Shown: positions 1 through 64,000 of the stretch, in pieces
Layout of the letters: every line of letters starts with the position of its first letter
How positions within the stretch are numbered: the stretch's first letter is position 1
Assembly (NCBI GenBank): GCA_002304445.1
Contig: NEVA01000011.1
Coordinates: 1-64,000 of the forward strand
DNA length: 64,000 bases
Direction: 5' to 3'
Source: Opitutia bacterium Tous-C4FEB
GTDB lineage: Bacteria > Verrucomicrobiota > Verrucomicrobiia > Opitutales > Opitutaceae
The notes under the pieces: generated by a model
What the model was told of the DNA's origin: nothing
Seen by the model: only the letters and a program-made list of their open reading frames with translations
Databases searched by the model: none
Position numbers and translations under genes: made by a program

Positions 1-142
1 CTGTTTGTCGTCCACTACTTCCGTTGTAATCGATTCCACAACGTCACCCTATCTGACCCTCTCTTCCTTTCATAGTGGGTCCTCGGCCGGCCGTTTACCG
101 ATAATCTTGCCCCTTGCTCCGGCGGTCGCCTATTTCGAGCCC

Positions 143-370
143 ATGTTCGATCTGACGACGGGTACGGTGATCTACTGTGTTTTGGTCGCGCTGGGGTTTC
201 TCGGTTTGTGGCTCTACTACGATCGGCGTGATCATCTGCGGTTCGAGAAAGAACGACGGAAGACCACGTTCCTCTGCCTCCGTTGTGATCAACTTTATAC
301 GGCTCCCTCGGGCACGGAGCTTTGTAAATGTCCAAGCTGCGGCCATGAGAATACACGACTGAAATTTTAA
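143..370 (+). CDS. small membrane-anchored zinc-ribbon protein, unknown function
   Basis: A 75-residue protein. The open frame extends further upstream, but the ATG at 143 gives a clean layout: a hydrophobic segment at about residues 7-23, a charged linker ([15 protein letters not shown]), then two CxxC knuckles (CLRC and CPSC) about 17 residues apart that form a likely rubredoxin-type zinc ribbon. It is probably anchored in the inner membrane with the ribbon in the cytoplasm. It lies 71 bases upstream of guaA on the same strand, so co-transcription is possible. I do not recognise a named family and assign no function. Confidence 0.6.
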
Positions 371-441
371 CACCGCATTTGACGACTATCGGGCTCTTCG
401 TGTTTTGTGATTCTTCGTCGCCGAATCGTCAGTCCATTCCC

Positions 442-1983
442 ATGCCACAGATTATTGCTGTCCTAGATTTTGGTTCGCAACTTACCCAGGTGATCGCCCG
501 CCGTATTCGCGAGTGCCAAGTCTACTCGAAGATTTATCACTACGAGACTCCGGCCGAAAAACTTCGCGAAGACGGGGTCGCAGGAATCATTCTTTCTGGT
601 GGTCCCCAAAGTGTTTACTCGAAGACGGCTCCGCATCCGGATCGTGGTATTTTTGATCTAGGTGTGCCAATATTGGGCATTTGCTACGGCGTCCAATTGA
701 TGGGGCATCATCTCGGCGGGCACGTGGCACACAGTAAAGCGCGTGAGTATGGCCATGGTCATCTTACCATTACGAAACAAAGCAAACTTTTCGCCGGTCT
801 GCCGAAAAAGCTTCGGATTTGGAATTCGCACGGGGACAAGCTTGAAAAGCTGCCTCCCGGGTTTGTCGCCACCGCCGTGTCAGAAAACTCTCCTTTCTCG
901 GGGATCGAGGATAGAAAAAGAGGGTTTTACGGCATTCAATTTCATCCTGAGGTGTTTCATACGGAGCGGGGCGGAGATATGATCCGCAATTTTTTGGTCG
1001 GTATCTGCGGGGCCAAACAAGATTGGACCACGAAAGACTTCATCGCCCAGTCGGTGGCGTCCATTCGGGAGCAAGTGGGCAAGGGCCGGGTGCTGCTCGG
1101 TCTTTCGGGCGGGGTTGATTCTTCGGTTGCGGCCGCCCTTTTACACAAGGCGATCGGCAAGCAACTGACCTGTGTTTTCGTCGACAATGGTCTGCTCCGT
1201 AAAGGTGAGCGCGCTGCGGTCGAAAAGCTTTATGGTGACCATTTCCGGATCGATCTCCGAGTCGTCGACGCCTCGAAGCTCTTTCTCCGCAGGCTCAGAG
1301 GCATCACCGAACCCGAACAAAAGCGGAAAATCATCGGCCGCACGTTTGTTGAGGTCTTTGAGAAGTCGCTTAAATCGATTAAGGGCCGGGCAGAATTTCT
1401 GGGGCAGGGGACGCTCTATCCCGATGTGATCGAAAGCGTTTCCATCGCGGGTAACCCGGCTTCATTGATCAAGACTCACCACAATGTCGGTGGTCTTCCC
1501 GAACGGATGAAACTGAAGCTGATCGAGCCGTTGCGCCAACTTTTCAAGGATGAGGTTCGGCGGGTTGGCGAAGCGCTGGGACTACCGAAAGAAGTCGTTT
1601 GGCGGCAACCGTTTCCCGGCCCCGGTTTGGGCGTTCGGGTAATGGGAGCGATTACAAACGAGAATCTGGAAATCTTGCGAAATGCCGACGCCGTCCTGCA
1701 GGAGGAGATGGCTGCGTCGGGATACTACTGGAAGGTCTGGCAGTCGTTCGCGGTCTTCTTGCCGGTGAAGACGGTCGGAGTTTTCGGAGATGAGCGCACT
1801 TACGACTATGTCATCGCGTTGCGGATCGTTGAAAGTATCGATGCGATGACGGCGGATTGGGCGAAGCTGCCGCATGATTTGCTGCAAAAAATTTCGAGCC
1901 GAATCACCAACGAAGTCCGCGGAGTGAGCCGGGTCGTGCTCGATATAAGCTCCAAACCGCCGGCAACCATTGAGTGGGAGTGA
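442..1983 (+). CDS. guaA: GMP synthase (glutamine-hydrolysing)
   Basis: Converts XMP to GMP using ATP and glutamine in the cytoplasm. The 513-residue length is normal for the family. The N-terminal class I amidotransferase has the nucleophile Cys81 ([10 protein letters not shown]) and the His168/Glu170 pair (QFHPE). The ATP-pyrophosphatase domain opens with the P-loop LSGGVDSS at about 221-228. The C-terminal dimerisation domain ends in the usual ...ATIEWE. The frame is open from 379, but the ATG at 442 matches the family start ([13 protein letters not shown]). All catalytic residues I can see are present. Confidence 0.97.
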
Positions 1984-2038
1984 TGATCCCAGTTTCCGTT
2001 AGCTGCGTTTGCCGCCCGCCTCTGCTCGTTTAATCGCC

Positions 2039-2797
2039 ATGATTACTTCACGCTTTCGCACCGTGTTTTTTGCGCTTTTTGCCTTTGTTGGGGTTGTTTC
2101 CGCTTACGCTGAACTGCCGATCTTGACCAAAGCTCGGGCATTTCTCGGTGAGGAGGCCGCACTCGAAGGGGTAAAGTCCGTTCATTACGTCGGGACTTTG
2201 GTCACTTCCGATCCTGCCGATGCCAACAAGTCTGCGAGTGCTGCGGTGGAGATTGTCTTCCAGAAGCCGGGCCAGCAACGGATCAGTATCACGTACGAGA
2301 AGGCCGTCGAACAAACGGCGCTCGATGGTTATGATGCGTGGCAACGTCAGCAGGATCCATCCGACCCGGCGAAGTGGCGGCAAACTTTGCTCTCGGCCGA
2401 CCAAATTAAACGGCTCCGGGCCAACACCCTTGAGAACCTGATGTTTTTTCGCGGCATCGAGCGCGTTGGTGGCAAAATTGAAGACCTAGGACCGGTGAAC
2501 GTCGACGGAGTCGCCTGCCAAAAAATCGCGTTTATCCATGGTCCGACGATTGTGTTTACCCGCTATTTTGAGAGCGAAACCGGTCGCTTGGTCCTAACTG
2601 AGACCGAGGCCGGTGGCGCGATCCGCGAACAAGGTTCGGTGGTGGTGAACGGAGTTCGCTTCCCGCAAACCATCATCACCGTGACGAAGGCGACCGGCGG
2701 CAAAGTGCAGGCGGTCACCATCAACTTTGAGAAGGTCACGGTTAATGAGGTGTTCCCTCCCTCGTTCTTCGCGGTGCCCGCGTTGTCTAACCGATGA
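2039..2797 (+). CDS. periplasmic LolA-like outer-membrane lipoprotein-sorting protein
   Basis: A 252-residue exported protein. The ATG at 2039 gives a classic signal peptide (MITSRFRTVFFALFAFVGV, cleavage near AYA-EL). The rest is beta-rich with alternating hydrophobic strands and a FPQTIITVTK segment, as in the LolA/LolB-like or DUF4292-type half-barrel of Verrucomicrobiota. In that fold it would bind acyl chains of lipoproteins in the periplasm; this is inferred from overall pattern rather than a decisive motif. It stands between guaA (55 bases upstream) and hisD (84 bases downstream) without an obvious link to either pathway. Confidence 0.5.
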   Translation: MITSRFRTVFFALFAFVGVVSAYAELPILTKARAFLGEEAALEGVKSVHYVGTLVTSDPADANKSASAAVEIVFQKPGQQRISITYEKAVEQTALDGYDAWQRQQDPSDPAKWRQTLLSADQIKRLRANTLENLMFFRGIERVGGKIEDLGPVNVDGVACQKIAFIHGPTIVFTRYFESETGRLVLTETEAGGAIREQGSVVVNGVRFPQTIITVTKATGGKVQAVTINFEKVTVNEVFPPSFFAVPALSNR

Positions 2798-2881
2798 GTT
2801 TTCCGGCGTTGGACCGGGCACCGCTGCCAATCTTCCGCTTTCGCTCTCTTTCGACCAATCCCGCCCACGCGGTTCACCGAT

Positions 2882-4177
2882 ATGCGCACTCTCGTCGCCT
2901 CCGATAAGAACTTCTCCGAAAATCTGGCTGCTTTCTGCCAGGGCTCCAGTGTGCCGCCGGAAATCAAGACGGCGGTCGCAGGCATCCTTGCCGACGTCAA
3001 ACAGCGCGGTGATGAAGCGGTTTCTCACTACGCGGCGAAGTTTGACGGGGCGAAATTGCGGGCGAAAGAGTTCCGGATAAAGCCGGCCGATATCGCGGCC
3101 GCCGCCGCCGGTTTACCGGCAGCCGAGCGCCGCGCCCTCGTTGCGGCTCACGCCAGCATCGTTTCGTTCAATCGTCGGGGCCTCGTCAAAAACTGGACGT
3201 CGAAAAATCCCCAAGGCGGGATGGTCGGTGAGAAATTCGACCCGATCCGGCGCGTTGGAATCTATGTGCCGGGCGGACAGGTGCCGCTGGTATCCACGGT
3301 GCTCATGACCGTTACTTTGGCGCGGATCGCCGGTTGTCCGGAGATCGCGGTCTGCACGCCTTCCAATCCCCAAGGTAAAGTCGCGGACGGACTGCTCGCC
3401 GCGCTGCACTTGATCGGGGTCGATGAGATTTACCGCATCGGTGGGGTGCAGGCGATCGGGGCGATGGCCTATGGCACTTCGATGATTCCGGCCGTCGATA
3501 AAATTTATGGGCCGGGCAACGCCTATGTCTGCGAGGCCAAGCGACAAGTTTTCGGCACGGTTGGGGTCGATTCGCTCCCCGGTCCGAGTGAGGTGATGAT
3601 CATCGCCGACGAGAGCGCGCGGCCGGACTTTGCGGCAGCGGATTTGCTGGCCCAAGCCGAACATGGTTCGGGTCGCGAAAGAATTTATCTGGTAGCCACC
3701 TCGGCGGCCGTAATCGGGAAAATCGCGGCCGAGGTTCAGGCTCAGCTCCCGTCGATTTCACGCTCGGAAAAGACCGCCCGGGTGTTGAGCGAAGGATGGC
3801 TCGCGGTGCAGGTCGGCACCTTGGCCCAAGCTGCCGAGGTCGCCAATTACGTGGCCCCGGAGCATCTCGAATTGCTGGTCAAGGAGTCTTCGGCCAAGCG
3901 GCTGACCAAAGAAATCACCACGGCCGGAGCAATCATGCTGGGTAATTTCACGCCGACGGCGCTCGGTGATTTCACGGCCGGTCCCAGTCATGTGCTGCCA
4001 ACGGGGCGGGCGGGACGTTTCTTCAGCGGCTTGCGGGTTGCTGATTTTCAACGCCGCACGAGTCTCATTCGCTACGATCGCGCGAGCGTGAAGCGGGGCG
4101 CTCCGGTGGTGGCCGCATTCGCGGCGATGGAGCGGTTGGATGCCCATGGTCGCTCGGTGCAGATTCGCACCCGTTGA
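2882..4177 (+). CDS. hisD: histidinol dehydrogenase
   Basis: Last enzyme of histidine synthesis: oxidises L-histidinol to L-histidine with two NAD+ and a zinc ion. The length of 431 residues is typical. Conserved blocks are present in order: VPGGQVPLVSTVLM, GGVQAIGAMAYGT, GPGNAYVCEAKRQVFG, GPSEVMIIAD, QAEHGSG (zinc ligand region), YVAPEHLEL with the catalytic Glu-His pair, and GPSHVLPTGRAGRF. It opens a his cluster (hisD-hisC-hisB-hisH); hisC begins 22 bases after its stop. Confidence 0.97.
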   Translation: MRTLVASDKNFSENLAAFCQGSSVPPEIKTAVAGILADVKQRGDEAVSHYAAKFDGAKLRAKEFRIKPADIAAAAAGLPAAERRALVAAHASIVSFNRRGLVKNWTSKNPQGGMVGEKFDPIRRVGIYVPGGQVPLVSTVLMTVTLARIAGCPEIAVCTPSNPQGKVADGLLAALHLIGVDEIYRIGGVQAIGAMAYGTSMIPAVDKIYGPGNAYVCEAKRQVFGTVGVDSLPGPSEVMIIADESARPDFAAADLLAQAEHGSGRERIYLVATSAAVIGKIAAEVQAQLPSISRSEKTARVLSEGWLAVQVGTLAQAAEVANYVAPEHLELLVKESSAKRLTKEITTAGAIMLGNFTPTALGDFTAGPSHVLPTGRAGRFFSGLRVADFQRRTSLIRYDRASVKRGAPVVAAFAAMERLDAHGRSVQIRTR

Positions 4178-4199
4178 TTCTGCCTCATACCGTTTGCCT

Positions 4200-5312
4200 A
4201 TGTCCGAGCTTACCTCATTGGCGCTTCCGCACGTAGCGTCCTTGCACGCTTACACCCCGGGTTTGCAGCCGGGTGAATCTGGTTGGGTAAAGCTCAACAC
4301 CAACGAATGCCCTTATCCGCCCAGCCCGCGCGTGATGGATGCGATCCGCACGGCGCTCGGGGCCGATGGTTCTTCGCTTCGGCTCTATCCGAATCCAAAG
4401 AGCGCCCCACTACGCGCGGCTGTGGCCCGTCATCATGGCGCAGGCCTGACGGCGGAGAACGTCATTATCGGCAACGGTTCCGATGACCTGCTCAACCTGC
4501 TCGTGCGCGCGTTCTGCGCGAACTCCGCGAACGCCGGCATCACGTTTCCGTCATACTCCCTTTACCCGGTTCTGATCGGAATTCAGGACGGGCGCACGGA
4601 GGTCATCCCATTCGACCGGTCGATGCGTTTGCCGGTTGATCGCATTATTTCTTCTACCGCGCGGGCGTTTTTCCTGACCTCCCCGAATGCGCCGACGGGC
4701 GTCGCATTCTCGAACGCCGAGCTTGAGCGGGTGCTCGCCGGGTTCCCGGGCCTGCTGATCGTCGATGAAGCCTATGCGCCCTTTGCCGAAGAGAACGCGG
4801 TTTCTCTGCTCGCGGCTCATCCGCGTCTGGTCGTGGTTCGAACTCTCTCGAAGGCTCACGCGCTTGCGGGCATCCGAGTCGGCTATGCTCTGGCCCACCC
4901 CGAGATCATCGGCCTGCTCGACCGCGTGCGTGACAGCTACAACGTCAACGCGCTTTCGCAGGCCGCCGCTTTGGCTGCGATCGAGGATCCCGATTATTAC
5001 GCGGCGATCATTGCCCGCATCAAGGCCACGCGCGACCGCACCATTGCAGACTTCGCCGTCCGCCGGCGCTGGTTTACGTATCCCTCGTCGGCCAATTTTG
5101 TTTTCACCGAGCCGAAGGATGCGCACGGCGTTTCGAGTCCGGCGGTGGCAAAGTCCGCCTATGATTTTCTGGTCGCGCACAAGGTTCTGGTTCGGATCTT
5201 TCCCAGCCACGCCTTGACCGCGTCTTTTCTGCGAATCACCGTCGGCACCGATCAGGAGATGCTCGTCCTCTCCGACACCTTGGACACATGGTCAAAAACT
5301 CACACCGCATAG
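4200..5312 (+). CDS. hisC: histidinol-phosphate aminotransferase
   Basis: PLP enzyme that transaminates imidazole acetol phosphate to histidinol phosphate. The ATG at 4200 gives 370 residues; the frame is open from 4140 but that would overlap hisD and precede the family start. Fold-type I landmarks: [27 protein letters not shown], the PLP-ring Asp189 in IVDEAY and the Schiff-base Lys218 in [11 protein letters not shown]. Its end overlaps hisB by 25 bases, which suggests translational coupling. Confidence 0.95.
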
Positions 5313-5890
5313 CAACGGTCTCCCGCAAGACCGCCGAGACCGACATTGTGCTCACCCTCGCCGTCGATGGCGCGGGTGCTTCCGCGATTGAGACCGGAGT
5401 TCCGTTTTTCGACCACATGCTCACCTTGTTCGCGAAACACGGCCTCTTCGACCTCACGGTCAAAGCCAAGGGCGATGTCGACGTGGACTACCACCACACC
5501 GTCGAGGATGTGGGCCTCGTGCTGGGTCAGGCGTTCAAGGAGGCGCTGGGCGACAAGATCGGGATACGGCGCTACGGCTTCTTTTTTCTCCCGATGGACG
5601 AGTCGCTTGCCCGCGTTGTCGTCGATGTGGGCGGCCGCCCCCACTTGGTCTACGAAGCGAACGCGCCGACGATGTTTGTGCGCGATTTCAACATCGTGCT
5701 CGTGAAGGAGTTTTGCCGCGCCTTTAGCAACGCCCTCGGGGCTAACCTGCATGTGCAACTGATCTACGGCGAGGAGCCGCATCACGTCGCCGAAGCCATT
5801 TTCAAAGGGCTCGCCCGCGCCCTCGACGCCGCGACGCAGATCGAATTGCGCGCCGCCGATCAGCTGCCGAGCACCAAGGGTAAGATTTGA
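5288..5890 (+). CDS. hisB: imidazoleglycerol-phosphate dehydratase
   Basis: Dehydrates imidazole glycerol phosphate in histidine synthesis. This is the 200-residue monofunctional form, without the fused phosphatase of enterobacteria. Diagnostic motifs are [28 protein letters not shown] and the second half [15 protein letters not shown] followed by [16 protein letters not shown], which supply the di-manganese histidine clusters. The start codon lies inside the last codons of hisC, and hisH follows 16 bases later. Confidence 0.96.
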
Positions 5891-5906
5891 CCGGGGTTTT
5901 AGTTCC

Positions 5907-6572
5907 ATGTCCGAAGCTTCGAGCCTCGCGGCCGTCCCGCCGCCTTTGATCGCCGTCATCGATAACGGCATCTGCAATCTCCGTAGCGTCACCAAAGCAT
6001 TGGAGGCGGTGGGTGCCGCGCCCCGTGTCGTGCGCACTCCGGCGGAACTCGCCGCGAGCAACGCCCTGGGGCTCGTGTTGCCCGGGGTCGGGGCCTTGCG
6101 TGACTGCGTGGCTTCGCTTCAGGCCTCCGGCCTCGCTGCGGTCGTGCGCGATTGGATCGCGGCCGATCGGCCTTTTCTCGGCGTGTGTCTTGGGATGCAG
6201 GCGTTGTTCGAACACTCTGAGGAGGGCGACATCGAGGGTCTCGGCATCATTCCCGGCAAGGTGGTGCGTTTTGTGCGGCCCCGGGAGTTCAAGATTCCGC
6301 ACATGGGCTGGAACACCGTGCGCTTCGTGCAACCCGGTTCGGCGCTTGCCGCCGGCCTGGCCGAGGACGGTGAGGCGTTTTACTTCGTCCATAGTTTTCA
6401 CTGCGTGCCGGCCGATCCGGCGCTGGTGCTCGGCGAGTGTGATTACGGCGGCGTGTTTTGTGCCTCCGTGGCGCGGGGGCGGATGTTCGCCACCCAATTT
6501 CATCCGGAGAAAAGTCAGGCCAAGGGGCTGAAAATCTACCGCAATTTTGTGACGGTCGCGGCGGCGGGCTGA
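5907..6572 (+). CDS. hisH: imidazole glycerol phosphate synthase glutaminase subunit
   Basis: Class I amidotransferase that feeds ammonia to HisF. 221 residues with AVIDNGICNLRSV at the start, LPGVGALRD, the nucleophile loop GVCLGMQALFE, the HMGWNTV block and the C-terminal QFHPEKSQAKG carrying the His-Glu of the triad. HisF and HisA are not in this window. The N-terminus is about 10 residues longer than usual, but the ATG at 5907 is the only sensible start in the spacing after hisB. Confidence 0.95.
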   Translation: MSEASSLAAVPPPLIAVIDNGICNLRSVTKALEAVGAAPRVVRTPAELAASNALGLVLPGVGALRDCVASLQASGLAAVVRDWIAADRPFLGVCLGMQALFEHSEEGDIEGLGIIPGKVVRFVRPREFKIPHMGWNTVRFVQPGSALAAGLAEDGEAFYFVHSFHCVPADPALVLGECDYGGVFCASVARGRMFATQFHPEKSQAKGLKIYRNFVTVAAAG

Positions 6573-6691
6573 GGCCCGACGCACGACATTTTCTTAAGCG
6601 ATGGCCGGGGCGCGCTAATTTGCGCGAATCCTTTTCGTCGTCGTCCATCTTTGTTTTGCCAGTGGCTCAGTTTTGACTTCGCTCGATCGGT

Positions 6692-7990
6692 ATGACCCAC
6701 ACCGCATCGCTGAAAATCGACGATAAAGAATACCCCCTGCCCGTGATTGTCGGCACCGAAGGCGAGAAAGCGGTCGATACGCGCACGCTCCGTGCCACCG
6801 CCGGCTACGTCGCCTACGACCAGGGTTACGGCAACACCGGCTCGTGCGAGAGCAAGGTCACCTTCCTCAACGGCGACGATGGCATCCTCCGCCACCGCGG
6901 TTACCCGATCGAGCAGTTGGCGAACCACAGCGATTTTGTTGAGACCTCTTACCTCGTCATCTACGGCGAGCTCCCGACCGCGGCCCAGCGCAAGGAGTTC
7001 GGTCTGCGCCTGCGGCAAAACGCCGTGGTCGAAACCCAGATGCAGAAAATTCTGGAAGGTTTCCCCACGAGCGCTTCGCCGATGGCGATGCTGTCCGCGA
7101 TGGTCGCGGCGCTGCCGGCCTACCATCCCCAGTTAGCGAACAATAATTTTGAAAAAGACCTCAAGGTCTTCGACCAGGCTGCCGCCGTCGCGATCTCCAA
7201 GATCCGCACTATGGTAGCGATGATCTACCGCTACCAAAAAGGTCTGCCGTTCATGTTTCCGAAGCAGGAGCTGCCGTTCTGCGACAACTTCCTGCACATG
7301 ATGTTTTCGGAGCCTTACAAGGACTACGTTTCGGTCCCCGAGGTCACGAAGGCCCTCAATCTTTTCCTGCTCCTGCACGCCGACCATGAGCAGAATTGTT
7401 CGACGTCCACGGTGCGGATGGTCGCTTCGAGTTCGTCCAATCTCTTCACCTCGATCTCGGCCGGCATCAGCGCTCTGGCTGGGCCGCTTCATGGCGGGGC
7501 CAACGCCGCCGTCATGCACATGCTGCAGTCGATCCACGACGAGGGCGATGACGGCAGTCGCTTCATCGCCGCCGCCAAATCGGGCAGCAAATCGAACCGC
7601 CTCATGGGCTTTGGCCACGCGGTTTACCGTAACTTTGATCCACGCGCGAAAATCATCGGGCAGGCCTGCGGCACGCTTCTCTCCAAGCTCGGGATCGACG
7701 ACCCGCTGCTCAACATCGCGCAACACCTGGAGCAGGCCGCCCTCAAAGACGATTACTTCATCTCGCGGAAGCTCTACCCGAACGTCGATTTCTACTCGGG
7801 CATCATCATGCGCGCGATCGGCATTCCGGTGAATATGTTCACCACGATGTTCGCGATCGGCCGCGCTCCCGGCTACATCGCCAACTGGCACGAGGTCGCT
7901 TCCAATCCCAAGGGCCGCATTTACCGTCCCCGCCAGATCTACGTTGGCCCGGTTCTGCGGCCTTACGTGCCGATCGACCAGCGCGGTTGA
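6692..7990 (+). CDS. gltA: citrate synthase (type II, hexameric class)
   Basis: Condenses oxaloacetate and acetyl-CoA to citrate at the entry of the TCA cycle. 432 residues, as in Gram-negative type II enzymes. An N-terminal beta domain ([20 protein letters not shown]) is followed by [19 protein letters not shown], the histidine block [19 protein letters not shown], the [12 protein letters not shown] loop and the active-site [16 protein letters not shown]. It has its own 119-base upstream gap after hisH, so it probably has its own promoter. It converges on the minus-strand gene at 8742-8035. Confidence 0.96.
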
Positions 7991-8026
7991 GCCACCGCGG
8001 GCCGCTTCGGTCCGCTGGCGACGCCG

Positions 8027-8050
8027 GCCGGAGACTATTTTTTCTCCGGC
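8027..8050. terminator. inverted repeat between convergent genes, weak terminator candidate
   Basis: Perfect 8-base arms GCCGGAGA / TCTCCGGC around an 8-base T-rich loop, 37 bases after the citrate synthase stop. It overlaps the stop codon of the convergent gene. No clear U-run follows on either strand, so rho-independent termination is only a possibility. Confidence 0.3.
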
Positions 8051-8742
8051 GGTGCGTTGAGCAGTTCCTCGAGCGCGAGTCCGGTGATTTTTTGCAGACC
8101 GCCGAGCAGCCGCCACAGGGCAAACATCGTCATCGCCATCGTCGGCAGCGCGATCACCGGCCAGCTCAGCAAGTTCATCCGGGCGAGCTCGGCGTTGAAC
8201 GCCTCGGAGCCGCCGGGGCTCTTCAGAATATACCGCGCCAGCACGTAATTGAGCACCGCGCTGACACCAAACGACAAGGTCAGCAGATAGCTGGCATTCG
8301 TCAGCAGGCGGTCGAACGCCGGCCGGGCGTTGCGCGCGGCGAGCACGGCGTCGATGCGCGGCACGTCGATCACCTGAGGATTGTAGAGCATCTCTCGCAC
8401 GAGCGGCCACCGGGTGCCCATCGACGCGAGCACGACCAATCCGATAACTCCCGGGACGGCCGCCTCCTTCACCGCGAACCAGAAGGGATCGAGTTTCATG
8501 AGGGCAAAGCTGCCCGTGATCAAAATGCTCAAAAATCCGATGGCCGAAATGAAATTGAATTTCTTCCGCTCTTTCAGGTCGTAGAGCGCGTAGCCCAGCG
8601 GAAACGCCAGCGCCACGATCAGCGCGCCCTTGGGCCCGAGCCACGCCGCCTTGCTGCCGTAGGTCAGGACGACCGAGGGCACCGCGATGTTGCAGACGAT
8701 GTTGAAGAGCAGATTTTCGCGCTTGGGCGGTGGGACGGACAT
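8035..8742 (-). CDS. multi-pass membrane protein, VC0807-like family
   Basis: A 235-residue integral membrane protein with six or so hydrophobic segments, including LLFNIVCNIAVPSVVLTYG, GALIVALAFPLGYALYDL, FISAIGFLSILITGSFALM, AAVPGVIGLVVLAS, LLTLSFGVSAVLNYVLARYIL and SWPVIALPTMAMTMFALW. The pattern and the LKERKKFN motif after the second segment resemble the VC0807 family of small membrane proteins, whose function is not established. The start at 8742 (MSVPPPKRENL) is preferred to the TTG six codons upstream. It is convergent with citrate synthase and divergent from acpS. Confidence 0.6.
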   Translation of the reverse strand: MSVPPPKRENLLFNIVCNIAVPSVVLTYGSKAAWLGPKGALIVALAFPLGYALYDLKERKKFNFISAIGFLSILITGSFALMKLDPFWFAVKEAAVPGVIGLVVLASMGTRWPLVREMLYNPQVIDVPRIDAVLAARNARPAFDRLLTNASYLLTLSFGVSAVLNYVLARYILKSPGGSEAFNAELARMNLLSWPVIALPTMAMTMFALWRLLGGLQKITGLALEELLNAPPEKK

Positions 8743-8874
8743 CGCCCTAGCCAACGTCAAAGTGCTGCACGCCGGAAGCGGAAAATCACCAAAGTCTCGC
8801 CGGCGGGCGGGCCTGCCTCCGCTGAGTTTCTACTCGCTACCCGCACCCTGCTTACCGCTACTTTCGACCCCGTC

Positions 8875-9282
8875 ATGAACCTTTCCCTTCCTCCCGGCGG
8901 CGTGCTGGTCGGTCTCGGCTGCGATCTGATCGATGTGCAACGCATCCGCGACGTGCTCGAGCGCCACGGCGATCGTTTCCTTGACCGGGTGTTCACCGAA
9001 GAGGAGCGCGCCTACTGTCTCGGGATGGCGCATCCGCACAAGCACCTCGCCGCCCGGTGGGCCGCCAAAGAGGCCATTTCAAAAACCTTCACCACCGGGA
9101 TCGGCGCCGAGCTCGGTTGGAAGTCGATGTCGGTCTATCACGGCGAGCGCTCCGAGCCGTTGGTGCGCCTTGACGAAAAAGCCACGGCCCTGCTTGCGCA
9201 GGTCGGCGCGACGCACGTTATTCTCAGTCTCTCGCACACCGAGACCGCCGCGATGGCAGTCGCCGCAATCGTGCGGGCCTGA
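8875..9282 (+). CDS. acpS: holo-[acyl-carrier-protein] synthase
   Basis: Transfers the 4'-phosphopantetheine of CoA to apo-ACP. 135 residues, the family size. The magnesium-binding block GLGCDLIDVQRI is at about residues 13-24, followed by FTEEERAYC and the RWAAKEAISK motif with the conserved Lys-Glu. The open frame runs much further upstream, antisense to the neighbour, but the ATG at 8875 gives the normal N-terminus. The next gene starts 12 bases after its stop, so these plus-strand genes (acpS, a small membrane protein, nnr) probably form an operon. Confidence 0.93.
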   Translation: MNLSLPPGGVLVGLGCDLIDVQRIRDVLERHGDRFLDRVFTEEERAYCLGMAHPHKHLAARWAAKEAISKTFTTGIGAELGWKSMSVYHGERSEPLVRLDEKATALLAQVGATHVILSLSHTETAAMAVAAIVRA

Positions 9283-9294
9283 GCCTTTTTAGCG

Positions 9295-9837
9295 ATGTAT
9301 CCCGACGAGCCCGAAGATTTCGGTCAGCCTCCGCCGTCCCGGCCGGAGCTTCCGCCCAAACCGTCCATGGCTCCTTCGTGGGTGTTGCTGGGATTTGGGA
9401 TCGGCGTGCTGTTTATCTGGATGCTGCCGCGCTCGGAGACACCTGCGGCGGCGGGCCTCGAGCCCGCCCCGGCTCCGGTAGCGCAATCGGTCCCGCAGAT
9501 CGCGGTGATTGAGGCGGTGTTTGCGGAGTGGGGGAGTGCCGCCTCGTGGGAGAACGACGTCACGGAAGTCGCGCTCTGGAGCAGTGAAACAGGTGGTTAT
9601 TCGCAGCGCTTCCAAGTCATCCGCACCGGGGGAATGTATTTTTTCCGGTCCATCCCGCGTCTCACCCGGCCGGTGCTCACGCGCGGCGTGCGGGATAATT
9701 CGCCGCTCCAGTTTACAGAGAGCGAGGCGCAACGCGCGGAGTGGATCGGGGCGAAGAATCAAGAAACGTGGCGCGCCCTCAGCGAGGCGGCCCGCAACCA
9801 GGCGGCCCCGCCGCCGCAGATCCCCGGCTCCCGCTAG
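9295..9837 (+). CDS. hypothetical protein with one membrane segment
   Basis: 180 residues. A proline-rich cytoplasmic N-terminus (PPPSRPELPPKPS) is followed by one hydrophobic helix (WVLLGFGIGVLFIWML, about residues 29-44), an Ala/Pro linker and a C-terminal soluble region with EVALWSSETGGYSQRFQVI. A single-pass protein with a periplasmic domain is the simplest reading. The family is not recognised. It sits 12 bases after acpS and 5 bases before nnr, so it is almost certainly co-transcribed with both. Confidence 0.6.
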   Translation: MYPDEPEDFGQPPPSRPELPPKPSMAPSWVLLGFGIGVLFIWMLPRSETPAAAGLEPAPAPVAQSVPQIAVIEAVFAEWGSAASWENDVTEVALWSSETGGYSQRFQVIRTGGMYFFRSIPRLTRPVLTRGVRDNSPLQFTESEAQRAEWIGAKNQETWRALSEAARNQAAPPPQIPGSR

Positions 9838-9842
9838 GCCCT

Positions 9843-11324
9843 ATGTCTGCACTTCCGGCCAGCGATCCGATTCTCAGCTGCGCGGAGGCCCGCGCGTTTG
9901 AGGCGGCCCGGTTCGGCGGCGACGAGGCCTTGGAGTGGCCGGCCATGCAACGTGCGGGCCGGGCGTTGGCGGCGGCGGTGCTGCGCGATTTTTTGGAGAT
10001 CGGAGGTTTGCCCCCGGCCGAGGGTCGCGTGCTGGTGCTGGCGGGCAAGGGGCACAATGCCGGCGATGCGCTGCTTGCGGCGGGCGAACTGTTGAAAGAT
10101 TTCCCGGGCGCGACCGTGGACGTACTGTTTGTTTTCGGCGAAAGAGCGTTGCGGCCGTTGGCGGCGCGGGCGTGGCGAGAGCTGGTCCAGCGCGGTGGTG
10201 AGAGAGTGCGGGTCGTGGCGGAACCGACCGACGGTCGGCTCTACAGTCTGTGCCTCGATGGGATTTTTGGTTTTCAGTTTCGTCCGCCGGTTGAGCCGCG
10301 CGTCGCAGCGGTAATCAAACGCATCAATGCGGCGTCGATTCGTTTCCGCGCAGCGGTCGATTTGCCCAGCGCCGAGCTTTTTCGGGCGGATTTCACCTAT
10401 GCGACCGGGATCGTGAAAACCCCGGTGCTCGCATCGGCGAACGCGGGCCGGGTGCGCTACCTTAATCTGGGTTTTTTTGAACCGACCAGTGTTGCCCCCG
10501 ACGCGCTCGCCCGCGTGCTCACGCCCGCGCTGCTTGCTCCGCTTGCGGCGTTACGGGCATCGCAATCGGACAAGCGCACTTACGGTCACGTGGGCCTCCT
10601 CGGCGGGTCGCGGGATTTCCCCGGGGCGATCTTGATGGCGGCGCTCGCGGCGTTGCGCAGCGGCGCGGGATTGGTGACGGCGTTTGTGCCGGAATCGTTG
10701 GCGGCGGCGTTTGCGGCGCGCGCGCCGGAGGTGATGTGGGTGGGCTGGCCGGAAACGCCGGCGGGCGGGCTCGCGTTGGAGGGAAATCATTTGTTGCAGG
10801 GGCGTCGTGCGCGGCTCGACGCGCTCGTGATCGGACCGGGTCTCGGGCGCGAGGCGGAGACGCTCGCTCTGGTGCGCGACATCGTGGCGACATCGTCGGT
10901 GCCGGTCGTGCTCGATGCCGATGCGTTGCAGGCCGACATCGTGGGCGCTGGGTTGGCCGCGCGCGTGCTGACTCCTCATGCCGGCGAGTGGGTCCGGGTC
11001 GCGGGATCGGTTCCGGACCGCGCGGTGGTGGTGCTCAAGGGGCCGGTCACGCGGATTCAGGGCGGAGGAACGGGCGGCCCGGTTTATTTCAGCTTGGCGG
11101 GCGGGCCGGTGCTGGCGCGGGGCGGCAGCGGCGATTTGCTCGCGGGCTTGATCGGCGGGTTGCTCGCGCAGACGCCGGCCGCCCCGATGCTCGCCGCTGC
11201 GCGCGGCACTCTGTGGCACGGTCTCGCGGCGGATGCGCTCGCCCGGGCGCACGGGCAGACCTCGGTGATGACGACCCAAGTGCTCGATTACCTCGGTCCG
11301 GTTTTGCGCGAGGTCTCGAACTAG
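9843..11324 (+). CDS. nnr: bifunctional NAD(P)H-hydrate epimerase / ADP-dependent dehydratase
   Basis: Repairs hydrated NAD(P)H (NADHX/NADPHX). 493 residues. The N-terminal YjeF_N Rossmann domain carries AGKGHNAGDALLAAG. The C-terminal ribokinase-like domain starts near residue 240 and shows KRTYGHVGLLGGS, VIGPGLGRE, VLDADAL, LTPHAGEW and GGSGDLLAGLIGGLLAQ, the last being the ADP/NADHX site. The frame is open from 9741, but the ATG at 9843 avoids overlap with the preceding gene and begins with the usual SALPASDPILSCAEAR. Confidence 0.92.
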   Translation: MSALPASDPILSCAEARAFEAARFGGDEALEWPAMQRAGRALAAAVLRDFLEIGGLPPAEGRVLVLAGKGHNAGDALLAAGELLKDFPGATVDVLFVFGERALRPLAARAWRELVQRGGERVRVVAEPTDGRLYSLCLDGIFGFQFRPPVEPRVAAVIKRINAASIRFRAAVDLPSAELFRADFTYATGIVKTPVLASANAGRVRYLNLGFFEPTSVAPDALARVLTPALLAPLAALRASQSDKRTYGHVGLLGGSRDFPGAILMAALAALRSGAGLVTAFVPESLAAAFAARAPEVMWVGWPETPAGGLALEGNHLLQGRRARLDALVIGPGLGREAETLALVRDIVATSSVPVVLDADALQADIVGAGLAARVLTPHAGEWVRVAGSVPDRAVVVLKGPVTRIQGGGTGGPVYFSLAGGPVLARGGSGDLLAGLIGGLLAQTPAAPMLAAARGTLWHGLAADALARAHGQTSVMTTQVLDYLGPVLREVSN

Positions 11325-11643
11325 GGGCTCGGTCAGCCGCTAGGCCCGGCCCGGCGGCAGTTAGGCTGACGTGAGGGAATCTTCAAATCGTCGGCCGCGC
11401 GGCAAAAACAGCGGGCATAAGGCCAGCAGATCGGTTCTGCGGCGACGGTGCGGATTCTAGGCTCGAATCCCACCCACGGGCGTCATCGAGCCGCTCGTCG
11501 TGGACGGCGATGACCCCGATGTGGGTGCTTTCGCCGGAGGCCCTTCCAGACAGGAGGCGCGTCCGCCGGGCATGGACAACGGCGGCCACGAGGTTGAGCG
11601 CGATGCTCGACTTTCCGCTCATGGCGTTACGAGAGTGCAGGCC
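11325..11643. other. intergenic stretch without a convincing gene
   Basis: About 319 bases between nnr and dprA. Open frames cross it on both strands because of the GC content. The minus-strand one reads MSGKSSIALNLVAAVVHARR near 11622-11563 but is a run-on from the dprA antisense frame and has no separate support. No tRNA fold or hairpin with a U-run was found. Confidence 0.4.
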
Positions 11644-12768
11644 ATGAGCACCGAATTGACCGAGCGGCAGGCGTTTCTGGTTTTGAACGCCTTGCCCAAC
11701 ATCGGGCCCATCACGCTCAACCGGCTCCTCGATACACTGGGTGGCGACCCGCGCACGATCCTCACAACCGAACGGTCGCGGCTCGAGTCGGTGAAGGGCG
11801 TGGGCCCGGTGATCAGCGCGACGTTGGGCGCGTGGCGGGAGAAATTCGATGTCGCGAAGGAGGAGGAGCGGATGGCGCAGAGCCACGCGGATTTTATCGT
11901 CGGGGGCGACGATGCCTACCCGAAGTTGCTGAAGGAAATCTCCGACCCGCCGATCGTGCTCTATCGCAAAGGGCGCTACGATTTCAGCCGGCCCCACATT
12001 GCCATCGTAGGCTCGCGGCGCACGACGCTCTACGGGCAGGCGACGGCGAAAAAAATCGGCGCGCAACTGGCGCAGCTCGGGTTCTGCATCGTGAGCGGGC
12101 TCGCGCGCGGGATCGACACGGCGGCGCACGAAGGCGCGCTTTCGGTGGGTGGGAAAACGGCGGCGGTGCTCGGCACGGGCCTCGATGTGATTTACCCGCC
12201 GGAGAATCTCGGCCTGTATCGTCAGATCGAGGAACACGGTGCCGTGCTCTCGGAGTTTCCCTTTGGCCGGCGGGCGGATCGCCAGTCCTTCGCCATGCGC
12301 AACCGGATCGTCGCGGGGATGTGCGAGGCGACTGTGGTGATCGAGAGCGACGTGGACGGCGGGGCGATGATCACGGCGCGGTTTGCGGGCGAGCAGGGGC
12401 GGTTGCTTTTTGCCGTGCCGGGGCGGATCGACCAGCCGACAAGCGCGGGCTGCCATCAACTGATCCGCGACGGTGCGACGTTGCTCACGAGCGTGGATGA
12501 TCTGCTTGGCGAGTTGAATTACCTCGACGGTCTGCGGCCCGCGGCGATTCCCGAAAAGCCCGGCACACCGGTCGGGACGCCGGCGAATCTCACGGCGGAC
12601 GAGGCGCGGATTTTCGGATGTTTTGCGGGCGGAGCGCAGCTGACACCGGATACGTTGGCCGAGCTGACCGGATTATCGTCGGCGCAGCTCTCGGCGGGCT
12701 TGATGATGTTAGAGTTGAAACGCGCAGTGGCGAAGCGGGCGGACGGAGCGTTTGAGGCGCGGGGGTAG
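11644..12768 (+). CDS. dprA: DNA-processing protein DprA/Smf
   Basis: Loads RecA onto incoming single-stranded DNA during natural transformation. 374 residues. An N-terminal helix-hairpin-helix region (LNALPNIGPITLNRLLDTLG) precedes the Rossmann-like DprA core with IVGSRRTTLYGQ, CIVSGLARGIDTAAHEGAL, GTGLDVIYPPEN, SEFPFG, MRNRIVAGMCEATVV and AVPGRIDQPTSAGCHQLI. A winged-helix-like C-terminus (LTPDTLAELTGLSSAQLSA) ends it. The ATG at 11644 is chosen because upstream sequence lacks family similarity. Its presence hints at natural competence. Confidence 0.93.
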   Translation: MSTELTERQAFLVLNALPNIGPITLNRLLDTLGGDPRTILTTERSRLESVKGVGPVISATLGAWREKFDVAKEEERMAQSHADFIVGGDDAYPKLLKEISDPPIVLYRKGRYDFSRPHIAIVGSRRTTLYGQATAKKIGAQLAQLGFCIVSGLARGIDTAAHEGALSVGGKTAAVLGTGLDVIYPPENLGLYRQIEEHGAVLSEFPFGRRADRQSFAMRNRIVAGMCEATVVIESDVDGGAMITARFAGEQGRLLFAVPGRIDQPTSAGCHQLIRDGATLLTSVDDLLGELNYLDGLRPAAIPEKPGTPVGTPANLTADEARIFGCFAGGAQLTPDTLAELTGLSSAQLSAGLMMLELKRAVAKRADGAFEARG

Positions 12769-12843
12769 GGGCGGGCGCGGGTGGGTTTTAGGGATCAGCG
12801 TTTCGCATTTGCCGAGGGGGGCGGTTTCATTAGCGGTTTTGTC

Positions 12844-15800
12844 ATGTTGATACCCTCTGTTCGTGCTCTTGCCCTTCTTGTGCTCGGTCTTGGTTCCCTC
12901 TCTGCGGCGACCGCGCCGGCAGAGCTTGATCTCGTCGCGTTGCGCTCGGCGCTGATTCCGAAACGCGAGGTCGGAGCGGATGCTTTTTTGAAGGCAAATC
13001 CGACGTGGGACGGTCGGGGCGTCGTCATCGCAGTCTGGGACACCGGCGTCGATCCGGCGGCTGCGGGTCTCGCGGTCACGACGACGGGCGAGCGCAAGAT
13101 CATCGATATCCTCGATGCCTCCGGCTCCGGCGATGTCGTCACGACCACCCAGCGCAAGCCCGATGCGGACGGGCAACTGCTCGGTCTGAGCGGGCGCAAA
13201 CTCACGTTGCCGGAGGGCATCAAGAATCCCGCCGGCGACTACCGGATCGGCCTCAAGCCCGCCTCTGAGCTTTTTTACACGGAAGTTTTGAAACGTCTCA
13301 ACGACCGGCGGGCCCAGGCGCGGGCCGCCGTCCTCTCGCGGACGCAGGCGGAGCGGGCCGCCTTGCCGGAAGCCGCGGCGTTGAAGACGATCCGGGCCAA
13401 GGCCCCGGCCGACCGCACGCGGGCCGAGCGCGACGTGGCGGCACGTGCGGCGGCGTTGGACGCGCTGGAAGACCCGAAGGCGATGATCGATCCCGGCGCG
13501 CTCTACGACTGCGTGCTCTGGCAGGACGGAACCGATTGGCGCGTGGTGATCGACACCGATGAAGACGGCGATCTGCGCGATGAAAAGGTGCTGCGGCCCT
13601 TCGGCGTTGCGGGCGACTACGGTTCGTTTGGCGACGTCACGTTTGCGACCTTCGGCGTGCAGGTTTACGCCGGCGGCGATCTGCTGTCGGTGGTCACGGT
13701 GGGCGGCGCGCACGGCACGCACGTCGCTTCGATCGCGGCGGGGCACTCGCCCAAGGACCCGGGCCGTGACGGCATCGCGCCCGGTGCGCGCATTCTCTCG
13801 ATCAAGATCGGCGATATCCGCTCGGGCGGGAGCTCCTACAACACCAGTGAACTCCGGGCTCTCGCGCTCTCGGCGCAGCACAAGGTCGATATCGTCAACG
13901 CCAGCTGGGGCGGTCGGTCCCACTATCAGGATGGCAAGAATCTCAACGGCCGTATTTACGATGCGTTGACCGAGCGTTACGATATTTTGGCGGTGGTCTC
14001 GGCGGGCAACAACGGTCCGGCGCTGGGCACGGCCGGCAGTGCCGGGGCCGAGGCCTCGCGCCTGCTCGGCGTGGGTGCCTACATGTCGCCCGAGATGGGC
14101 CGCGTGCTCTATAACACGCTAAAACCGAGTGTGGAGGCGGCGCAGTTGTTCACCAGTCGCGGGCCGACGAAGGACGGCGATTTCGGCGTGGACATCATGG
14201 CGCCCGGCGCGGCGTTTGCGGCGATCTCGGCGGAGGTGATCCGCGGGGCCGACATGTATAACGGCACGTCGATGGCGGCGCCCTCGGCGAGCGGCGTGGC
14301 GGCGCTCGTACTGAGCGCGGCGAAGGCCCAGAAACTCGACGCGAGTCCGGCCCGCCTGCGCGCGGCGTTGATGCGGGGTTCGCAGCCGTTGCCGGCGGAG
14401 GAGTTGGTCACGAGCGGTTCGGGATTGATCAACGCGGCGGGCGGTTGGGCGAAATTGCAGGCCTTGCAGGGGGTCGCGGCGTTTGGCGGTTTTTACGATC
14501 TCGAAGTCAACCGGGGCACGTTCACGAGCAAGGGCCGGGGGCTGCTGTTGCGCGAGGCGATCACCGAAGCCCGGCAACGGGTGGCGGTCAAAATCACGCC
14601 GGCGTGGGCGGAGTCGGTCGGGCCGGCGACGCGCTTCGCGTTTGAAAGCGACGTGGTGCTGAAGCCCAGCGTGCCGTGGATCACGGCGCCGGATTTCGTG
14701 CACCTGACCAACGGCGCACGCACGGTGAGCCTGCTCGTCGATGCGCCGCCGGTGCCGGCGGGGGCGCTGGGCTCGGTGCAGGTGGCGCGCGTCGATGCGC
14801 TGCTCGCGGCTAAGCCGGAGCTCGGTCCGGTGTTTTCAATTCCGGTGACGCTGGTGCAGCCGGCGCCGGCCTCGGCGTTTACGGACGGAAAATTGGAGAC
14901 GGCGGTGGCGCTCAGTCCGGCGCAGACCAAGCGGCTGTTTGTCGAAGCGCCGGCGGACGCGACGCGGCTGCGGATCACGGTAAAGCACCGCGCGAAGGAT
15001 GATCTCGTGCGGACGTTTAACATTCAGGCGATCGCTTTCGCGGCGCAAACTCACGTGGCGGCCATGGAGGCGGAGATCACCCCCGCGCTCTTGCCCGGCG
15101 AGGAGCGCACGTTCGATCTGCGGCTGAAGCCGGGCACGGTCGCCGAGGTCGCGTGTTCGCTGGCGTTCAGCGCCGTGGGCGACGCCACCCTCGAGACGAG
15201 TTTGGAGTGGATCGGCGTGGGCGCGGGTGAGGAGCCGACGGTGGTGCCGACGAACGGGGGCTGGGCAGCTTTGGAGCTCAACCCGCTCGTGGACCGCGAC
15301 GTGAAGGTCGAGGCAAAGCTGGATCGGGCCGTCCATATCTTTCTGCCGGAGAGCACGACGATGCTGATGCTCGATGCGCGGGCGGAGTTGCCGGCGTCGC
15401 CGTTGACGCCCGCCGCCGAGCGTCTGCCGCTGCTGCGGCAACGTTTCACTCTCGACCTGAAAGAGCCGATGACGGTGCATGTGCTGGGCGGCGACACCGT
15501 CGATTTGACGGACAACGTCGGCGGCGGACGGATTACTTTTGTCCACACCTCGGGCGAGGTGCTTTACGATTCGACGGCGAGTAACTCGACCGCCTCGACG
15601 CGGACGCCGACCCGGCTGCCCAAGGGCAAGATCACGGCGACGCGGGACTACACCGGGCTGGATGCGGACGCGTTGGGCGCGGCGGCGTCGCTCCCGCTGC
15701 GACTCTCGGAACCGCTAAAAACGGCGCGGGCGCTCGGCATGCGGTCGAATTTGCGCGACCGGTTGGCGGGCAAAGATGTGACCGAACTCAAGCTCAAGGG

Positions 15801-16899
15801 TGGCCGCGAAGAGATGCTGTTTTTGCAGGACAAAGCGACGGACGACTTGGCGAAGCACGAACCCAAGCCGGCGTATTTCGCGGGCGATACGGTTTTTAAA
15901 GACAACGAGAACCGCGAAATCGCGAAGCAACCGCTGCTCTACCTCGTGGGCGCTTCGCCGGCCAAAGAGACCAACGTCGCCCCGAAGGCGAAGCCGGTGA
16001 AGGACGACCGGAGCGAAATCGAGAAACTCGCGGATACGCTTTACGATGGGCGCCTCGCATTTGTGCGCGAGCAGCGCGGCACGACGGATGCGGCGTTGCG
16101 CGCGCGGCGCGTCGAAGTGCTCGCGGGCCTGCGCACGGAGCGGCCGGCGGACGCGGCGCCGGTGTTTGAGCAGGCGCTCGACGCGGCGCTCGCGGCGGGC
16201 CTGGCGGGTGATTCGTGGCCGAAAGCAAAATCGACGCCGGCCGCGGGCGGGGATAAAGCGAAGCCCGGGTCGACCGCGACCGCTGACGCAAAGGCCGAGG
16301 ATGAGGACAAGCCGAAGTCCGATGGTGCCGCCGAGGCCAAACCCGCCGCGACGACGGTTGCGGGGGAAAAGGCGAAACCGGCCGGTCCGTCGCTCGACGC
16401 GGTGCCGGCGGTGATGGCGTTGCTCGACGAGGCGGTGAAGTTGGCCGGACCCGAGGCGGTGGCGCAGTATTTCGGCGCGCCGCCGGCGGCCTCCTCCGAC
16501 GATCAGGAAGCTCGGCCGGCGCTCGAGCGGGAGAAGAAACGCTTCACGGCGCAGCGGGAGATTTTGGCGCGCACGGAACGGTTGCGGGCGGACGTCCAGC
16601 GCGCGGCCGGAGCCTGGGACGCGGCTTGGAAAGCGTTGGCGGAAGCGCGGCGCTGGGAGCCCGAGCCCGGCGACAAACAAACGCGGGCGATCGAGGCGGC
16701 GACGTTGGAACAGGCCAAGTTGTTTGGCCTCGCGCTGGACGCGCTCAATGCCCGGCTGAAGGACGAGCCCTCCGACCGGAAAATGCGCACGGATCGCGCG
16801 GCGCTCTATGATAAATTGGGCTGGAAGGAATATGCCGCTTGGGAGCGGCAACGTCTCGCGCGCTTCGCGCACCAGCGCAAAGTGGCGGACGGGTGGTAA
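12844..16899 (+). CDS. secreted subtilisin-family protease resembling tripeptidyl-peptidase II
   Basis: 1351 residues with a signal peptide (MLIPSVRALALLVLGLGS, cleavage near ATA-PA). The catalytic triad is complete: Asp66 (AVWDTGVD), His290 (GGAHGTHVAS), oxyanion Asn near 389-390 (SAGNNGP) and Ser476 (NGTSMAAPSASG). The gap of about 220 residues between Asp and His is the insertion typical of tripeptidyl-peptidase II. About 600 residues of beta-rich sequence follow, as in the TPP-II C-terminal domains. A low-complexity Ala/Lys/Glu region near residues 1110-1180 and a helical tail complete it. Eukaryotic TPP-II is cytosolic, whereas this one should be exported. Confidence 0.85.
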   Translation: MLIPSVRALALLVLGLGSLSAATAPAELDLVALRSALIPKREVGADAFLKANPTWDGRGVVIAVWDTGVDPAAAGLAVTTTGERKIIDILDASGSGDVVTTTQRKPDADGQLLGLSGRKLTLPEGIKNPAGDYRIGLKPASELFYTEVLKRLNDRRAQARAAVLSRTQAERAALPEAAALKTIRAKAPADRTRAERDVAARAAALDALEDPKAMIDPGALYDCVLWQDGTDWRVVIDTDEDGDLRDEKVLRPFGVAGDYGSFGDVTFATFGVQVYAGGDLLSVVTVGGAHGTHVASIAAGHSPKDPGRDGIAPGARILSIKIGDIRSGGSSYNTSELRALALSAQHKVDIVNASWGGRSHYQDGKNLNGRIYDALTERYDILAVVSAGNNGPALGTAGSAGAEASRLLGVGAYMSPEMGRVLYNTLKPSVEAAQLFTSRGPTKDGDFGVDIMAPGAAFAAISAEVIRGADMYNGTSMAAPSASGVAALVLSAAKAQKLDASPARLRAALMRGSQPLPAEELVTSGSGLINAAGGWAKLQALQGVAAFGGFYDLEVNRGTFTSKGRGLLLREAITEARQRVAVKITPAWAESVGPATRFAFESDVVLKPSVPWITAPDFVHLTNGARTVSLLVDAPPVPAGALGSVQVARVDALLAAKPELGPVFSIPVTLVQPAPASAFTDGKLETAVALSPAQTKRLFVEAPADATRLRITVKHRAKDDLVRTFNIQAIAFAAQTHVAAMEAEITPALLPGEERTFDLRLKPGTVAEVACSLAFSAVGDATLETSLEWIGVGAGEEPTVVPTNGGWAALELNPLVDRDVKVEAKLDRAVHIFLPESTTMLMLDARAELPASPLTPAAERLPLLRQRFTLDLKEPMTVHVLGGDTVDLTDNVGGGRITFVHTSGEVLYDSTASNSTASTRTPTRLPKGKITATRDYTGLDADALGAAASLPLRLSEPLKTARALGMRSNLRDRLAGKDVTELKLKGGREEMLFLQDKATDDLAKHEPKPAYFAGDTVFKDNENREIAKQPLLYLVGASPAKETNVAPKAKPVKDDRSEIEKLADTLYDGRLAFVREQRGTTDAALRARRVEVLAGLRTERPADAAPVFEQALDAALAAGLAGDSWPKAKSTPAAGGDKAKPGSTATADAKAEDEDKPKSDGAAEAKPAATTVAGEKAKPAGPSLDAVPAVMALLDEAVKLAGPEAVAQYFGAPPAASSDDQEARPALEREKKRFTAQREILARTERLRADVQRAAGAWDAAWKALAEARRWEPEPGDKQTRAIEAATLEQAKLFGLALDALNARLKDEPSDRKMRTDRAALYDKLGWKEYAAWERQRLARFAHQRKVADGW

Positions 16900-16991
16900 G
16901 AACGACGAGGGCTAGGCGACCGGGGCGTCGCCGGCCCAGCGGAAGGGTAGGGCGAAGACCTCGCCCAACGTTTCGAAATCCGCGATCTTGC

Positions 16992-17333
16992 TCAACCGGG
17001 CGGCCAGCTCAGGGGGCGCTGCGCGAGGAGGTGAACATGGAGATGAGGGACGGATTCGCCGCCGTCGGGGCCGTGGTTGATCACGAGGCGAAAGCCGCGG
17101 GCGAGGTTGAGTTTCTGGGCGAGAACGCCGGCGGTGAGAAGGAGGTGGCCGAGAAGCGCCTGGTCGGCGGCGGTGGCTTCACCCACGCGGGGAACGAGTT
17201 TTTTTGGAACGATCAGCAGATGGACCGGTGCTTGCGGCTGGATGTCATGCAGAACGATGCAGAGGTCGTCCTCGTGCTCGATCTTGGCGGGAATTTCGCG
17301 GTCGATGATGCGTTGGAAGATGGTTTTTGGCAT
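16992..17333 (-). CDS. HIT-family nucleotide hydrolase or transferase
   Basis: 113 residues, the normal size for the HINT/Hit branch. It reads MPKTIFQRIIDREIPAKIEH at the start, DDLCIVLHDIQPQAPVHLL in the middle and ends with the histidine triad in HLHVHLLAQRPLSWPPG. Family members hydrolyse nucleoside phosphoramidates or AMP conjugates in the cytoplasm. It is convergent with the protease gene; the 92 bases between them hold no clear terminator. Confidence 0.92.
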   Translation of the reverse strand: MPKTIFQRIIDREIPAKIEHEDDLCIVLHDIQPQAPVHLLIVPKKLVPRVGEATAADQALLGHLLLTAGVLAQKLNLARGFRLVINHGPDGGESVPHLHVHLLAQRPLSWPPG

Positions 17334-17403
17334 GGGAGGAGGTTGCGGTTGGAAAGCGTGGAAGACACGGAATAATTCTCTCGGTTAAGTGCAGGAGACC
17401 TGA

Positions 17404-17490
17404 TCAAGCGGCGGTTTCGCGGGCGTGCCGGTGAATGAAAACCGGCTTGAGGCCAAAGTGGTAGCGCAGGATTTCTCCAATTCCATATAT
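17404..17490 (-). pseudogene. orphan C-terminal coding fragment, family unknown
   Basis: A short minus-strand frame bounded by stops reads ILRYHFGLKPVFIHRHARE and then stops at 17404-17406. Its composition is protein-like and unlike a random frame, and it looks like the last residues of a lost gene. It lies between the HIT gene and cysC in an AT-richer gap. A 6-base-arm hairpin (GCCGGT / ACCGGC, 17427-17446) falls within it. I cannot name the parent family. Confidence 0.25.
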
Positions 17491-17549
17491 TCAATTGTGC
17501 ATCACTTTGCGATTTGTAATCGGCCGTTAAAGGCGGCGTCATCGGCGGG

Positions 17550-18167
17550 GTGTCGCCTCAATCTTCAGCACTAAGCCCAACCGCGTCGGCCAAGAATCAC
17601 GGTTTGGACGGCAGAGCGGTGCCGCCCCAAATCCGGGCGGGACATGTTTTCTGGCTCTTCGGTCTCTCGGGCGCCGGGAAAAGCACGTTGGCGGCCGGGT
17701 TGAAGCGTGATTTGGCCGCAAAGGGACATCTGAGCCTGTTGCTCGACGGGGATCGATTACGCGGCGGCCTCTGTCAGGGACTGGGATTCGGAGTCGAAGA
17801 TCGGACGGAGAATTTACGCCGGGCCGCCGAGGTCGCCCGGCTGGGGGTGGAAAGCGGCTTGGTGGTGATCGCCGCCTTTATTGCGCCTTTGGAGGTGCAG
17901 CGCCGCGCGGCGGAAAGACTCATCGGTCCGGATCGAATCTCATGGATTCATGCCGACGCGACTTTGGCGGTCTGCCAGCAGCGCGATGTGAAGGGGCTTT
18001 ATGCTCAAGCTGCCGCTGGAACCATACCTCTGATGACTGGCTTCGGCTCTGCGTTTGAACGGCCCGGGCGGTGTGAGTGTGTGCTTCACACCGGTTTGGA
18101 GCCAGTGCAAACGTCGGCCGAACGATTGCGGGAGTTTGCTTTGAACGTTCTGCGAGCCGCATCCTGA
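17550..18167 (+). CDS. cysC: adenylylsulfate (APS) kinase
   Basis: Phosphorylates APS to PAPS. 205 residues with the Walker A FGLSGAGKST (about 37-46), the substrate loop LLDGDRLRGGL, the FIAPLEVQR block and RDVKGLYAQAAAG, which matches the APS-kinase RDPKGLY signature. The GTG at 17550 is the most upstream start that gives family length. The C-terminal region (FERPGRCECVLHT) fits the usual pattern. No ATP sulfurylase gene is adjacent, so it may serve sulfotransferases rather than assimilation. It is flanked by minus-strand coding scraps, which hints at an insertion. Confidence 0.88.
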   Translation: MSPQSSALSPTASAKNHGLDGRAVPPQIRAGHVFWLFGLSGAGKSTLAAGLKRDLAAKGHLSLLLDGDRLRGGLCQGLGFGVEDRTENLRRAAEVARLGVESGLVVIAAFIAPLEVQRRAAERLIGPDRISWIHADATLAVCQQRDVKGLYAQAAAGTIPLMTGFGSAFERPGRCECVLHTGLEPVQTSAERLREFALNVLRAAS

Positions 18168-18246
18168 AGCTGAGATTAAGCAGTTCGCGCGGCTGCGACT
18201 TTGAGCGCATCGTCCAATCGAGCGATCGCGGTCTGGTAGAAAACTA

Positions 18247-19361
18247 GTGCTTAATTGCGTAAATTAACGATAGTATTTCTCAATTGAGCCCCTTTGACCT
18301 CGCGCTTGCGCCATTTGAAGGGCTTCGCGGTAGGGTTGTAGGCGTCGATGAACGCGTTGATCGCCTGACTCAATTCGGCGACGCTGCGGAAGCTGGCACC
18401 GCGGAGGGCCTTTCTGGACATGATCCCAAACCAGATTTCGACTTGATTGAGCCAGCTCGCCGAAGTCGGGGTGAAGTGGAAGTGCACGTTGGGATGTTGC
18501 GCGAGCCAGTCGTCGCATTTTTTGTGGGTGCAGTAGTTGTCGAGGATCACGTGCAGTTCGCGTTCCGGCGGAGCGTCTGCCACGATCTGATCCATAAACT
18601 GCAGGAACTCGGCGCGCCGCTTGAGCGTCGTCTGGCTCGTGGTGATCGCGCCGGTCGCAACCTGCAGCGCTGCGAACAGGTTGAGGGTGCCATGACGTTT
18701 GTAGGTGCTCTTGCAGCCCCGCACGATCTTGCCGTTGTCGGTCTCCACATAGCCCGTGGCCCGCTCCAGCGCTTGAATGCTCGGCTTCTCATCGACACTG
18801 ATCACCAGTGCCTTTTCCGGCGGATTCAGATACAGCGCGATAATATCGGCCGCCTTCGCCGCGAACTGTTTGTCGGTGCTCACGCACCACGAGCGTTGGC
18901 GCTGCAAACAAACGCCTTCCTTGCGCAGCACCCGCCACACCGCATGAACCGAGCCGTTGACCCTCTTCGCCACCGCTGGACCGTCCCACCCCGCCTGGCC
19001 GGATGGCGGCGGTTGCTCCAAGGTCGCCAGCACTCGGTTGCGAAACGCTTGGTCGTAGACTGGCTTCGCCCCCGGGCGCGGCGCATCCGCGAGCCCCTTC
19101 AGTCCGTTCTCCGCAAACCGCTGTCGCCATTTGATCACCGTATTCGGCCGAGTTTGATACCGCTCGGCTATCGCCGTCACCGCATCCCCGGCCAAGCAGC
19201 CCAGAATCATGCGCGCCCGCTCCACCGTTTGCTTCGCCTCGGTTCGGCTTGCTGCCCGCACCTCCAGGTTTCGACGCTCTTCCTCATTGCAGGTGATCCG
19301 GGCGGGGATTCGCGACATGCCTCCTGTCTGGCATATATCATTTATCATTGCAAGTAAGCAC
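18247..19361 (-). mobile_element. complete IS630-family insertion sequence
   Basis: A 1115-base element flanked by a duplicated TA (18245-18246 and 19362-19363), the target duplication typical of IS630/Tc1-like elements. The terminal inverted repeats begin GTGCTTA at both ends and match at 19 of the first 26 positions. A single intact transposase fills the element. The insertion lies in the TA of the TAG stop of the gene at 19864-19361. With the IS present the codon reads TA plus the G of the element, so the stop is regenerated. Confidence 0.9.
18251..19348 (-). CDS. IS630-family transposase
   Basis: 365 residues. The N-terminal helix-turn-helix region covers about residues 20-85 (ERARMILGCLAGDAVTAIAE then TRPNTVIKWRQRFAENGLKG). 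A winged-helix part follows. The DDE catalytic domain has Asp186 (VISVDEKPSIQALE), Asp270 (HVILDNYCTHK) and Glu304 (SASWLNQVEIWF), all intact. The gene nearly fills the element and its stop codon lies 4 bases inside the left end. No frameshift is seen, so the element could be active. Confidence 0.95.
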   Translation of the reverse strand: MINDICQTGGMSRIPARITCNEEERRNLEVRAASRTEAKQTVERARMILGCLAGDAVTAIAERYQTRPNTVIKWRQRFAENGLKGLADAPRPGAKPVYDQAFRNRVLATLEQPPPSGQAGWDGPAVAKRVNGSVHAVWRVLRKEGVCLQRQRSWCVSTDKQFAAKAADIIALYLNPPEKALVISVDEKPSIQALERATGYVETDNGKIVRGCKSTYKRHGTLNLFAALQVATGAITTSQTTLKRRAEFLQFMDQIVADAPPERELHVILDNYCTHKKCDDWLAQHPNVHFHFTPTSASWLNQVEIWFGIMSRKALRGASFRSVAELSQAINAFIDAYNPTAKPFKWRKREVKGAQLRNTIVNLRN

Positions 19362-19864
19362 TAGATAAACAGCAGCTGTAAATTGGCCGTGCGGGCGGTG
19401 CGGGCGGCGGTGAGCTCGCGGATGAAGGCGAGGGCTTCGGTGTAGTCGCGCTCGCGGCGCGGGGTGGCGCGTTTGGCCGGCGGGAGCAGAGCGGGGCGGA
19501 GGTTGGTCACGAGCAACGTCGATTCGCGGTAGGGCGCGAGCTGCTTCAGGCCGGTCATGATGCCGGCGCGGGTAAAGAGCGGCGTCGCGGCGTGGGGCGT
19601 GGCGGCGGCGTCCCAATGGAAAAAGCCATGTTTCGGAAGTTCACCGAAGAGTTTCGCGAGCAACCGGGCGGCGGCGGTGTTGAAGGCCGTATCGAAGGTC
19701 GCGGCGAATTCAGGATGCTCGGCGGTCTGCGCTTCGAGTTCGCCGAGGCTGAAGGTGATCGCGGTCTTGATCTGCTCAGCGAGGTAGAGGTCGCGGCCGG
19801 TGACGGACGCGAAGAGCTCGTTGATGAAGTGCAGGCGACGCAGGTCGTCGCGGGTGCGCTTCAT
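19361..19864 (-). CDS. uncharacterised protein translationally coupled to nrdR
   Basis: 167 residues. Its ATG overlaps the nrdR stop as ATGA, so it is almost certainly co-translated with it. The sequence is helical and soluble (LRRLHFINELFASVTGRD, EQIKTAITFSLGELEAQTAE, FNTAAARLLAKLFGELPKHG), then a basic proline-rich stretch and a helix ending NLQLLFI. I do not recognise the family. The IS630 element is inserted in its TAG stop codon without changing the protein, although native downstream signals are separated from it. Confidence 0.65.
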   Translation of the reverse strand: MKRTRDDLRRLHFINELFASVTGRDLYLAEQIKTAITFSLGELEAQTAEHPEFAATFDTAFNTAAARLLAKLFGELPKHGFFHWDAAATPHAATPLFTRAGIMTGLKQLAPYRESTLLVTNLRPALLPPAKRATPRRERDYTEALAFIRELTAARTARTANLQLLFI

Positions 19865-20319
19865 TTCGGCGGTTTGCCGAGGCTGCTGACCTCATCGACA
19901 AACTCGGCCACGTCGCGGAATTCTTTGTAGACGCTGGCGAAGCGCACGTAGGCAACTTGGTCGATGTTGCGGAGGCGCTGCATGACGCCATGGCCGAGGG
20001 CGCGGGACGGGATCTCGCTGTCGAACTCCGCTTCGACGGAGTCCACGACGTCCTCGATGAGCATCGTGATCTGCTCGAGATCGACCGGGCGTTTGTGGCA
20101 GGCGGCGCGGACGGCGCGGACGAGTTTCTCGCGGTCGAATTCTTCGCGGCGGCCGTCGCGCTTGATGACGATGATGCCATCGCGGACGAGAGTTTCGGTC
20201 GTGGAAAACCGGTGACCGCACTCGAGGCACTCCCGGCGGCGGCGGATGGTGTTACCCTCTTTGGCGATGCGGGAATCGGTGACCTTGTCCTCGATGGAGG
20301 TGCATTTTGGGCAGCGCAT
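19861..20319 (-). CDS. nrdR: transcriptional repressor of ribonucleotide reductase genes
   Basis: 152 residues. The N-terminal zinc ribbon has MRCPKCTSIEDKVTDSR and RRRRECLECGHRFSTTE with four cysteines. It is followed by the ATP-cone domain (VIKRDGRREEFDREKLVRAV through DQVAYVRFASVYKEF) that senses ATP/dATP. The protein binds NrdR boxes upstream of nrd operons; no such operon is present here. The start lies three bases downstream of the amidotransferase stop at 20322, so the three minus-strand genes probably share a transcript. Confidence 0.96.
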   Translation of the reverse strand: MRCPKCTSIEDKVTDSRIAKEGNTIRRRRECLECGHRFSTTETLVRDGIIVIKRDGRREEFDREKLVRAVRAACHKRPVDLEQITMLIEDVVDSVEAEFDSEIPSRALGHGVMQRLRNIDQVAYVRFASVYKEFRDVAEFVDEVSSLGKPPK

Positions 20320-20321
20320 GG

Positions 20322-20888
20322 TCAGTTGAGCGAAAGGAAATTCTTCAAAATCGTCATACCGCCCTCGGTCGCGATGGACTCGGGGTGGAATTGCACGCCC
20401 CAGATGGGCAACGTGCGGTGGCGGAGGCCCATGACCTCGCCCTCGGCGGTCTCGGCCGTGATCTCAAGTGCGGCGGGGAAGGTCGCGCGGTCCACGAGCA
20501 GCGAGTGATAGCGGGTGGCGGCGAAGCCCTGGGGCATCCCGCGGAAAACATCGGTGTCTTTGTGCAGGATCGGGGACGTCTTGCCGTGCATCAGGCGGCC
20601 GGCACGGACGACGTTTCCGCCGTAGTAATGACCGATGGACTGATGGCCGAGGCAGACGCCGAGGATGGGCTTTTTACCCGCGAAGGCACCGATCATTTCG
20701 AGGGAAACGCCGGCCTCGGCAGGCGAGCAGGGGCCGGGGGAAATGAGGATGCGGTCGGGGTTGAGCGCGAGGGCTTCGGCGGGCATGATCTGGTCGTTGC
20801 GGAAGACGCGTTGGGCCACGCCCAACTGCCCAAAATATTGGACGAGGTTGAACGTGAAGGAGTCGTAGTTGTCGATGACGAGCAGCAC
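20322..20888 (-). CDS. trpG: anthranilate / aminodeoxychorismate synthase amidotransferase component
   Basis: Supplies ammonia from glutamine for anthranilate or 4-amino-4-deoxychorismate synthesis. 188 residues from the GTG at 20888, which places [17 protein letters not shown] at the N-terminus as in the family. The frame continues to a TTG at 20930, but those residues lack similarity. Nucleophile Cys79 is in [10 protein letters not shown] and His168/Glu170 in VQFHPES. TrpG and PabA cannot be separated from sequence alone, and no chorismate-binding partner is in this window. Confidence 0.92.
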
Positions 20889-20899
20889 GGTTTGAAAGG

Positions 20900-20930
20900 A
20901 TATTACCTCGCGGATTGACAGCGGGGTCAA
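20900..20930 (-). promoter_or_regulatory. possible sigma-70-type promoter for the trpG-nrdR transcript
   Basis: On the minus strand, TTGACC (20930-20925) is followed after 17 bases by GGTAAT (20907-20902), overlapping TAATAT. The GTG start is only 11 bases beyond the -10 region, so the message would be leaderless or nearly so. No Shine-Dalgarno sequence is visible before the GTG. Confidence 0.3.
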
Positions 20931-21006
20931 GCGTGCGGGGGCTCGAAATGGCGTTACGAAGAGCGCGGTGATGAAGCAATCCGTCCGCAGGGCTTTAGAA
21001 GGGCGA

Positions 21007-21492
21007 CTACGATTGCGGTGGTTCCTCGGCGAGCCGAAGAGCCGCAGTGATCAGCGGTTCGCCCAGCCAAAAACCTGCTGAGCGCAAACGCTCCAGATAG
21101 GGCCTTAACTCCGGGATTTCGCATCGGCGGCGGGCCTCGATCAGCACGCCCACCACGCCGGTGACTTTCAGGCCGAGACGTATTGCGATACGGCGGCCCG
21201 CCGCTTCGTCGATCAGTAACAACTCCGCTCGCAGAAGTTGGGCGAGCTGAATCGCCTCGGCTTCGCCGGGATCGAGCGACGTGAGCTGACGGTCGGAATG
21301 AAGCGAGGGCGCGACGGAATGTCGCTCAATCCAATCTGGAATTTCGGGTGCGTTGACCGGCGGTCGAGGTTGGAAGACTTCTCGCCATACTGCGTCGGGG
21401 ATATGGACCTGACCGAAAAGCTGCGGAAGAAGGGGCAATGCGTCGATTCTCTGCAACGCGATAAAGACGGACGCGTCGCCGACGACGATCAC
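21007..21492 (-). CDS. PIN-domain toxin (DUF3368 type)
   Basis: 161 residues from a GTG start. The acidic PIN residues are visible: the first Asp in [14 protein letters not shown], Glu in [10 protein letters not shown] and Asp in [13 protein letters not shown]. The C-terminal [20 protein letters not shown] is characteristic of DUF3368 proteins, which act as RNases in type II toxin-antitoxin pairs. Its start overlaps the antitoxin stop by GTGA. All acidic residues appear present, so it should be functional. Confidence 0.85.
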
Positions 21493-21734
21493 GGGCGTTC
21501 GAGGGCTTTTAACGTGGCGGCGTCCGTTTCTAAGTCCGCCAAATCATAAGGGACTTCGATGCGGTGCCGCGCCAATTCATCCAAAAAAGCATGGCGGGAG
21601 AGGCCGGCCAGTTCGGCACATTGGGGGGTCGAAAGACGGCCTTCGCGATAAAGTGAAAACGCCACCCGTAACCGGGCTTCGTCCGGAGTTAAACCGGCGG
21701 CAGCGGAAGGTGCATCGGGAAGCTCGACATTCAT
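21489..21734 (-). CDS. UPF0175-family antitoxin
   Basis: 81 residues. The core RLRVAFSLYREGRLSTPQCA followed by ELAGLSRHAFLDELARHRI is the helix-turn-helix pattern of UPF0175, the usual partner of DUF3368 PIN toxins. The ATG at 21734 is chosen from a much longer frame because it gives the family length. The acidic tail ([18 protein letters not shown]) overlaps the toxin start. It probably binds the toxin and represses the operon. Confidence 0.85.
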   Translation of the reverse strand: MNVELPDAPSAAAGLTPDEARLRVAFSLYREGRLSTPQCAELAGLSRHAFLDELARHRIEVPYDLADLETDAATLKALERP

Positions 21735-21827
21735 CGACCTGATTCTGGATGCGAACGCGAGTGAGTCAATGGTGGCTACGGGGTGAGATTGACGCACGGG
21801 ACCGGCGCGGGGCAGGGTGGGTTTCCA

Positions 21828-22976
21828 ATGCCCGAACACTTTCAATTGCTCAAGACCGACACAATTACGGCCGCGCGCCGCGGGCGTTTGCGGACTCGGC
21901 ACGGGATGATCGAGACCCCGATCTTCATGCCGGTAGGCACGCAGGGCACGGTGAAGTCGCTCACGCCGCAGCATTTGAAGGATATCGGCTCGCAAATCAT
22001 TTTGGGGAACACCTATCACCTCAATTTGCGGCCGACTTCGGAGGTGATCCGGGATTTAGGCGGGTTGCATAAGTTCATGGGCTGGGACGGCCCGATCCTC
22101 ACGGACAGCGGCGGGTTTCAGGTGTTTTCGTTGGCGAAGCTGCGCGACATCCGGGAGGACGGGGTGGCGTTTCAGTCCCACCTCGACGGCAAGAAGCTGT
22201 TTCTCGGGCCGAAGGAAGTCATGTCGATCCAGCAAAATCTCGGCAGCGATATCGCGATGGTGATCGACGAGTGCCCACCGTGGCCCTGCGAGCGCGACGC
22301 GTGTGCGGCGGCGGTGGGGCGCAGCTACCGCTGGGCGCAGCAATGCAAGCAGATCGCCACCGACAACGGGTTTCTCGGCGCGGGGCACCACGTCTTTGCG
22401 ATCGTCCAAGGCTCGACGTTTGACGATCTGCGGCGTGAGGCAGCCGAGTCGTTGGCGGCGCTGGATTTTCCGGGTTATGCGGTGGGCGGCGTGAGCGTGG
22501 GCGAGCCGGAGCCGGAGATGTTGAAACAGGTGGGAGCGAGCACGCCCTTTATGCCGGCGGACAAACCGCGCTACACGATGGGGCTGGGCACGCCGCCGCA
22601 GCTCTTGAAGATGGTGGCGCTCGGGGTGGACATGTTTGACTGCGTGTTGCCGAGCCGGGTCGCGCGCAACGGCCTCGTCTTTACGCCGGACGGGCCGATC
22701 AACCTGAAGAACGAGAAGCACCGCGCCGACCCGAATCCGATTGTCGAAGGGCTCGACAACTACACGTGCCGCAATTTTTCGCGCGCGTATCTGCGGCACC
22801 TGCTGATGGCGGGCGAGATGTTGGCGGCGACGCTCTGCACGCTGCACAATCTGCATTTCTACCTCGATCTGATGGCGCAGGCGCGGGCGCACATCGAGGC
22901 CGGCGACTACGGCGTGTGGCACCGCGCGTGGGTCGAGCGCTACGAAACCGGAGCGCGGGCGCGGGTGGGCGGATGA
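21828..22976 (+). CDS. tgt: queuine tRNA-ribosyltransferase, with two zinc cysteines missing
   Basis: Exchanges guanine 34 for preQ1 in GUN anticodons. 382 residues. The substrate Asp93 is in LTDSGGFQVF, the GYAVGGVSVGE glycine loop is present and nucleophile Asp271 is in VDMFDCVLPSR. The zinc site is odd: family members have CxCxxC plus a later His, but here the first two cysteines are Leu309 and Asn311 (EGLDNYTCRNFSRAYL), leaving only Cys314 and His340. The rest of the zinc domain is well conserved. The start at ATG 21828 is preferred to an upstream in-frame codon. Confidence 0.93.
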   Translation: MPEHFQLLKTDTITAARRGRLRTRHGMIETPIFMPVGTQGTVKSLTPQHLKDIGSQIILGNTYHLNLRPTSEVIRDLGGLHKFMGWDGPILTDSGGFQVFSLAKLRDIREDGVAFQSHLDGKKLFLGPKEVMSIQQNLGSDIAMVIDECPPWPCERDACAAAVGRSYRWAQQCKQIATDNGFLGAGHHVFAIVQGSTFDDLRREAAESLAALDFPGYAVGGVSVGEPEPEMLKQVGASTPFMPADKPRYTMGLGTPPQLLKMVALGVDMFDCVLPSRVARNGLVFTPDGPINLKNEKHRADPNPIVEGLDNYTCRNFSRAYLRHLLMAGEMLAATLCTLHNLHFYLDLMAQARAHIEAGDYGVWHRAWVERYETGARARVGG

Positions 22977-23041
22977 GCGCGGGTCTGGATCGGAAATCTA
23001 GCTTGGCACTCTGCGGTCCGTAGTCAGAAATCCGGTTTCCC

Positions 23042-23971
23042 ATGCGCATCCTCGTCACCGGCGGCGCCGGTTTTCTCGGCTCACATCTTTGTGACCGTCT
23101 CATCGCGGACGGTCATGATGTCACCGTCATCGACAACCTGTTCACCGGCCGAAAGCAGAATATTGCGCACCTCTTGCAGCACCCGCGCTTCGAGTTTGTG
23201 CGGCACGATGTGATCGATCCGTTTAAGTTCGAGGTGGATCAGATCTACAATCTCGCCTGCCCCGCTTCGCCGCCGCACTACCAGTTCAACCCGATCAAGA
23301 CGACCAAGACCTCCGTCATGGGCGCGATCAATTGCCTCGGCCTCGCCAAGCGCGTGAAGGCCCGGGTCTTTCAGGCCAGCACGAGCGAGGTCTACGGCGA
23401 TCCGGCCGTGCATCCGCAGCCGGAGAGCTATTGGGGCAACGTGAATCCCATCGGCAAACGTTCCTGCTACGACGAGGGCAAGCGCTGCGCCGAGACGCTC
23501 TTCTTCGACTACCACCGCGAGAACGGCGTCGATATCCGCGTCGTCCGGATTTTTAACACCTACGGCCCGCGCATGCACGAGGCCGATGGTCGCGTCGTCT
23601 CCAACTTCATCGTCCAGGCCCTGCGCGGGCAGGACATCACGATCTACGGCGACGGCTCGCAGACGCGTTCGTTTTGCTATGTCGACGACCTGATCGAGGG
23701 CTGGCTCCGCCTCATGGCGCAGACTGAGACGGTCGGTCCGGTGAACCTCGGCAACCCCGGGGAGTTCACGATGCTCCAGCTTGCCGAACTCACGCTCAAA
23801 CTCGTCGGCGGAACGTCGAAAATCGTCCACCGCCCGCTCCCGGCCGATGACCCAAAGCAGCGCCGCCCCGACATCACCTTGGCGCAGAAAGTCCTCGGCG
23901 GTTGGACGCCGAAGGTGCCGCTTGAGGAAGGTCTCGCGCGCACGATCGCGTATTTTAAGCCGCGGGTGTGA
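23042..23971 (+). CDS. UDP-glucuronate decarboxylase (UDP-xylose synthase)
   Basis: Short-chain dehydrogenase-type enzyme making UDP-xylose from UDP-glucuronate with tightly bound NAD+. 309 residues. The NAD loop is [12 protein letters not shown] (about 5-16). The family-specific block [13 protein letters not shown] is followed by STSEVYGDP, the catalytic YDEGKRCAE and [27 protein letters not shown] marks the substrate side. It has no signal peptide. Neighbours are unrelated, so it likely feeds general surface polysaccharide synthesis. Confidence 0.9.
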
Positions 23972-23999
23972 TTTGGGATCGGTGTCGACGACGTAGTGG

Positions 24000-24076
24000 G
24001 TAGGAGCCCGCTCGCGGGCGATTCATTGTGCGTTGAAGAGCGAGGCTTCCTATCGCCCGCAAGCGGGCTCCCGCCT
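24000..24076. repeat. REP-type palindrome pair
   Basis: Two facing copies of a palindromic unit, GTAGGAGCCCGCTCGCGGGC (24000-24019, with a short tail) and its inverse GCCCGCAAGCGGGCTCC (24055-24071), separated by about 30 bases. Each copy is itself a GC-rich hairpin. The head-to-head pair lies between two plus-strand genes and resembles the repetitive extragenic palindromes mobilised by RAYT transposases. Confidence 0.7.
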
Positions 24077-24164
24077 GAAAACTTAGGTCTCGGCGCGAAG
24101 GGGCGTGAGAATTAAGCGTGCCGTCCGACCACCCGCTTTGGCACGTTAGCTGCAACTGATCCCT

Positions 24165-25220
24165 ATGATGAATCGCCTCGTGTTTTCCCCGCTGTTGGTC
24201 GCTCTCGCCCTCGTCGCTTTCGCGACGCCCACGGCGCGGGCGGCCGACCTGATCCGGCCAAAAGTGATCGTGATGGCCACGTTTGAGATCGGCGCCGACA
24301 CCGGGGACAAGCCCGGCGAGTTCCAATTCTGGGTCGAGCGTGAGAAACTCACGCAGACGCTCACCGTGCCCGGGCTCGATCGTCCCGTGCGATTCAACGA
24401 CCAGGGCGTCTACGGCGTCGTCTCGGGCACCACGGTGCGCGCGGGCGTGCAGATCATGGCTCTGTGTCTCGATCCGCGATTCGATCTCTCGAAAACGTAT
24501 TGGCTCATCAACGGCATCGCCGGAGTGAATCCGCACCTCGCCTCCGAGGGCAGCGCCGCGTGGGCGCGGCACGTGATCGACGGTGACATCGCGTACGAGA
24601 TCGACTCGCGCGAGGCTCCGGCCGACTGGCCCTACGGCATCATGGCGCTCGGTAACAAGAGCCTCAAAGACAAGCCGGTGATCCCCGACTGGGCTCCGAA
24701 GCCGATGGCCTGGACCCTTAGCCCCGCGCTCGTCGCCTGGGCCTTCGCGCTGACCAAGGACGTCCCGCTCCTCGACTCGCCGGAAGCGCAGAAGCATCGC
24801 GCGCTCTACCGTGATTTCCCGGCCGGCTCGCGTCCGCCCCAAGTCTTGCTCGGTGATAGTTTTGCATCCTGTCGTTATTGGCACGGGGCGGTCATGCAAA
24901 CGTGGGCGGACAACTGGACGGCGCTTTATACCAAAGGCGCGGGCAGCGCCGCTATGACCAACATGGAGGACCACGGCATCGCCAACGCCCTGACCCGCCT
25001 TGCCGGAATGGGGCGGGTCGATTTCCAGCGTGTCCTCATCTTGCGGACAGGCAGTAATTTCTCGATGCCTCCGACCGGCCAAAGCGCCGCCGCCAGCATG
25101 GTGGCCGAATATCAGGGGATGATTCCGGCCCTCGAAGCCGCCCATCGGGTCGGTTCGCCGGTCGTGCAGGCGTTGGTTAAGGATTGGGCCAAATTTGAAG
25201 GGCAAACTCCGCGTCCCTGA
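24165..25220 (+). CDS. periplasmic purine nucleoside permease (NUP family)
   Basis: 351 residues with a signal peptide (MNRLVFSPLLVALALVAFA, cleavage near ARA-AD). The mature part opens RPKVIVMATFEIGADTGDKP and carries YWLINGIAGVNPHLASEGS and TNMEDHGIANALTRL, landmarks of the purine nucleoside permease family, which is structurally related to nucleoside phosphorylases. Members have been linked to nucleoside uptake in fungi. In this bacterium a periplasmic nucleoside-binding or phosphorylase-like role is inferred. Two adjacent ATG codons (24165 and 24168) are possible starts. Confidence 0.8.
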   Translation: MMNRLVFSPLLVALALVAFATPTARAADLIRPKVIVMATFEIGADTGDKPGEFQFWVEREKLTQTLTVPGLDRPVRFNDQGVYGVVSGTTVRAGVQIMALCLDPRFDLSKTYWLINGIAGVNPHLASEGSAAWARHVIDGDIAYEIDSREAPADWPYGIMALGNKSLKDKPVIPDWAPKPMAWTLSPALVAWAFALTKDVPLLDSPEAQKHRALYRDFPAGSRPPQVLLGDSFASCRYWHGAVMQTWADNWTALYTKGAGSAAMTNMEDHGIANALTRLAGMGRVDFQRVLILRTGSNFSMPPTGQSAAASMVAEYQGMIPALEAAHRVGSPVVQALVKDWAKFEGQTPRP

Positions 25221-25297
25221 CCACTTCGGCGCGGGCGGGCGCGGGTCGATTTGCCATTTGCCAAGGTCCGAGCCGCACCTAGGTTCTCGGCCTTCTC

Positions 25298-28294
25298 ATG
25301 CTCTCGTTTCTCTTCAAAAAGTTTTCTGGCCGCCACTACCGCAAATTCCTCGAAAAGTGCCGCCCGATCGTCGCGCGCATCAACGAAATCGAGCTGACCT
25401 ACCAGGCTCTCACCGACGAGCAGCTCCGCGCCAAGACCGACGAGTTCCGCGCGCGCATCGCCGCCGCCACCGACAAGAAAGCCGCCCTTGCGGCGTTGCT
25501 TCCCGAGGCTTTCGCCACCGTCAAGAACGCGGCTCGCCGCATGAAGGGTCGAAAAGTCGTCGTCTGCGAACACGAGCTCACCTGGGACATGGTGCACTTC
25601 GACGTCCAGCTGATCGGCGGCATGGCGATCCATGAGGGCAAAATCGCCGAGATGGCGACCGGCGAAGGCAAGACCCTCGTCTCCACGTTGCCGCTTTACC
25701 TGAACACGCTCTGCGGTCGCAACACCCAGCTCGTCACGGTCAACGACTACCTCGCCCGCCGCGACTCCGAGTGGATGGGGCACCTCTACAGTTTCCTCGG
25801 GGTCACCGTCGGCTGTATCCAGCAGCAGATGTCGCCCGATGTCCGCCGCGAGATGTATGGCCGCGACATCACCTACGGCACCGCCAGCGAGTTTGGCTTC
25901 GATTACCTCCGCGACAACGGCATGGCCACGCGCAAGGAAGACCAAGTTCAGCGCGACCACTGGTTCTGTATCGTGGACGAAATCGACTCCATCCTCGTCG
26001 ACGAGGCCCGCACGCCGTTGATCATTTCCGGCCCCGCGCCGATCGAGCGCGAGCAGCCCTTTACGCGCATCAAGCCGCCCATCGAAAAACTGGTCAACGA
26101 CCAGACCCGCCTCTGCAACCGGCTCGTTTCCGAGGCGATCGCGCTGCTCGAAAAGCCCACGCCGACCGCCGAAGACCGCGACCAAGCCGCGCGCAAGATG
26201 CTTCAGGTGAAAATGGGCGGACCCAACAACAAGCAACTCCTCCGCCTCCTCGAGACGCCCGACTACCGCAAGCTCCTCGACAAAGTTGAGACCGACCTCA
26301 ACTCCGATCTCAACAAGGCCGAACTTTACCGCGTCAAAGAAGACCTGCTCTACGTCGTCGACGAGCGCCAGCATCAGGCCGACTTGACCGAGATCGGTCG
26401 CAAACAGCTCCGCCCCGACAACGCCGACGCGTTTGTCCTCCCCGACCTCGCCACCGAGTTCTCCGATCTCGAAAAAGAAGCGATCACCCCTGAGCAACGC
26501 GAAGCCAAGAAGCTCGCCGCCCAGACCCGTTACGCCGAGGTTTCCGAGGAGATCCACGCCATTTCCCAGCTCCTGCGCGCCTATTCGCTCTACGAGAAAG
26601 ACGTCGAATACGTCGTTCAAGAGGGCAAGGTCATGATCGTCGACGAGAACACCGGCCGCGTTATGCCCGGCCGCCGTTGGTCCGATGGACTGCATCAGGC
26701 CGTCGAGGCCAAGGAAAACGTCATGATCGAGCGCGAGACCCGCACCTACGCGACGATCACGATTCAAAACTACTTCCGCATGTATGAGAAACTCGCGGGC
26801 ATGACCGGCACCGCCGAGACCGAGGCCACTGAGTTTCAGGACATCTACCGCCTCGCCGTGCAGGTCATCCCGACCAACCAGCCTTGCATCCGGGTCGATC
26901 GCAACGACTCCATCTTCAAGACCCGCCGCGATAAGTTCACCGCGGTCGTCAAAGAAATCGAGGAAGCCAACAAGCGCGGCCAACCCGTGCTGGTCGGCAC
27001 CGTGAGCGTCGAGTCTTCCGAAGTGCTCTCGCGCATGTTGAAGCGCACCGGTGTGATCCACGCCGTCCTCAACGCCAAATTCCACCAACAGGAGGCCGAA
27101 ATCGTCTCCCGTGCCGGCCAACGCGGTGCCGTCACCATCGCCACCAACATGGCCGGCCGCGGCACCGACATCAAACTCGGCGAGGGCGTCCGCGATCTCG
27201 GCGGCCTCATGGTCATCGGCACCGAGCGTCACCAGAGCCGGCGCGTTGACCGTCAGCTCCGCGGCCGTTGCTCCCGTCAGGGCGATCCGGGCCGCACGAA
27301 GTTTTTCCTGTCGCTCGAAGACGAGCTGATGCGGCTCTTTTTGCAGGGCAATCTCGCCTCGCGCCTCATGGAAGGCTCCATGCAGGAAGGCGAGGAGCTC
27401 GAGCATCCGTGGCTCAACCGCTCCATCGAAAGCGCGCAGAAGAAGGTGGAGCAGCAAAACTTCTCCGTCCGCAAACGCCTGCTGCAATACGACGACGTGC
27501 TCAACCAGCAGCGCGAAGTCATCTACGGCATCCGCAACGCCGCGATCCACGCCGATCGGCCGAAGGAGATCATTTTTGAACAGGTGACCGAAGAAATCGA
27601 AACCCGCCTCGCCGTCGCGGGCTTTGGCGAAAAAGTCGGTGCCACTGCCGGCGGCACGGAGAGCCTCGTCGGCTGGCTCAACACCCATTTCCCGATCGCC
27701 ATCACGGCGGCGGAACTCACCGGCAACGACGTCGCGGCGCTCACCGCCAAACTCGTGGACCGCGTCAAGCAGGCCTACGGTGTAAAGGAGTCGGTCGAGA
27801 TTCCCGAGGCGCTCGGCTCGCTCGAACGCTATGTCGTGATCAACGCCATCGACCACCACTGGCAGGAGCATCTCACGGAGATGGAGAATCTCCGCCAGTC
27901 TGTCGGCTTGCGCAGCTACGGCCAGAAGGACCCGCTCGTGGAATACAAGAGCGAGGCCTACAAGTATTTTGAGGAGCTGATGAATAACGTGCGGCTCCAG
28001 ATCTGCACGGGTCTTTTCCGCAGCGCGTCCAACATCGAGAGCTTTGAAAACATGCTCTCCCTGCTCAGCCGCACGGCCCGCGCCGTCGGCCCGACCGACG
28101 CTCCGGCGGCGCCGCGTTTGCAGACCAGCACGACCGTGACGGGCGGCGGCACCGCCGCGGCCCCCGAGGCTGCACCCGAGCCGGAAGTTCAGTTGCCCAA
28201 GATCACGATTCGCCGCGATACGCCGAAAGTCGGTCGCAACGATCCGTGCCCGTGTGGCAGCGGCAAAAAATTCAAGAACTGCCACGGCGCGTGA
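25298..28294 (+). CDS. secA: preprotein translocase ATPase
   Basis: Motor of Sec-dependent export. 998 residues. The Walker [10 protein letters not shown] is at about 119-127 and the DEAD-type box is in [14 protein letters not shown]. Other blocks are [17 protein letters not shown]-like [33 protein letters not shown] and the scaffold region [10 protein letters not shown]. The C-terminus ends in the SEC-C zinc motif [17 protein letters not shown], which binds SecB or ribosomes. Its stop overlaps the GTG of lnt. Confidence 0.98.
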
Positions 28295-29943
28295 CCCCGG
28301 AGGAGACAGCGCCCGAGGCGGATCCTTACGATCCCAAGCCGTCGTTTTGGCAGACTCACGTCAATTACGTCGCGGCGGCGGTCGTCTTCGTTTTCACGGT
28401 CGGGCTGACGGTGTTGGCGTTCCCGCCGTTCAACACGCCGGAGCTCGCCTATGCCTGTCTGGTGCCCGGGATTTACTGGGCCTATCGGCGTCCGACCTTC
28501 CGGCTTTACGCGGCGACGATGCTCGGCGCGCAGGCCGTGGCGTGGACTGTTCTCTTCGGTTGGCTGCACAACGTCACGTGGGCGGGACTGCTGCTGCTCG
28601 GACCGTTTATCGGTGTGTGGGTCGGCCTATGGTTTCTCGCGGTGTGGTGGGCGATGCCCCGCATGATCGGCCGGCCGACGATGGTGCGGCTCGCGGTGTT
28701 GCTCGGTCTGGCGGGCCTATGGTGCATCAACGAATGGCTGCGCACCTTCGTGCTCAGCGGCTTTCCCTGGTTGCCGCTGGCGGCCAGCCAGTGGGAAAGG
28801 GTGAGCGTGTTGCAACTCGCCGCCTACACCGGGCAGGCCGGACCAGCCTTCGTGCTGGTCGGCATGAACATCGGGTTTGCCGCCTACGCGCACCGGCTGT
28901 TTCGCGAGGGCGTGACCGGCCTCAACAAACGCAGCCAAGAGTTTTTCCTCGCGGTGTTTTTGCTTTTTGTGGCCCTCAGCACGCACGTGCAGGAGACGTT
29001 TAACCGCGCACTGTTCCAGACGTTGCTCGGCCGGTTCGCCTTTGTGCAGCCCTACATTGCCCAAGACGTGAAATGGGATCCGGCCAAGGCTCCGGGGATT
29101 CTCGAGGCGCTGGAAAAGACGACCCTCACCGCCGCGATTACCCGGCCCGATCTCATCCTGTGGCCCGAGGCCGTCACGCCGTGGGCGGTGCGCGGTGATG
29201 CCAACGTGCGCGGCTTCGTCGAGTCGCTCGCACAGCGCGCCAAGACACCGCTGCTGCTGGGCTCGATCGCAATCGAAGACCGGGGCGCGCCGACTGAGCG
29301 CTGGTTTAACGGTGCCTTCCTCGTCAGGCCCGACCAAGGGCTGCAAGACGCTTACTACGCGAAACGAAAGCTCGTGCCCTTCGGCGAATTTGTGCCGTTC
29401 CGCCCCGTCTTGGGCTGGCTAAAAAAGTTTGTGCCCATCGGTGAAGACTTCGAACGCGGCACGGATGCGGCACCGCTGTTGGTGTCGATCCGGGGTGAAG
29501 CGACCGTGTTTGGTCCGCTGATTTGCTACGAAGATATTTTCCCGCAACTGGCGCGGCAAAGTGTGCGCTCCGGGGCCGATGTGCTGGTCGTGGCGACCAA
29601 CAACGGCTGGTTCGGCGAGGGCGGCGCCGCCTACCAGCACGCCGCGCACTCGGTGCTGCGCGCGATCGAAAATCGCCGGCCGTTGTTGCGCTGCGGCAAC
29701 GGCGGTTGGAGCGGTTGGTTCGACGAGTTTGGCAATGCCCGCTTCACGATGCGCGATGCGAACGAGCGCATCTACTTTCGCGGCGCCGAAGTGACGTCGG
29801 TGATGCGCGATTCCCGCTGGATCGGGCGCACGAGCTTTTACACGGATCACGGCGATTGGTTTATTTTGCTGAGTCTCGGGCTGGCGGTGGGGGCTTGGGC
29901 TTTGTTGCGGTTGCCCCTCCGTGCTCCCGAGACGGAGGGCTGA
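28291..29943 (+). CDS. lnt: apolipoprotein N-acyltransferase
   Basis: Adds the third acyl chain to lipoproteins in the inner membrane. 550 residues from the GTG at 28291, which overlaps the secA stop as GTGA. Several membrane helices come first (residues about 20-220), then the nitrilase domain with the catalytic Glu in [11 protein letters not shown], Lys in [11 protein letters not shown] and Cys in [12 protein letters not shown] last hydrophobic helix ([16 protein letters not shown]) ends the protein. All three catalytic residues are present. Coupling to secA joins two export functions. Confidence 0.95.
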
Positions 29944-30056
29944 GTTTCGGACTGTCCGCGTCAGGGCGCTTTGCCTCAGTTTCGCGAATGCCGCGCTCTT
30001 GCGGTGTGGCTGGGTCGCACCCCTTAACCCGCGACAGCCTGAGCCACGCCTAAACA

Positions 30057-33000
30057 ATGCATCCCACTCCCATGGACACCCGCTCCCGCCCGTTCGTTGC
30101 CCTGCTTGCCGCGTGTGCCGCGCTCGGATTCACCCCGGCCTCGGCCCAGTCTGTGCCTGAACCGGAGAAGAAACCCGATACCGCCAAAGAGGCCGCGATC
30201 GTCCTCACCCCGTTCACCGTCAATACGTCCAAGGATAAGGGCTACTTTGCCGAGAACACGCTTGCGGGTTCCCGCCTCAACACGAACCTCGCCGACCTCG
30301 CGGCGTCGATCACTGTCGTCACAAAACAGCAGATGGATGACACGGCGTCTTTGGACATCAACGACGTCTTCAAATACGAAGCGAGCACGGAGGGCTCCAG
30401 TTCCTATACTCCGTCGATCACCGACCGTGGAACTGCGAAAGATTCGATCGCCGGTTATAGTTTCGGAAACAACGGCGACTCCTCCACCAATGCTCAGGCC
30501 AACCGCGTCCGGGGCCTCGCCGCCCCTGATGCCGCGATCAATAACTTCCCGACCAATAACCGGATTCCTTTCGATTCCTATAACACCCAGTCGGTCGAAA
30601 TCACACGCGGTCCCAACTCCCTGCTTTTCGGTCTCGGCACGCCTGCCGGCATCGTTAACCAAACCGCGACGCAGGCCATCCTCAATCGCGACAATAATCA
30701 GGTCGTGATGCGCACCGATCATTACGGTTCGTTCCGCACGTCGCTCACGATGAATCGCTCGCTCATCAAGGACAAGTTGGCCGTCTACGGAGCGTTTCTC
30801 TACAACAATCAGCAGTTTGAACGGAAGCCATCCCGCGATCTGACCCGCCGCCAATACGGAGCGATCACTTACAAGCCATTTGGCAAAACGATTCTGCGAG
30901 GTTTTGCCGAAAATTATCTTAACAGCGCCAATCGGCCCAATTCGCTTACCCCCCGCGATTTCGTCACCCCGTGGTTCCAAGCCGGCCGGCCGGTCTACGA
31001 CCCGATCACGCGTTCAATTACCGTGCTCGATACAAACCGCGTCGTCGGGCCCTTTGTCTCAAACGTCAACTCCCCGGGCTACAACGCATCGGTCAACGCC
31101 ATCCTCGGCGCCGGTGCCCCCAGCACGATCAACCGCCCCCAATTTGTCCCCGGCATCCAATTTGAAGATACGTCCCGCCCGTTGCGGCTGATCGACAACG
31201 GCCAGTCCATCGCGTTTTTCCAAAGAAATCCGGTGCTTTATGCACCTGCGCAGACGAATCCTGCGACGGCCACCCCCACGCCCGCTTCGCTTGGCTGGAC
31301 TCCCAATGATCCCCGCTACCTCTTGCTCGACCGCCAGTGGTCTTCTTCGCTCAGTCTGCCGATTCCCACCGCCACGATCGGGGGCAGGATCTTCACCTAT
31401 GGCAGTTACCAGTTCCCCGGCGTCACGAACCAGTCGATCTACGACTGGACCAAATATAATCATCTCCAGACCAACTTCGCCCGAGTCCGCGCCTCCAACT
31501 ACAATCTGGAACTCGAACAGCAGATCCTGCCGGACCTCTTCTTCAGTGCTGGTTGGTTGCGGCAGGACGTCGATAGCGTCGAAAATTACACGATGAACCA
31601 GCTCACCGGTGCCACGATTCAGATCGACACCAACGTGCGGCGCATCGACGGCACGCCAAATCCCTACCTCGGCCTGCCGTTTGTTTCCGAGGGCGTGGGC
31701 GGCGGTATCGATACCTTCTATGCCCCTCAGACCGACGACAACTATCGCGCGTTGCTCGCCTATGATTTGGATCTAACCAAGCAAACTGGCCTCGTTCGTT
31801 GGCTCGGCCGTCATCGCCTGCTCGGCCTGTGGTCCCGGCAAGACGTCGACCGGGCAATTGAGCGTTGGCGGAACAACTTCGTGGACGGCGACGCCGACTC
31901 GAAGCTCCGCTATGTTTCCAACCTTTCCATCCCCGGCACCCAGCAAGCCCTGTCAACGGCGCTCCATCGTAAATACTACCTGTCGAGCCCCGGCGGCGCT
32001 CAAGGCGTTTCGACTCACTCGGCAGGCTTCTGGGGCAATCAAGGATGGGACCGCCCCGTTACTTCGCAGATTCAGGTCTACAACCACACCACCGGCCAAT
32101 TCCAAAACAACAGCGTGACCGAACAATCCCTGTTCTCCAGCGCGGGCAGCTTCCGCACCCGTCGTGAATTGAAGAGTTGGACCCTCGCCGCGCAGAGCTA
32201 CCTTTGGGAAGATCGACTCGTCACCACCCTCGGTTTTCGTCGTGACGACTACCGCGCCCGCATCACCACGCCCGGCGCCCTGACCGACATCACGGGTAAG
32301 GTCACGGAGGTCGCGCTGCCCAACGCCCAACTCTTCAGCAACGGCGTCTCCGGCCTCATCAACCGCGAGCGCGTGATGAGCCGCTGGGCTCGCTGGGACG
32401 CTCTCGAAGGCGACACCAAGACTCTCGGCGCCGCCTTCCGCCCCCTCAAAAACCAAGATTTCATTCGCAGCATGTTCGGCGGGGACACCGTTGCCTCCGA
32501 ATTTCTGCAAGGCCTTACCTTCTACTACAACAAGTCCGATAACTTTAATCCTCCCGCTACCTACCAGACGGATTACTTCTTTAAGCCGCTCCCCAAGCCC
32601 ACCGGCAACGGCCAAGATGTCGGGATCGGCTTCAATCTTTTCCGCAACAAACTCGTCGTTCGGGTCAATTGGTATGAGAATCAAAGCGAAAATGAGCGCA
32701 CCGGTGCTGCCGGCACACTGCTGACTCGCCTCGCCTACAGCGACACGACGACCGGCTTGGCTTGGGCCAGCGCGGTTCAACGCATTCGGAACGGCATTTC
32801 AGCCGGTCGCACTCTCAATGAGATCATCGCGGTCAACAATTGGAATTCCGACAACGTGAATCCCGTCAACGATCCGATTAACCAGCAAAAGATCTACGAC
32901 CTCATCAAGCTTCCGTTGAATTATTACAGCGGCCTAAGCTCCGGCGCCACTCAGGAGAGCAAGGCCAAGGGCACCGAATTGCAGGTCACCTACAACCCGC

Positions 33001-33713
33001 TTCCGAACTGGACGATGAAAATCACCGGCAGCAAGCAGCAGAGCACCTATACCAACATCGCGCCCCAGTATGATGCTTGGCTCGCCGAGCGCCTGCCCAA
33101 GTGGACGACTAATGCAGCGCCTGAAATCCCCGATTTCGTCGATCCTAACACGAGCCGTCGATACTCTCTCGGCAAGTTCTGGACCGGGCACGGTTACAAC
33201 GGTGTTGCTCTAATCGAAAACACCGATGGGAACACCAGCGCCCAAGCCTACTTCAACAACGTGGTCGCTTCCCAGGTTGCCCTTGCCAAAGCCCTCGAGG
33301 GCGGGCGTTCGCCGCTTGAGCGCCAATACCGCGCCTCCTTTCTTACCAACTATTCCTTTCTGGGCGGCAAGCTGAAGGGCGTGTCGGTCGGCGGTAGCCA
33401 ACGTTGGGAGTCTCGCGCGGCCATCGGCTTCTTTGGCAAAGTCGGTGACCCCATCAACTCGCCCACCGTCATCAATCTTAACGACGTTACCCGCCCCGTT
33501 TTCGATGACGGCAATTACTTTACCGATCTGTGGATTTCTTATTCGCGAAAAATTCTCAACAACAAGATCGGTTGGAAGATTCAGCTCAACGTGAACAACG
33601 CCACGGAGGACGGGCGCCTCATGCCGACCCAAGTCAACTTCGACGGCACCCCGTGGGCCTTCCGCATCATCGACTCGCGGCAATTCGTCCTTACGTCGAC
33701 GTTCACGTTCTGA
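30057..33713 (+). CDS. TonB-dependent receptor 1
   Basis: 1218 residues, a very large outer-membrane transporter. A signal peptide (PFVALLAACAALGFTPASA) precedes the motif IVLTPFTVNTSKDKGY, which marks receptors of this lineage. The plug domain has LNTNLADLAASITVVTKQQM and the NSLLFGLGTPAGIVNQ block near residue 190-205. The barrel ends with aromatic SRQFVLTSTFTF. ATG 30057 or the ATG five codons later (30072) may be the true start. The substrate is unknown. It is followed by a strong terminator, so it is probably monocistronic. Confidence 0.9.
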   Translation: MHPTPMDTRSRPFVALLAACAALGFTPASAQSVPEPEKKPDTAKEAAIVLTPFTVNTSKDKGYFAENTLAGSRLNTNLADLAASITVVTKQQMDDTASLDINDVFKYEASTEGSSSYTPSITDRGTAKDSIAGYSFGNNGDSSTNAQANRVRGLAAPDAAINNFPTNNRIPFDSYNTQSVEITRGPNSLLFGLGTPAGIVNQTATQAILNRDNNQVVMRTDHYGSFRTSLTMNRSLIKDKLAVYGAFLYNNQQFERKPSRDLTRRQYGAITYKPFGKTILRGFAENYLNSANRPNSLTPRDFVTPWFQAGRPVYDPITRSITVLDTNRVVGPFVSNVNSPGYNASVNAILGAGAPSTINRPQFVPGIQFEDTSRPLRLIDNGQSIAFFQRNPVLYAPAQTNPATATPTPASLGWTPNDPRYLLLDRQWSSSLSLPIPTATIGGRIFTYGSYQFPGVTNQSIYDWTKYNHLQTNFARVRASNYNLELEQQILPDLFFSAGWLRQDVDSVENYTMNQLTGATIQIDTNVRRIDGTPNPYLGLPFVSEGVGGGIDTFYAPQTDDNYRALLAYDLDLTKQTGLVRWLGRHRLLGLWSRQDVDRAIERWRNNFVDGDADSKLRYVSNLSIPGTQQALSTALHRKYYLSSPGGAQGVSTHSAGFWGNQGWDRPVTSQIQVYNHTTGQFQNNSVTEQSLFSSAGSFRTRRELKSWTLAAQSYLWEDRLVTTLGFRRDDYRARITTPGALTDITGKVTEVALPNAQLFSNGVSGLINRERVMSRWARWDALEGDTKTLGAAFRPLKNQDFIRSMFGGDTVASEFLQGLTFYYNKSDNFNPPATYQTDYFFKPLPKPTGNGQDVGIGFNLFRNKLVVRVNWYENQSENERTGAAGTLLTRLAYSDTTTGLAWASAVQRIRNGISAGRTLNEIIAVNNWNSDNVNPVNDPINQQKIYDLIKLPLNYYSGLSSGATQESKAKGTELQVTYNPLPNWTMKITGSKQQSTYTNIAPQYDAWLAERLPKWTTNAAPEIPDFVDPNTSRRYSLGKFWTGHGYNGVALIENTDGNTSAQAYFNNVVASQVALAKALEGGRSPLERQYRASFLTNYSFLGGKLKGVSVGGSQRWESRAAIGFFGKVGDPINSPTVINLNDVTRPVFDDGNYFTDLWISYSRKILNNKIGWKIQLNVNNATEDGRLMPTQVNFDGTPWAFRIIDSRQFVLTSTFTF

Positions 33714-33739
33714 GTTGGCCTGAGCGTGCGACAGTTTCT

Positions 33740-33767
33740 GCTCCCCCGTAGCCGGGGGAGCTTTTTT
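33740..33767 (+). terminator. rho-independent terminator
   Basis: Perfect 9-base stem GCTCCCCCG / CGGGGGAGC with a TAGC tetraloop followed directly by six T residues, 27 bases after the TonB-dependent receptor stop. This is the clearest terminator in the window. Confidence 0.92.
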
Positions 33768-33842
33768 GTGCGCCTCGCTGTGGCCGCACCGATTTTCAGA
33801 CTGTAAGCAACGCTGGCCGGCGAGCATCGTTTCACATTTCCG

Positions 33843-35573
33843 ATGTCTTCGGCTCAGTCATCTTCTTTCCCCCGCGCCCGCTTTCCGGCGTGGCTCGCTC
33901 CGCTCGCGCTGACGCTCGCCGTGGCCCTCGTTTACGCGAACAGTCTTTCCGCGCCCTTTCTCTTCGACGATGCCGGCGCCGTGCTCGGCAATCCCACGAT
34001 CCGCGATCTCACGTCGCTGGCCGTGCTCAGCCCGCCCGCCGACGGCAGCACCACGACCGGCCGCCCGGTCGTGAATTTTTCCTATGCGCTCAACTACGCG
34101 TTCGGTGGCGAGCACGTCGTGGGCTACCGAGTCGTCAATGTGGCGATTCACGCGCTCGCTGCGCTGGCCCTGTTCGGCCTGCTCCGCCGCATGTTTCTTT
34201 CCCTTCGACATAAATTTCCCCTCTTCAACTGCGACGCGGCAGCGCTCGCCGCCGCCGCACTCTGGGCGCTGCATCCGCTCCAAACCGAGTCCGTCGTCTG
34301 CATTGCCCAACGCACCGAGACGCTCTGCGGCCTATTTTTTCTTTTCACGCTTTATGCCTTCGCCCGGTCAGCAGAACCCACTCCCCGGGCTCGGTGGTGG
34401 CAGGTCCTTTCGGTCGGCTCCTGTCTTCTCGGTATGGCTGCCAAAGAGGTGATGGTCACCGCGCCGCTCGTGGTGTTGCTCTACGACCGCACGTTTGCCG
34501 CCGGCACGTTTGCCGGAGCGCTGCGCTTGCGCCGCGGTTACTACGCCGCCCTCGCCGGCACGTGGCTGCTGCTCGCGTTTCTCGTGCTGCAAAATAGCGG
34601 CGCGCGCGGCGCATCGGCCGGTTTTGGCCTCGGGGTCACGCCGTGGACTTATCTGCTCACCTAAGCGGACGCGCTCGTGCGCTACCTCGGTCTCACGTTG
34701 TGGCCGCACCGGCTCGTGCTCGACTACGGCACCGGCGTGGCGGGCGCGTTGGCCGAGGTCTGGTGGCAGGGCGTAGTCGTCCTGATGCTGCTGGCGGCGA
34801 CGGTCTGGGCGTTGGTGCGCCGTCCGATGCTCGGTTTCGTCGGCGCATGGTTTTTCCTCATTCTCGCACCCAGCTCGAGTTTCGTCCCGCTGGTCGCACA
34901 GACGATGGCCGAGCACCGGATGTATCTGCCGCTGGCCGCTGTCCTCACGGTCGCGACCCTTGCGCTGTTCCGTTTTTCGGGCGCCCTCCGGTGGCTGGTC
35001 CTCGTGGCGGTGGTGGCAGCGTCGGCCGTCGTCACCGCCGTGCGCAACCGTGATTACCGCGATGCCATTGCGATCTGGTCCTACACCGTCGCGCACGCGC
35101 CGCCCCATTCGCGAGCGTTCACCAATCTCGGGTCCGCTTACGTGGCGGCCGGCCGGCCGGCCGAAGCGCTCATGCCGCTTGACCGCGCGCTCGCGCTCAA
35201 TCCCGCCGACTACTCCGCGCAACGTAACCGAGCCCTCGCGTTGCTCGCCCTGGGCCGTGCTGACGAAGCGGCCGTGATATTTACCGCGCTCCCCGCCCGC
35301 GAGCCCGGCGAGGCCGCCGAGTATTTCGAACTGGGCAACGCCTACGCGCGCGAAGGTAAATTTCCCGAAGCCGCCACCGCCTACACCCGCACGGCCACCC
35401 TCGATCCCGCCCACTTCGCCGCCCGGGCCAACCTCGGTAATGCCCTCCTCGCCGCCGGCCGTGCGGCCGAGGCGATCGCCGCCTACGAAGCGGCCCTGCG
35501 CCTCCGTCCTTCCGACGCCCGCTTGTTGGAGAACCTAGCGCTGGCCCGAGATGCGGCACGGCGTGGACGTTGA
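33843..35573 (+). pseudogene. TPR-containing multi-pass membrane protein split by one nonsense codon
   Basis: Two open segments in the same frame (33843-34664 and 34665-35573) are separated only by the TAA at 34662-34664. Part one has membrane helices and the motif HPLQTESVVCIAQRTETL, typical of TMTC-like, O-mannosyltransferase-related proteins. Part two continues with ALVRYLGLTLWPHRLVLDYG and more helices, then three or four TPR units (NLGSAYVAAGRPAEALMPLD, ELGNAYAREGKFPEAATAY and ANLGNALLAAGRAAEAIAAY). The stop replaces a residue in LLT-x-ADALVRYL where a glutamine codon (CAA) would fit by one C-to-T change. It is either a recent pseudogene or two separately translated parts. Confidence in the split is high; confidence in loss of function is moderate. 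Confidence 0.8.
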
Positions 35574-35634
35574 GGCCCCAAAATTCAACGGCTTTTCGCC
35601 TGACATTCCCGCACTCGGCCCAAAACCTTTTCCG

Positions 35635-36834
35635 ATGTCTCCCAAACTTCTTCGCCGCGCCGTCGAGGCGCTCACTATCTTCAAGATCGAGACGCCCTCC
35701 TGGGGCTTTGCCGACACCGGCACCCGTTTCGGGAAGTTTTTCCAGGACGCCGCCGCCATCGATCTCAACGACAAGCTCGCCGACGCCGGCCAGGTCCACG
35801 CCCTCACCGGTTGCTGCCCGACCGTCGCCGTCCACGTCCTCTGGGATTTTCAGCCCGGTCAGGATCCGAAGGCCGTTGCGAAACTCGCGCGGCAACACGG
35901 CGTGAAGATCGGCGCCATCAATCCGAATCTGTTTCAAGATCAGGACTACAAGTGGGGTTCTTTCGGCCACAACGACCCGGCCGTCCGCGCCCGCGCGCTC
36001 AAGCATTGCACCGATTCCGTCGCCCTCATGAGCGGCACCGGCAGCGAGTATCTCTCCCTCTGGTTCGCCGACGGCACCAACTATCCCGGTCAGGGTAGCA
36101 TCCGCGACCGCAAGAAATTCTTCGAGGATTCGCTCCGCGCGCTCCACGCGAAACTTGGCCCGAAGCAGACCATGCTCGTGGAATACAAACCCTTTGAGCC
36201 CGCCTTCTACGCGACCGACATTGCCGACTGGGGTATGGCTTACCTGCTCGCCAAAAAAACCGGCCCGCGCGCCAAAGTGCTCGTCGATACCGGCCACCAT
36301 TACGTCGCGCAAAACATCGAGCAGATCGTCGCCTGGCTGCTCGATGAGGACATGCTCGGCGGTTTTCATTTCAACGACCGACGCTACGCCGACGACGACC
36401 TCACGCTCGGCTCGATCGATCCGTATCAGGTGTTCCGCATTTTCCACGAGATCCACGCCTTCGCCGCCGATCGCGGGAAGGCTCCGAAGATCGCCTACAT
36501 GGTGGACCAGTGCCACAACGAGAAACCCAAGATCGAGGCGATGATCCAGACGGTCGTCATGGCGCAGGAACTTTTCGCCAAGGCCGCGCTCGTCGACCAC
36601 GACGCCCTGCGCCGCGCGCAGGCGAAAAACAACGTCGTCGATGCCGAGCTGCTCCTGAAGCAGGCGTTCTTCACCGATGTCGCGCCGGCCCTCGCCGCGT
36701 GGCGGAAGGCGCAGAAACTCCCCGCCGACCCGCTCGCCGCACACCGCCGCAGCGGCTACGAAAAGACCGCCGCTGCCGACCGCCGCGCCCGCCGCAAGGC
36801 CCTCGGTCTCGGCCAAGGCGGCAGCTTCGCCTGA
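35635..36834 (+). CDS. L-rhamnose isomerase-type sugar isomerase
   Basis: 399 residues from the ATG at 35635; an earlier in-frame ATG (35551) would overlap the preceding gene. TIM-barrel xylose-isomerase fold. The IETPSWGFADTGTRFGKFF opening is shared with Pseudomonas-type L-rhamnose isomerases. Metal ligands appear in MLVEYKPFEP (Glu), LVDTGHHYVAQNIE (Asp/His), GGFHFNDRRYADDD (Asp) and the final helix region. The enzyme would convert L-rhamnose to L-rhamnulose or act on related aldoses. The kinase and aldolase are not in the window. It may process deoxy sugars released by the nearby glycan locus. Confidence 0.88.
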   Translation: MSPKLLRRAVEALTIFKIETPSWGFADTGTRFGKFFQDAAAIDLNDKLADAGQVHALTGCCPTVAVHVLWDFQPGQDPKAVAKLARQHGVKIGAINPNLFQDQDYKWGSFGHNDPAVRARALKHCTDSVALMSGTGSEYLSLWFADGTNYPGQGSIRDRKKFFEDSLRALHAKLGPKQTMLVEYKPFEPAFYATDIADWGMAYLLAKKTGPRAKVLVDTGHHYVAQNIEQIVAWLLDEDMLGGFHFNDRRYADDDLTLGSIDPYQVFRIFHEIHAFAADRGKAPKIAYMVDQCHNEKPKIEAMIQTVVMAQELFAKAALVDHDALRRAQAKNNVVDAELLLKQAFFTDVAPALAAWRKAQKLPADPLAAHRRSGYEKTAAADRRARRKALGLGQGGSFA

Positions 36835-36868
36835 GCAGAAGTGGGAAAAAGTAGGGTCGGCGGTCCCC

Positions 36869-37681
36869 ATGCGCTTCCTCTTATCCCTCCTGCTCGTTTC
36901 GTGCGCATCGGTCGGTGCGATCGCGGCGGACCACGGCCCGCGACCGCTCCTCGCCGCCCACGCGCACAACGACTATGAACATCCGCGCCCGCTGTTCGAC
37001 GCGTTGGCCTGTGGTTTCGCCAGCATCGAGGCCGACATCCACCTCGTGGATGGCCGGCTGCTCGTCGCCCACGATCGCAAGTCCGTAAAACCCGAACGCA
37101 CCTTGGAGGCGCTTTATCTGGATCCGTTGCGCGCCCGCGTCCGGGAAAACGGTGGTCGGGTCTACCGGGACGGACCGACGATCACGCTGTTGGTGGACGT
37201 GAAAAGCGAAGCGGTCGCGACCTACGCCGTGCTCCACGAGATGCTGGGCCGCTATGCTGAGATGCTCACCGTTTATCGCGATGGCGTCGCGAGCCCCGGT
37301 GCAGTGTCGGTGATTCTTTCCGGCAATCGCGCCCGGACCGTACTCACCGGGCAGTCGCTGCGTTTTGCCGCGCTCGACGGCCGCCTTGAAGATCTCGCGG
37401 CCAATCCCTCCGCGGCGCTCGTGCCGTGGATCAGCGACAATTGGCAAAAAGTCTCGGCTTGGAAGTGGACGGGACCGATCCCCGACGCCGAACGTCAAAA
37501 AATCCGCGACTTGGTCGCACAGGCGCACGCGCAGGGGCGGAAGCTGCGATTTTGGGCTACGCCCGACAAGCCCGAGGTCTGGCAGGTGTTGCGCGCTGAG
37601 GGCGTGGACCTGATCGGCACCGACCACCTCTCCGGGCTGCGGGATTTCTTGCTCGCGCCACCCGTTGCGCAGGGCCGGTGA
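36869..37681 (+). CDS. exported PLC-like phosphodiesterase
   Basis: 270 residues with a signal peptide (MRFLLSLLLVSCASVGAIA, then ADHGPR). The start of the TIM-barrel reads PLLAAHAHNDYEHPRPLFDA, followed by FASIEADIHLVDGRLLVAHD. These are the HAHNDY and EADI/HD residues of the PI-PLC/glycerophosphodiesterase superfamily (Aim6-type). VLVDVKSE-like LLVDVKSEAV is the third strand and GTDHLSGL the last. It likely cleaves phosphodiesters in the periplasm. The upstream frame in the isomerase gene is a shadow; ATG 36869 gives the signal peptide. Confidence 0.8.
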   Translation: MRFLLSLLLVSCASVGAIAADHGPRPLLAAHAHNDYEHPRPLFDALACGFASIEADIHLVDGRLLVAHDRKSVKPERTLEALYLDPLRARVRENGGRVYRDGPTITLLVDVKSEAVATYAVLHEMLGRYAEMLTVYRDGVASPGAVSVILSGNRARTVLTGQSLRFAALDGRLEDLAANPSAALVPWISDNWQKVSAWKWTGPIPDAERQKIRDLVAQAHAQGRKLRFWATPDKPEVWQVLRAEGVDLIGTDHLSGLRDFLLAPPVAQGR

Positions 37682-37843
37682 GTCGGCGCGGATCGATTTA
37701 GGAACGGCCGTCTCGGGCGCCGGCGCAGCGCCGGGGGATCGATGGTGTTCGAATTCTCGCTCGAGGTCCCGGTTTGGAACCCGAATTTTTAGTGATTCGA
37801 CGGCGCAAAGCGTCACGCCCGGAGGCGTAGGCGCAAGAAGGGT

Positions 37844-38164
37844 TCAGCCCGTCATCGTGAGGAGGGCGGTTGAAAAGTGGGTGCCTTCGGCCGCGAAGGT
37901 GGAGCGGGGGAGTTCGACCCAGGTTTGGCAAAAGGGCTGCAGCGCGGAGATGCGGCTGGTGGAATTCAGAAAGACGGCGGCGAGGGCGCCGCCGGGTTTG
38001 AGGAACTGGCGCGCGTGCACGAAGCTGAGGAGCGAAGGCCCGGCCGCCGTGCTGATGGCGGGCACGGCGGCGGTGCTTTCGAGGTTCGGGCCGGTGACGT
38101 CGGCGGCGGTTCAGCCGCGGTTGCGGTCGGCGCCGGTGATCCACCAGCGGTGGGCGTTGACCAT
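37844..38164 (-). pseudogene. unrecognised coding remnant with an in-frame stop
   Basis: A minus-strand frame of 107 codons with one internal TGA at 38113-38111. Before it reads MVNAHRWWITGADRNRG and after it TAADVTGPNLESTAAVPA followed by FVHARQFLKPGGALAAVF and a C-terminus EGTHFSTALLTMTG. The sequence is protein-like, but I do not recognise the family. It may be the tail of a degraded gene. No neighbour explains it. Confidence 0.35.
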
Positions 38165-38539
38165 CGATGACAAAGGCAGAGATCGAAGATCTGCTGCCTC
38201 CGATTTGACCCGGCAGGTGAAACGCGACGGGCGCCATTCCGCAAATTGCCCGACGCCCGCCGTGACAGTGCATTAAGCGAAATTATAAGCTATTTTCAAT
38301 CAGATATTTATACGCGAAATTAATCTTATGTTTGATAAATAGAGTTTAGCTTGACCGCACGGAACCGAGCGATTCGACCTAGAAGCCGGTTGGCCTTGAC
38401 CCGGGACGGCGGAGTCGCTCGGTTGGCCAAATTGGATTCATGTGCCAGCGCGAAGGCAGGAGCGAGCGGGAGAACGGGAGCTTGAAGTCGCAAGGTTCGA
38501 TGAATGGTGCGACAACGTCCTGCCTGGGGAAACGAATTG
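38165..38539. other. AT-rich intergenic region
   Basis: About 375 bases with no supported gene. The segment 38276-38352 is strikingly AT-rich against the GC-rich background and contains ATTATA, TTTATA and TTGATAAA-like words on both strands, so promoters in it are plausible but not definable. It separates the remnant at 37844-38164 from the esterase stop. Confidence 0.4.
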
Positions 38540-39457
38540 TCAGGGCACGGGCGGCACGAGCCTCTCGCCGCTGGCGAGCCGGGCCTTGGTCGGCTCGCCT
38601 TTGAGCAGGCCGTGTTTCGCGAGGAAACGATCGGCGGCGATAAGCGTGACGGTCTGCCAGGGATCGGAGTTGAAGAAACTGTGCGATTGGCCGGGGGCGA
38701 TCTGGAGATCGATCGTTTCCGTGCCGAGGGACTTCCATTTCGCATGGGCGACGTCCCAGCCTTTCTTCCAGCCGTCCTTATCGCCGAAGAAAACGATGGC
38801 GGGCGGGAGATCCGCTTTCAGGTGGCGCAGGATGTCGATCTCGGGGTCTTCCTTATCTCCGGCGGAGAAGGCGGGATTGAACCACAGGTAGGCGACGACG
38901 CCCGTGTCGAATTCCTGCGGATCGGCGGGGTCGTTGAGGCCGGAGTTCATCGTGGCAAGAGCGCTGATGTGACCGCCGGCCGAGCCGCCGCCGGCGATGA
39001 CGCGCCGCGGGTCGATGCCGAGTTCGGCCGCGTTTTGCTTGAACCAGCGGATCGCGCTTTTGGCATCGGTGACGCAAGCACGCTTCTTCGTCACGCCCGG
39101 CGGCAGTTGCTCCGCTTCCGCCGCACTGAGTTTCCGGTACTCCGCCGTGGCGCAGACGAGCCCGCGGCTGGCGAAGTAGGCGCAGGCGATGCGGAACTGC
39201 GAGAGACTGCCTCCGCCCCAACTGCCGCCGTGGAAAAGAATCATTCCGGGCACTTTCGACTTCGCGGGGTTGTGGTTGGGCGGGAAATAAATCTCCATCT
39301 GGCGCGGCTTCCCCGCGCTCTGTTTGTAGATGTAAGGCTTGCCCGGGGGCGCGTCGGCGCCGATGTCACCCCTTTTCTCAGCCTTCGTCTGGGGGTATGA
39401 CGTTTCGGCGAAGATGAGCAGGAGGGTAAGGAGTCGGATGCAGGTCTTCATATTCAT
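38540..39457 (-). CDS. secreted alpha/beta-hydrolase esterase
   Basis: 305 residues with a signal peptide (MKTCIRLLTLLLIFAETSYP). The oxyanion loop is LFHGGSWGGGS, the nucleophile elbow is GGGSAGGHIS, the acid Asp is in VFFGDKDGW and the His in APGQSHSF. This is the hormone-sensitive-lipase/BD-FAE type often found with polysaccharide-degrading genes, where it removes acetyl or other esters from glycans. Its ATG overlaps by ATGA the stop of a sulfatase C-terminal remnant, so it was once downstream of a sulfatase in an operon. Confidence 0.88.
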   Translation of the reverse strand: MNMKTCIRLLTLLLIFAETSYPQTKAEKRGDIGADAPPGKPYIYKQSAGKPRQMEIYFPPNHNPAKSKVPGMILFHGGSWGGGSLSQFRIACAYFASRGLVCATAEYRKLSAAEAEQLPPGVTKKRACVTDAKSAIRWFKQNAAELGIDPRRVIAGGGSAGGHISALATMNSGLNDPADPQEFDTGVVAYLWFNPAFSAGDKEDPEIDILRHLKADLPPAIVFFGDKDGWKKGWDVAHAKWKSLGTETIDLQIAPGQSHSFFNSDPWQTVTLIAADRFLAKHGLLKGEPTKARLASGERLVPPVP

Positions 39458-39585
39458 TTTTCGTTCGGTTCGAAAGTCGCCCGGGATTCTTTGAGCAAGC
39501 TTGCCATCGCGGAGAGGGCGGAGGTGTGGCCGGGTCTATCGGCGAGATTCGGCAACTGATAGGGGGCGCTCTGAAGGTCATGTTT
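39454..39585 (-). pseudogene. C-terminal remnant of a sulfatase
   Basis: A 43-residue minus-strand segment between a TGA (39588-39586) and its stop (39456-39454) reads YQLPNLADRPGHTSALSAMA, the pattern with which many sulfatases end (xYxLxNLAxDPxHxxxLxxM). The stop overlaps the esterase start as ATGA. Upstream sequence up to the receptor stop at 39775 shows no recognisable sulfatase core, so the gene has lost its catalytic part. Confidence 0.6.
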
Positions 39586-39774
39586 TCAGTGGCGTGACGC
39601 TTCTTGCCATGCTGACGGCAGATGAAGGTCGGTGCCCGAACAATACCGGGCCCCGGGAAAACAGCATAGAGGCAGGCTCGCCGGATCGGAGTGCGAGCAC
39701 GGCGGATTTTGGGCTCCGCGATCCCGCGGGGAGCGATCGAAAGCGTGGCCGCGGCCTCCATTCGGCGGTCGGCG

Positions 39775-42750
39775 TCAGAACTTGAACGAACTGGTCAAGG
39801 TATACGCCCGGGGCTCGTTGAGACGGTAGACGGCGGTCGTGCCGGTGCCCGTTCCGTCCCGGCGGTCGACCGTGCGCAGCGGATACACCGTATAGGCATC
39901 GAAGAGATTGCGCACATTGAGCTGGAGCCGCCAGGAGATCCGGTTGTTGAAGAGCTTGCGCTGGTAGGTCAGCCACGCGCCGAAGAACTCGGTGGCGGGC
40001 GAGTAATAGGGCCGGTTGGGGTCAACGACATTGCCGGCACCTTCCGCGAAGCCGGTCATGATACGGCCGCGGGCATTGACGCTGCCTCCGATCGAGAAGC
40101 CGGCGAGACGGGAGTCCGAAGCGAAGGAGTAAGTCTGAATCATATTGAACGTCCAACGGGCGGTCATGAAGTCCTCAGGCTGGCTTTGGAGGGCTTTGAA
40201 GTTCCGCAGCGTGGACTCAACCATGTCCACGCGTTGGGCGACGGTGAAATTGTTGACGGTGGTGAGCGCCATCCATTCGGCATTCGCTTTCCAGATGGGA
40301 ATATACTCGGCGAGATAGCGCTGGAGATCGAGGCCGCGGCCGCTCGTGGTGCTGGCGCTGCGTTTGCTGCCGTTGACCGTGAAGCGCCACTGGGGCGTGA
40401 GATTGGCGGTGGCCGAGAATTCCCAGCCGGTCGACTTGGTGGTCGCGCTATCTTCCCAATGGTCGCCGGCGTTGATATAGGCGTACGGAAACCTCAGGTA
40501 TTTGGAATCGCCCGTGTAATCGGCGATCGCCTGCCAGATTATGTCGGTGCTGCCGAAATTTCCGGCCGACGTGTTCCAGACGGTGTCGATCTTGTCGACC
40601 GTCGCATTCTCATAGTGCGTGAGATCGATAAACAGTCGTTGGTTCAGCAGGGCGAGCTTCACGCCGTAGTCGCTTCCCCGGCCCTTGGGGTTTGGCAGGA
40701 GATCGCCATAGATGTTGCGCTGCGAGTCGTTTGGTTGGAAGTTATCGGATCGATTGTAGGTGAGACCCAACCACGGCAGGGCATGAAACACGGCGCCGCG
40801 CGTAAAGGTTCGGCCGCTACGTTCGCGTCGGCTTTGGGGGACAAACTTTCGCAGATCGTACCGGGTCGGATCGGGGTAGAGAGTGCGCTCCCTGAGGGGC
40901 GCGAAGTCGGCCGCTACGGCGTACCAGGCTTGCTGGGTATCGGTGCGCCATCCATTGGTGAGCATGAGACGACCACCCCAAAACGAGCTTTGCAGCGCAG
41001 CAGCGTACGTCTTGATATCTAAGTCGGTGCCGCCGGGACCCAGATTGTTCACGTACGCAGACGTAATGCCGCTGGGATCGGCCGGGGGCAACGGCGTGTC
41101 ACTATAGATCAAGGGATAACGTCCAAACTGGCCCTTGGGGTTCCCGACTTGGCCGGCGGCGGGATCGTAATAGTAACGATAAATAATCGTGTTCGCCCCG
41201 TTCGAGACCAAAGCGGGAACGCCCGTCGTGATCAGGGAGGTGATATTCTGGATCTGCATATTGCTGCTATATTTGCTCCGGTCGCTCTCCTCGGCGAACA
41301 CGGCGGCCCGATGACGACCGAGGTGCCGGAGCCAGCTGGAACTTCGGCGGGACAGATTCAGATCGTAGGAAGCCATCAGGCGTTTGCCCAGGCTGTCCTC
41401 CGGCGTGACAATCACCGTGGAGCGGGATTCCGTATAGAGTCGGCCGGCGTTCGGATTGGGCGTGCGGTCGGGCAGCTGCCGGTTCACGTCGACGTAGATG
41501 GTGTCGTTGACGCCCACAAAGGCGTTGACCGCAAAGATGTCGCTGACCGTGCGGTTGACGGCGCCCTCGATGAAGAGGTTCTCGGTGATCTGCTGCTCGA
41601 AAAAGACCGAGTAGGATTTGAAGTCGGTCAGCCGGTAGGATCCCGCGAGTGAGCTGGCGAACGTGGGGTAGAGAGCCGGGTTGATGAACGAGCGCTTGGC
41701 GGGATTAAAGGCGGGAAAACCGTTGCCGTAGTCGGCCAAGGGGGTTGTGGCCTGGAGTGTCCGCCACGTCAGGACGGGAATCTTGGAGCCGGCCGGCGAA
41801 AACTCCGTCGAGATCAGACCTTGGACATTGTAGACAACCGTGCCCGGGGGCCGGGACGCCCCGACGGTCGCGATCATCGGCGAGCCAGCGGCCAGCCAAG
41901 GGGAAACCGCGTCGTAGGACGGCCACGGCCGATCGGCGGGAAGTTCGAGCAGGCCCTGCTCGTAGTTGAGGCGGATCGACGTCTTTTTGAACGGTGTGAG
42001 TTGGGCGGTGACAAAGTGCCGGCGCTGATATTTTTCGCTGGGGATGCGGAAGCCGTAGGATTTCTCGTAGAGTCCGGCGTAACGCAGGGAGAGGAGATTC
42101 TTTTTGATCACCTGATTGTGATCCACCATCGCGCGGAAGCTTTCGTTGTTGTCGGTCCGCAGTTCGACCGTGGTCGCGGTGCGGTTCTTGGCGCGCTTGG
42201 TGGAGGAGACAAACGCGCCGGCGGCGTTGCCGAGGCCGAAGAGGATGGCGTTGGGGCCGCGGGTGAACGTGAGCGACTCGGAGTTATAGCGATCCTGTGG
42301 CACGTTGTTGCTGAACAAATCCTGGCCGACGACCGTGGTCGTGCCGCCGCGGGTCACATATTGCGTCGGGATGTTGATGAAGTCGTTGCCGCCGTTGTCG
42401 GCGCCGCTCACGACAAAGGCGTCGGTGTTGGGCGCGAAGGCGAGGATATCGTTGATGTTCGTGGCCCCGAGGTCGTCCAGCATCTGCTCGGTAAAGATGG
42501 TCAGGGCGGCACCGACGTCGCGCAGGTCAGTTTTCAGGCGGGTTCCGCTGAGCGTCTGGGTGGCGAGGTATCCCTTTTCACTGCTGGCATCGACCTGGAA
42601 CGGGGAGAGCACGGTCGGTGACTCGGCCGGAGGCGGGGAAGATGCGGGGGTGCCGGCCGGGCGCTGCGCGAAAAGAGGCTGCCCGGTCAGCGCAGCGGCT
42701 AGGGCCAGTTGAAGCGGAACACGGACGAGGAGGTGGGAGTGTGGTTTCAT
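39775..42750 (-). CDS. TonB-dependent receptor 2
   Basis: 991 residues. Signal peptide (LLVRVPLQLALAAALTG), a proline-rich linker, then the lineage motif TVLSPFQVDASSEKGY and plug blocks TDLRDVGAALTIFTEQML, INDILAFAPNTDAFVV and GPNAILFGLGNAAGAFVS. The barrel ends AYTLTSSFKF. Outer-membrane import of a glycan fragment is the likely job. The predicted operator TCGGAC-TC-GTCCGA (43019-43032) lies 269 bases upstream of its start. The esterase and the sulfatase scrap lie downstream on the same strand. Confidence 0.9.
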   Translation of the reverse strand: MKPHSHLLVRVPLQLALAAALTGQPLFAQRPAGTPASSPPPAESPTVLSPFQVDASSEKGYLATQTLSGTRLKTDLRDVGAALTIFTEQMLDDLGATNINDILAFAPNTDAFVVSGADNGGNDFINIPTQYVTRGGTTTVVGQDLFSNNVPQDRYNSESLTFTRGPNAILFGLGNAAGAFVSSTKRAKNRTATTVELRTDNNESFRAMVDHNQVIKKNLLSLRYAGLYEKSYGFRIPSEKYQRRHFVTAQLTPFKKTSIRLNYEQGLLELPADRPWPSYDAVSPWLAAGSPMIATVGASRPPGTVVYNVQGLISTEFSPAGSKIPVLTWRTLQATTPLADYGNGFPAFNPAKRSFINPALYPTFASSLAGSYRLTDFKSYSVFFEQQITENLFIEGAVNRTVSDIFAVNAFVGVNDTIYVDVNRQLPDRTPNPNAGRLYTESRSTVIVTPEDSLGKRLMASYDLNLSRRSSSWLRHLGRHRAAVFAEESDRSKYSSNMQIQNITSLITTGVPALVSNGANTIIYRYYYDPAAGQVGNPKGQFGRYPLIYSDTPLPPADPSGITSAYVNNLGPGGTDLDIKTYAAALQSSFWGGRLMLTNGWRTDTQQAWYAVAADFAPLRERTLYPDPTRYDLRKFVPQSRRERSGRTFTRGAVFHALPWLGLTYNRSDNFQPNDSQRNIYGDLLPNPKGRGSDYGVKLALLNQRLFIDLTHYENATVDKIDTVWNTSAGNFGSTDIIWQAIADYTGDSKYLRFPYAYINAGDHWEDSATTKSTGWEFSATANLTPQWRFTVNGSKRSASTTSGRGLDLQRYLAEYIPIWKANAEWMALTTVNNFTVAQRVDMVESTLRNFKALQSQPEDFMTARWTFNMIQTYSFASDSRLAGFSIGGSVNARGRIMTGFAEGAGNVVDPNRPYYSPATEFFGAWLTYQRKLFNNRISWRLQLNVRNLFDAYTVYPLRTVDRRDGTGTGTTAVYRLNEPRAYTLTSSFKF

Positions 42751-42792
42751 ATTTTTGGGGCTCCGATGGTCGACTCTGAATTGTTCGCCCTG

Positions 42793-42918
42793 TCATCCGC
42801 CGGGTCGCGCGGCATGGAGTTGAGGAAGATTGAAGTGCTGCTGGCTGAGATTGCCGTAGCACCCGAGATCGCACCAACGGTGTTGATCCGAGAAAACGAG
42901 AAGGAGATTTGGCGGACG
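42793..42918 (-). pseudogene. sulfatase reduced to fused N- and C-terminal ends
   Basis: The minus frame reads LLLVFSDQHRWCDLGCYGN followed directly by LSQQHFNLPQLHAARPGG and a stop. The intact sulfatase at 54578-56014 has FVFSDQHRWCDLGCYGN near its start and NRSQRHFNLPQL near its end, about 430 residues apart. This remnant is therefore a paralogue with an internal deletion of roughly 1.3 kb that removed the catalytic cysteine and everything between. Confidence 0.85.
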
Positions 42919-43018
42919 CACGAAAGGGAGAAATCCAGGGTTTGGGGCGGGACACCCTCCGGGCGGGCGCGCAGGAACTCCGTGATCCGAGACGGTGGCA
43001 TTGTCCATGGTCGGCGTA

Positions 43019-43032
43019 TCGGACTCGTCCGA
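43019..43032. promoter_or_regulatory. predicted LacI-family operator, copy 1
   Basis: TCGGAC-TC-GTCCGA: 6-base arms, 2-base centre. It has the same arms as the sites at 49175-49188 and 54355-54368. It lies between the fragments of a decayed divergent sulfatase/lacI pair and upstream of TonB-dependent receptor 2. Confidence 0.7.
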
Positions 43033-43075
43033 ATATCCGGTCTTGCAGTCGCGACCACCGTCGCAATTGGGGTCC

Positions 43076-43175
43076 GTCCTGTCGGACGACTTCGGCGCGC
43101 GTGCTTCACGTGACGCGTGCCGGCTTTCTGCGCTGGCAATCCGATCACGGCGGCGAGGCAGTGCCCATTCTCATC
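43076..43175 (+). pseudogene. fragment of a LacI-family regulator gene with a frameshift
   Basis: The plus strand encodes VLSDDFGAR, then after a 2-base deletion LHVTRAGFLRWQSDHGGEA in another frame. The intact regulator at 54303-53131 reads VMSDDFDARVLHLTRAGFLR and RWQSDHGGEAPPILI in the corresponding place (about residues 235-270). The N-terminal DNA-binding part and the C-terminus are gone. Together with the neighbouring sulfatase remnant it mirrors the intact divergent pair. Confidence 0.8.
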
Positions 43176-43302
43176 CGACCGATAACCAATAGGAAACTGG
43201 ATTTTGCGGGGGTTGGATCAGGAGGGGGTCGCCCGCGTCGCGATCGGCATCGCCCAACAGCCAAGTGTTCAGGTCATCGAAACTATCAGAAGAACCGACC
43301 GC

Positions 43303-44280
43303 CTACTTCTCCGTCTTCGCGTATTCGTCCCAGTGTTTCCGGATCATGGCCACGTCGGCCGCTTTCGATGTCACCAGATAGCGGTAACGTGAAACGTACT
43401 CCCCGTCAGGTGCGATCTTGAACGGACCTTCGACCATGGGAGAAAAGCAGAAATAAGGTTTGTTTGGATGAATCCGCACGGATTGGGGCGCACGGAAGTT
43501 TTTCGGACTGCAGAAGACGGCGGCAGACACGTCCCGGCCGTCAATCCGGCCGGAGAGGGCGACCCAGTTGGGGCGGGTGTGATTACCTTCCCAGCGGTCC
43601 TTGCCGTCGCTGGTCAGGAACTGCAGGTCGCCCGGCTTGATGCTGTGATCTTTCACTTGCTTCAGCCACTGGTAGTTGCCGCGGATCGACATGCCGCCGT
43701 AGTGATATTTGTCCAGGCTGAGGGGCTTGTCTGTGACGCACCGCTGAACGCTGACGATATCGAAGAGAAAGTGGTCCGCCGGGGTCTGATGAACGGTGAC
43801 CGTCCAGATCTCATGGAGAACGTCGACCCACTTGTCGCCGACCTTCGCCATGAATGCGTGTTTGACGCTGAAGGAGACCCTCTGCTCCTCCCTCTTCAGG
43901 CCCACCACCTCGCGAAATTCGATTCTTCCGAGGTCCGTCGCCTGGTTCCAAAAATCTACGTCCTGACCGTTGTAGCTGGCTTTCGTCCAGGCAAAGAACA
44001 GCGCGTGTTGATGGGCATGATCCTCGGGGTAGTCGCCCGTGAGTTCCTGCCCGGTCGGGGTGTAGATGGGATGAATATAGCCGCTGCGGCTGAAGTGCTT
44101 CTCAATTCCTACGGGAACAGGTCTCGCGGTCTTGACGTATTCGAGAACCGTTTTTTCGCGCTGGCTGATGCGTATGGTATCGTCGGTCTCAGTCAGGCGC
44201 AGTTCACTGCTCCGCGCCGTTATTGCAGCGACGCTCAGCGAGCAGAAGAGCGCGAGTAATTTGATGGAATATGATTTCAT
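43303..44280 (-). CDS. secreted DUF6807 (PmoA-like) protein
   Basis: 325 residues with a signal peptide (MKSYSIKLLALFCSLSVAAI). The block YIHPIYTPTGQELTGDYPED followed by HAHQHALFFAWTKASYNG is the signature of the family annotated PmoA/DUF6807, which is common in Planctomycetota and Verrucomicrobiota carbohydrate loci. Further blocks are LDKYHYGGMSIRG and HPNKPYFCFSPMV. Despite the name it is not a methane monooxygenase; its biochemical role is unknown. Base composition is less GC-rich than the housekeeping genes. No operator was found directly upstream. Confidence 0.8.
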   Translation of the reverse strand: MKSYSIKLLALFCSLSVAAITARSSELRLTETDDTIRISQREKTVLEYVKTARPVPVGIEKHFSRSGYIHPIYTPTGQELTGDYPEDHAHQHALFFAWTKASYNGQDVDFWNQATDLGRIEFREVVGLKREEQRVSFSVKHAFMAKVGDKWVDVLHEIWTVTVHQTPADHFLFDIVSVQRCVTDKPLSLDKYHYGGMSIRGNYQWLKQVKDHSIKPGDLQFLTSDGKDRWEGNHTRPNWVALSGRIDGRDVSAAVFCSPKNFRAPQSVRIHPNKPYFCFSPMVEGPFKIAPDGEYVSRYRYLVTSKAADVAMIRKHWDEYAKTEK

Positions 44281-44329
44281 GGGTGGCTTTTTCGAGTGGT
44301 TTCAGAACGTGAGTATCCTCTTCTTTATT

Positions 44330-44691
44330 GGAAGGGGAACGAAGTCGGGATGGTCGGACGGCTCCTGATCGAAAGTGATGACCACGCCCGTCGCGCTCGC
44401 GGTTGAACCGGATAGCAATCGTGCCCGCAATCAGCGCATATCGTCGACGAGGTTTGCCCGCGGCATCTCCACCGCCAAGTGATAATGGTTCGACCTGATG
44501 CACCAAGCATGCTCGTGCCAGCCTGTCCGCTCGCCTGTCTCGCCCGGGCAGCGCAAAAATCCCGCCTTCGTCGTCTCCTCGGCATACACCGCGCGCCGGT
44601 AATCTCCGCGATTGATGAGGTGATGGATCCCGCCTTCCGCGGCGAGACGCAACGTGCGCAGTATGTTGCCGCATTTTCCCGTGTCCAACAA
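44330..44691 (-). pseudogene. frameshifted RAYT (REP-associated tyrosine transposase)
   Basis: The first frame (to 44431) reads RTLRLAAEGGIHHLINRGDY followed by WHEHAWCIRSNHYHLAVEMP and NLVDDMR, then stops. The HxH-containing NHYHLAVE motif is the Y1-transposase HUH site. In the next frame the sequence continues GTIAIRFNRERDGRGHHF, matching the TFAxRFNRxRxxxGHLFQ block that normally follows. The gene is therefore broken by a frameshift and then degenerates. The catalytic Tyr region is missing. Confidence 0.8.
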
Positions 44692-44771
44692 GGCGTCAAC
44701 CCAACCGCCAAAACCTGAGCCCTTTTCCTATTCTCAATAAGTGACATATCGCGGGGCGCAGCGAGCACTGC

Positions 44772-47459
44772 CTACTTCAGGGCCTTCAGGTAGAGCACGA
44801 GCGACTCGATCTGCGACTCGCTGAGCACGCCCGCGTAGCTGGGCATCGCATATTCTCCCTCCTCGAAACCGGCGGCGACTTTGGCCGTGGGGTCGAGGAT
44901 CGCTTCGCGGATGAAGGCATCGTCGACGTTCACTTTGGCGGCTTTGCCGCCGATGAACACCGGACGGTCGGTGCGGCCGTAGAGCCCGCGCCACGGCGGG
45001 CCCAATCTGGCGGCGATGCGATTGGGTTCGTCGGCGTGGCACGCGACGCACGCGAGGAGTTGCGCGAGGCGCCGGCCTTCGTCGGCGCTCACGGGACCGG
45101 TGTCCTGCGCGGCGACGGCGGCGCGCGGCGTGAGATCGATCTCGATATTGCCGAATCCTTCGGCCGCCGGATCGAAGGGCACGAGTGCATAGGGCGTCGT
45201 GTAGGCGTTCTCCTCGAAGGCCGCGCCGGCGGCGGTGGCGAGCGACCAGCCGACGCGCAACTGCATCACGGGTGTCATCCCGGGCACCGCGACAAACACC
45301 GCGCGGCCGTCGGCCGAGAGATACGCGGCGCTCGGCGTAAGGTAATCCTGCCCGGGTATGCCGTCGGCTTTGTATTGGGGTGAGCCGTATTTGTGGGTGC
45401 GTTTGTAGCCCCAGCTCTGCAGCGAATAGCTCGCCGGGTCGCGCGCTTTCGCCGGATCGAGCGCGACCTCGAAACGCAGCAGCACGCCGCGGTCCGTCGG
45501 CACGATCTCGCGCGGGAGCGTGACGGGCGCGCCGGTGTAGCGCACGCGACCGAGGCCGGCGGCGACGTCGAGAACATTGCCCCAACCGACTATCTGGAAG
45601 CCGGCGAGGTAGAGCTGGCCGTCGGCGGGGTTGACGGACCCGTGCAGCGGCGGAAACCGAAACGCCCGCGTGACGTTCACGACACTGGCCTGCGGGCGCG
45701 GACCGCGGTCGTTGAAAAGCACGCGGAAGAGTTCGGGTTTGTTGTAGCCGATGTGGACAAGCCCGCCGTCGAGCGGGCCCAGGCGCGAGCCCTCGAGCCA
45801 GACCTGCGAGGCGGCGGAGCCGTTGACGGCGTGCGGCAGCCACGTGAGCGGCTCGGCGGGCGGCGCGGGATATACTTCCTTCGGTGCGAACGGCGGCAGG
45901 AAGCCGTAGAACTGCCGGTCGCGCACGATGTGGAGCGGCGTCGAGGGAATGTAGTGCCCTTCCTGGTCGCTCGACGTGACGAGGCCGGTGCGCGGGTGCA
46001 CGGCGATGTTCGGCTGGCGGAAACCGTAGCCGAGCACGGTGGCGTGGCGGCCGTCGGCGGAGAGGCGCAGCACGCTGCCGTTGTGCTTGCCCTGCGTCTT
46101 GGCCTGCTGGCCGCCCTTGGCGATCACGAATTCGCCGCCGGGCCCGAGGCGCAGGCTCGAGGGAAACTCACGCAGGTCGGCCGTCTGCGCGAAGGCATTG
46201 GAAAACAGAACGTGTGCGTCGGCCTCGCCGTTGTTGTCGGCATCGGGCAGGCGCCAGACGCCATTTTTATCGAAGACGAAAATCTCCCCGTCGCGCAGCG
46301 CGACGTTCATCGGCTCGTGCAGGCCCGAAGTGAAACGCCGCCAGCGCACGGTGTCACCGGTTTTGCGTGCAGCGGCGAGGCCGTGCGCAAGCCAGACGTC
46401 GCCGTCGAGCGTGACGACCACGCCCGTGCCGTCGGCGCGGAACTGCACGTCGGCCGTCCGCACGCCACGACGCCACGGATTCGGCTCGGGCAACGCGAAA
46501 TGATCGACGACGTAGGCGTCGGTGGCCGGAGAAACGTTGACGGCAGTGACGACTTCCTGCGGCCAGCGCGCGACGGTTGCGGCGGTCGGCCGCGGTGCGG
46601 CGGGGGAGGCGGCGGGTTTCGCGCCGTCGCGCGCCAGCACGAGGCCGAATGTGAGCGGCGCCGCGCGCGCGGGCACGCGCACGGTCCACACGCCGTTTTC
46701 CTGCGCAAGCTCGGCGCTGCCCGCGCGGTCGCTGCCGGGGCGAAGCGAGAGCGCGACGCCCGGCGCCGCGGTGCCGACGACGAGTCGAAGCGGCAGTGTG
46801 GACGGTGCGACTTCGAAGTTGCGCCCGATCACCGGTCCGCCCGCAGCGCCGGCATCGTCAAGGGTTAACCATTCGCTCACGGCGGCACCCGCGACGGTGT
46901 AGTCGAGCACGACGGCGCGGCCGACAAAGCGCACGGCCTCGAAGCGCCCGATTTTTTCGTCGAGCGGGCCGCGGCCGATTTCCTCGGGGCTCGGGGCGGG
47001 CTCGCGCGGATCGGCGAGCGAAACGGTCTCGCCTGTCTGCCAACCCGGATACGTGCCGGTGGCGAGCCATAGCTCGCCGTCGGGGGCGGGCAGATACGAC
47101 TGGCCGTCGGGCGTTTTGCGCGAGACATCGTGATACGAACCGGGCGCGAGCGCTTTCGGCGTCACGCCCGCACCGTGCCATACCGCGACCACCCGCAGCA
47201 GATCGGGATCGAATGCCGCCCAAAAGCCGCGGCCGAGATTCAGCACGAGCGCGCGCGGTGCGAGATTGTCGGGCAGAGCGACGCCCTGGGCTTTGCGCGC
47301 ATCGAGTGTGGAGGAGAAGAAAGGAAAATCCGGCTCCACCCACGCGGCGCGCGGCGGGCCGGTCGCCGCGTTGCGCTGGGCGGCCGACGACGACGCGGCA
47401 GCCAGCAGGCCGAGCAAAAACGCGAAACAAGCAAGGGCGGAGCGAAGAGAAAGCGGCAT
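44772..47459 (-). CDS. secreted DUF6797 protein with C-terminal cytochrome c domain
   Basis: 895 residues. ATG 47459 gives a signal peptide (MPLSLRSALACFAFLLGLLA); the frame is open far upstream, antisense to nothing useful. The N-terminal half is the DUF6797 module and the middle a six-bladed-propeller-like segment (GEIFVFDKNGVWRLPDADNN, SSDQEGHYIPSTPLHIV). The C-terminus carries one heme site, CVACH at 804-808, with a likely Met ligand near 872 (EYAMPSY). Such proteins are typical of PVC bacteria and may oxidise sugars in the periplasm; the substrate is unknown. The sulfatase lies upstream on the same strand. Confidence 0.8.
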   Translation of the reverse strand: MPLSLRSALACFAFLLGLLAAASSSAAQRNAATGPPRAAWVEPDFPFFSSTLDARKAQGVALPDNLAPRALVLNLGRGFWAAFDPDLLRVVAVWHGAGVTPKALAPGSYHDVSRKTPDGQSYLPAPDGELWLATGTYPGWQTGETVSLADPREPAPSPEEIGRGPLDEKIGRFEAVRFVGRAVVLDYTVAGAAVSEWLTLDDAGAAGGPVIGRNFEVAPSTLPLRLVVGTAAPGVALSLRPGSDRAGSAELAQENGVWTVRVPARAAPLTFGLVLARDGAKPAASPAAPRPTAATVARWPQEVVTAVNVSPATDAYVVDHFALPEPNPWRRGVRTADVQFRADGTGVVVTLDGDVWLAHGLAAARKTGDTVRWRRFTSGLHEPMNVALRDGEIFVFDKNGVWRLPDADNNGEADAHVLFSNAFAQTADLREFPSSLRLGPGGEFVIAKGGQQAKTQGKHNGSVLRLSADGRHATVLGYGFRQPNIAVHPRTGLVTSSDQEGHYIPSTPLHIVRDRQFYGFLPPFAPKEVYPAPPAEPLTWLPHAVNGSAASQVWLEGSRLGPLDGGLVHIGYNKPELFRVLFNDRGPRPQASVVNVTRAFRFPPLHGSVNPADGQLYLAGFQIVGWGNVLDVAAGLGRVRYTGAPVTLPREIVPTDRGVLLRFEVALDPAKARDPASYSLQSWGYKRTHKYGSPQYKADGIPGQDYLTPSAAYLSADGRAVFVAVPGMTPVMQLRVGWSLATAAGAAFEENAYTTPYALVPFDPAAEGFGNIEIDLTPRAAVAAQDTGPVSADEGRRLAQLLACVACHADEPNRIAARLGPPWRGLYGRTDRPVFIGGKAAKVNVDDAFIREAILDPTAKVAAGFEEGEYAMPSYAGVLSESQIESLVLYLKALK

Positions 47460-47641
47460 GGCAAGGCGGGCGGGACGCACGACCGGGACAAAAAAGACCG
47501 GAGGCAGGCAGGGTATAAATGGAAAATGACTTGGTCGGGACGGGGCGCTTTCGGCCGCAAAGCCGGGAGCACGACGGGAAATTAGTTCGTCTGCCGGTTC
47601 GGAAGGATGGTCGTCGGCCCGAGGCACAAGCGCGTTCACGG

Positions 47642-49021
47642 TCAGTAGTCGCGGAACGGACCGCGAGGCTCGGTGGCGTCCATGAGCTTTTTCCATGCCG
47701 CAAAGCGGTCCGCCAGTCGGGCGGCGATCTCCGGGTGGGAGGACGTCAGATCGCTGGTCTCGCCGATGTCTTTGGCGAGATCGAAGAGGCTGCTGTCTTT
47801 CGGCGAAGAAATCCATTTCCAGTTGTCGACGCGGGCGGCGCGTTCGCCGCGTCGTTCCCAGAACATCTCCGTGCGCGGTGACTTTTTCCGACCGCCGAGC
47901 ACCGGCAGCAGGTCGAAGCCGTCGAGCACCACGTTCTCGGGCGGCGTTGCGCCGGCAGCGGCCACGAGGGAGGGGAAGATTTCCAGAGCGGTGAGAAATT
48001 CGTTGGTGACGACGCCTGCCGGCAATCGGTTCGGCCAGCGGGCGAGGAAGGGTACGCGGAGGCCGCCCTCCCACATGGTCATTTTGGCGCCGCGCAAGGG
48101 GTGGTTGCCGCCGTTGCCGCTGCCGCCGTTGTCGGAAAGGAACAGAACAAGTGTGTCCTGGGCCAAGCCGTGCTGGTCGAGGCGGGCCAGAAGTTCCCCG
48201 ATCGCCTCGTCCATGCACGTGACGGCCGCGTAGTAGGAGGTCAGGCGCTCTTTGGGGTCCATGTCCGGATAGCGGCGGACGAACGCTTCCGGCGCCTGCA
48301 CGCCGCCTTCGAAATTGGAGGCGAAGTGCGGGGCGTTGAATGCCAGATAGAGGAAGAAGGGCTGCCGCCGATTGTCGTCCACAAAGCGCAGGGCCTCGCG
48401 CTTGAAGAGTTCGGTCGCATATGTGCCCACGTCGGCCTGCGTGCGCACGTTGCCGCGGAACATGGAGTGAATGCCATAGCGCTCGTGCGTGTAGTAATCG
48501 ATGCCGTTGTTGCCGTGCCCGTAGAAGAAATCGAAGCCGCGTTGCAACGGGAGGAAACGTTTGGCCTGGCCCATATCCCATTTGCCCACGACGCCCGTGC
48601 GGTACCCGGCGCTCTGCAGCACGTTGCCGATGGTGATTTCCTTCGGGTCGAGGCCGAGCGTCATTTCCGGCGACAAGGCATACTCTTCGGCCGTATACCG
48701 GTGTTTGTAGCTCACGAGATCGTTGCGAACGTTGTCATAGAGTCCGTTGCGCTGGGGATAGCGGCCGGTGAGAATACTGCCGCGGGAAGGGGTGCAGGCT
48801 GGCCAAGTCGCGTAAAAATTGGTCGCGCGGACACCTTCGCGCGCCAAGCGGTCGAGATGCGGGGTGAGGATCGGCTTCGTTCCGATGATCCCGAGGTCGG
48901 GGTAGCCTTGGTCGTCCGAGACGATCAGGACGATGTTGGGCGCACGGACTGCAGCGCGGGCATAGCCGAGCCCAAGGCAGGCCAGGGCGAACAGGACGGT
49001 AACGAGGCGTCGGGATTTCAA
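47642..49021 (-). CDS. secreted sulfatase (family S1 type)
   Basis: 459 residues. No ATG is available, so the TTG at 49021 is chosen because it gives a perfect signal peptide (MKSRRLVTVLFALACLGLGY, then ARA-AV); a GTG at 49066 is the alternative. Metal-binding Asp36/Asp37 are in IVSDDQGYPD. Cys76 in ACTPSRGSILTGRYP is the formylglycine site (CxPSR). FLSDNGGSGNGG supplies the later Asp/Asn. An oddity is GKWDMG (147-151), where most sulfatases have GKWHLG. A predicted LacI operator lies 154 bases upstream of the TTG. It should remove sulfate from glycans in the periplasm or outside. Confidence 0.88.
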   Translation of the reverse strand: MKSRRLVTVLFALACLGLGYARAAVRAPNIVLIVSDDQGYPDLGIIGTKPILTPHLDRLAREGVRATNFYATWPACTPSRGSILTGRYPQRNGLYDNVRNDLVSYKHRYTAEEYALSPEMTLGLDPKEITIGNVLQSAGYRTGVVGKWDMGQAKRFLPLQRGFDFFYGHGNNGIDYYTHERYGIHSMFRGNVRTQADVGTYATELFKREALRFVDDNRRQPFFLYLAFNAPHFASNFEGGVQAPEAFVRRYPDMDPKERLTSYYAAVTCMDEAIGELLARLDQHGLAQDTLVLFLSDNGGSGNGGNHPLRGAKMTMWEGGLRVPFLARWPNRLPAGVVTNEFLTALEIFPSLVAAAGATPPENVVLDGFDLLPVLGGRKKSPRTEMFWERRGERAARVDNWKWISSPKDSSLFDLAKDIGETSDLTSSHPEIAARLADRFAAWKKLMDATEPRGPFRDY

Positions 49022-49374
49022 GAGAGCGGGGTGGATTGCGAGGTTGTTGGGAGGCTGACTCAGCACCGGCCGTTTACGCCCATCGTGAGGGTTGTGCCCG
49101 GAAGATTGCACCGCACGGCGTTCGAGTGGAGTGAGTGTGATCCTCCATGCCCCGCGCAGTCCACTGCCGTGAAATCGGACACGTCCGACATTGGTCCGCC
49201 GGCAGTGTATCGACTCGTGGGGTGCAAGGGCCGCTCGAGCGGCGTCGCCATCGTGGAAGAACGAATGCGGGTCCCGGCGCGGCGTCTCCGCAGGTAGGCT
49301 GGTCTCCTCGTTTTCCTCCCTTTGTTCACTCGGGCGACTTGGAATAATAGCCAACTCCAACCATCTCTCAATCC
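49022..49374. other. intergenic region with operator, between lyase-like gene and sulfatase
   Basis: About 350 bases on the upstream side of the secreted sulfatase. It holds the palindrome at 49175-49188 and no supported gene; plus- and minus-strand open frames here lack protein-like sequence. The sulfatase therefore probably has its own promoter. Confidence 0.5.
49175..49188. promoter_or_regulatory. predicted LacI-family operator, copy 2
   Basis: TCGGAC-AC-GTCCGA. In the wider context GTGAAATCGGACACGTCCGA (49169-49188) differs at one base from the reverse complement of the site at 54355-54368 with its flank, so similarity extends beyond the arms. It lies upstream of the secreted sulfatase. 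Confidence 0.75.
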
Positions 49375-51318
49375 CTATCTAGAGGCTGGGACTAATTCTC
49401 CGTTCGTAAAATCGAGCACCTTACTGCGGGAACCTTTGCTGATCCTTACGATACCGCCGTCGTAATCGGCGGTGAGGAAAGGACTGTCAAAAACTCTTTT
49501 GGGTGCATAGTCCACCGCTTCGCCGTTTATGGTGGGCGTTCTTTTGTAATTTGTGTCCAGAGTGAGTTTGTCGCCATAGATCGTGGTGTATTCGAGAACC
49601 GATCCGAGGAAACGGAGTTTGCATGCCTGAACCTTCGCCTTGAAGTTCTCGAAGGTGCCGACATCACGCTTGGCCATCACCTCTAGGATCACCGGCGCGT
49701 ATTCATCGGTGGGGACTATGATATGAGCCGGAGGCGTAGAGAAGGACTCGCCTGTTTCTTTCTTCGCCCCGAATTCCCCCTCCGCAATCGTGAATTCTCC
49801 ACGTGCCACGCGCACCGCTGCAAACGCTCCCGGAGCTTCGACGAAGACAATCCGATCCTCGACCACGGGCCTGCTCAATCCGGTCTTCGACATCCATACC
49901 ATCATCTCGGCGGCATCCTCATGCGTCTCCAGTTTCTGCGTGAGCAGACTGCCTTTGCTCTGCACGGACCAAAACTGATTGAAGGCGACGCGGTTGTTTG
50001 CGGGACGCGGAACGGGAACGATTCGCGGGTCGCCGTCACCCTTGAAAATCGCGCCTTGCCAGCGAGCCTGGCTGCTGATCCTGACCCAATCGTCAACGGG
50101 CCTCGCTTCCACCATTGGAGTCCCGAGTATGAACGCCGGGTCACAGTAGCTATAGCGCAGAATACCTCCCCCGTCGGTCCGCAACCTGTTGGGCGGTTGA
50201 TCCGGCCGGTCCATATGTGGAAACGAGTATCCCTGGGTGCCCAAGCCCTGGACACGCTGCCGGATTTCGTAACTGCCGCGGCCTTCCGGGTCGCGTGCAA
50301 TGTCGGCCACCACCGCCGGGGGGCGGTACGCACTAAGCAGTGCGCCAATATCATGCCCGCTGAGCCGCGGTTGGTTCCCAATTGCGAAATATACCCACGC
50401 CAAGACCGCATTTCCACCGGAGCGGGCCTGTGTGTAGGCGTTGTTGCCCAGGATCCTTGATCGACCGCCGCCCATGTGCCCCATGATTTGCTCCTCGGCC
50501 CAGTAGGCGAAGTACAAATCCATGAACATCCCCACTGCCTGCTTCACGCGTTCGTTGCCGTAGTCGTAGAAATTGAAAAAGCCCTTTATAAGCGTCGCGT
50601 TGTAGCCGTCGCTCCGCATTTCGACGCACAGGCCTTTCTTCGCGCGTTCCCGGCAATAGACCACGATGTACTCATTCCATGCGTCATATAACTCAGATAA
50701 CGTGGACCCATCTGAAAACCTGCGGTTCCGATACTGCGGCAGTTCTTTCGCGTACTTGGAGAAATGCCAGTGACACGTAAAATCCATGGCATGGTGGTTC
50801 TCGGAACTGTAGAGGTGCCAGGTGCCGGAAGCCTTGTGGTCCGCCTTCTCGCGCCATGAGCATTTCGACGTATACAGCCACATCGGCTCCAGCACCTTCG
50901 CTTCCGTCTCCCTGCCGATCCTGCCCGGATTCACACCGCCGTTCGGCCCATACATTTCAAGCAGGCGCAATACGATCTCCGCATGCCAGTGGAAACTGTC
51001 CCGATCGGTTATCGCCAGTGGATTGTCCAGATAGTACTGGGCGTTTTCGACCAGTGCTGCATTCGCTTCGTCGATCTGCTCATTCAAGTAGAAGCAACGC
51101 GCGGCAAAGGCCATGATCGAGAACGAATACCCGCGCACATAGGGACCGCGTTCCTTGCTGAGAGGTGGCTGCTTGGCTGCGCGCAGCAGTGGCTTGCCTG
51201 CTTCGGCTTTGAAGATCGCGTCGACTCTCTGTTCAAATCCGGCCAGCACGGCTTTAGGCGCTAGAGCCAGGCAATCTGCTGTAAGAGCAAGAAACAGGGC
51301 AGTGAGATATTTCTTCAT
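49375..51318 (-). CDS. large secreted protein, probable alpha/alpha-toroid carbohydrate enzyme
   Basis: 647 residues with a signal peptide (MKKYLTALFLALTADCLALA). The N-terminal 380 residues are helical with aromatic- and His-rich blocks (RDSFHWHAEIVLRLLEMYG, TWHLYSSENHHAMDFTCHWH, MGHMGGGRSRILGNNAYTQ). The C-terminal 250 are beta-rich. This order matches heparinase- or alginate-lyase-like proteins with an alpha/alpha toroid plus beta-sandwich, but no named family motif was recognised. Base composition is less GC-rich than the core genes, suggesting transfer. Its place between the sulfatase and the sugar symporter supports a role in glycan breakdown. Confidence 0.55.
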   Translation of the reverse strand: MKKYLTALFLALTADCLALAPKAVLAGFEQRVDAIFKAEAGKPLLRAAKQPPLSKERGPYVRGYSFSIMAFAARCFYLNEQIDEANAALVENAQYYLDNPLAITDRDSFHWHAEIVLRLLEMYGPNGGVNPGRIGRETEAKVLEPMWLYTSKCSWREKADHKASGTWHLYSSENHHAMDFTCHWHFSKYAKELPQYRNRRFSDGSTLSELYDAWNEYIVVYCRERAKKGLCVEMRSDGYNATLIKGFFNFYDYGNERVKQAVGMFMDLYFAYWAEEQIMGHMGGGRSRILGNNAYTQARSGGNAVLAWVYFAIGNQPRLSGHDIGALLSAYRPPAVVADIARDPEGRGSYEIRQRVQGLGTQGYSFPHMDRPDQPPNRLRTDGGGILRYSYCDPAFILGTPMVEARPVDDWVRISSQARWQGAIFKGDGDPRIVPVPRPANNRVAFNQFWSVQSKGSLLTQKLETHEDAAEMMVWMSKTGLSRPVVEDRIVFVEAPGAFAAVRVARGEFTIAEGEFGAKKETGESFSTPPAHIIVPTDEYAPVILEVMAKRDVGTFENFKAKVQACKLRFLGSVLEYTTIYGDKLTLDTNYKRTPTINGEAVDYAPKRVFDSPFLTADYDGGIVRISKGSRSKVLDFTNGELVPASR

Positions 51319-51661
51319 GGTCGATATTCCGTTTTGAAAATTGAAGCGGTCGAATCAGGTGACTTCAAAGACCGACTGTTGCTTCGGCGCCGACCCCATG
51401 CAGGCGCCCGCGGCGGTGGTTTCGCCGGAAGCCGCAGTCGTTGCGAACAGCCCGACGTGAGCGGAGATCCCAGCTGCTACGCCGAGCACACCGTCGGTGC
51501 GGGTAAATGGTGCGAGGGATCACGATGGTCGATGGGATTAGTTCGCGGTCGGTCTGCGGGACATCAGGCTGGGGTTTCTACAATTAGGGGGCGATGGCTA
51601 CGCTTTCAGTTTTGCTCTCGGTGCGATGTGGAGGATGGCACGGTCGCGAGGATGCGCGGCG
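51319..51661. other. intergenic region upstream of the toroid-protein gene
   Basis: 343 bases between the symporter stop and the start of the secreted toroid protein, both on the minus strand. The promoter of the latter should be here. I found no copy of the TCGGAC-NN-GTCCGA palindrome and no convincing ORF. Confidence 0.4.
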
Positions 51662-53134
51662 TCATTCGACCGGGCGGCTTTTCGCACCAGTCTCGACTGC
51701 CGCCGTCTGCCGCCGCTCGGCCAACTCGCGGCTGATCTGCGCCATCCGCGCCCGGCTCAGCGGATAGCCGCGCACGAGCACGGCGGCCAGAATCATGCAG
51801 GCAACGGGCACGGCGACGAGGGCGGCGCGAAGCGCCAGCAACGTGCGTTCGTCCTGCACCCCGCCACGATCGGCCCTAAATCCGCTCAGGTCCAGCAGAA
51901 GCCCGGCAAATATGAAGGCCGCCGACACTCCCACTTTCTGCGAGAACGAAACGAACGCTCCCAGCAGCGCGTCACGCCGCCCGCCGGTGGTCAATTCCTC
52001 GTACTCGCACGTATCCGCGATCATCGATTGGAGCATCAGCCAAAATCCCAGCAATAGCGGCTGCGTGAGCACGCGGTAGCCCACCTGCCAGTACGGGTGC
52101 GCGGGGGTGAACAGCCACCAGGTGCTGACACTGAAGACGCCGTTCAGGAGCAGGGTGAAGAACAAGACCGTTTTCTTGTCGAAGCGGGCCCCCAGCCACG
52201 TCCAGGCAAAGACCGACAACAGTGTCATCACGTAGCCGATAGTCACGCCGCTGCTCGACACCACCGCCGCCGAACGCAAATCGCCCTCGTAGACATAATA
52301 GAAATTTACGTAGTCGGCGAGCATGCCCGAGGCGGTGGCGGCGGTGAGAAACAGCAGGGCCAGGCCGACCAGCCGGAGAAACGGCCGGTTGCCGAACGCC
52401 GCCTTGAGCTCCACCCTGACGGGCGGCCGTGGACGCGGGGCCAGGGGACGCTTCTCGGGCACGAGCAATCCAGGAATGATGCCGCAGGCGACAATCAGGA
52501 CGCCGGTCGCCGCTCCGACATAGTAGACACCTTCCATCGTGTTGTCGAAGATCGGAAGCTGGGTAGCGGTGAACAGCCAGCTCACGATGGTGTTTCCGAC
52601 CATGTTGAACGCCAGCCGCCAAGCCATGACCCGCGTGCGGTCGTCATAGCTTGTCGCCAGCTCGTATCCTAGCGCATGATACGGCACGGTGAACACCGTG
52701 AACGCCGAATAAAACAGCAGCAGCATCGCGGTGAGATACGCGAAGAGCGCGCCGGAGCCGAGGCCGCGCGGCACGACAAACAAGGCGAAGAACGTGATGC
52801 CCATAGCCAGCGCGCCGATCACAATAAATGGCCGCCGCCGGCCGTGGCGACTTGTGCTTCGATCCGAGATCGTGCCCATCGCCGGATCGGTCACGGCATC
52901 CCAAACGCGGCAGATTGCCTTCGCCAGACCGATCAGGGTCGGGCTCAGCCCGAGCGTGATATTGAAGATCGGGTTCACCAGCGTGACCGGGCCGTGAAAA
53001 CCGACCATGTCGGTAATGCCGCCGATTCCGAAGGCGAGCTTGTGCCGCCAGCCCACGCGTGCCTCCGCGACCCGGCCAGCTTCGTCGGGCGGGATCACTC
53101 CCGTCGTTGCGCCTTCTGCAGCATTCATTTTCAC
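51662..53134 (-). CDS. GPH-family cation:sugar symporter (MFS, MelB-like)
   Basis: 490 residues with twelve hydrophobic segments. The cation-site and loop signature DAVTDPAMGTISDRSTSRHG followed by RRRPFIVIGA is that of glycoside-pentoside-hexuronide symporters. Later landmarks are YELATSYDDRTRVMAWR and DTCEYEELTTGGRRDALLG. It probably takes up mono- or oligosaccharides at the inner membrane. The GTG at 53134 overlaps the lacI stop as GTGA and has an AGGGAG element at proper distance, which favours it over the ATG two codons later. It is cotranscribed with the regulator. Confidence 0.9.
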   Translation of the reverse strand: MKMNAAEGATTGVIPPDEAGRVAEARVGWRHKLAFGIGGITDMVGFHGPVTLVNPIFNITLGLSPTLIGLAKAICRVWDAVTDPAMGTISDRSTSRHGRRRPFIVIGALAMGITFFALFVVPRGLGSGALFAYLTAMLLLFYSAFTVFTVPYHALGYELATSYDDRTRVMAWRLAFNMVGNTIVSWLFTATQLPIFDNTMEGVYYVGAATGVLIVACGIIPGLLVPEKRPLAPRPRPPVRVELKAAFGNRPFLRLVGLALLFLTAATASGMLADYVNFYYVYEGDLRSAAVVSSSGVTIGYVMTLLSVFAWTWLGARFDKKTVLFFTLLLNGVFSVSTWWLFTPAHPYWQVGYRVLTQPLLLGFWLMLQSMIADTCEYEELTTGGRRDALLGAFVSFSQKVGVSAAFIFAGLLLDLSGFRADRGGVQDERTLLALRAALVAVPVACMILAAVLVRGYPLSRARMAQISRELAERRQTAAVETGAKSRPVE

Positions 53135-54303
53135 ACCAGCGCTCCCTTTGTCGCCACCGCGGGACCGGCGACCGGTGCGGCTGCCGCCGCAGGCTCATGA
53201 TAGGGGCCCAGCACTAGGACCGTCTGGCGAATCAACGGTATTCCCTGCTCGTTCCGGTAAAGCTTCGCGGCAAGGAGGTCAACCGCGCTGCGAGCCAACG
53301 TGCGCAGGGAGATGTCGAAGCCACCCAACTCCGGCCGACCAAGCATCCGCATCGTCGTGGTCACGACCACATCCTGCGGCACGCGCCGCCCTAGGGCGGA
53401 CAGGGCCGGCACCACGTCGACTGCCGGGGCGATGATACAATCCGGCGAATAGCGCCGGAACCAGCCCGCCAACGGAGCGGGGTCGCTGCCCGCCAGAATG
53501 AGGATGGGCGGTGCTTCGCCACCGTGATCGGACTGCCAGCGCAGAAAACCGGCGCGCGTCAAATGGAGCACGCGCGCATCGAAGTCGTCCGACATTACCA
53601 GGCCCATCCGCCGGCGTCCGTGATGCCACATGCGCCGGCAAACCTCGACGATCGCCTCGTGGTGATCGTAGCCGACCCGGTCGAATCGAGGTGAGGCGAC
53701 GCTGAAGCCGATGCAGACGCTGGCAAACTCCTCCCACCCCATGTCGAGATCGATCTGGGGAAGCGTGTGCGGCGCGATCACGAAACCGCGAATCCCGCGA
53801 TTGCGAATGACATTGCGCAGCCGGGCAGACGGCATGCCGGCCCGCGCATACTCGATGAGGTCGAGGCCGAACCCCAGCTCGTGCGCCCGTTCGCGCGCCC
53901 CCACGTAGCCGTCGCGGCCCGGGCAATCCGCCTCCAGCAACGCCGGTCGGGAAACATCCGAAAGATAGCCGAGCGTCGTTCCCCGCGGGCGGCCGCTCCG
54001 CGCCTGGCGCGTGAGCATCATGTTAGCGATGACAAGCGGATTGGGGCGATAATCGAGCGCTTCCGCCATCGCGCGCACCCTGGCGATGGTGGCGGCGGCA
54101 TGGCGCGACTCCCCGCGGAGCGCGGCCGCGACGGTCGACTTCGAGAGCCCAAGCCGCGCGCCAATCGCGCGCACGCTCAGCGTTGCCGGCCGCACTCCCA
54201 AGGCGCTCGCCGAAACCGAATTGATTTCCCGCGCGCTCTCGCGCTCCGTCCCAAGCTTCCTCCCGGAGGAGGACGCGCGCCGGCGAGTCGGGGTGGAGCT
54301 CAT
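53131..54303 (-). CDS. LacI-family transcriptional regulator
   Basis: 390 residues. A Ser/Arg-rich leader of about 40 residues precedes the helix-turn-helix and hinge helix: SVRAIGARLGLSKSTVAAAL (about 43-62) then ARVRAMAEALDYRPNPL. The rest is a periplasmic-binding-protein-like sensor domain (YVGARERAHELGFGLDLIE, RGIRGFVIAPHTLP, HLTRAGFLRWQSDHGG). It is divergent from a sulfatase and upstream of the symporter. A TCGGAC-GT-GTCCGA palindrome 52 bases before its start is its likely operator, so autoregulation is expected. Confidence 0.92.
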   Translation of the reverse strand: MSSTPTRRRASSSGRKLGTERESAREINSVSASALGVRPATLSVRAIGARLGLSKSTVAAALRGESRHAAATIARVRAMAEALDYRPNPLVIANMMLTRQARSGRPRGTTLGYLSDVSRPALLEADCPGRDGYVGARERAHELGFGLDLIEYARAGMPSARLRNVIRNRGIRGFVIAPHTLPQIDLDMGWEEFASVCIGFSVASPRFDRVGYDHHEAIVEVCRRMWHHGRRRMGLVMSDDFDARVLHLTRAGFLRWQSDHGGEAPPILILAGSDPAPLAGWFRRYSPDCIIAPAVDVVPALSALGRRVPQDVVVTTTMRMLGRPELGGFDISLRTLARSAVDLLAAKLYRNEQGIPLIRQTVLVLGPYHEPAAAAAPVAGPAVATKGALV

Positions 54304-54354
54304 TTAAAGATTCGTGTGGAGATAATCCGGCGGGGCAATGCCAAGCTGGCAAGT

Positions 54355-54368
54355 TCGGACGTGTCCGA
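54355..54368. promoter_or_regulatory. predicted LacI-family operator, copy 3
   Basis: TCGGAC-GT-GTCCGA in the 274-base divergent region between the lacI-symporter pair and the sulfatase. It lies 52 bases from the lacI start and 210 from the sulfatase start. Its reverse complement with flank, GTGGAATCGGACACGTCCGA, nearly equals the copy at 49169-49188. Confidence 0.8.
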
Positions 54369-54577
54369 TTCCACGGCAATCGACTCGGTCCGGATGACGA
54401 CCCAGTTTGGCCTTCTCCCCGGATCCTAGGGCGGTTTCAATCAAGGCCGTCTTATTCCGCCGCAGTCGTTCCCCTTCCGCCTCTCCCCCGCCCCGCTCGA
54501 TTCGTGACGCGGGAGAGGCGCAAGAAGATTGCGGAGGATGCGCCGGAAAAACTTGATGCCGTCCCTCCCTGCCTCTC

Positions 54578-56014
54578 GTGCGCGCTCCCAATATACTCTT
54601 CGTATTTTCCGACCAGCACCGCTGGTGCGACCTTGGTTGCTATGGCAATGCCGACGTCCACACGCCGCACTTCGACGCCTTTGCCGCTGCGGGTGCGCGA
54701 ATCGGCCAATGCGTCTCGAACTCGCCGCTATGCGTCCCGGCCCGCGGCACGCTGCTTACCGGCCAGTATCCACTTCGGCACGGGGCCGTGTCCAACGATC
54801 TGCCGATCCGGGGCGACGTGGTCAGCATCGCGGATGTGCTGGGCGCCGCCGGGTACCGCACCGGGTACATCGGCAAGTGGCACCTGGCCGGTGTTCCGCG
54901 CGAACAGGTCGTTCCCGTCGGCCGCGGGCGCCTGGGGTTTCAGGAATGGAAGGTCCGCAACTGCAGCCACACATACTTTAAAACTCATTACCACGACGAG
55001 ATAAACCGCCGGCATGACGTCCCCGGCTATGAACCGGTCGCCCAGACCGATCTCGCGATCGATTTCATCCGGCGGCATCGTTCAGTCCCATGGGGGTTGG
55101 TTCTTTCGTGGGGTCCGCCCCACGATCCCTACGGGGAGGCGCCGGAACCCCAGCTTGCCCGCTATCGGAATCCTCCGCTGCGCGTGCGGCGAAATGTGCC
55201 CGAATTGATTCACGATCGGCGTGACCGGACTCTGCAGCGCGGGGAAGCGCTGCAGAACCTACGCGGATATTATGCTCATATTAGTGCGCTCGACGAGCAG
55301 TTAGGCCGGTTGCTGGCGGCGCTCGATGCGACCGGCCAGGCCGAAAACACTGTCGTCGTGTACACTAGCGACCACGGCGACATGCTGGGCAGCCACGGGC
55401 TCACCAACAAGCAGCTGCCCTACGAAGAGGCGGTGCGCGTCCCGCTCCTCGTCCGCTGGCCAGGCCGAATCCCGGCGCATGTCAGCGATGCCTTGATCGG
55501 CCTGGTCGATCTTCCAGTCTCCCTCATGGGCCTACTCGGGCTGGCGTTCCCCGCACCGCGGGACGGGCTCGATTTGCACCGGGTGTTTTGCCAGCCCGGC
55601 GCTGCCGGCCGCGAGGCGTGCTATCTGTTCGACTACATCCCCGCGCACCAGGCCTACGATCGCGGCGGCGAAGCCTGGCGCGGCGTGCGCACTCCCCGGT
55701 TCACGTTTGCCCGGAAGGGCAACGGCGCCGACTGGCTGCTCTTCGACAACGACGCTGATCCCTGGCAGCTCGAAAATCGGATCGGCCGGCCCGAATTCGC
55801 TCCGCTCCAGCGTGAGCTCGGGCGGCACATCGACGCCTTTATCGCCGCGCATGATCGCCTGCTTCCGGGCGACGATTTCATCCGGCACTTCGACCTGCGC
55901 GAGGCGTGGAACCGCAGCCAGCGGCACTTTAATCTCCCCCAGCTCGCGGACCCGCCGTTTCTCTCGAAAGCAACGCCCGACGGTTCGCTGAGCGAAGCAG
56001 GCCTCATACCCTAA
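54578..56014 (+). CDS. sulfatase without signal peptide, predicted cytoplasmic
   Basis: 478 residues from a GTG start (54578). It begins at once with the sulfatase core NILFVFSDQHRWCDLGCYGN and has no export signal. The formylglycine site is Cys52 in LCVPARGTLLTGQYP. GKWHLAG (99-105) and TSDHGDMLGSHG are intact. The second Asp of the usual DD pair is Gln13, a common variant in the SDQH subfamily. Placed divergent from lacI and the GPH symporter, it probably desulfates an imported oligosaccharide. The receptor gene follows 56 bases later on the same strand. Confidence 0.88.
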   Translation: MRAPNILFVFSDQHRWCDLGCYGNADVHTPHFDAFAAAGARIGQCVSNSPLCVPARGTLLTGQYPLRHGAVSNDLPIRGDVVSIADVLGAAGYRTGYIGKWHLAGVPREQVVPVGRGRLGFQEWKVRNCSHTYFKTHYHDEINRRHDVPGYEPVAQTDLAIDFIRRHRSVPWGLVLSWGPPHDPYGEAPEPQLARYRNPPLRVRRNVPELIHDRRDRTLQRGEALQNLRGYYAHISALDEQLGRLLAALDATGQAENTVVVYTSDHGDMLGSHGLTNKQLPYEEAVRVPLLVRWPGRIPAHVSDALIGLVDLPVSLMGLLGLAFPAPRDGLDLHRVFCQPGAAGREACYLFDYIPAHQAYDRGGEAWRGVRTPRFTFARKGNGADWLLFDNDADPWQLENRIGRPEFAPLQRELGRHIDAFIAAHDRLLPGDDFIRHFDLREAWNRSQRHFNLPQLADPPFLSKATPDGSLSEAGLIP

Positions 56015-56070
56015 CGACTCTATCAGCAAGCAACAGAAGATCAATATAGCTCCTTGAAACCGCGCATCCC

Positions 56071-59000
56071 ATGAAAACAACCCCAATATTCGCAAGACCG
56101 ATCAAGTCATGGATAATCCCACCGTGCCTTCTGCTAGTCGCCGGTCTGTCCGCTTTCGCCCAGGACAGCACAAAAGAGGAAAAGATCATCAAACTATCCC
56201 CCTTTGAGGTCACCACCGAGGGCCAGATTGGCTATCTGGCCAACAATTCCCTGGCCGGAACGCGCATCAATTCGGCCCTCAAGGACATTGCCAATTCGGT
56301 CCAGGTCGTGACCAAGGAGTTCCTCGATGACACCGGGGCCACTAATCTTGGCGAGCTGCTTATTTACACCACCTCCACCGAAGTGGCAGGCATGTCCGGC
56401 AATGCCAGCCTGCAGCAACTGGACTCGAAGACCCAACGGGATGAATTCGTTCGCTTTGAACCACAATTCGCCACCCGAGTGCGCGGTCTGGCCAAGGTGG
56501 ACCTGACTCGTGATTACTTCCTTACCGATATGGATGTTGATACTTACATTACTTCGGAAGTGAGCATCAACCGCGGACCCAATGCCTCGCTTTTCGGACT
56601 GGGCAGTCCCGGTGGCATTTCCAATTCAGCCATCGACCGGGCGGACACCGGCCGCCGCGCTGGCGAGATTAATCTACGAGTGGACGACTATGGATCATTC
56701 CGGGCATCTTTAAACTATAATCACGTACTTCTGAAGGATAAGCTCGCGGTTCGCGTCGCGGCTCTCAAGGGCGATCAAAGGTTCGAACAGAAGCAGGCGG
56801 AGTACGAGGACCGCCGCTATTTTGTCGCCGCCACTTGGCGTCCGCTGAAGAATTTTGCGCTCCGGGCGAATTACGAAAAAGGCGATGGCTACGGGAACCG
56901 GCCGACCAACCGGCTGCCCACCGACCGGATCAGCCCTTGGTTTGCCAACGGAAAACCAAGCTTCAATCCGCTGACGCAGCAGTGGTTCATCAATGGGGCG
57001 CGTGTCACCAACACCACTCATATCGCCCAACTGAACGCCGCAACACAGCAGTTCGCGACGCTCACCGCCAATGGCAACCCCACGATCATCTTCGATGACC
57101 CGAACAGCCGGATACCCGGCAATAACGGTTATGCCGTGATCCAGGCCGGCTTGAATGCCGATGCCGCGGGGAGAACCAGCACCACCTTTCCGGTGAGCGG
57201 AGCCATCTTCATGAGGCAATTCAACGGCTCGTCCGATTTGATCCTGCGGAATCCTACTTACATCGTGGGCGGGCGCCCGGAGATTTCCAGCGCTGCGGCA
57301 GTCTATTACAACGATGTCCAATTGACTGATACTAGTATTTTCAACATACGCAAAAACAGCCTGTCCGGGCCTTCCGCCTGGCAAGCCCAAGAGTTCGAAG
57401 TCTTCAACATCCGCGCGGAAAAGACCTGGCTGGAGAATTCGCTGGGGCTGGAGGTGGCTTACCAACATCAGGATTATGGAGCCAATCATTCTGAGCCTCA
57501 GACAGCCTCGAGCGGTTCCAATCTCGCCGTGGATATCAATCTGGTGCTGCTCGATGGCTCTCCCAATCCGAATTACGGGCGCCCCTTTGTCGGGGGTCGT
57601 GGGTTTTCCTTTCCCAGGAACCGCGAACGTGAGTCTACTCAGGCCGTCGGCTTTGCCAAATATGATTTCGTCGAAAAGCACGACGGTTGGCTGAAGCATT
57701 TCGGGGACCACATCCTGACGGCTGTTTTTCAGGAGCAGGATTTTGATGAAGTGCGACCGAATGGCACGAACGCACGGGCCAGTACTGCCTACAATCCGAG
57801 CCTAGCCAGAGGCGGACCGGGGTTGAGCCAGGCTATTGCCGCCGCCACCAGTCCGTTGGTGAACAACAACACGCGTGCACCTTTGGTTCAATATCTGGGG
57901 CCTTCCTTAACCAACGCCAATTCCATCCGTGGAGCGCAAATCCAGGGGGTGACGGTTCCCCAACTTTTCCAGAATACCAATGATGCCCTGATTTGGAACC
58001 CGTTCAATTCCCGCTTCGAAAGAGGTTCGGTCGTCTTCTTTAATAACCGGGATAATCCCGATCAGACCTGGATATTCGGCAATTCTCGAAACCGAGATCA
58101 GATTTCATCGCTCTCAGCGGTAATGCAGAGCAAGTTCCTCGGTGGCCACCTCGTCTCCACCCTCTCCTGGCGCAAAGACGATGTCACCACGTATGTCGCC
58201 AACGCGGAGAGGGCTCCTGCCACCGGTTTGTATACCGACGCCGAAATTCCCTTGGGAAGTCCCATATTCAACGATAGCGTGGAACAGTCGAGCTATGGTC
58301 TCGTCGGCCATGTTCCGGACAAGTGGTTGCCCCGCGGTCTCGGACTGAGCGCCCACTTTGTAGACTCGCGGAACTTTTCGGCCGGCAGCGCAGGCGTCGA
58401 TATTTTCAACCGGCCTGCGCCTCTGCAGGGCGGAGTGACCAAAGAATACGGGTTTTCGATTACTGCCTTCGACGGCAAGTTCTACACCCGGGTCAATTTT
58501 TATGATTCGGCGCAGGACTGGGAAAAAATCATGGGCGTCATCCCCCAGATTGGTGATGACATCACCCGGGTCATGGAAAACAACACACCGCAAGCGCTGG
58601 CGGCCGCCGGTTGGGACCTCACGAACGGGAGTGTCATCCAACCCGGCACCGTCACGGCCCTTGGTATCCGGCCGATCAACCCCAATGTACCGAACAATCA
58701 GACGGACTGGGTGGCGGATAATATCGCCGGGACACGAACCAACTATTTCCAGAGTACCACCTCAACTGGAATGGAGGTGGAAATGTCCTATGCCCCGTCG
58801 AGTAATTGGAGAATTGCCTTCAATCTCACCCGAGCTGAAGCCATTACCAGCGACATCATGCCCATCGCCGGGCCCGAACTTCTCCGAGTCGCCACAAAAG
58901 TGTACCAGGACCCGAAATTCGGCCAGTTATTCATCAATCCAAGTCCTGTCCTTCAACCAGACGGCACTTATGTCAACACCGACCTGCTCAGGTCGAGGAC

Positions 59001-59454
59001 CGACAACTTGTTGTCGGGCATCGCGCTGCGGAAGGCCAGAGAAGGGGGGCCGCTCCAGGAAGTGCGGAAGTGGCGGTCGAATCTTATCACCAACTACAGC
59101 TTCAAGGGGTCGGCTTGGGCTGATACCTGGCTGTCCAAGTTCTCCGTCGGAGGGGCCGTGCGCTGGCAGGACAAGATTGCCATCGGGCAAGGCCTCAAGG
59201 TGGTCGATGGCGCGACCATTCCAGACTTCGACAATCAATACTTCGGGCCCAAGGAAACCAATGTCGACACATGGATTACCTATAACACTAGGGTTCTGAA
59301 GGATATGGCCTTGCAACTCCAGCTGCGCGTTCGCAACGTCGCTTCCGGCTCGGGCGACTTCATCCCCGTCGCGGCCAACCCGGATGGAGAAGTCGCACTC
59401 TGGCGCATCGGAGCGCCGAGGTCCTTCGAGCTCTCCGCCAGACTAAAGTTTTAG
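56071..59454 (+). CDS. TonB-dependent receptor 3
   Basis: 1127 residues. Signal peptide ends near LSAFAQ, followed by IIKLSPFEVTTEGQIGY and the plug blocks RINSALKDIANSVQVVTKEF, LGELLIYTTSTEVAG and GPNASLFGLGSPGGISNS. The barrel ends RSFELSARLKF. Codon use is somewhat less GC-biased than the housekeeping genes. It lies directly behind the cytoplasmic sulfatase and is probably in the same LacI-controlled transcript, so it is the best candidate for the import channel of the sulfated substrate. Confidence 0.92.
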   Translation: MKTTPIFARPIKSWIIPPCLLLVAGLSAFAQDSTKEEKIIKLSPFEVTTEGQIGYLANNSLAGTRINSALKDIANSVQVVTKEFLDDTGATNLGELLIYTTSTEVAGMSGNASLQQLDSKTQRDEFVRFEPQFATRVRGLAKVDLTRDYFLTDMDVDTYITSEVSINRGPNASLFGLGSPGGISNSAIDRADTGRRAGEINLRVDDYGSFRASLNYNHVLLKDKLAVRVAALKGDQRFEQKQAEYEDRRYFVAATWRPLKNFALRANYEKGDGYGNRPTNRLPTDRISPWFANGKPSFNPLTQQWFINGARVTNTTHIAQLNAATQQFATLTANGNPTIIFDDPNSRIPGNNGYAVIQAGLNADAAGRTSTTFPVSGAIFMRQFNGSSDLILRNPTYIVGGRPEISSAAAVYYNDVQLTDTSIFNIRKNSLSGPSAWQAQEFEVFNIRAEKTWLENSLGLEVAYQHQDYGANHSEPQTASSGSNLAVDINLVLLDGSPNPNYGRPFVGGRGFSFPRNRERESTQAVGFAKYDFVEKHDGWLKHFGDHILTAVFQEQDFDEVRPNGTNARASTAYNPSLARGGPGLSQAIAAATSPLVNNNTRAPLVQYLGPSLTNANSIRGAQIQGVTVPQLFQNTNDALIWNPFNSRFERGSVVFFNNRDNPDQTWIFGNSRNRDQISSLSAVMQSKFLGGHLVSTLSWRKDDVTTYVANAERAPATGLYTDAEIPLGSPIFNDSVEQSSYGLVGHVPDKWLPRGLGLSAHFVDSRNFSAGSAGVDIFNRPAPLQGGVTKEYGFSITAFDGKFYTRVNFYDSAQDWEKIMGVIPQIGDDITRVMENNTPQALAAAGWDLTNGSVIQPGTVTALGIRPINPNVPNNQTDWVADNIAGTRTNYFQSTTSTGMEVEMSYAPSSNWRIAFNLTRAEAITSDIMPIAGPELLRVATKVYQDPKFGQLFINPSPVLQPDGTYVNTDLLRSRTDNLLSGIALRKAREGGPLQEVRKWRSNLITNYSFKGSAWADTWLSKFSVGGAVRWQDKIAIGQGLKVVDGATIPDFDNQYFGPKETNVDTWITYNTRVLKDMALQLQLRVRNVASGSGDFIPVAANPDGEVALWRIGAPRSFELSARLKF

Positions 59455-59468
59455 GCCACGATGCTGCG

Positions 59469-59558
59469 ATGCCCGACGCGTTTGGCGAACTGCACGACAA
59501 CGATGCCGCCGAACTGCTGAAAAGCACCCCCGGCATGGCCCTCCACTACGCGGTCTAG
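59469..59558 (+). other. short coding-like fragment, unknown
   Basis: A 29-residue frame reading MPDAFGELHDNDAAELLKST then GMALHYAV and TAG. It has protein-like composition but no recognised family. It lies between the receptor stop and an IS66 scrap and is probably debris. Confidence 0.2.
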
Positions 59559-59638
59559 GAGGCGGTCGGCTTCACGATGCGCGGGCAAGACTGCTTGCTC
59601 GGGCGGATGGCGTTCTCGACCGCGTTGGTGTCGAGCGT
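59555..59638 (-). pseudogene. IS66-type transposase fragment
   Basis: A 27-residue minus-strand frame with LDTNAVENAIRPSKQ, matching the conserved C-terminal DNNxxENAIRP motif of IS66 TnpC transposases, then a stop. The Glu of that motif is the third catalytic acid. Only this fragment remains. Confidence 0.6.
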
Positions 59639-59662
59639 GCCAGTTGACGTGGCAAATCAGTC

Positions 59663-59851
59663 ATGAATTACGGCGCTGAATACATCATTTCAGAATTCAC
59701 GAATCCCTCCGGGGAGGTCATTTTCCACGCTTCCGGGTGGCTCGACGGTAAGCGCATCCGGAAAAATTTCGCCAGCCACACCGAAGCCGCGACCAAAGCC
59801 GCCTTCTCCAAAATGCCGCGCTGGGTCGTCAAGCCCGCCGCCTCCGCATGA
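59663..59851 (+). pseudogene. N-terminal fragment of a tyrosine-recombinase-like protein
   Basis: 62 residues: YIISEFTNPSGEVIFHASGW followed by LDGKRIRKNFASHTEAATKA. This resembles the arm-type N-terminal beta-strand module of site-specific integrases, in which a reading such as GWxDGKRIRKNF is followed by a long protein. Here the frame ends after AASA, so it is truncated. It could also be a short independent protein. Confidence 0.4.
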
Positions 59852-59862
59852 AGTCCGCCGGC

Positions 59863-60012
59863 CTAATTCTCCGCGCAAAACGCTTCGACACTCACGCCTG
59901 CCTGCGCAATCAGGCCCGCCAGCGTGCCCGGCTTGATCGGCTTATACATGGGGACGACGATGGTGCGGGCGTCTTTCCGCATAATCAGATGGGAACCGGC
60001 CTGCCGCCGATT
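59863..60012 (-). pseudogene. C-terminal remnant of a HicA-type toxin
   Basis: The minus frame reads RRQAGSHLIMRKDARTIVVP followed by KPIKPGTLAGLIAQAGVSVE and a stop at 59863. GSHxIMRK, VPxxKPIKPGTL and the QAGxSVExF ending are the C-terminal half of HicA mRNA interferases. The catalytic His is present but the N-terminal part is replaced by the antisense of the dioxygenase fragment, and no HicB partner is seen. Confidence 0.65.
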
Positions 60013-60741
60013 TTCACCCGTGCGGAAATGAACCGGATCAACGCCGAGCTTCCGCAGGTGCTCGCGTTGCTCGAGCCGGGCGAGACATCGAAGGACATCC
60101 GCGAATGGCACGAGGCGAGCACGTATCTCTTCGAGCTCGCGATGGAGCCGAAGATTCTCGATCTCGTGGAAGGCATCCTCGGAGCGAATTTCTAGATGTG
60201 GGCGAGCAGCTTTTTCATCAAGGAGCCGCGCACGAGTTCGATGGTGGGCTGGCACCAAGACGCGTATTATTGGCCGATGGCTCCGCATAATTCCGTCACG
60301 GTGTGGCTCGCGTTTGACGATGTGGACGAGGTCAACGGCGGGATGAAATTGCTGCCCGGCTCGCACCGGGGCGGCGTGATCAAGCACCGGAAGTCGCTGA
60401 GTACGGCCTCGGTGCTCACGCTGGAGCTGGCCGACGGCTCGGATTTTAGCGCCGACCAAGCGATCCAATTTCGCCTCAAGGCGGGCGAGTGCTCGCTGCA
60501 CGATGACCGGGCGATTCATGGGTCGCCGGCGAATCCGAGCGATCGCCGCCGGGCCGGTCTCACAATCCGCTACTCCGGCACCGATGTGAAAAACGATCTT
60601 TCGGTGAATCCAAATTTCAAAACTTACCTCTGCCGCGGGGTGGACGAATTTCAGCTAAATCCCATCGGTGTGCCGCCGACCACGCGTTACGGACGCCCGA
60701 GTTTCAAGGCGGTCAGCAACGAAGAGGCTGGCAAAGGCTGA
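60013..60741 (+). pseudogene. phytanoyl-CoA dioxygenase family gene broken by an amber codon
   Basis: One frame runs from about 60013 (FTRAEMNRINAELPQVL) through LVEGILGANF, hits TAG at 60193-60195 and continues MWASSFFIKEPRTSSMVGWH to 60741. The second part keeps the Fe(II) ligands WHQDAYYW (His, Asp) and DRAIHGSP (distal His) and RRAGLTIRYSG for 2-oxoglutarate. Family members have a continuous chain such as NFxLWxSxFFIKEP here, so the TAG interrupts one gene. The 5' end is also missing, replaced by HicA debris. The ATG at 60196 could still start a 181-residue partial protein. Confidence 0.8.
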
Positions 60742-60782
60742 ACGAAAGCAAGATTGGGCGCGAGCGGCGCCCATCGGCGCGC

Positions 60783-61571
60783 TCAGCGCTTGAAGTCGGT
60801 GTTCGGCCTCTCGAGGTTGAGCTCCTTGATCCACGCATTGCGGTAGCGCACGTCGTGGCCTTCGCATTGGAGTTTCAGGCCGCCGGGTGTGTCCGTGATG
60901 CCTTTGCCGCCGTTGTTGCCGCCGTCGATGCCGGAGTTGGCGCCGCCCCAGACTTGATTGATGACTTGGTTGGCGTGGACCTTGATGCCGTTGAAATAGA
61001 GCGTAACGCGCGCGGGCTCGGTGAGGACGCCGTCCTTAAAACGGGCGGCGCGGAACTGGAGATCGTAGGCGTTCCACTGGCCGAGACCTTTGTAGGCGAA
61101 GTAGGGCGAGGCGGTTTCGTTGATGACGGCGCCCATGCCGTGCTTGGTGGCATCGCTGTCGCAGATTTGGATTTCGTAGCGGTTCTGCAAATAAACGCCG
61201 CTGTTGCCGCCGGTTTTCATGACGAGGAACTCGATGTGTAGGCGGAAGTCGCGGTAGGCCTTCTTGGTGACGATATCGGCGGCACCGTATTCGCCACCGA
61301 CGGCGGCGGGGTCGTCGGTTTGCAGGGCGCTCGCGCCGGGGACGACGGGGTCGGCGACGATGGGCCACTTGATGGGGAGAGCGGAGGCGAAGCGCGGGCC
61401 GGTCCAGTAGGTCCACTTGGCGTCGAGGGTTTCGCGGGTGCCGTCGAGGAGGACCTCGGCGCCTTCGATGGGCTTGGCGCCGACGCCGACTTGGGCGCGG
61501 GCGGCGGTGAAGCAGGTAATCGACAGCGCGAGAACGAGCAGGCGAGGGTGAAGGGAGCGGTGGGAGATCAT
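60783..61571 (-). CDS. secreted DUF1080 / 3-keto-disaccharide hydrolase family protein
   Basis: 262 residues with a signal peptide (LLVLALSITCFTAARAQ). A concanavalin-like beta-sandwich with the family blocks YRDFRLHIEFLVMKTGGNSG, VYLQNRYEIQICDS, GQWNAYDLQFRAARF and GLKLQCEGHDVRYRNAWI. Family members hydrolyse 3-keto-glycosides or bind sugars and are numerous in Verrucomicrobiota. Its ATG overlaps the stop of the GNAT gene (ATGA), so they are cotranscribed. Confidence 0.88.
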   Translation of the reverse strand: MISHRSLHPRLLVLALSITCFTAARAQVGVGAKPIEGAEVLLDGTRETLDAKWTYWTGPRFASALPIKWPIVADPVVPGASALQTDDPAAVGGEYGAADIVTKKAYRDFRLHIEFLVMKTGGNSGVYLQNRYEIQICDSDATKHGMGAVINETASPYFAYKGLGQWNAYDLQFRAARFKDGVLTEPARVTLYFNGIKVHANQVINQVWGGANSGIDGGNNGGKGITDTPGGLKLQCEGHDVRYRNAWIKELNLERPNTDFKR

Positions 61572-62122
61572 GGTGGGGATGAGAGCGTGGGGGACGGGTT
61601 GAGCAATTGATAGATGTGATGATCGAGGAAGTGATCGTAAAGCCACTCGGCTTTTTTGAGGGTGCTGATTTGGGTGAAGCCGAGGCGTTGCACGAAGGCG
61701 GCGGCGCGGTGGTTTTCGGTGGCGACGGCGACGATAACGCGGTCGACGCGGAGTTGGGCGAAGGCGTGGGCGATCACGGCCTGGCAGGCGGCGCGCATGA
61801 TGCCGCGGCCCTCGGCGGCGGGGACGAGCCAGTAGGCGGGGAAGGCGACGCGGGCGGCCCAGTCGATGCGGTTGTGCCAGATCACACCGACGAGCTCGCC
61901 TGAAGCCCAGATGCCGCAGGCGAAGGCGCGGGTTTTTTCGCGGTCACGCAGGGCCTCGGCGATGAATTTTTGCGAGTGCGCGGGCTTTGTGGTGGCATCG
62001 ACCCACGGCAGCCAAGTGCGGAGGGTTTTCCGGTTGGCGTCCACGAGCGCGAAGAGCGTGGGCGCATCGGCGGGTTGCAGAAGGCGCAGTTCGAGACCGG
62101 GGTTGATCTGGTGGCGCAGCAT
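61568..62122 (-). CDS. GNAT acetyltransferase, RimJ/RimL-like
   Basis: 184 residues. LELRLLQPADAPTLFALVDA, TWLPWVDATT, the acetyl-CoA loop region AFPAYWLVPAAEGRGIMRAA and the C-terminal ENHRAAAFVQRLGF match ribosomal-protein-serine or -alanine N-acetyltransferases of the GNAT fold. The substrate is not determined. The gene is the first of a two-gene minus-strand unit ending with the DUF1080 protein. Confidence 0.88.
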   Translation of the reverse strand: MLRHQINPGLELRLLQPADAPTLFALVDANRKTLRTWLPWVDATTKPAHSQKFIAEALRDREKTRAFACGIWASGELVGVIWHNRIDWAARVAFPAYWLVPAAEGRGIMRAACQAVIAHAFAQLRVDRVIVAVATENHRAAAFVQRLGFTQISTLKKAEWLYDHFLDHHIYQLLNPSPTLSSPP

Positions 62123-62299
62123 CGTGGGGCAACGATGCGCGCGGGTCGCGCGGAGACCAACGAGAAATTGCGCGAGTTTGATCGCGTGGCAGTGAAGAGT
62201 CCGATTGCAGCGCTGACCGGTTGGCGGTGACCCGCGTCAAGCAACCCGACCGGCGATCGGGCCTGCAGCGGCGGACGTCGGTAAAACGGAACAACTCGC

Positions 62300-63700
62300 C
62301 TAGCGGGTGTGTTCGTCAACGCGGCCCTCGGGCGCGCGATTCGCGATAGCGGACGATGGGGGCGGAGGCGCGGGCGGAGCGGCGCGCTCGGGGCCGCGGC
62401 GTTCCGGCGCGGGACGTTCGGGCGCGGTGGGGCGCGAGGTGCGATCGCCACCGGCGTGCCGTGGGGTGTTGTCGGTGCGGGGCTCGCGCGGGGCTTCGGG
62501 GCGAGGGCGCTCGGGCTCGCGCGGGGCTTCGGGGCGAGGGCGCTCGGGATTGGGTGTTGATCGGGGCTCGCGGGGGCCGGGGGGACGAGGGCGCTCGGGA
62601 TCGCCGGCGGGCGGGAGGTTGCTCGTCGGGCGCTCGCGGCGACGTTCGCCGGGGGGCGGGCCGCCGATGGTGTGGGCGGGCGGCATCACGACGGGCGGAG
62701 GCGAGAGCGTGGGCGGGGCGTTGACGATGACGTTCGGCGGGCGGTGGTCGGAGCGGGAGCGCGGGCCGTTGTCGGAGCGGCGGTGATCATCGGAGCCGGG
62801 GCGGCGTGGGTGTTCGTGGTAGGGGCGGGGATTCACGATGACGACGGGTCGGCGGGGATCGTTGACGATCACGGTCGACCGCGGGTGCCGGTGAGCCGGC
62901 GGTTGCCACGGCCGACCGACGACGACGGTGACGCCGGGCGCGGGCGGGCGGTAAGGAAACGCGGGGCGGACCCAGACGGGTTGCGGGCGTCGGCGCCAAT
63001 CGCCGACGACAATGGTGCGCGTGCGCCAGTCGCAATCGTAGGAAAGCCACGAGCCGACTCGGAAACCGAGGCCGAAGAAGAGGGAAGGCTGCGTCCAGCT
63101 GTAGGGGCGGCTGACGTAGACGACTTCGGGATCGTAGCGGGGCACGTAGATCACGGTCGGCGACGCGGGCTCGATGAGAATAACTTCGCCCTCGGTGATG
63201 ACTTTTTGCTGCGGGGTATCGATGAGAGTGCCGGCGGCGCGGGCGCGGGCACGGAGGCGTTGCACGGCCTGCATGACCTCGGCGGGCTGGGCGAGAAACG
63301 CGGTGCCGAGCTGCTGGGTCCACGCGAGGTTTTCATCGAGCCACTTGATGACATCGGGGTAGCGAGCGAGGCTGCGCACGCTCTCGTCCCAAGCTTGGGC
63401 GTCGAGCTGCTGCGGATCTTGGTTGGCGGCGAGATACCGGGCGGCGAGGACGATGTCGGAGGACGAAGCGGACGCCGGCAAGATGAGAGCGATCAACGCG
63501 TCGGGATAAAGGGCGACGGGACCGAGGAGGGTTTCGAGTTGGGCGTCGGTGAGCTTGGTGGCGGTGGCCGGATCGCCTGCGTTATAGACGACAGACGATT
63601 TGGGCAGGGCGGAGGCGGCGGGTGCGTCGATGGTCAGTGCGAGCGTGAGTGCGAGGGTGGCGACGAGACCGGAGGTAGAAAAAGCGGCGGGTGATTTCAT
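62300..63700 (-). CDS. exported DUF3300 protein with a repetitive Pro/Arg tail
   Basis: 466 residues. The ATG at 63700 gives a signal peptide (GLVATLALTLALTIDAP). DUF3300 occupies about residues 45-220: LLGPVALYPDALIALILPAS, YPDVIKWLDENLAWTQQLGT, PTVIYVPRYDPEVVYV. The remainder is disordered and rich in Pro, Arg and Glu, with an exact 11-residue repeat ERPRPEAPREP. The function of DUF3300 is not known; a cell-envelope location is likely. The high codon-repeat content makes the antisense strand open in all frames. Confidence 0.82.
   Translation of the reverse strand: MKSPAAFSTSGLVATLALTLALTIDAPAASALPKSSVVYNAGDPATATKLTDAQLETLLGPVALYPDALIALILPASASSSDIVLAARYLAANQDPQQLDAQAWDESVRSLARYPDVIKWLDENLAWTQQLGTAFLAQPAEVMQAVQRLRARARAAGTLIDTPQQKVITEGEVILIEPASPTVIYVPRYDPEVVYVSRPYSWTQPSLFFGLGFRVGSWLSYDCDWRTRTIVVGDWRRRPQPVWVRPAFPYRPPAPGVTVVVGRPWQPPAHRHPRSTVIVNDPRRPVVIVNPRPYHEHPRRPGSDDHRRSDNGPRSRSDHRPPNVIVNAPPTLSPPPVVMPPAHTIGGPPPGERRRERPTSNLPPAGDPERPRPPGPREPRSTPNPERPRPEAPREPERPRPEAPREPRTDNTPRHAGGDRTSRPTAPERPAPERRGPERAAPPAPPPPSSAIANRAPEGRVDEHTR
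62481..62546. repeat. tandem 33-base direct repeat inside the DUF3300 gene
   Basis: Two adjacent copies of a 33-base unit, starting GGCTCGCGCGGGGCTTCGGG on the plus strand (62481-62513 and 62514-62546). They encode the doubled ERPRPEAPREP peptide on the minus strand. Confidence 0.85.
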
Positions 63701-63820
63701 ACGGCGAAGGGGAGAGGAGCGTAGACCAAGGGCGAAGGGGAATGTGCCGGGAGAATGGGGGTTGCACGCGGTCGACGAAAAAATTACCATCAGCCATCAG
63801 GCTCAGCTGGGAACGCGATT

Positions 63821-64000
63821 TTACAGCTTCAGGCTGGCGGCTTCGAGGGCGGCGGAGAAATCGGGGAGGCGTTTGCGCTTGGCGAAGGCTTGGAAGCGGC
63901 GGATGGCGCCGGGGGAAAGCTTTACGGTCTTGCGAAGCTTGCCGAGGGCTTTGCGGCCGGAGCCGACGCGCATACTGCCGTGCGTGAGGACGGCACGGGC
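63821..64000 (-). CDS. small basic protein, possibly continuing beyond the window
   Basis: A minus-strand frame ending in TAA at 63823-63821. It reads MRVGSGRKALGKLRKTVKLS, then PGAIRRFQAFAKRKRLPDFS and AALEAASLKL. With the ATG at 63973 it would be a complete 50-residue protein, but the frame stays open to the window edge. The very basic first half and the helix pattern suggest nucleic-acid binding; no family is recognised. Confidence 0.4.
   Translation of the reverse strand, partial: ARAVLTHGSMRVGSGRKALGKLRKTVKLSPGAIRRFQAFAKRKRLPDFSAALEAASLKL

Follow-up and report, generated by a model that had tools for sequence, protein, structure and literature searches.

Genes and palindromes of the cluster

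The window, that is, the whole 64,000-nucleotide stretch analysed here (from Opitutia bacterium Tous-C4FEB), contains a carbohydrate cluster in which three copies of one palindrome, TCGGAC-NN-GTCCGA, are interspersed with the following genes.

39775-42750, minus strand: TonB-dependent receptor 2
43019-43032, no strand: site 1, TCGGACTCGTCCGA, operator-like palindrome before TonB receptor 2
43303-44280, minus strand: DUF6807 protein
44772-47640, minus strand: DUF6797 protein with a C-terminal CxxCH cytochrome-like domain (exact start within this range not fixed)
47642-49021, minus strand: secreted S1-type sulfatase (PF00884, CTPSR motif; putative TTG start)
49175-49188, no strand: site 2, TCGGACACGTCCGA, predicted operator palindrome before the secreted sulfatase
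49375-51318, minus strand: lyase-like protein, alpha-helical toroid plus beta sandwich by fold matches
51662-53134, minus strand: GPH/MFS_2 sugar-cation symporter, overlapping lacI by 4 bp
53131-54303, minus strand: lacI-type regulator gene, 390 aa (Peripla_BP_3, weak LacI HTH match, LacI/PurR fold, 94% relative at locus L072)
54355-54368, no strand: site 3, TCGGACGTGTCCGA, predicted operator palindrome in the lacI/sulfatase 2 divergent region
54578-56014, plus strand: sulfatase 2 (CVPAR motif), without evident signal peptide
56071-59454, plus strand: TonB-dependent receptor 1, downstream of sulfatase 2

Both sulfatases combine a PF00884 domain with the C-x-P-x-R motif of S1 formylglycine sulfatases, and the TTG start of the secreted enzyme was chosen because of its signal-peptide-like N-terminus. 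The 49375-51318 product appears to resemble glycosaminoglycan and alginate lyases by fold in a model of pLDDT 61, with structure matches to GAGase VII (Z 12.2) and chondroitinase (Z 11.7) at rmsd > 10 and a best Foldseek match to dermatan sulfate epimerase (7.4e-6); it had no Pfam or NCBIfam match, a sequence search for a solved relative gave nothing credible, and the stretches around its homologues in genomes G140 and G054 were without the exact operator. From the two sulfatases and the lyase-like fold we infer that the cluster acts on a sulfated glycan. The idea that TonB receptor 2 arose from receptor 1 by recent duplication was rejected, as the two share just 25-27% protein identity.

The three copies noticed in the sequence-only reading were recovered at their positions by an exact search for TCGGACNNGTCCGA, with none further in the window. 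The own genome (39 contigs, 96% complete) likewise yielded 3 sites in 3,760,465 bases, all within 11 kb, against 0 for the reversed-pattern control; all six one-mismatch copies lie within apparent ORFs. With up to two mismatches, 185 places matched as against 110 for the reversed control. The central pair is TC in site 1 and AC and GT in the other two, the usual CG occurring in none. Site 3 adjoins the LacI-type gene as had been claimed, 52 bp from the start of lacI and, on the other side, 210 bp from that of sulfatase 2, while site 1 lies 269 bp from the start of TonB receptor 2 and site 2 about 150 bp from that of the secreted sulfatase (putative TTG at 49021), the latter two distances exceeding those of most LacI sites. 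The claim that every site is intergenic holds by gene reading but not under the mechanical ORF rule that was also applied to the one-mismatch copies (at least 150 aa, GC3 > 0.7). This rule leaves sites 1 and 3 outside ORFs but lengthens the sulfatase ORF at its 5' end (to 47642-49360), so that site 2 falls within the added stretch; we take this stretch as non-coding because of its indels and its identity of only 68% to the relative Tous-C1TDCM. No tandem repeats were seen around the three sites in the sequence as read, and a sigma-70 promoter scan of 42600-54700 gave 4 promoter-like matches against 2.6 expected, none of them convincing at the sites.

Conservation and probable duplication of the sites

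The relative MAG Tous-C1TDCM (locus L072) matches window positions 46080-59473 at 90.7% identity, and its LacI is 94% identical to that of the window. Its 4.1-Mb genome holds exactly 2 exact copies of the palindrome, at positions syntenic with sites 2 and 3, which have kept 14/14 bases amid spacers whose identity outside the sites is 0.696 and 0.680. At the DNA level, nothing in the Tous-C1TDCM assembly corresponds to site 1, and 10 further genomes of the genus in the sample contain 0 exact copies and no LacI closer than 35%. Three further features bear on the history of the sites.

42850-42930, minus strand: relic of the 5' end of sulfatase 2, 75% identical to 54649-54569
43080-43174, plus strand: lacI paralog relic, 87% identical to 53594-53498, with a 2-bp gap
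49156-49189, minus strand: 34-bp block identical in both genomes, holding site 2; the longest identical run in the spacer

The common flank reported for copies 2 and 3 proved to be longer than claimed, extending over 31 bp at 90% match (49158-49188 versus 54385-54355), so that common descent accounts for part of their likeness. Site 1, in turn, lies in the right order between the two relics and matches site 3 at 15/16 bases, while the relic flanks around it are much deleted or diverged. It probably came along when a lacI/sulfatase control region was duplicated, the duplicated lacI and sulfatase having since decayed; hence it does not count as a third, independent occurrence, and of the three predicted operators it is the least certain. 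If this is right, it suggests how an adjoining control region, once duplicated and decayed, can leave its operator to a receptor gene.

The same relics, together with the 31 bp common to copies 2 and 3 and with the deviant TC centre of site 1 and its lack of a DNA-level counterpart in the relative, could be taken to mean that the three sites resemble one another because promoter DNA was duplicated and that at least one copy, site 1 above all, is functionless. We consider this unlikely, though far from negligible, as the site within the relic has been retained almost entirely where much of its surroundings was deleted or diverged; for sites 2 and 3, fully kept across genomes amid diverged spacers, such a reading is already unlikely.

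The LacI-type protein and the probable operators of its relatives

The LacI-type protein matches the LacI HTH family PF00356 weakly (E=1.6e-4; 21.8 bits, below the curated 27); a homologue (L029) reaches 43.3 bits, above the cut-off, and the HTH of the window protein aligns with those of at least 35 homologues. The C-terminal periplasmic-binding-protein-like sensor domain is present (PF13377, 35.4 bits; cut-off 26.5), and the overall fold is that of LacI/PurR, the best Foldseek matches of the model (pLDDT 80) being LacI, CcpA and PurR chains at E about 1e-14. Site 3, the predicted operator nearest to its own gene, is kept at L072. Residues 15, 16, 20, 51 and 54 are given by alignment to GalR in what we take to be its numbering, and position 54 is then Asn, which sets the protein apart from the canonical class, whose hinge leucine 54 reads a central CG.

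A sample of 119 LacI loci was assembled from 38 found in searches, 80 further matches taken roughly in list order with several passed over by hand, and the window's own. They comprise the top-ranking matches of the window protein across 200 family genomes, in each of which no more than 9 candidates were scored, along with genus loci and L072. One locus (L009) was without an upstream region, which left 118 upstream regions in 83 clusters; the control DNA was drawn from other family loci, from gene bodies and from stretches downstream, and has a higher coding content than the LacI upstreams. Outside the window/L072 pair, the most identical LacI proteins among the matches listed are those of L005 and L007 (39% and 35%), which belong to another genus, have rhamnosidase genes alongside and share K15/S16 with the window protein; before both lacI genes a conserved block contains TGGACACGTCCA, with the core GGACACGTCC as in the window. 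In the whole set of 118 regions, window and L072 among them, 6+6 palindromes with an AC core and a spacer of 1 or 2 occur 19 times in 35.4 kb of LacI upstream DNA against 9 times in 184.5 kb of control. This enrichment of AC-N-GT and AC-NN-GT corresponds to an odds ratio of 11 (p=1.3e-9, every region counted, uncorrected for relatedness), spacers of 0, 3 and 4 giving 2, 1 and 1 such palindromes. The spacer-2 AC core was fixed beforehand by the window's sites, whereas the spacer-1 class was first noticed in the data and then tested, so that its numbers are optimistic.

The outer bases of the sites vary with the recognition helix. With one gene per cluster and 21 clusters, pairs sharing residues 15/16 agree in bases -5/-4 in 9/21 cases as against 10/189 for pairs with different residues (permutation p=0.0002). 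Hinge residue 51 was tabulated against spacing in 18 clusters, where V goes with spacer 2 in eight and spacer 1 in two, and A with spacer 1 in all eight; in three further clusters the residue was L twice and unread once. This latter link may reflect one clade split.

The pattern is by no means general. Under a loose rule a site is found in 29/118 LacI upstreams against 7.7 expected by chance, most regions showing none; no AC-core palindrome precedes lacI at L006 (second by E-value among the matches listed) or L008, and footprinting of nine genus LacI genes of SRTTVSEAL type gave no clear common palindrome. The loose grammar TCNNACACGTNNGA is barely enriched genome-wide (335 versus 280 for the control in 150 genomes), and TCNNACAGTNNGA is mixed by eye, the control being higher in many genomes and the pattern in some (G013, G089). 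The genome-wide scan was accordingly discarded as proof, and with counts near control level the grammar is clear only near lacI genes. The layout of the window recurs in one genome (G040), where TCGAACACGTTCGA is present twice, directly upstream of a sulfatase gene and again between lacI and an MFS_2 symporter. Whether a group of LacI proteins in the Opitutia lineage has its own grammar, in which the usual helix positions would be combined with a shifted centre (ACACGT or ACAGT) and the hinge would set the spacing, V51 at two bases and A51 at one, is in our judgement evenly balanced.

That a LacI-type regulator and a common operator serve the sulfatase, receptor and symporter genes, as the sequence-only reading had it, is supported by the conservation of sites 2 and 3, by the recurrence of the core before the two most identical lacI homologues among the matches listed, and by the enrichment upstream of LacI genes along with the agreement between helix residues and bases. 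The palindromes might instead be bound by another regulator encoded elsewhere, lacI being merely one of its targets: LacI binding is a prediction, the Pfam HTH match falls short of its cut-off, and many related lacI genes are without an AC-core palindrome upstream. We regard this as improbable, because the core accompanies the two homologues into another genus, beside rhamnosidase genes, because operator bases track LacI helix residues across clusters, and because neither genome with this LacI has an exact copy outside the cluster.

The number of copies had also been held to be far more than chance. This is true of the motif taken alone, which is absent from each of 100 shuffled windows, but becomes weaker with a look-elsewhere control, as 43/100 dinucleotide shuffles contain three or more copies of some 6+6 palindrome with a spacer of 0-10, and in the real window this number is also reached by three other combinations of arm and spacer. 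At least one exact copy occurs in 47/200 family genomes, own genome included. A family genome with six (G083), in which no LacI match was found at 1e-20, has them in or beside 9-bp repeats, so that a regulator of this kind is no precondition for the exact motif; being tied to these repeats, the six copies were not accepted as a counter-case to the LacI link. Copy count by itself is therefore weak support, and it is the comparison between genomes that decides. A chance or simple-repeat origin in a GC-rich genome stays a rival because of the shuffled windows, yet it is very improbable given that sites 2 and 3 are kept between genomes, that all copies lie inside 11 kb of a 3.76-Mb genome and that no tandem repeat was seen around them; for sites 2 and 3 it is already contradicted by their conservation and by the recurrence of the core before the two homologous lacI genes.

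Proposed regulation and known systems

We consider it highly probable that TCGGAC-NN-GTCCGA is the operator of the 53131-54303 LacI-type protein, which would repress three promoter regions of one cluster; the sites are very probably LacI operators with a centre unlike the usual CG of the family. A presumed LacI dimer would bind each palindrome, K15 and S16 of the recognition helix reading the GG of each half-site and the hinge permitting a 2-bp non-CG centre, ACACGT. In the likely operon arrangement, site 3 would control lacI, the symporter and the lyase-like gene on one side and sulfatase 2 and TonB receptor 1 on the other, site 2 the secreted sulfatase, DUF6797 and DUF6807 genes, and site 1 TonB receptor 2. 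By analogy with the family, the repressor would leave the DNA on binding a sugar taken up by the cell, perhaps an oligosaccharide that is desulfated or unsaturated. Common regulation thus finds support, although the units described earlier as dispersed are promoters lying next to one another in a single cluster of about 20 kb.

If the lineage grammar holds true, operators would be predictable for part of a bacterial group rich in LacI-type genes, with helix residues tied to half-site bases and the hinge residue to operator spacing; an operator grammar of its own would keep many LacI paralogs apart within one genome, and the regulon in the window would be one instance. A literature search, mostly at surface level, found no description of the operators of this group.

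In E. coli TreR, Lys-Ser at positions 15/16 goes with GG in the half-site and the centre is the classical CG; the window LacI has the same residues and the same GG, but its sites are without the central CG. A literature search for the TreR operator was without match. One regulator of the sample (L093; I15 A16 R20) pairs with G-T-A, as does GalR in the GalR operator.

Among local LacI-family sugar regulons, the sections of Ravcheev et al. 2014 (PMC4052901) drawn on here give even palindromes for 1251/1303 regulators and a central CG pair for 1173; the word 'Verrucomicrobia' is absent from the main text of that article. As in the regulons of those sections, a LacI-type protein stands beside transporter and degradative genes with palindromes upstream, one of them before the regulator's own gene, where the position of site 3 falls within the common -140 to -30 range; unlike in them, the centre is ACACGT (ACTCGT in site 1), sister regulators having ACAGT. 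The code of Camas et al. 2010 (PMC2978694) was derived for the TVSR group, where hinge residue 54 reads a central CG. In the present sample, most regulators with sites fall outside TVSR and the centre differs, whereas the pairing of residues 15/16 with bases -5/-4 and of residue 20 with -6 is like that of this code.

Three palindromes in one gene cluster

The palindrome TCGGACNNGTCCGA is found at the three places for which it had been claimed, 43019-43032, 49175-49188 and 54355-54368 (sites 1, 2 and 3), and nowhere else in the window. This observation is confirmed, and these copies are also the only exact ones in the Tous-C4FEB genome (3,760,465 bases, 39 contigs; reversed control, 0). Six further places in this genome carry the palindrome with one mismatch, all six within apparent ORFs (at least 150 aa, GC3 >0.7), and allowing up to two mismatches gives 185 matches, compared with 110 when the reversed pattern is used. 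The sequence-only reading held that three copies are far more than chance; the exact copies are real, but when the window is dinucleotide-shuffled, 43 of 100 versions contain some 6+6 palindrome with a spacer of 0 to 10 at least three times, and three other arm/spacer combinations also reach three in the real window, so that the copy count alone does not settle the case. Under the mechanical ORF rule used for placing sites (at least 150 aa, GC3 above 0.7), the statement that each site is intergenic holds for sites 1 and 3, whereas site 2 falls in a 5' extension of the sulfatase ORF that we read as non-coding because of its indels and 68% identity against a relative.

Genes around the sites
53131-54303, minus strand: lacI
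51662-53134, minus strand: GPH-type symporter
49375-51318, minus strand: lyase-like protein; then site 2
47642 to about 49021, minus strand: secreted sulfatase (sulfatase 1)
44772-47640, minus strand: DUF6797 protein with a cytochrome-like CxxCH end, directly downstream of the sulfatase gene
43303-44280, minus strand: DUF6807 protein; then site 1
39775-42750, minus strand: TonB receptor 2
54578-56014, plus strand: sulfatase 2, running from site 3
56071-59454, plus strand: TonB receptor 1, after sulfatase 2

Rather than controlling dispersed units, as had been proposed, the sites occupy adjacent promoter regions of a single cluster of about 20 kb, whose operon structure we infer. Sites 1 and 2 lie at a large distance from their start codons, and a promoter scan at the sites placed none convincingly. 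By sequence, the nearest solved structures are carrageenan S1 sulfatases for sulfatase 1 and a chondroitin/dermatan sulfate 4-O-endosulfatase for sulfatase 2. Family and sequence searches found no sequence family for the lyase-like protein; its model (pLDDT 61), a helical toroid with a beta sandwich, matches the folds of dermatan sulfate epimerase, a chondroitinase, the glycosaminoglycan lyase GAGase VII and alginate lyases (E-values from Foldseek 7e-6 to 1e-3; Z up to 12.2, rmsd above 10). The substrate of the cluster can fairly be guessed to be a sulfated glycan that contains uronate. Just outside it, at 59863-60519, lies an ORF with a HicA-like C-terminal match (PF07927).

Conservation of sites 2 and 3 and the origin of site 1

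A pattern scan of a species-genome collection turned up a single LacI closely related to that of the window, 94% identical across residues 1-370, in the MAG Opitutia bacterium Tous-C1TDCM (class Opitutia). Its locus is 90.7% identical in DNA to window positions 46080-59473 and conserves sites 2 and 3 at 14 of 14 bases, the spacers outside the sites being 0.680 and 0.696 identical. In the spacer of site 2 the longest stretch without a difference measures 34 bp and includes the site; in that of site 3 an unrelated 17-bp run is the longest, and the site lies in the next longest, of 16 bp. Throughout that 4.1-Mb genome the counterparts of sites 2 and 3 are the only exact copies. The 34-bp block extends beyond site 2 into TTTCACGGCAGTGGACTGC (49156-49174), which includes a small palindrome, GCAGTGGACTGC; a second regulator may bind here, or this may be part of a promoter.

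The region of TonB receptor 2 and site 1 has no full DNA-level counterpart in the Tous-C1TDCM assembly, where the contig of the matching locus ends before it and a DNA search returned short matches and a lacI fragment only; a diverged receptor 2 may be present. In the window, remnants of another lacI and of another sulfatase 2 start occupy the spacer before TonB receptor 2 (42850-43174), in the orientation opposite to that of the intact genes: 43080-43174 is 87% identical to lacI 53594-53498 with a 2-bp gap, and 42850-42930 is 75% identical to 54649-54569. Site 1 lies between them in preserved order and shares 15 of 16 bases with site 3; these pieces look like the trace of a duplicated control region. 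Since the relic pieces flank it in order and the two TonB receptors are just 25-27% identical as proteins, the putative operator at site 1 was probably carried along with that duplication and then joined to TonB receptor 2.

Palindromes upstream of other LacI genes

The exact motif is present in 47 of 200 family genomes, Tous-C4FEB included. One of them, G083, in which no LacI matched at 1e-20, holds six exact copies; these lie in or adjoining 9-bp repeats, TCCGACNNG / TCGGACNNG, a scattered family in that one genome from which the six palindromes arise (L192 2848-2930; L193 2855-3060; L194 2897-2920; L195 2651-2674).

With at most nine candidates scored per genome in these 200, no LacI outside the window/Tous-C1TDCM pair exceeded 39% identity. 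The most identical over the alignment used were those of loci L005 (39%) and L007 (35%), L006 ranking between them by E-value. L005 and L007 have in common a conserved upstream block that contains TGGACACGTCCA, whose ten-base core is that of the window's palindrome, adjoining alpha-L-rhamnosidase genes, and both proteins have the K15 and S16 of the window LacI's recognition helix. The AC-core palindrome was not found upstream of L006 and L008, nor any clear palindrome upstream of nine other-type LacI genes of the genus. A loose first look at the 7.4-Mb family genome G005 gave 182 LacI-like candidates, 9 of them scored, which hints at a striking LacI expansion.

An independent cluster in G040 (L182 1505-9409; sulfatase, lacI, symporter and GH1, with a TonB receptor across the sulfatase site) resembles the window's in layout. 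Its LacI, also K15 S16, accompanies two copies of TCGAACACGTTCGA, the only full palindromes among the five TCNNACACGTNNGA matches of that genome. The first stands directly before the sulfatase gene (PF00884) and also in the first codons of the divergent TonB receptor's mechanical ORF, whose start is not fixed; the second separates lacI from an MFS_2 symporter, downstream of which is the GH1 gene.

Of 119 LacI loci, 118 had a usable upstream region, and these fall into 83 clusters. The 300-bp upstreams (35.4 kb) hold 9 perfect 6+6 AC...GT palindromes with spacer 1 and 10 with spacer 2 (the window and its Tous-C1TDCM counterpart being two of the ten), whereas 184.5 kb of other DNA from the family holds 4 and 5 (jointly, odds ratio 11, p=1.3e-9, a value that ignores relatedness); spacers 0, 3 and 4 give 2, 1 and 1. 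The exact forms TCnnAC-N-GTnnGA and TCnnAC-NN-GTnnGA, both with palindromic nn, occur upstream 7 times (4 clusters) and 6 times (5 clusters), each against 0.05 expected. A loose rule places a site before 29 of 118 LacI genes with 7.7 expected by chance, and most LacI genes thus show none; genome-wide, the loose grammar is barely enriched in 150 genomes (335 versus 280 in the control), its 1-bp form being mixed against the control.

Helix code, spacing and known LacI operators

Across 21 clusters, pairs of regulators that agree at residues 15 and 16 have half-site bases -5/-4 in common in 9 of 21 cases, and pairs that differ there in 10 of 189 (permutation p=0.0002 for the residue/base association). 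Some sites in this set will be chance occurrences. Genes with KS have GG (4 of 5) or GA, those with HT have TT or TG, and of six genes with RT three have TG. In 33 genes from 21 clusters, hinge residue 51 is V with two-base spacing in 8 clusters and one-base spacing in 2, and A with one-base spacing in 8 of 8, an association that may derive partly from clade history.

The proposal of a LacI regulon is retained in corrected form: the conserved sites 2 and 3, the core before L005 and L007 and the helix code support a small, local predicted regulon whose operator centre departs from what is usual in the family. The helix/base association is of the same kind as the code that Camas et al. (PMC2978694) give for the TVSR group with central CG. 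The centres found here are ACACGT or ACAGT, whereas in Ravcheev et al. (PMC4052901) 1173 of 1303 regulators have CG at the centre.
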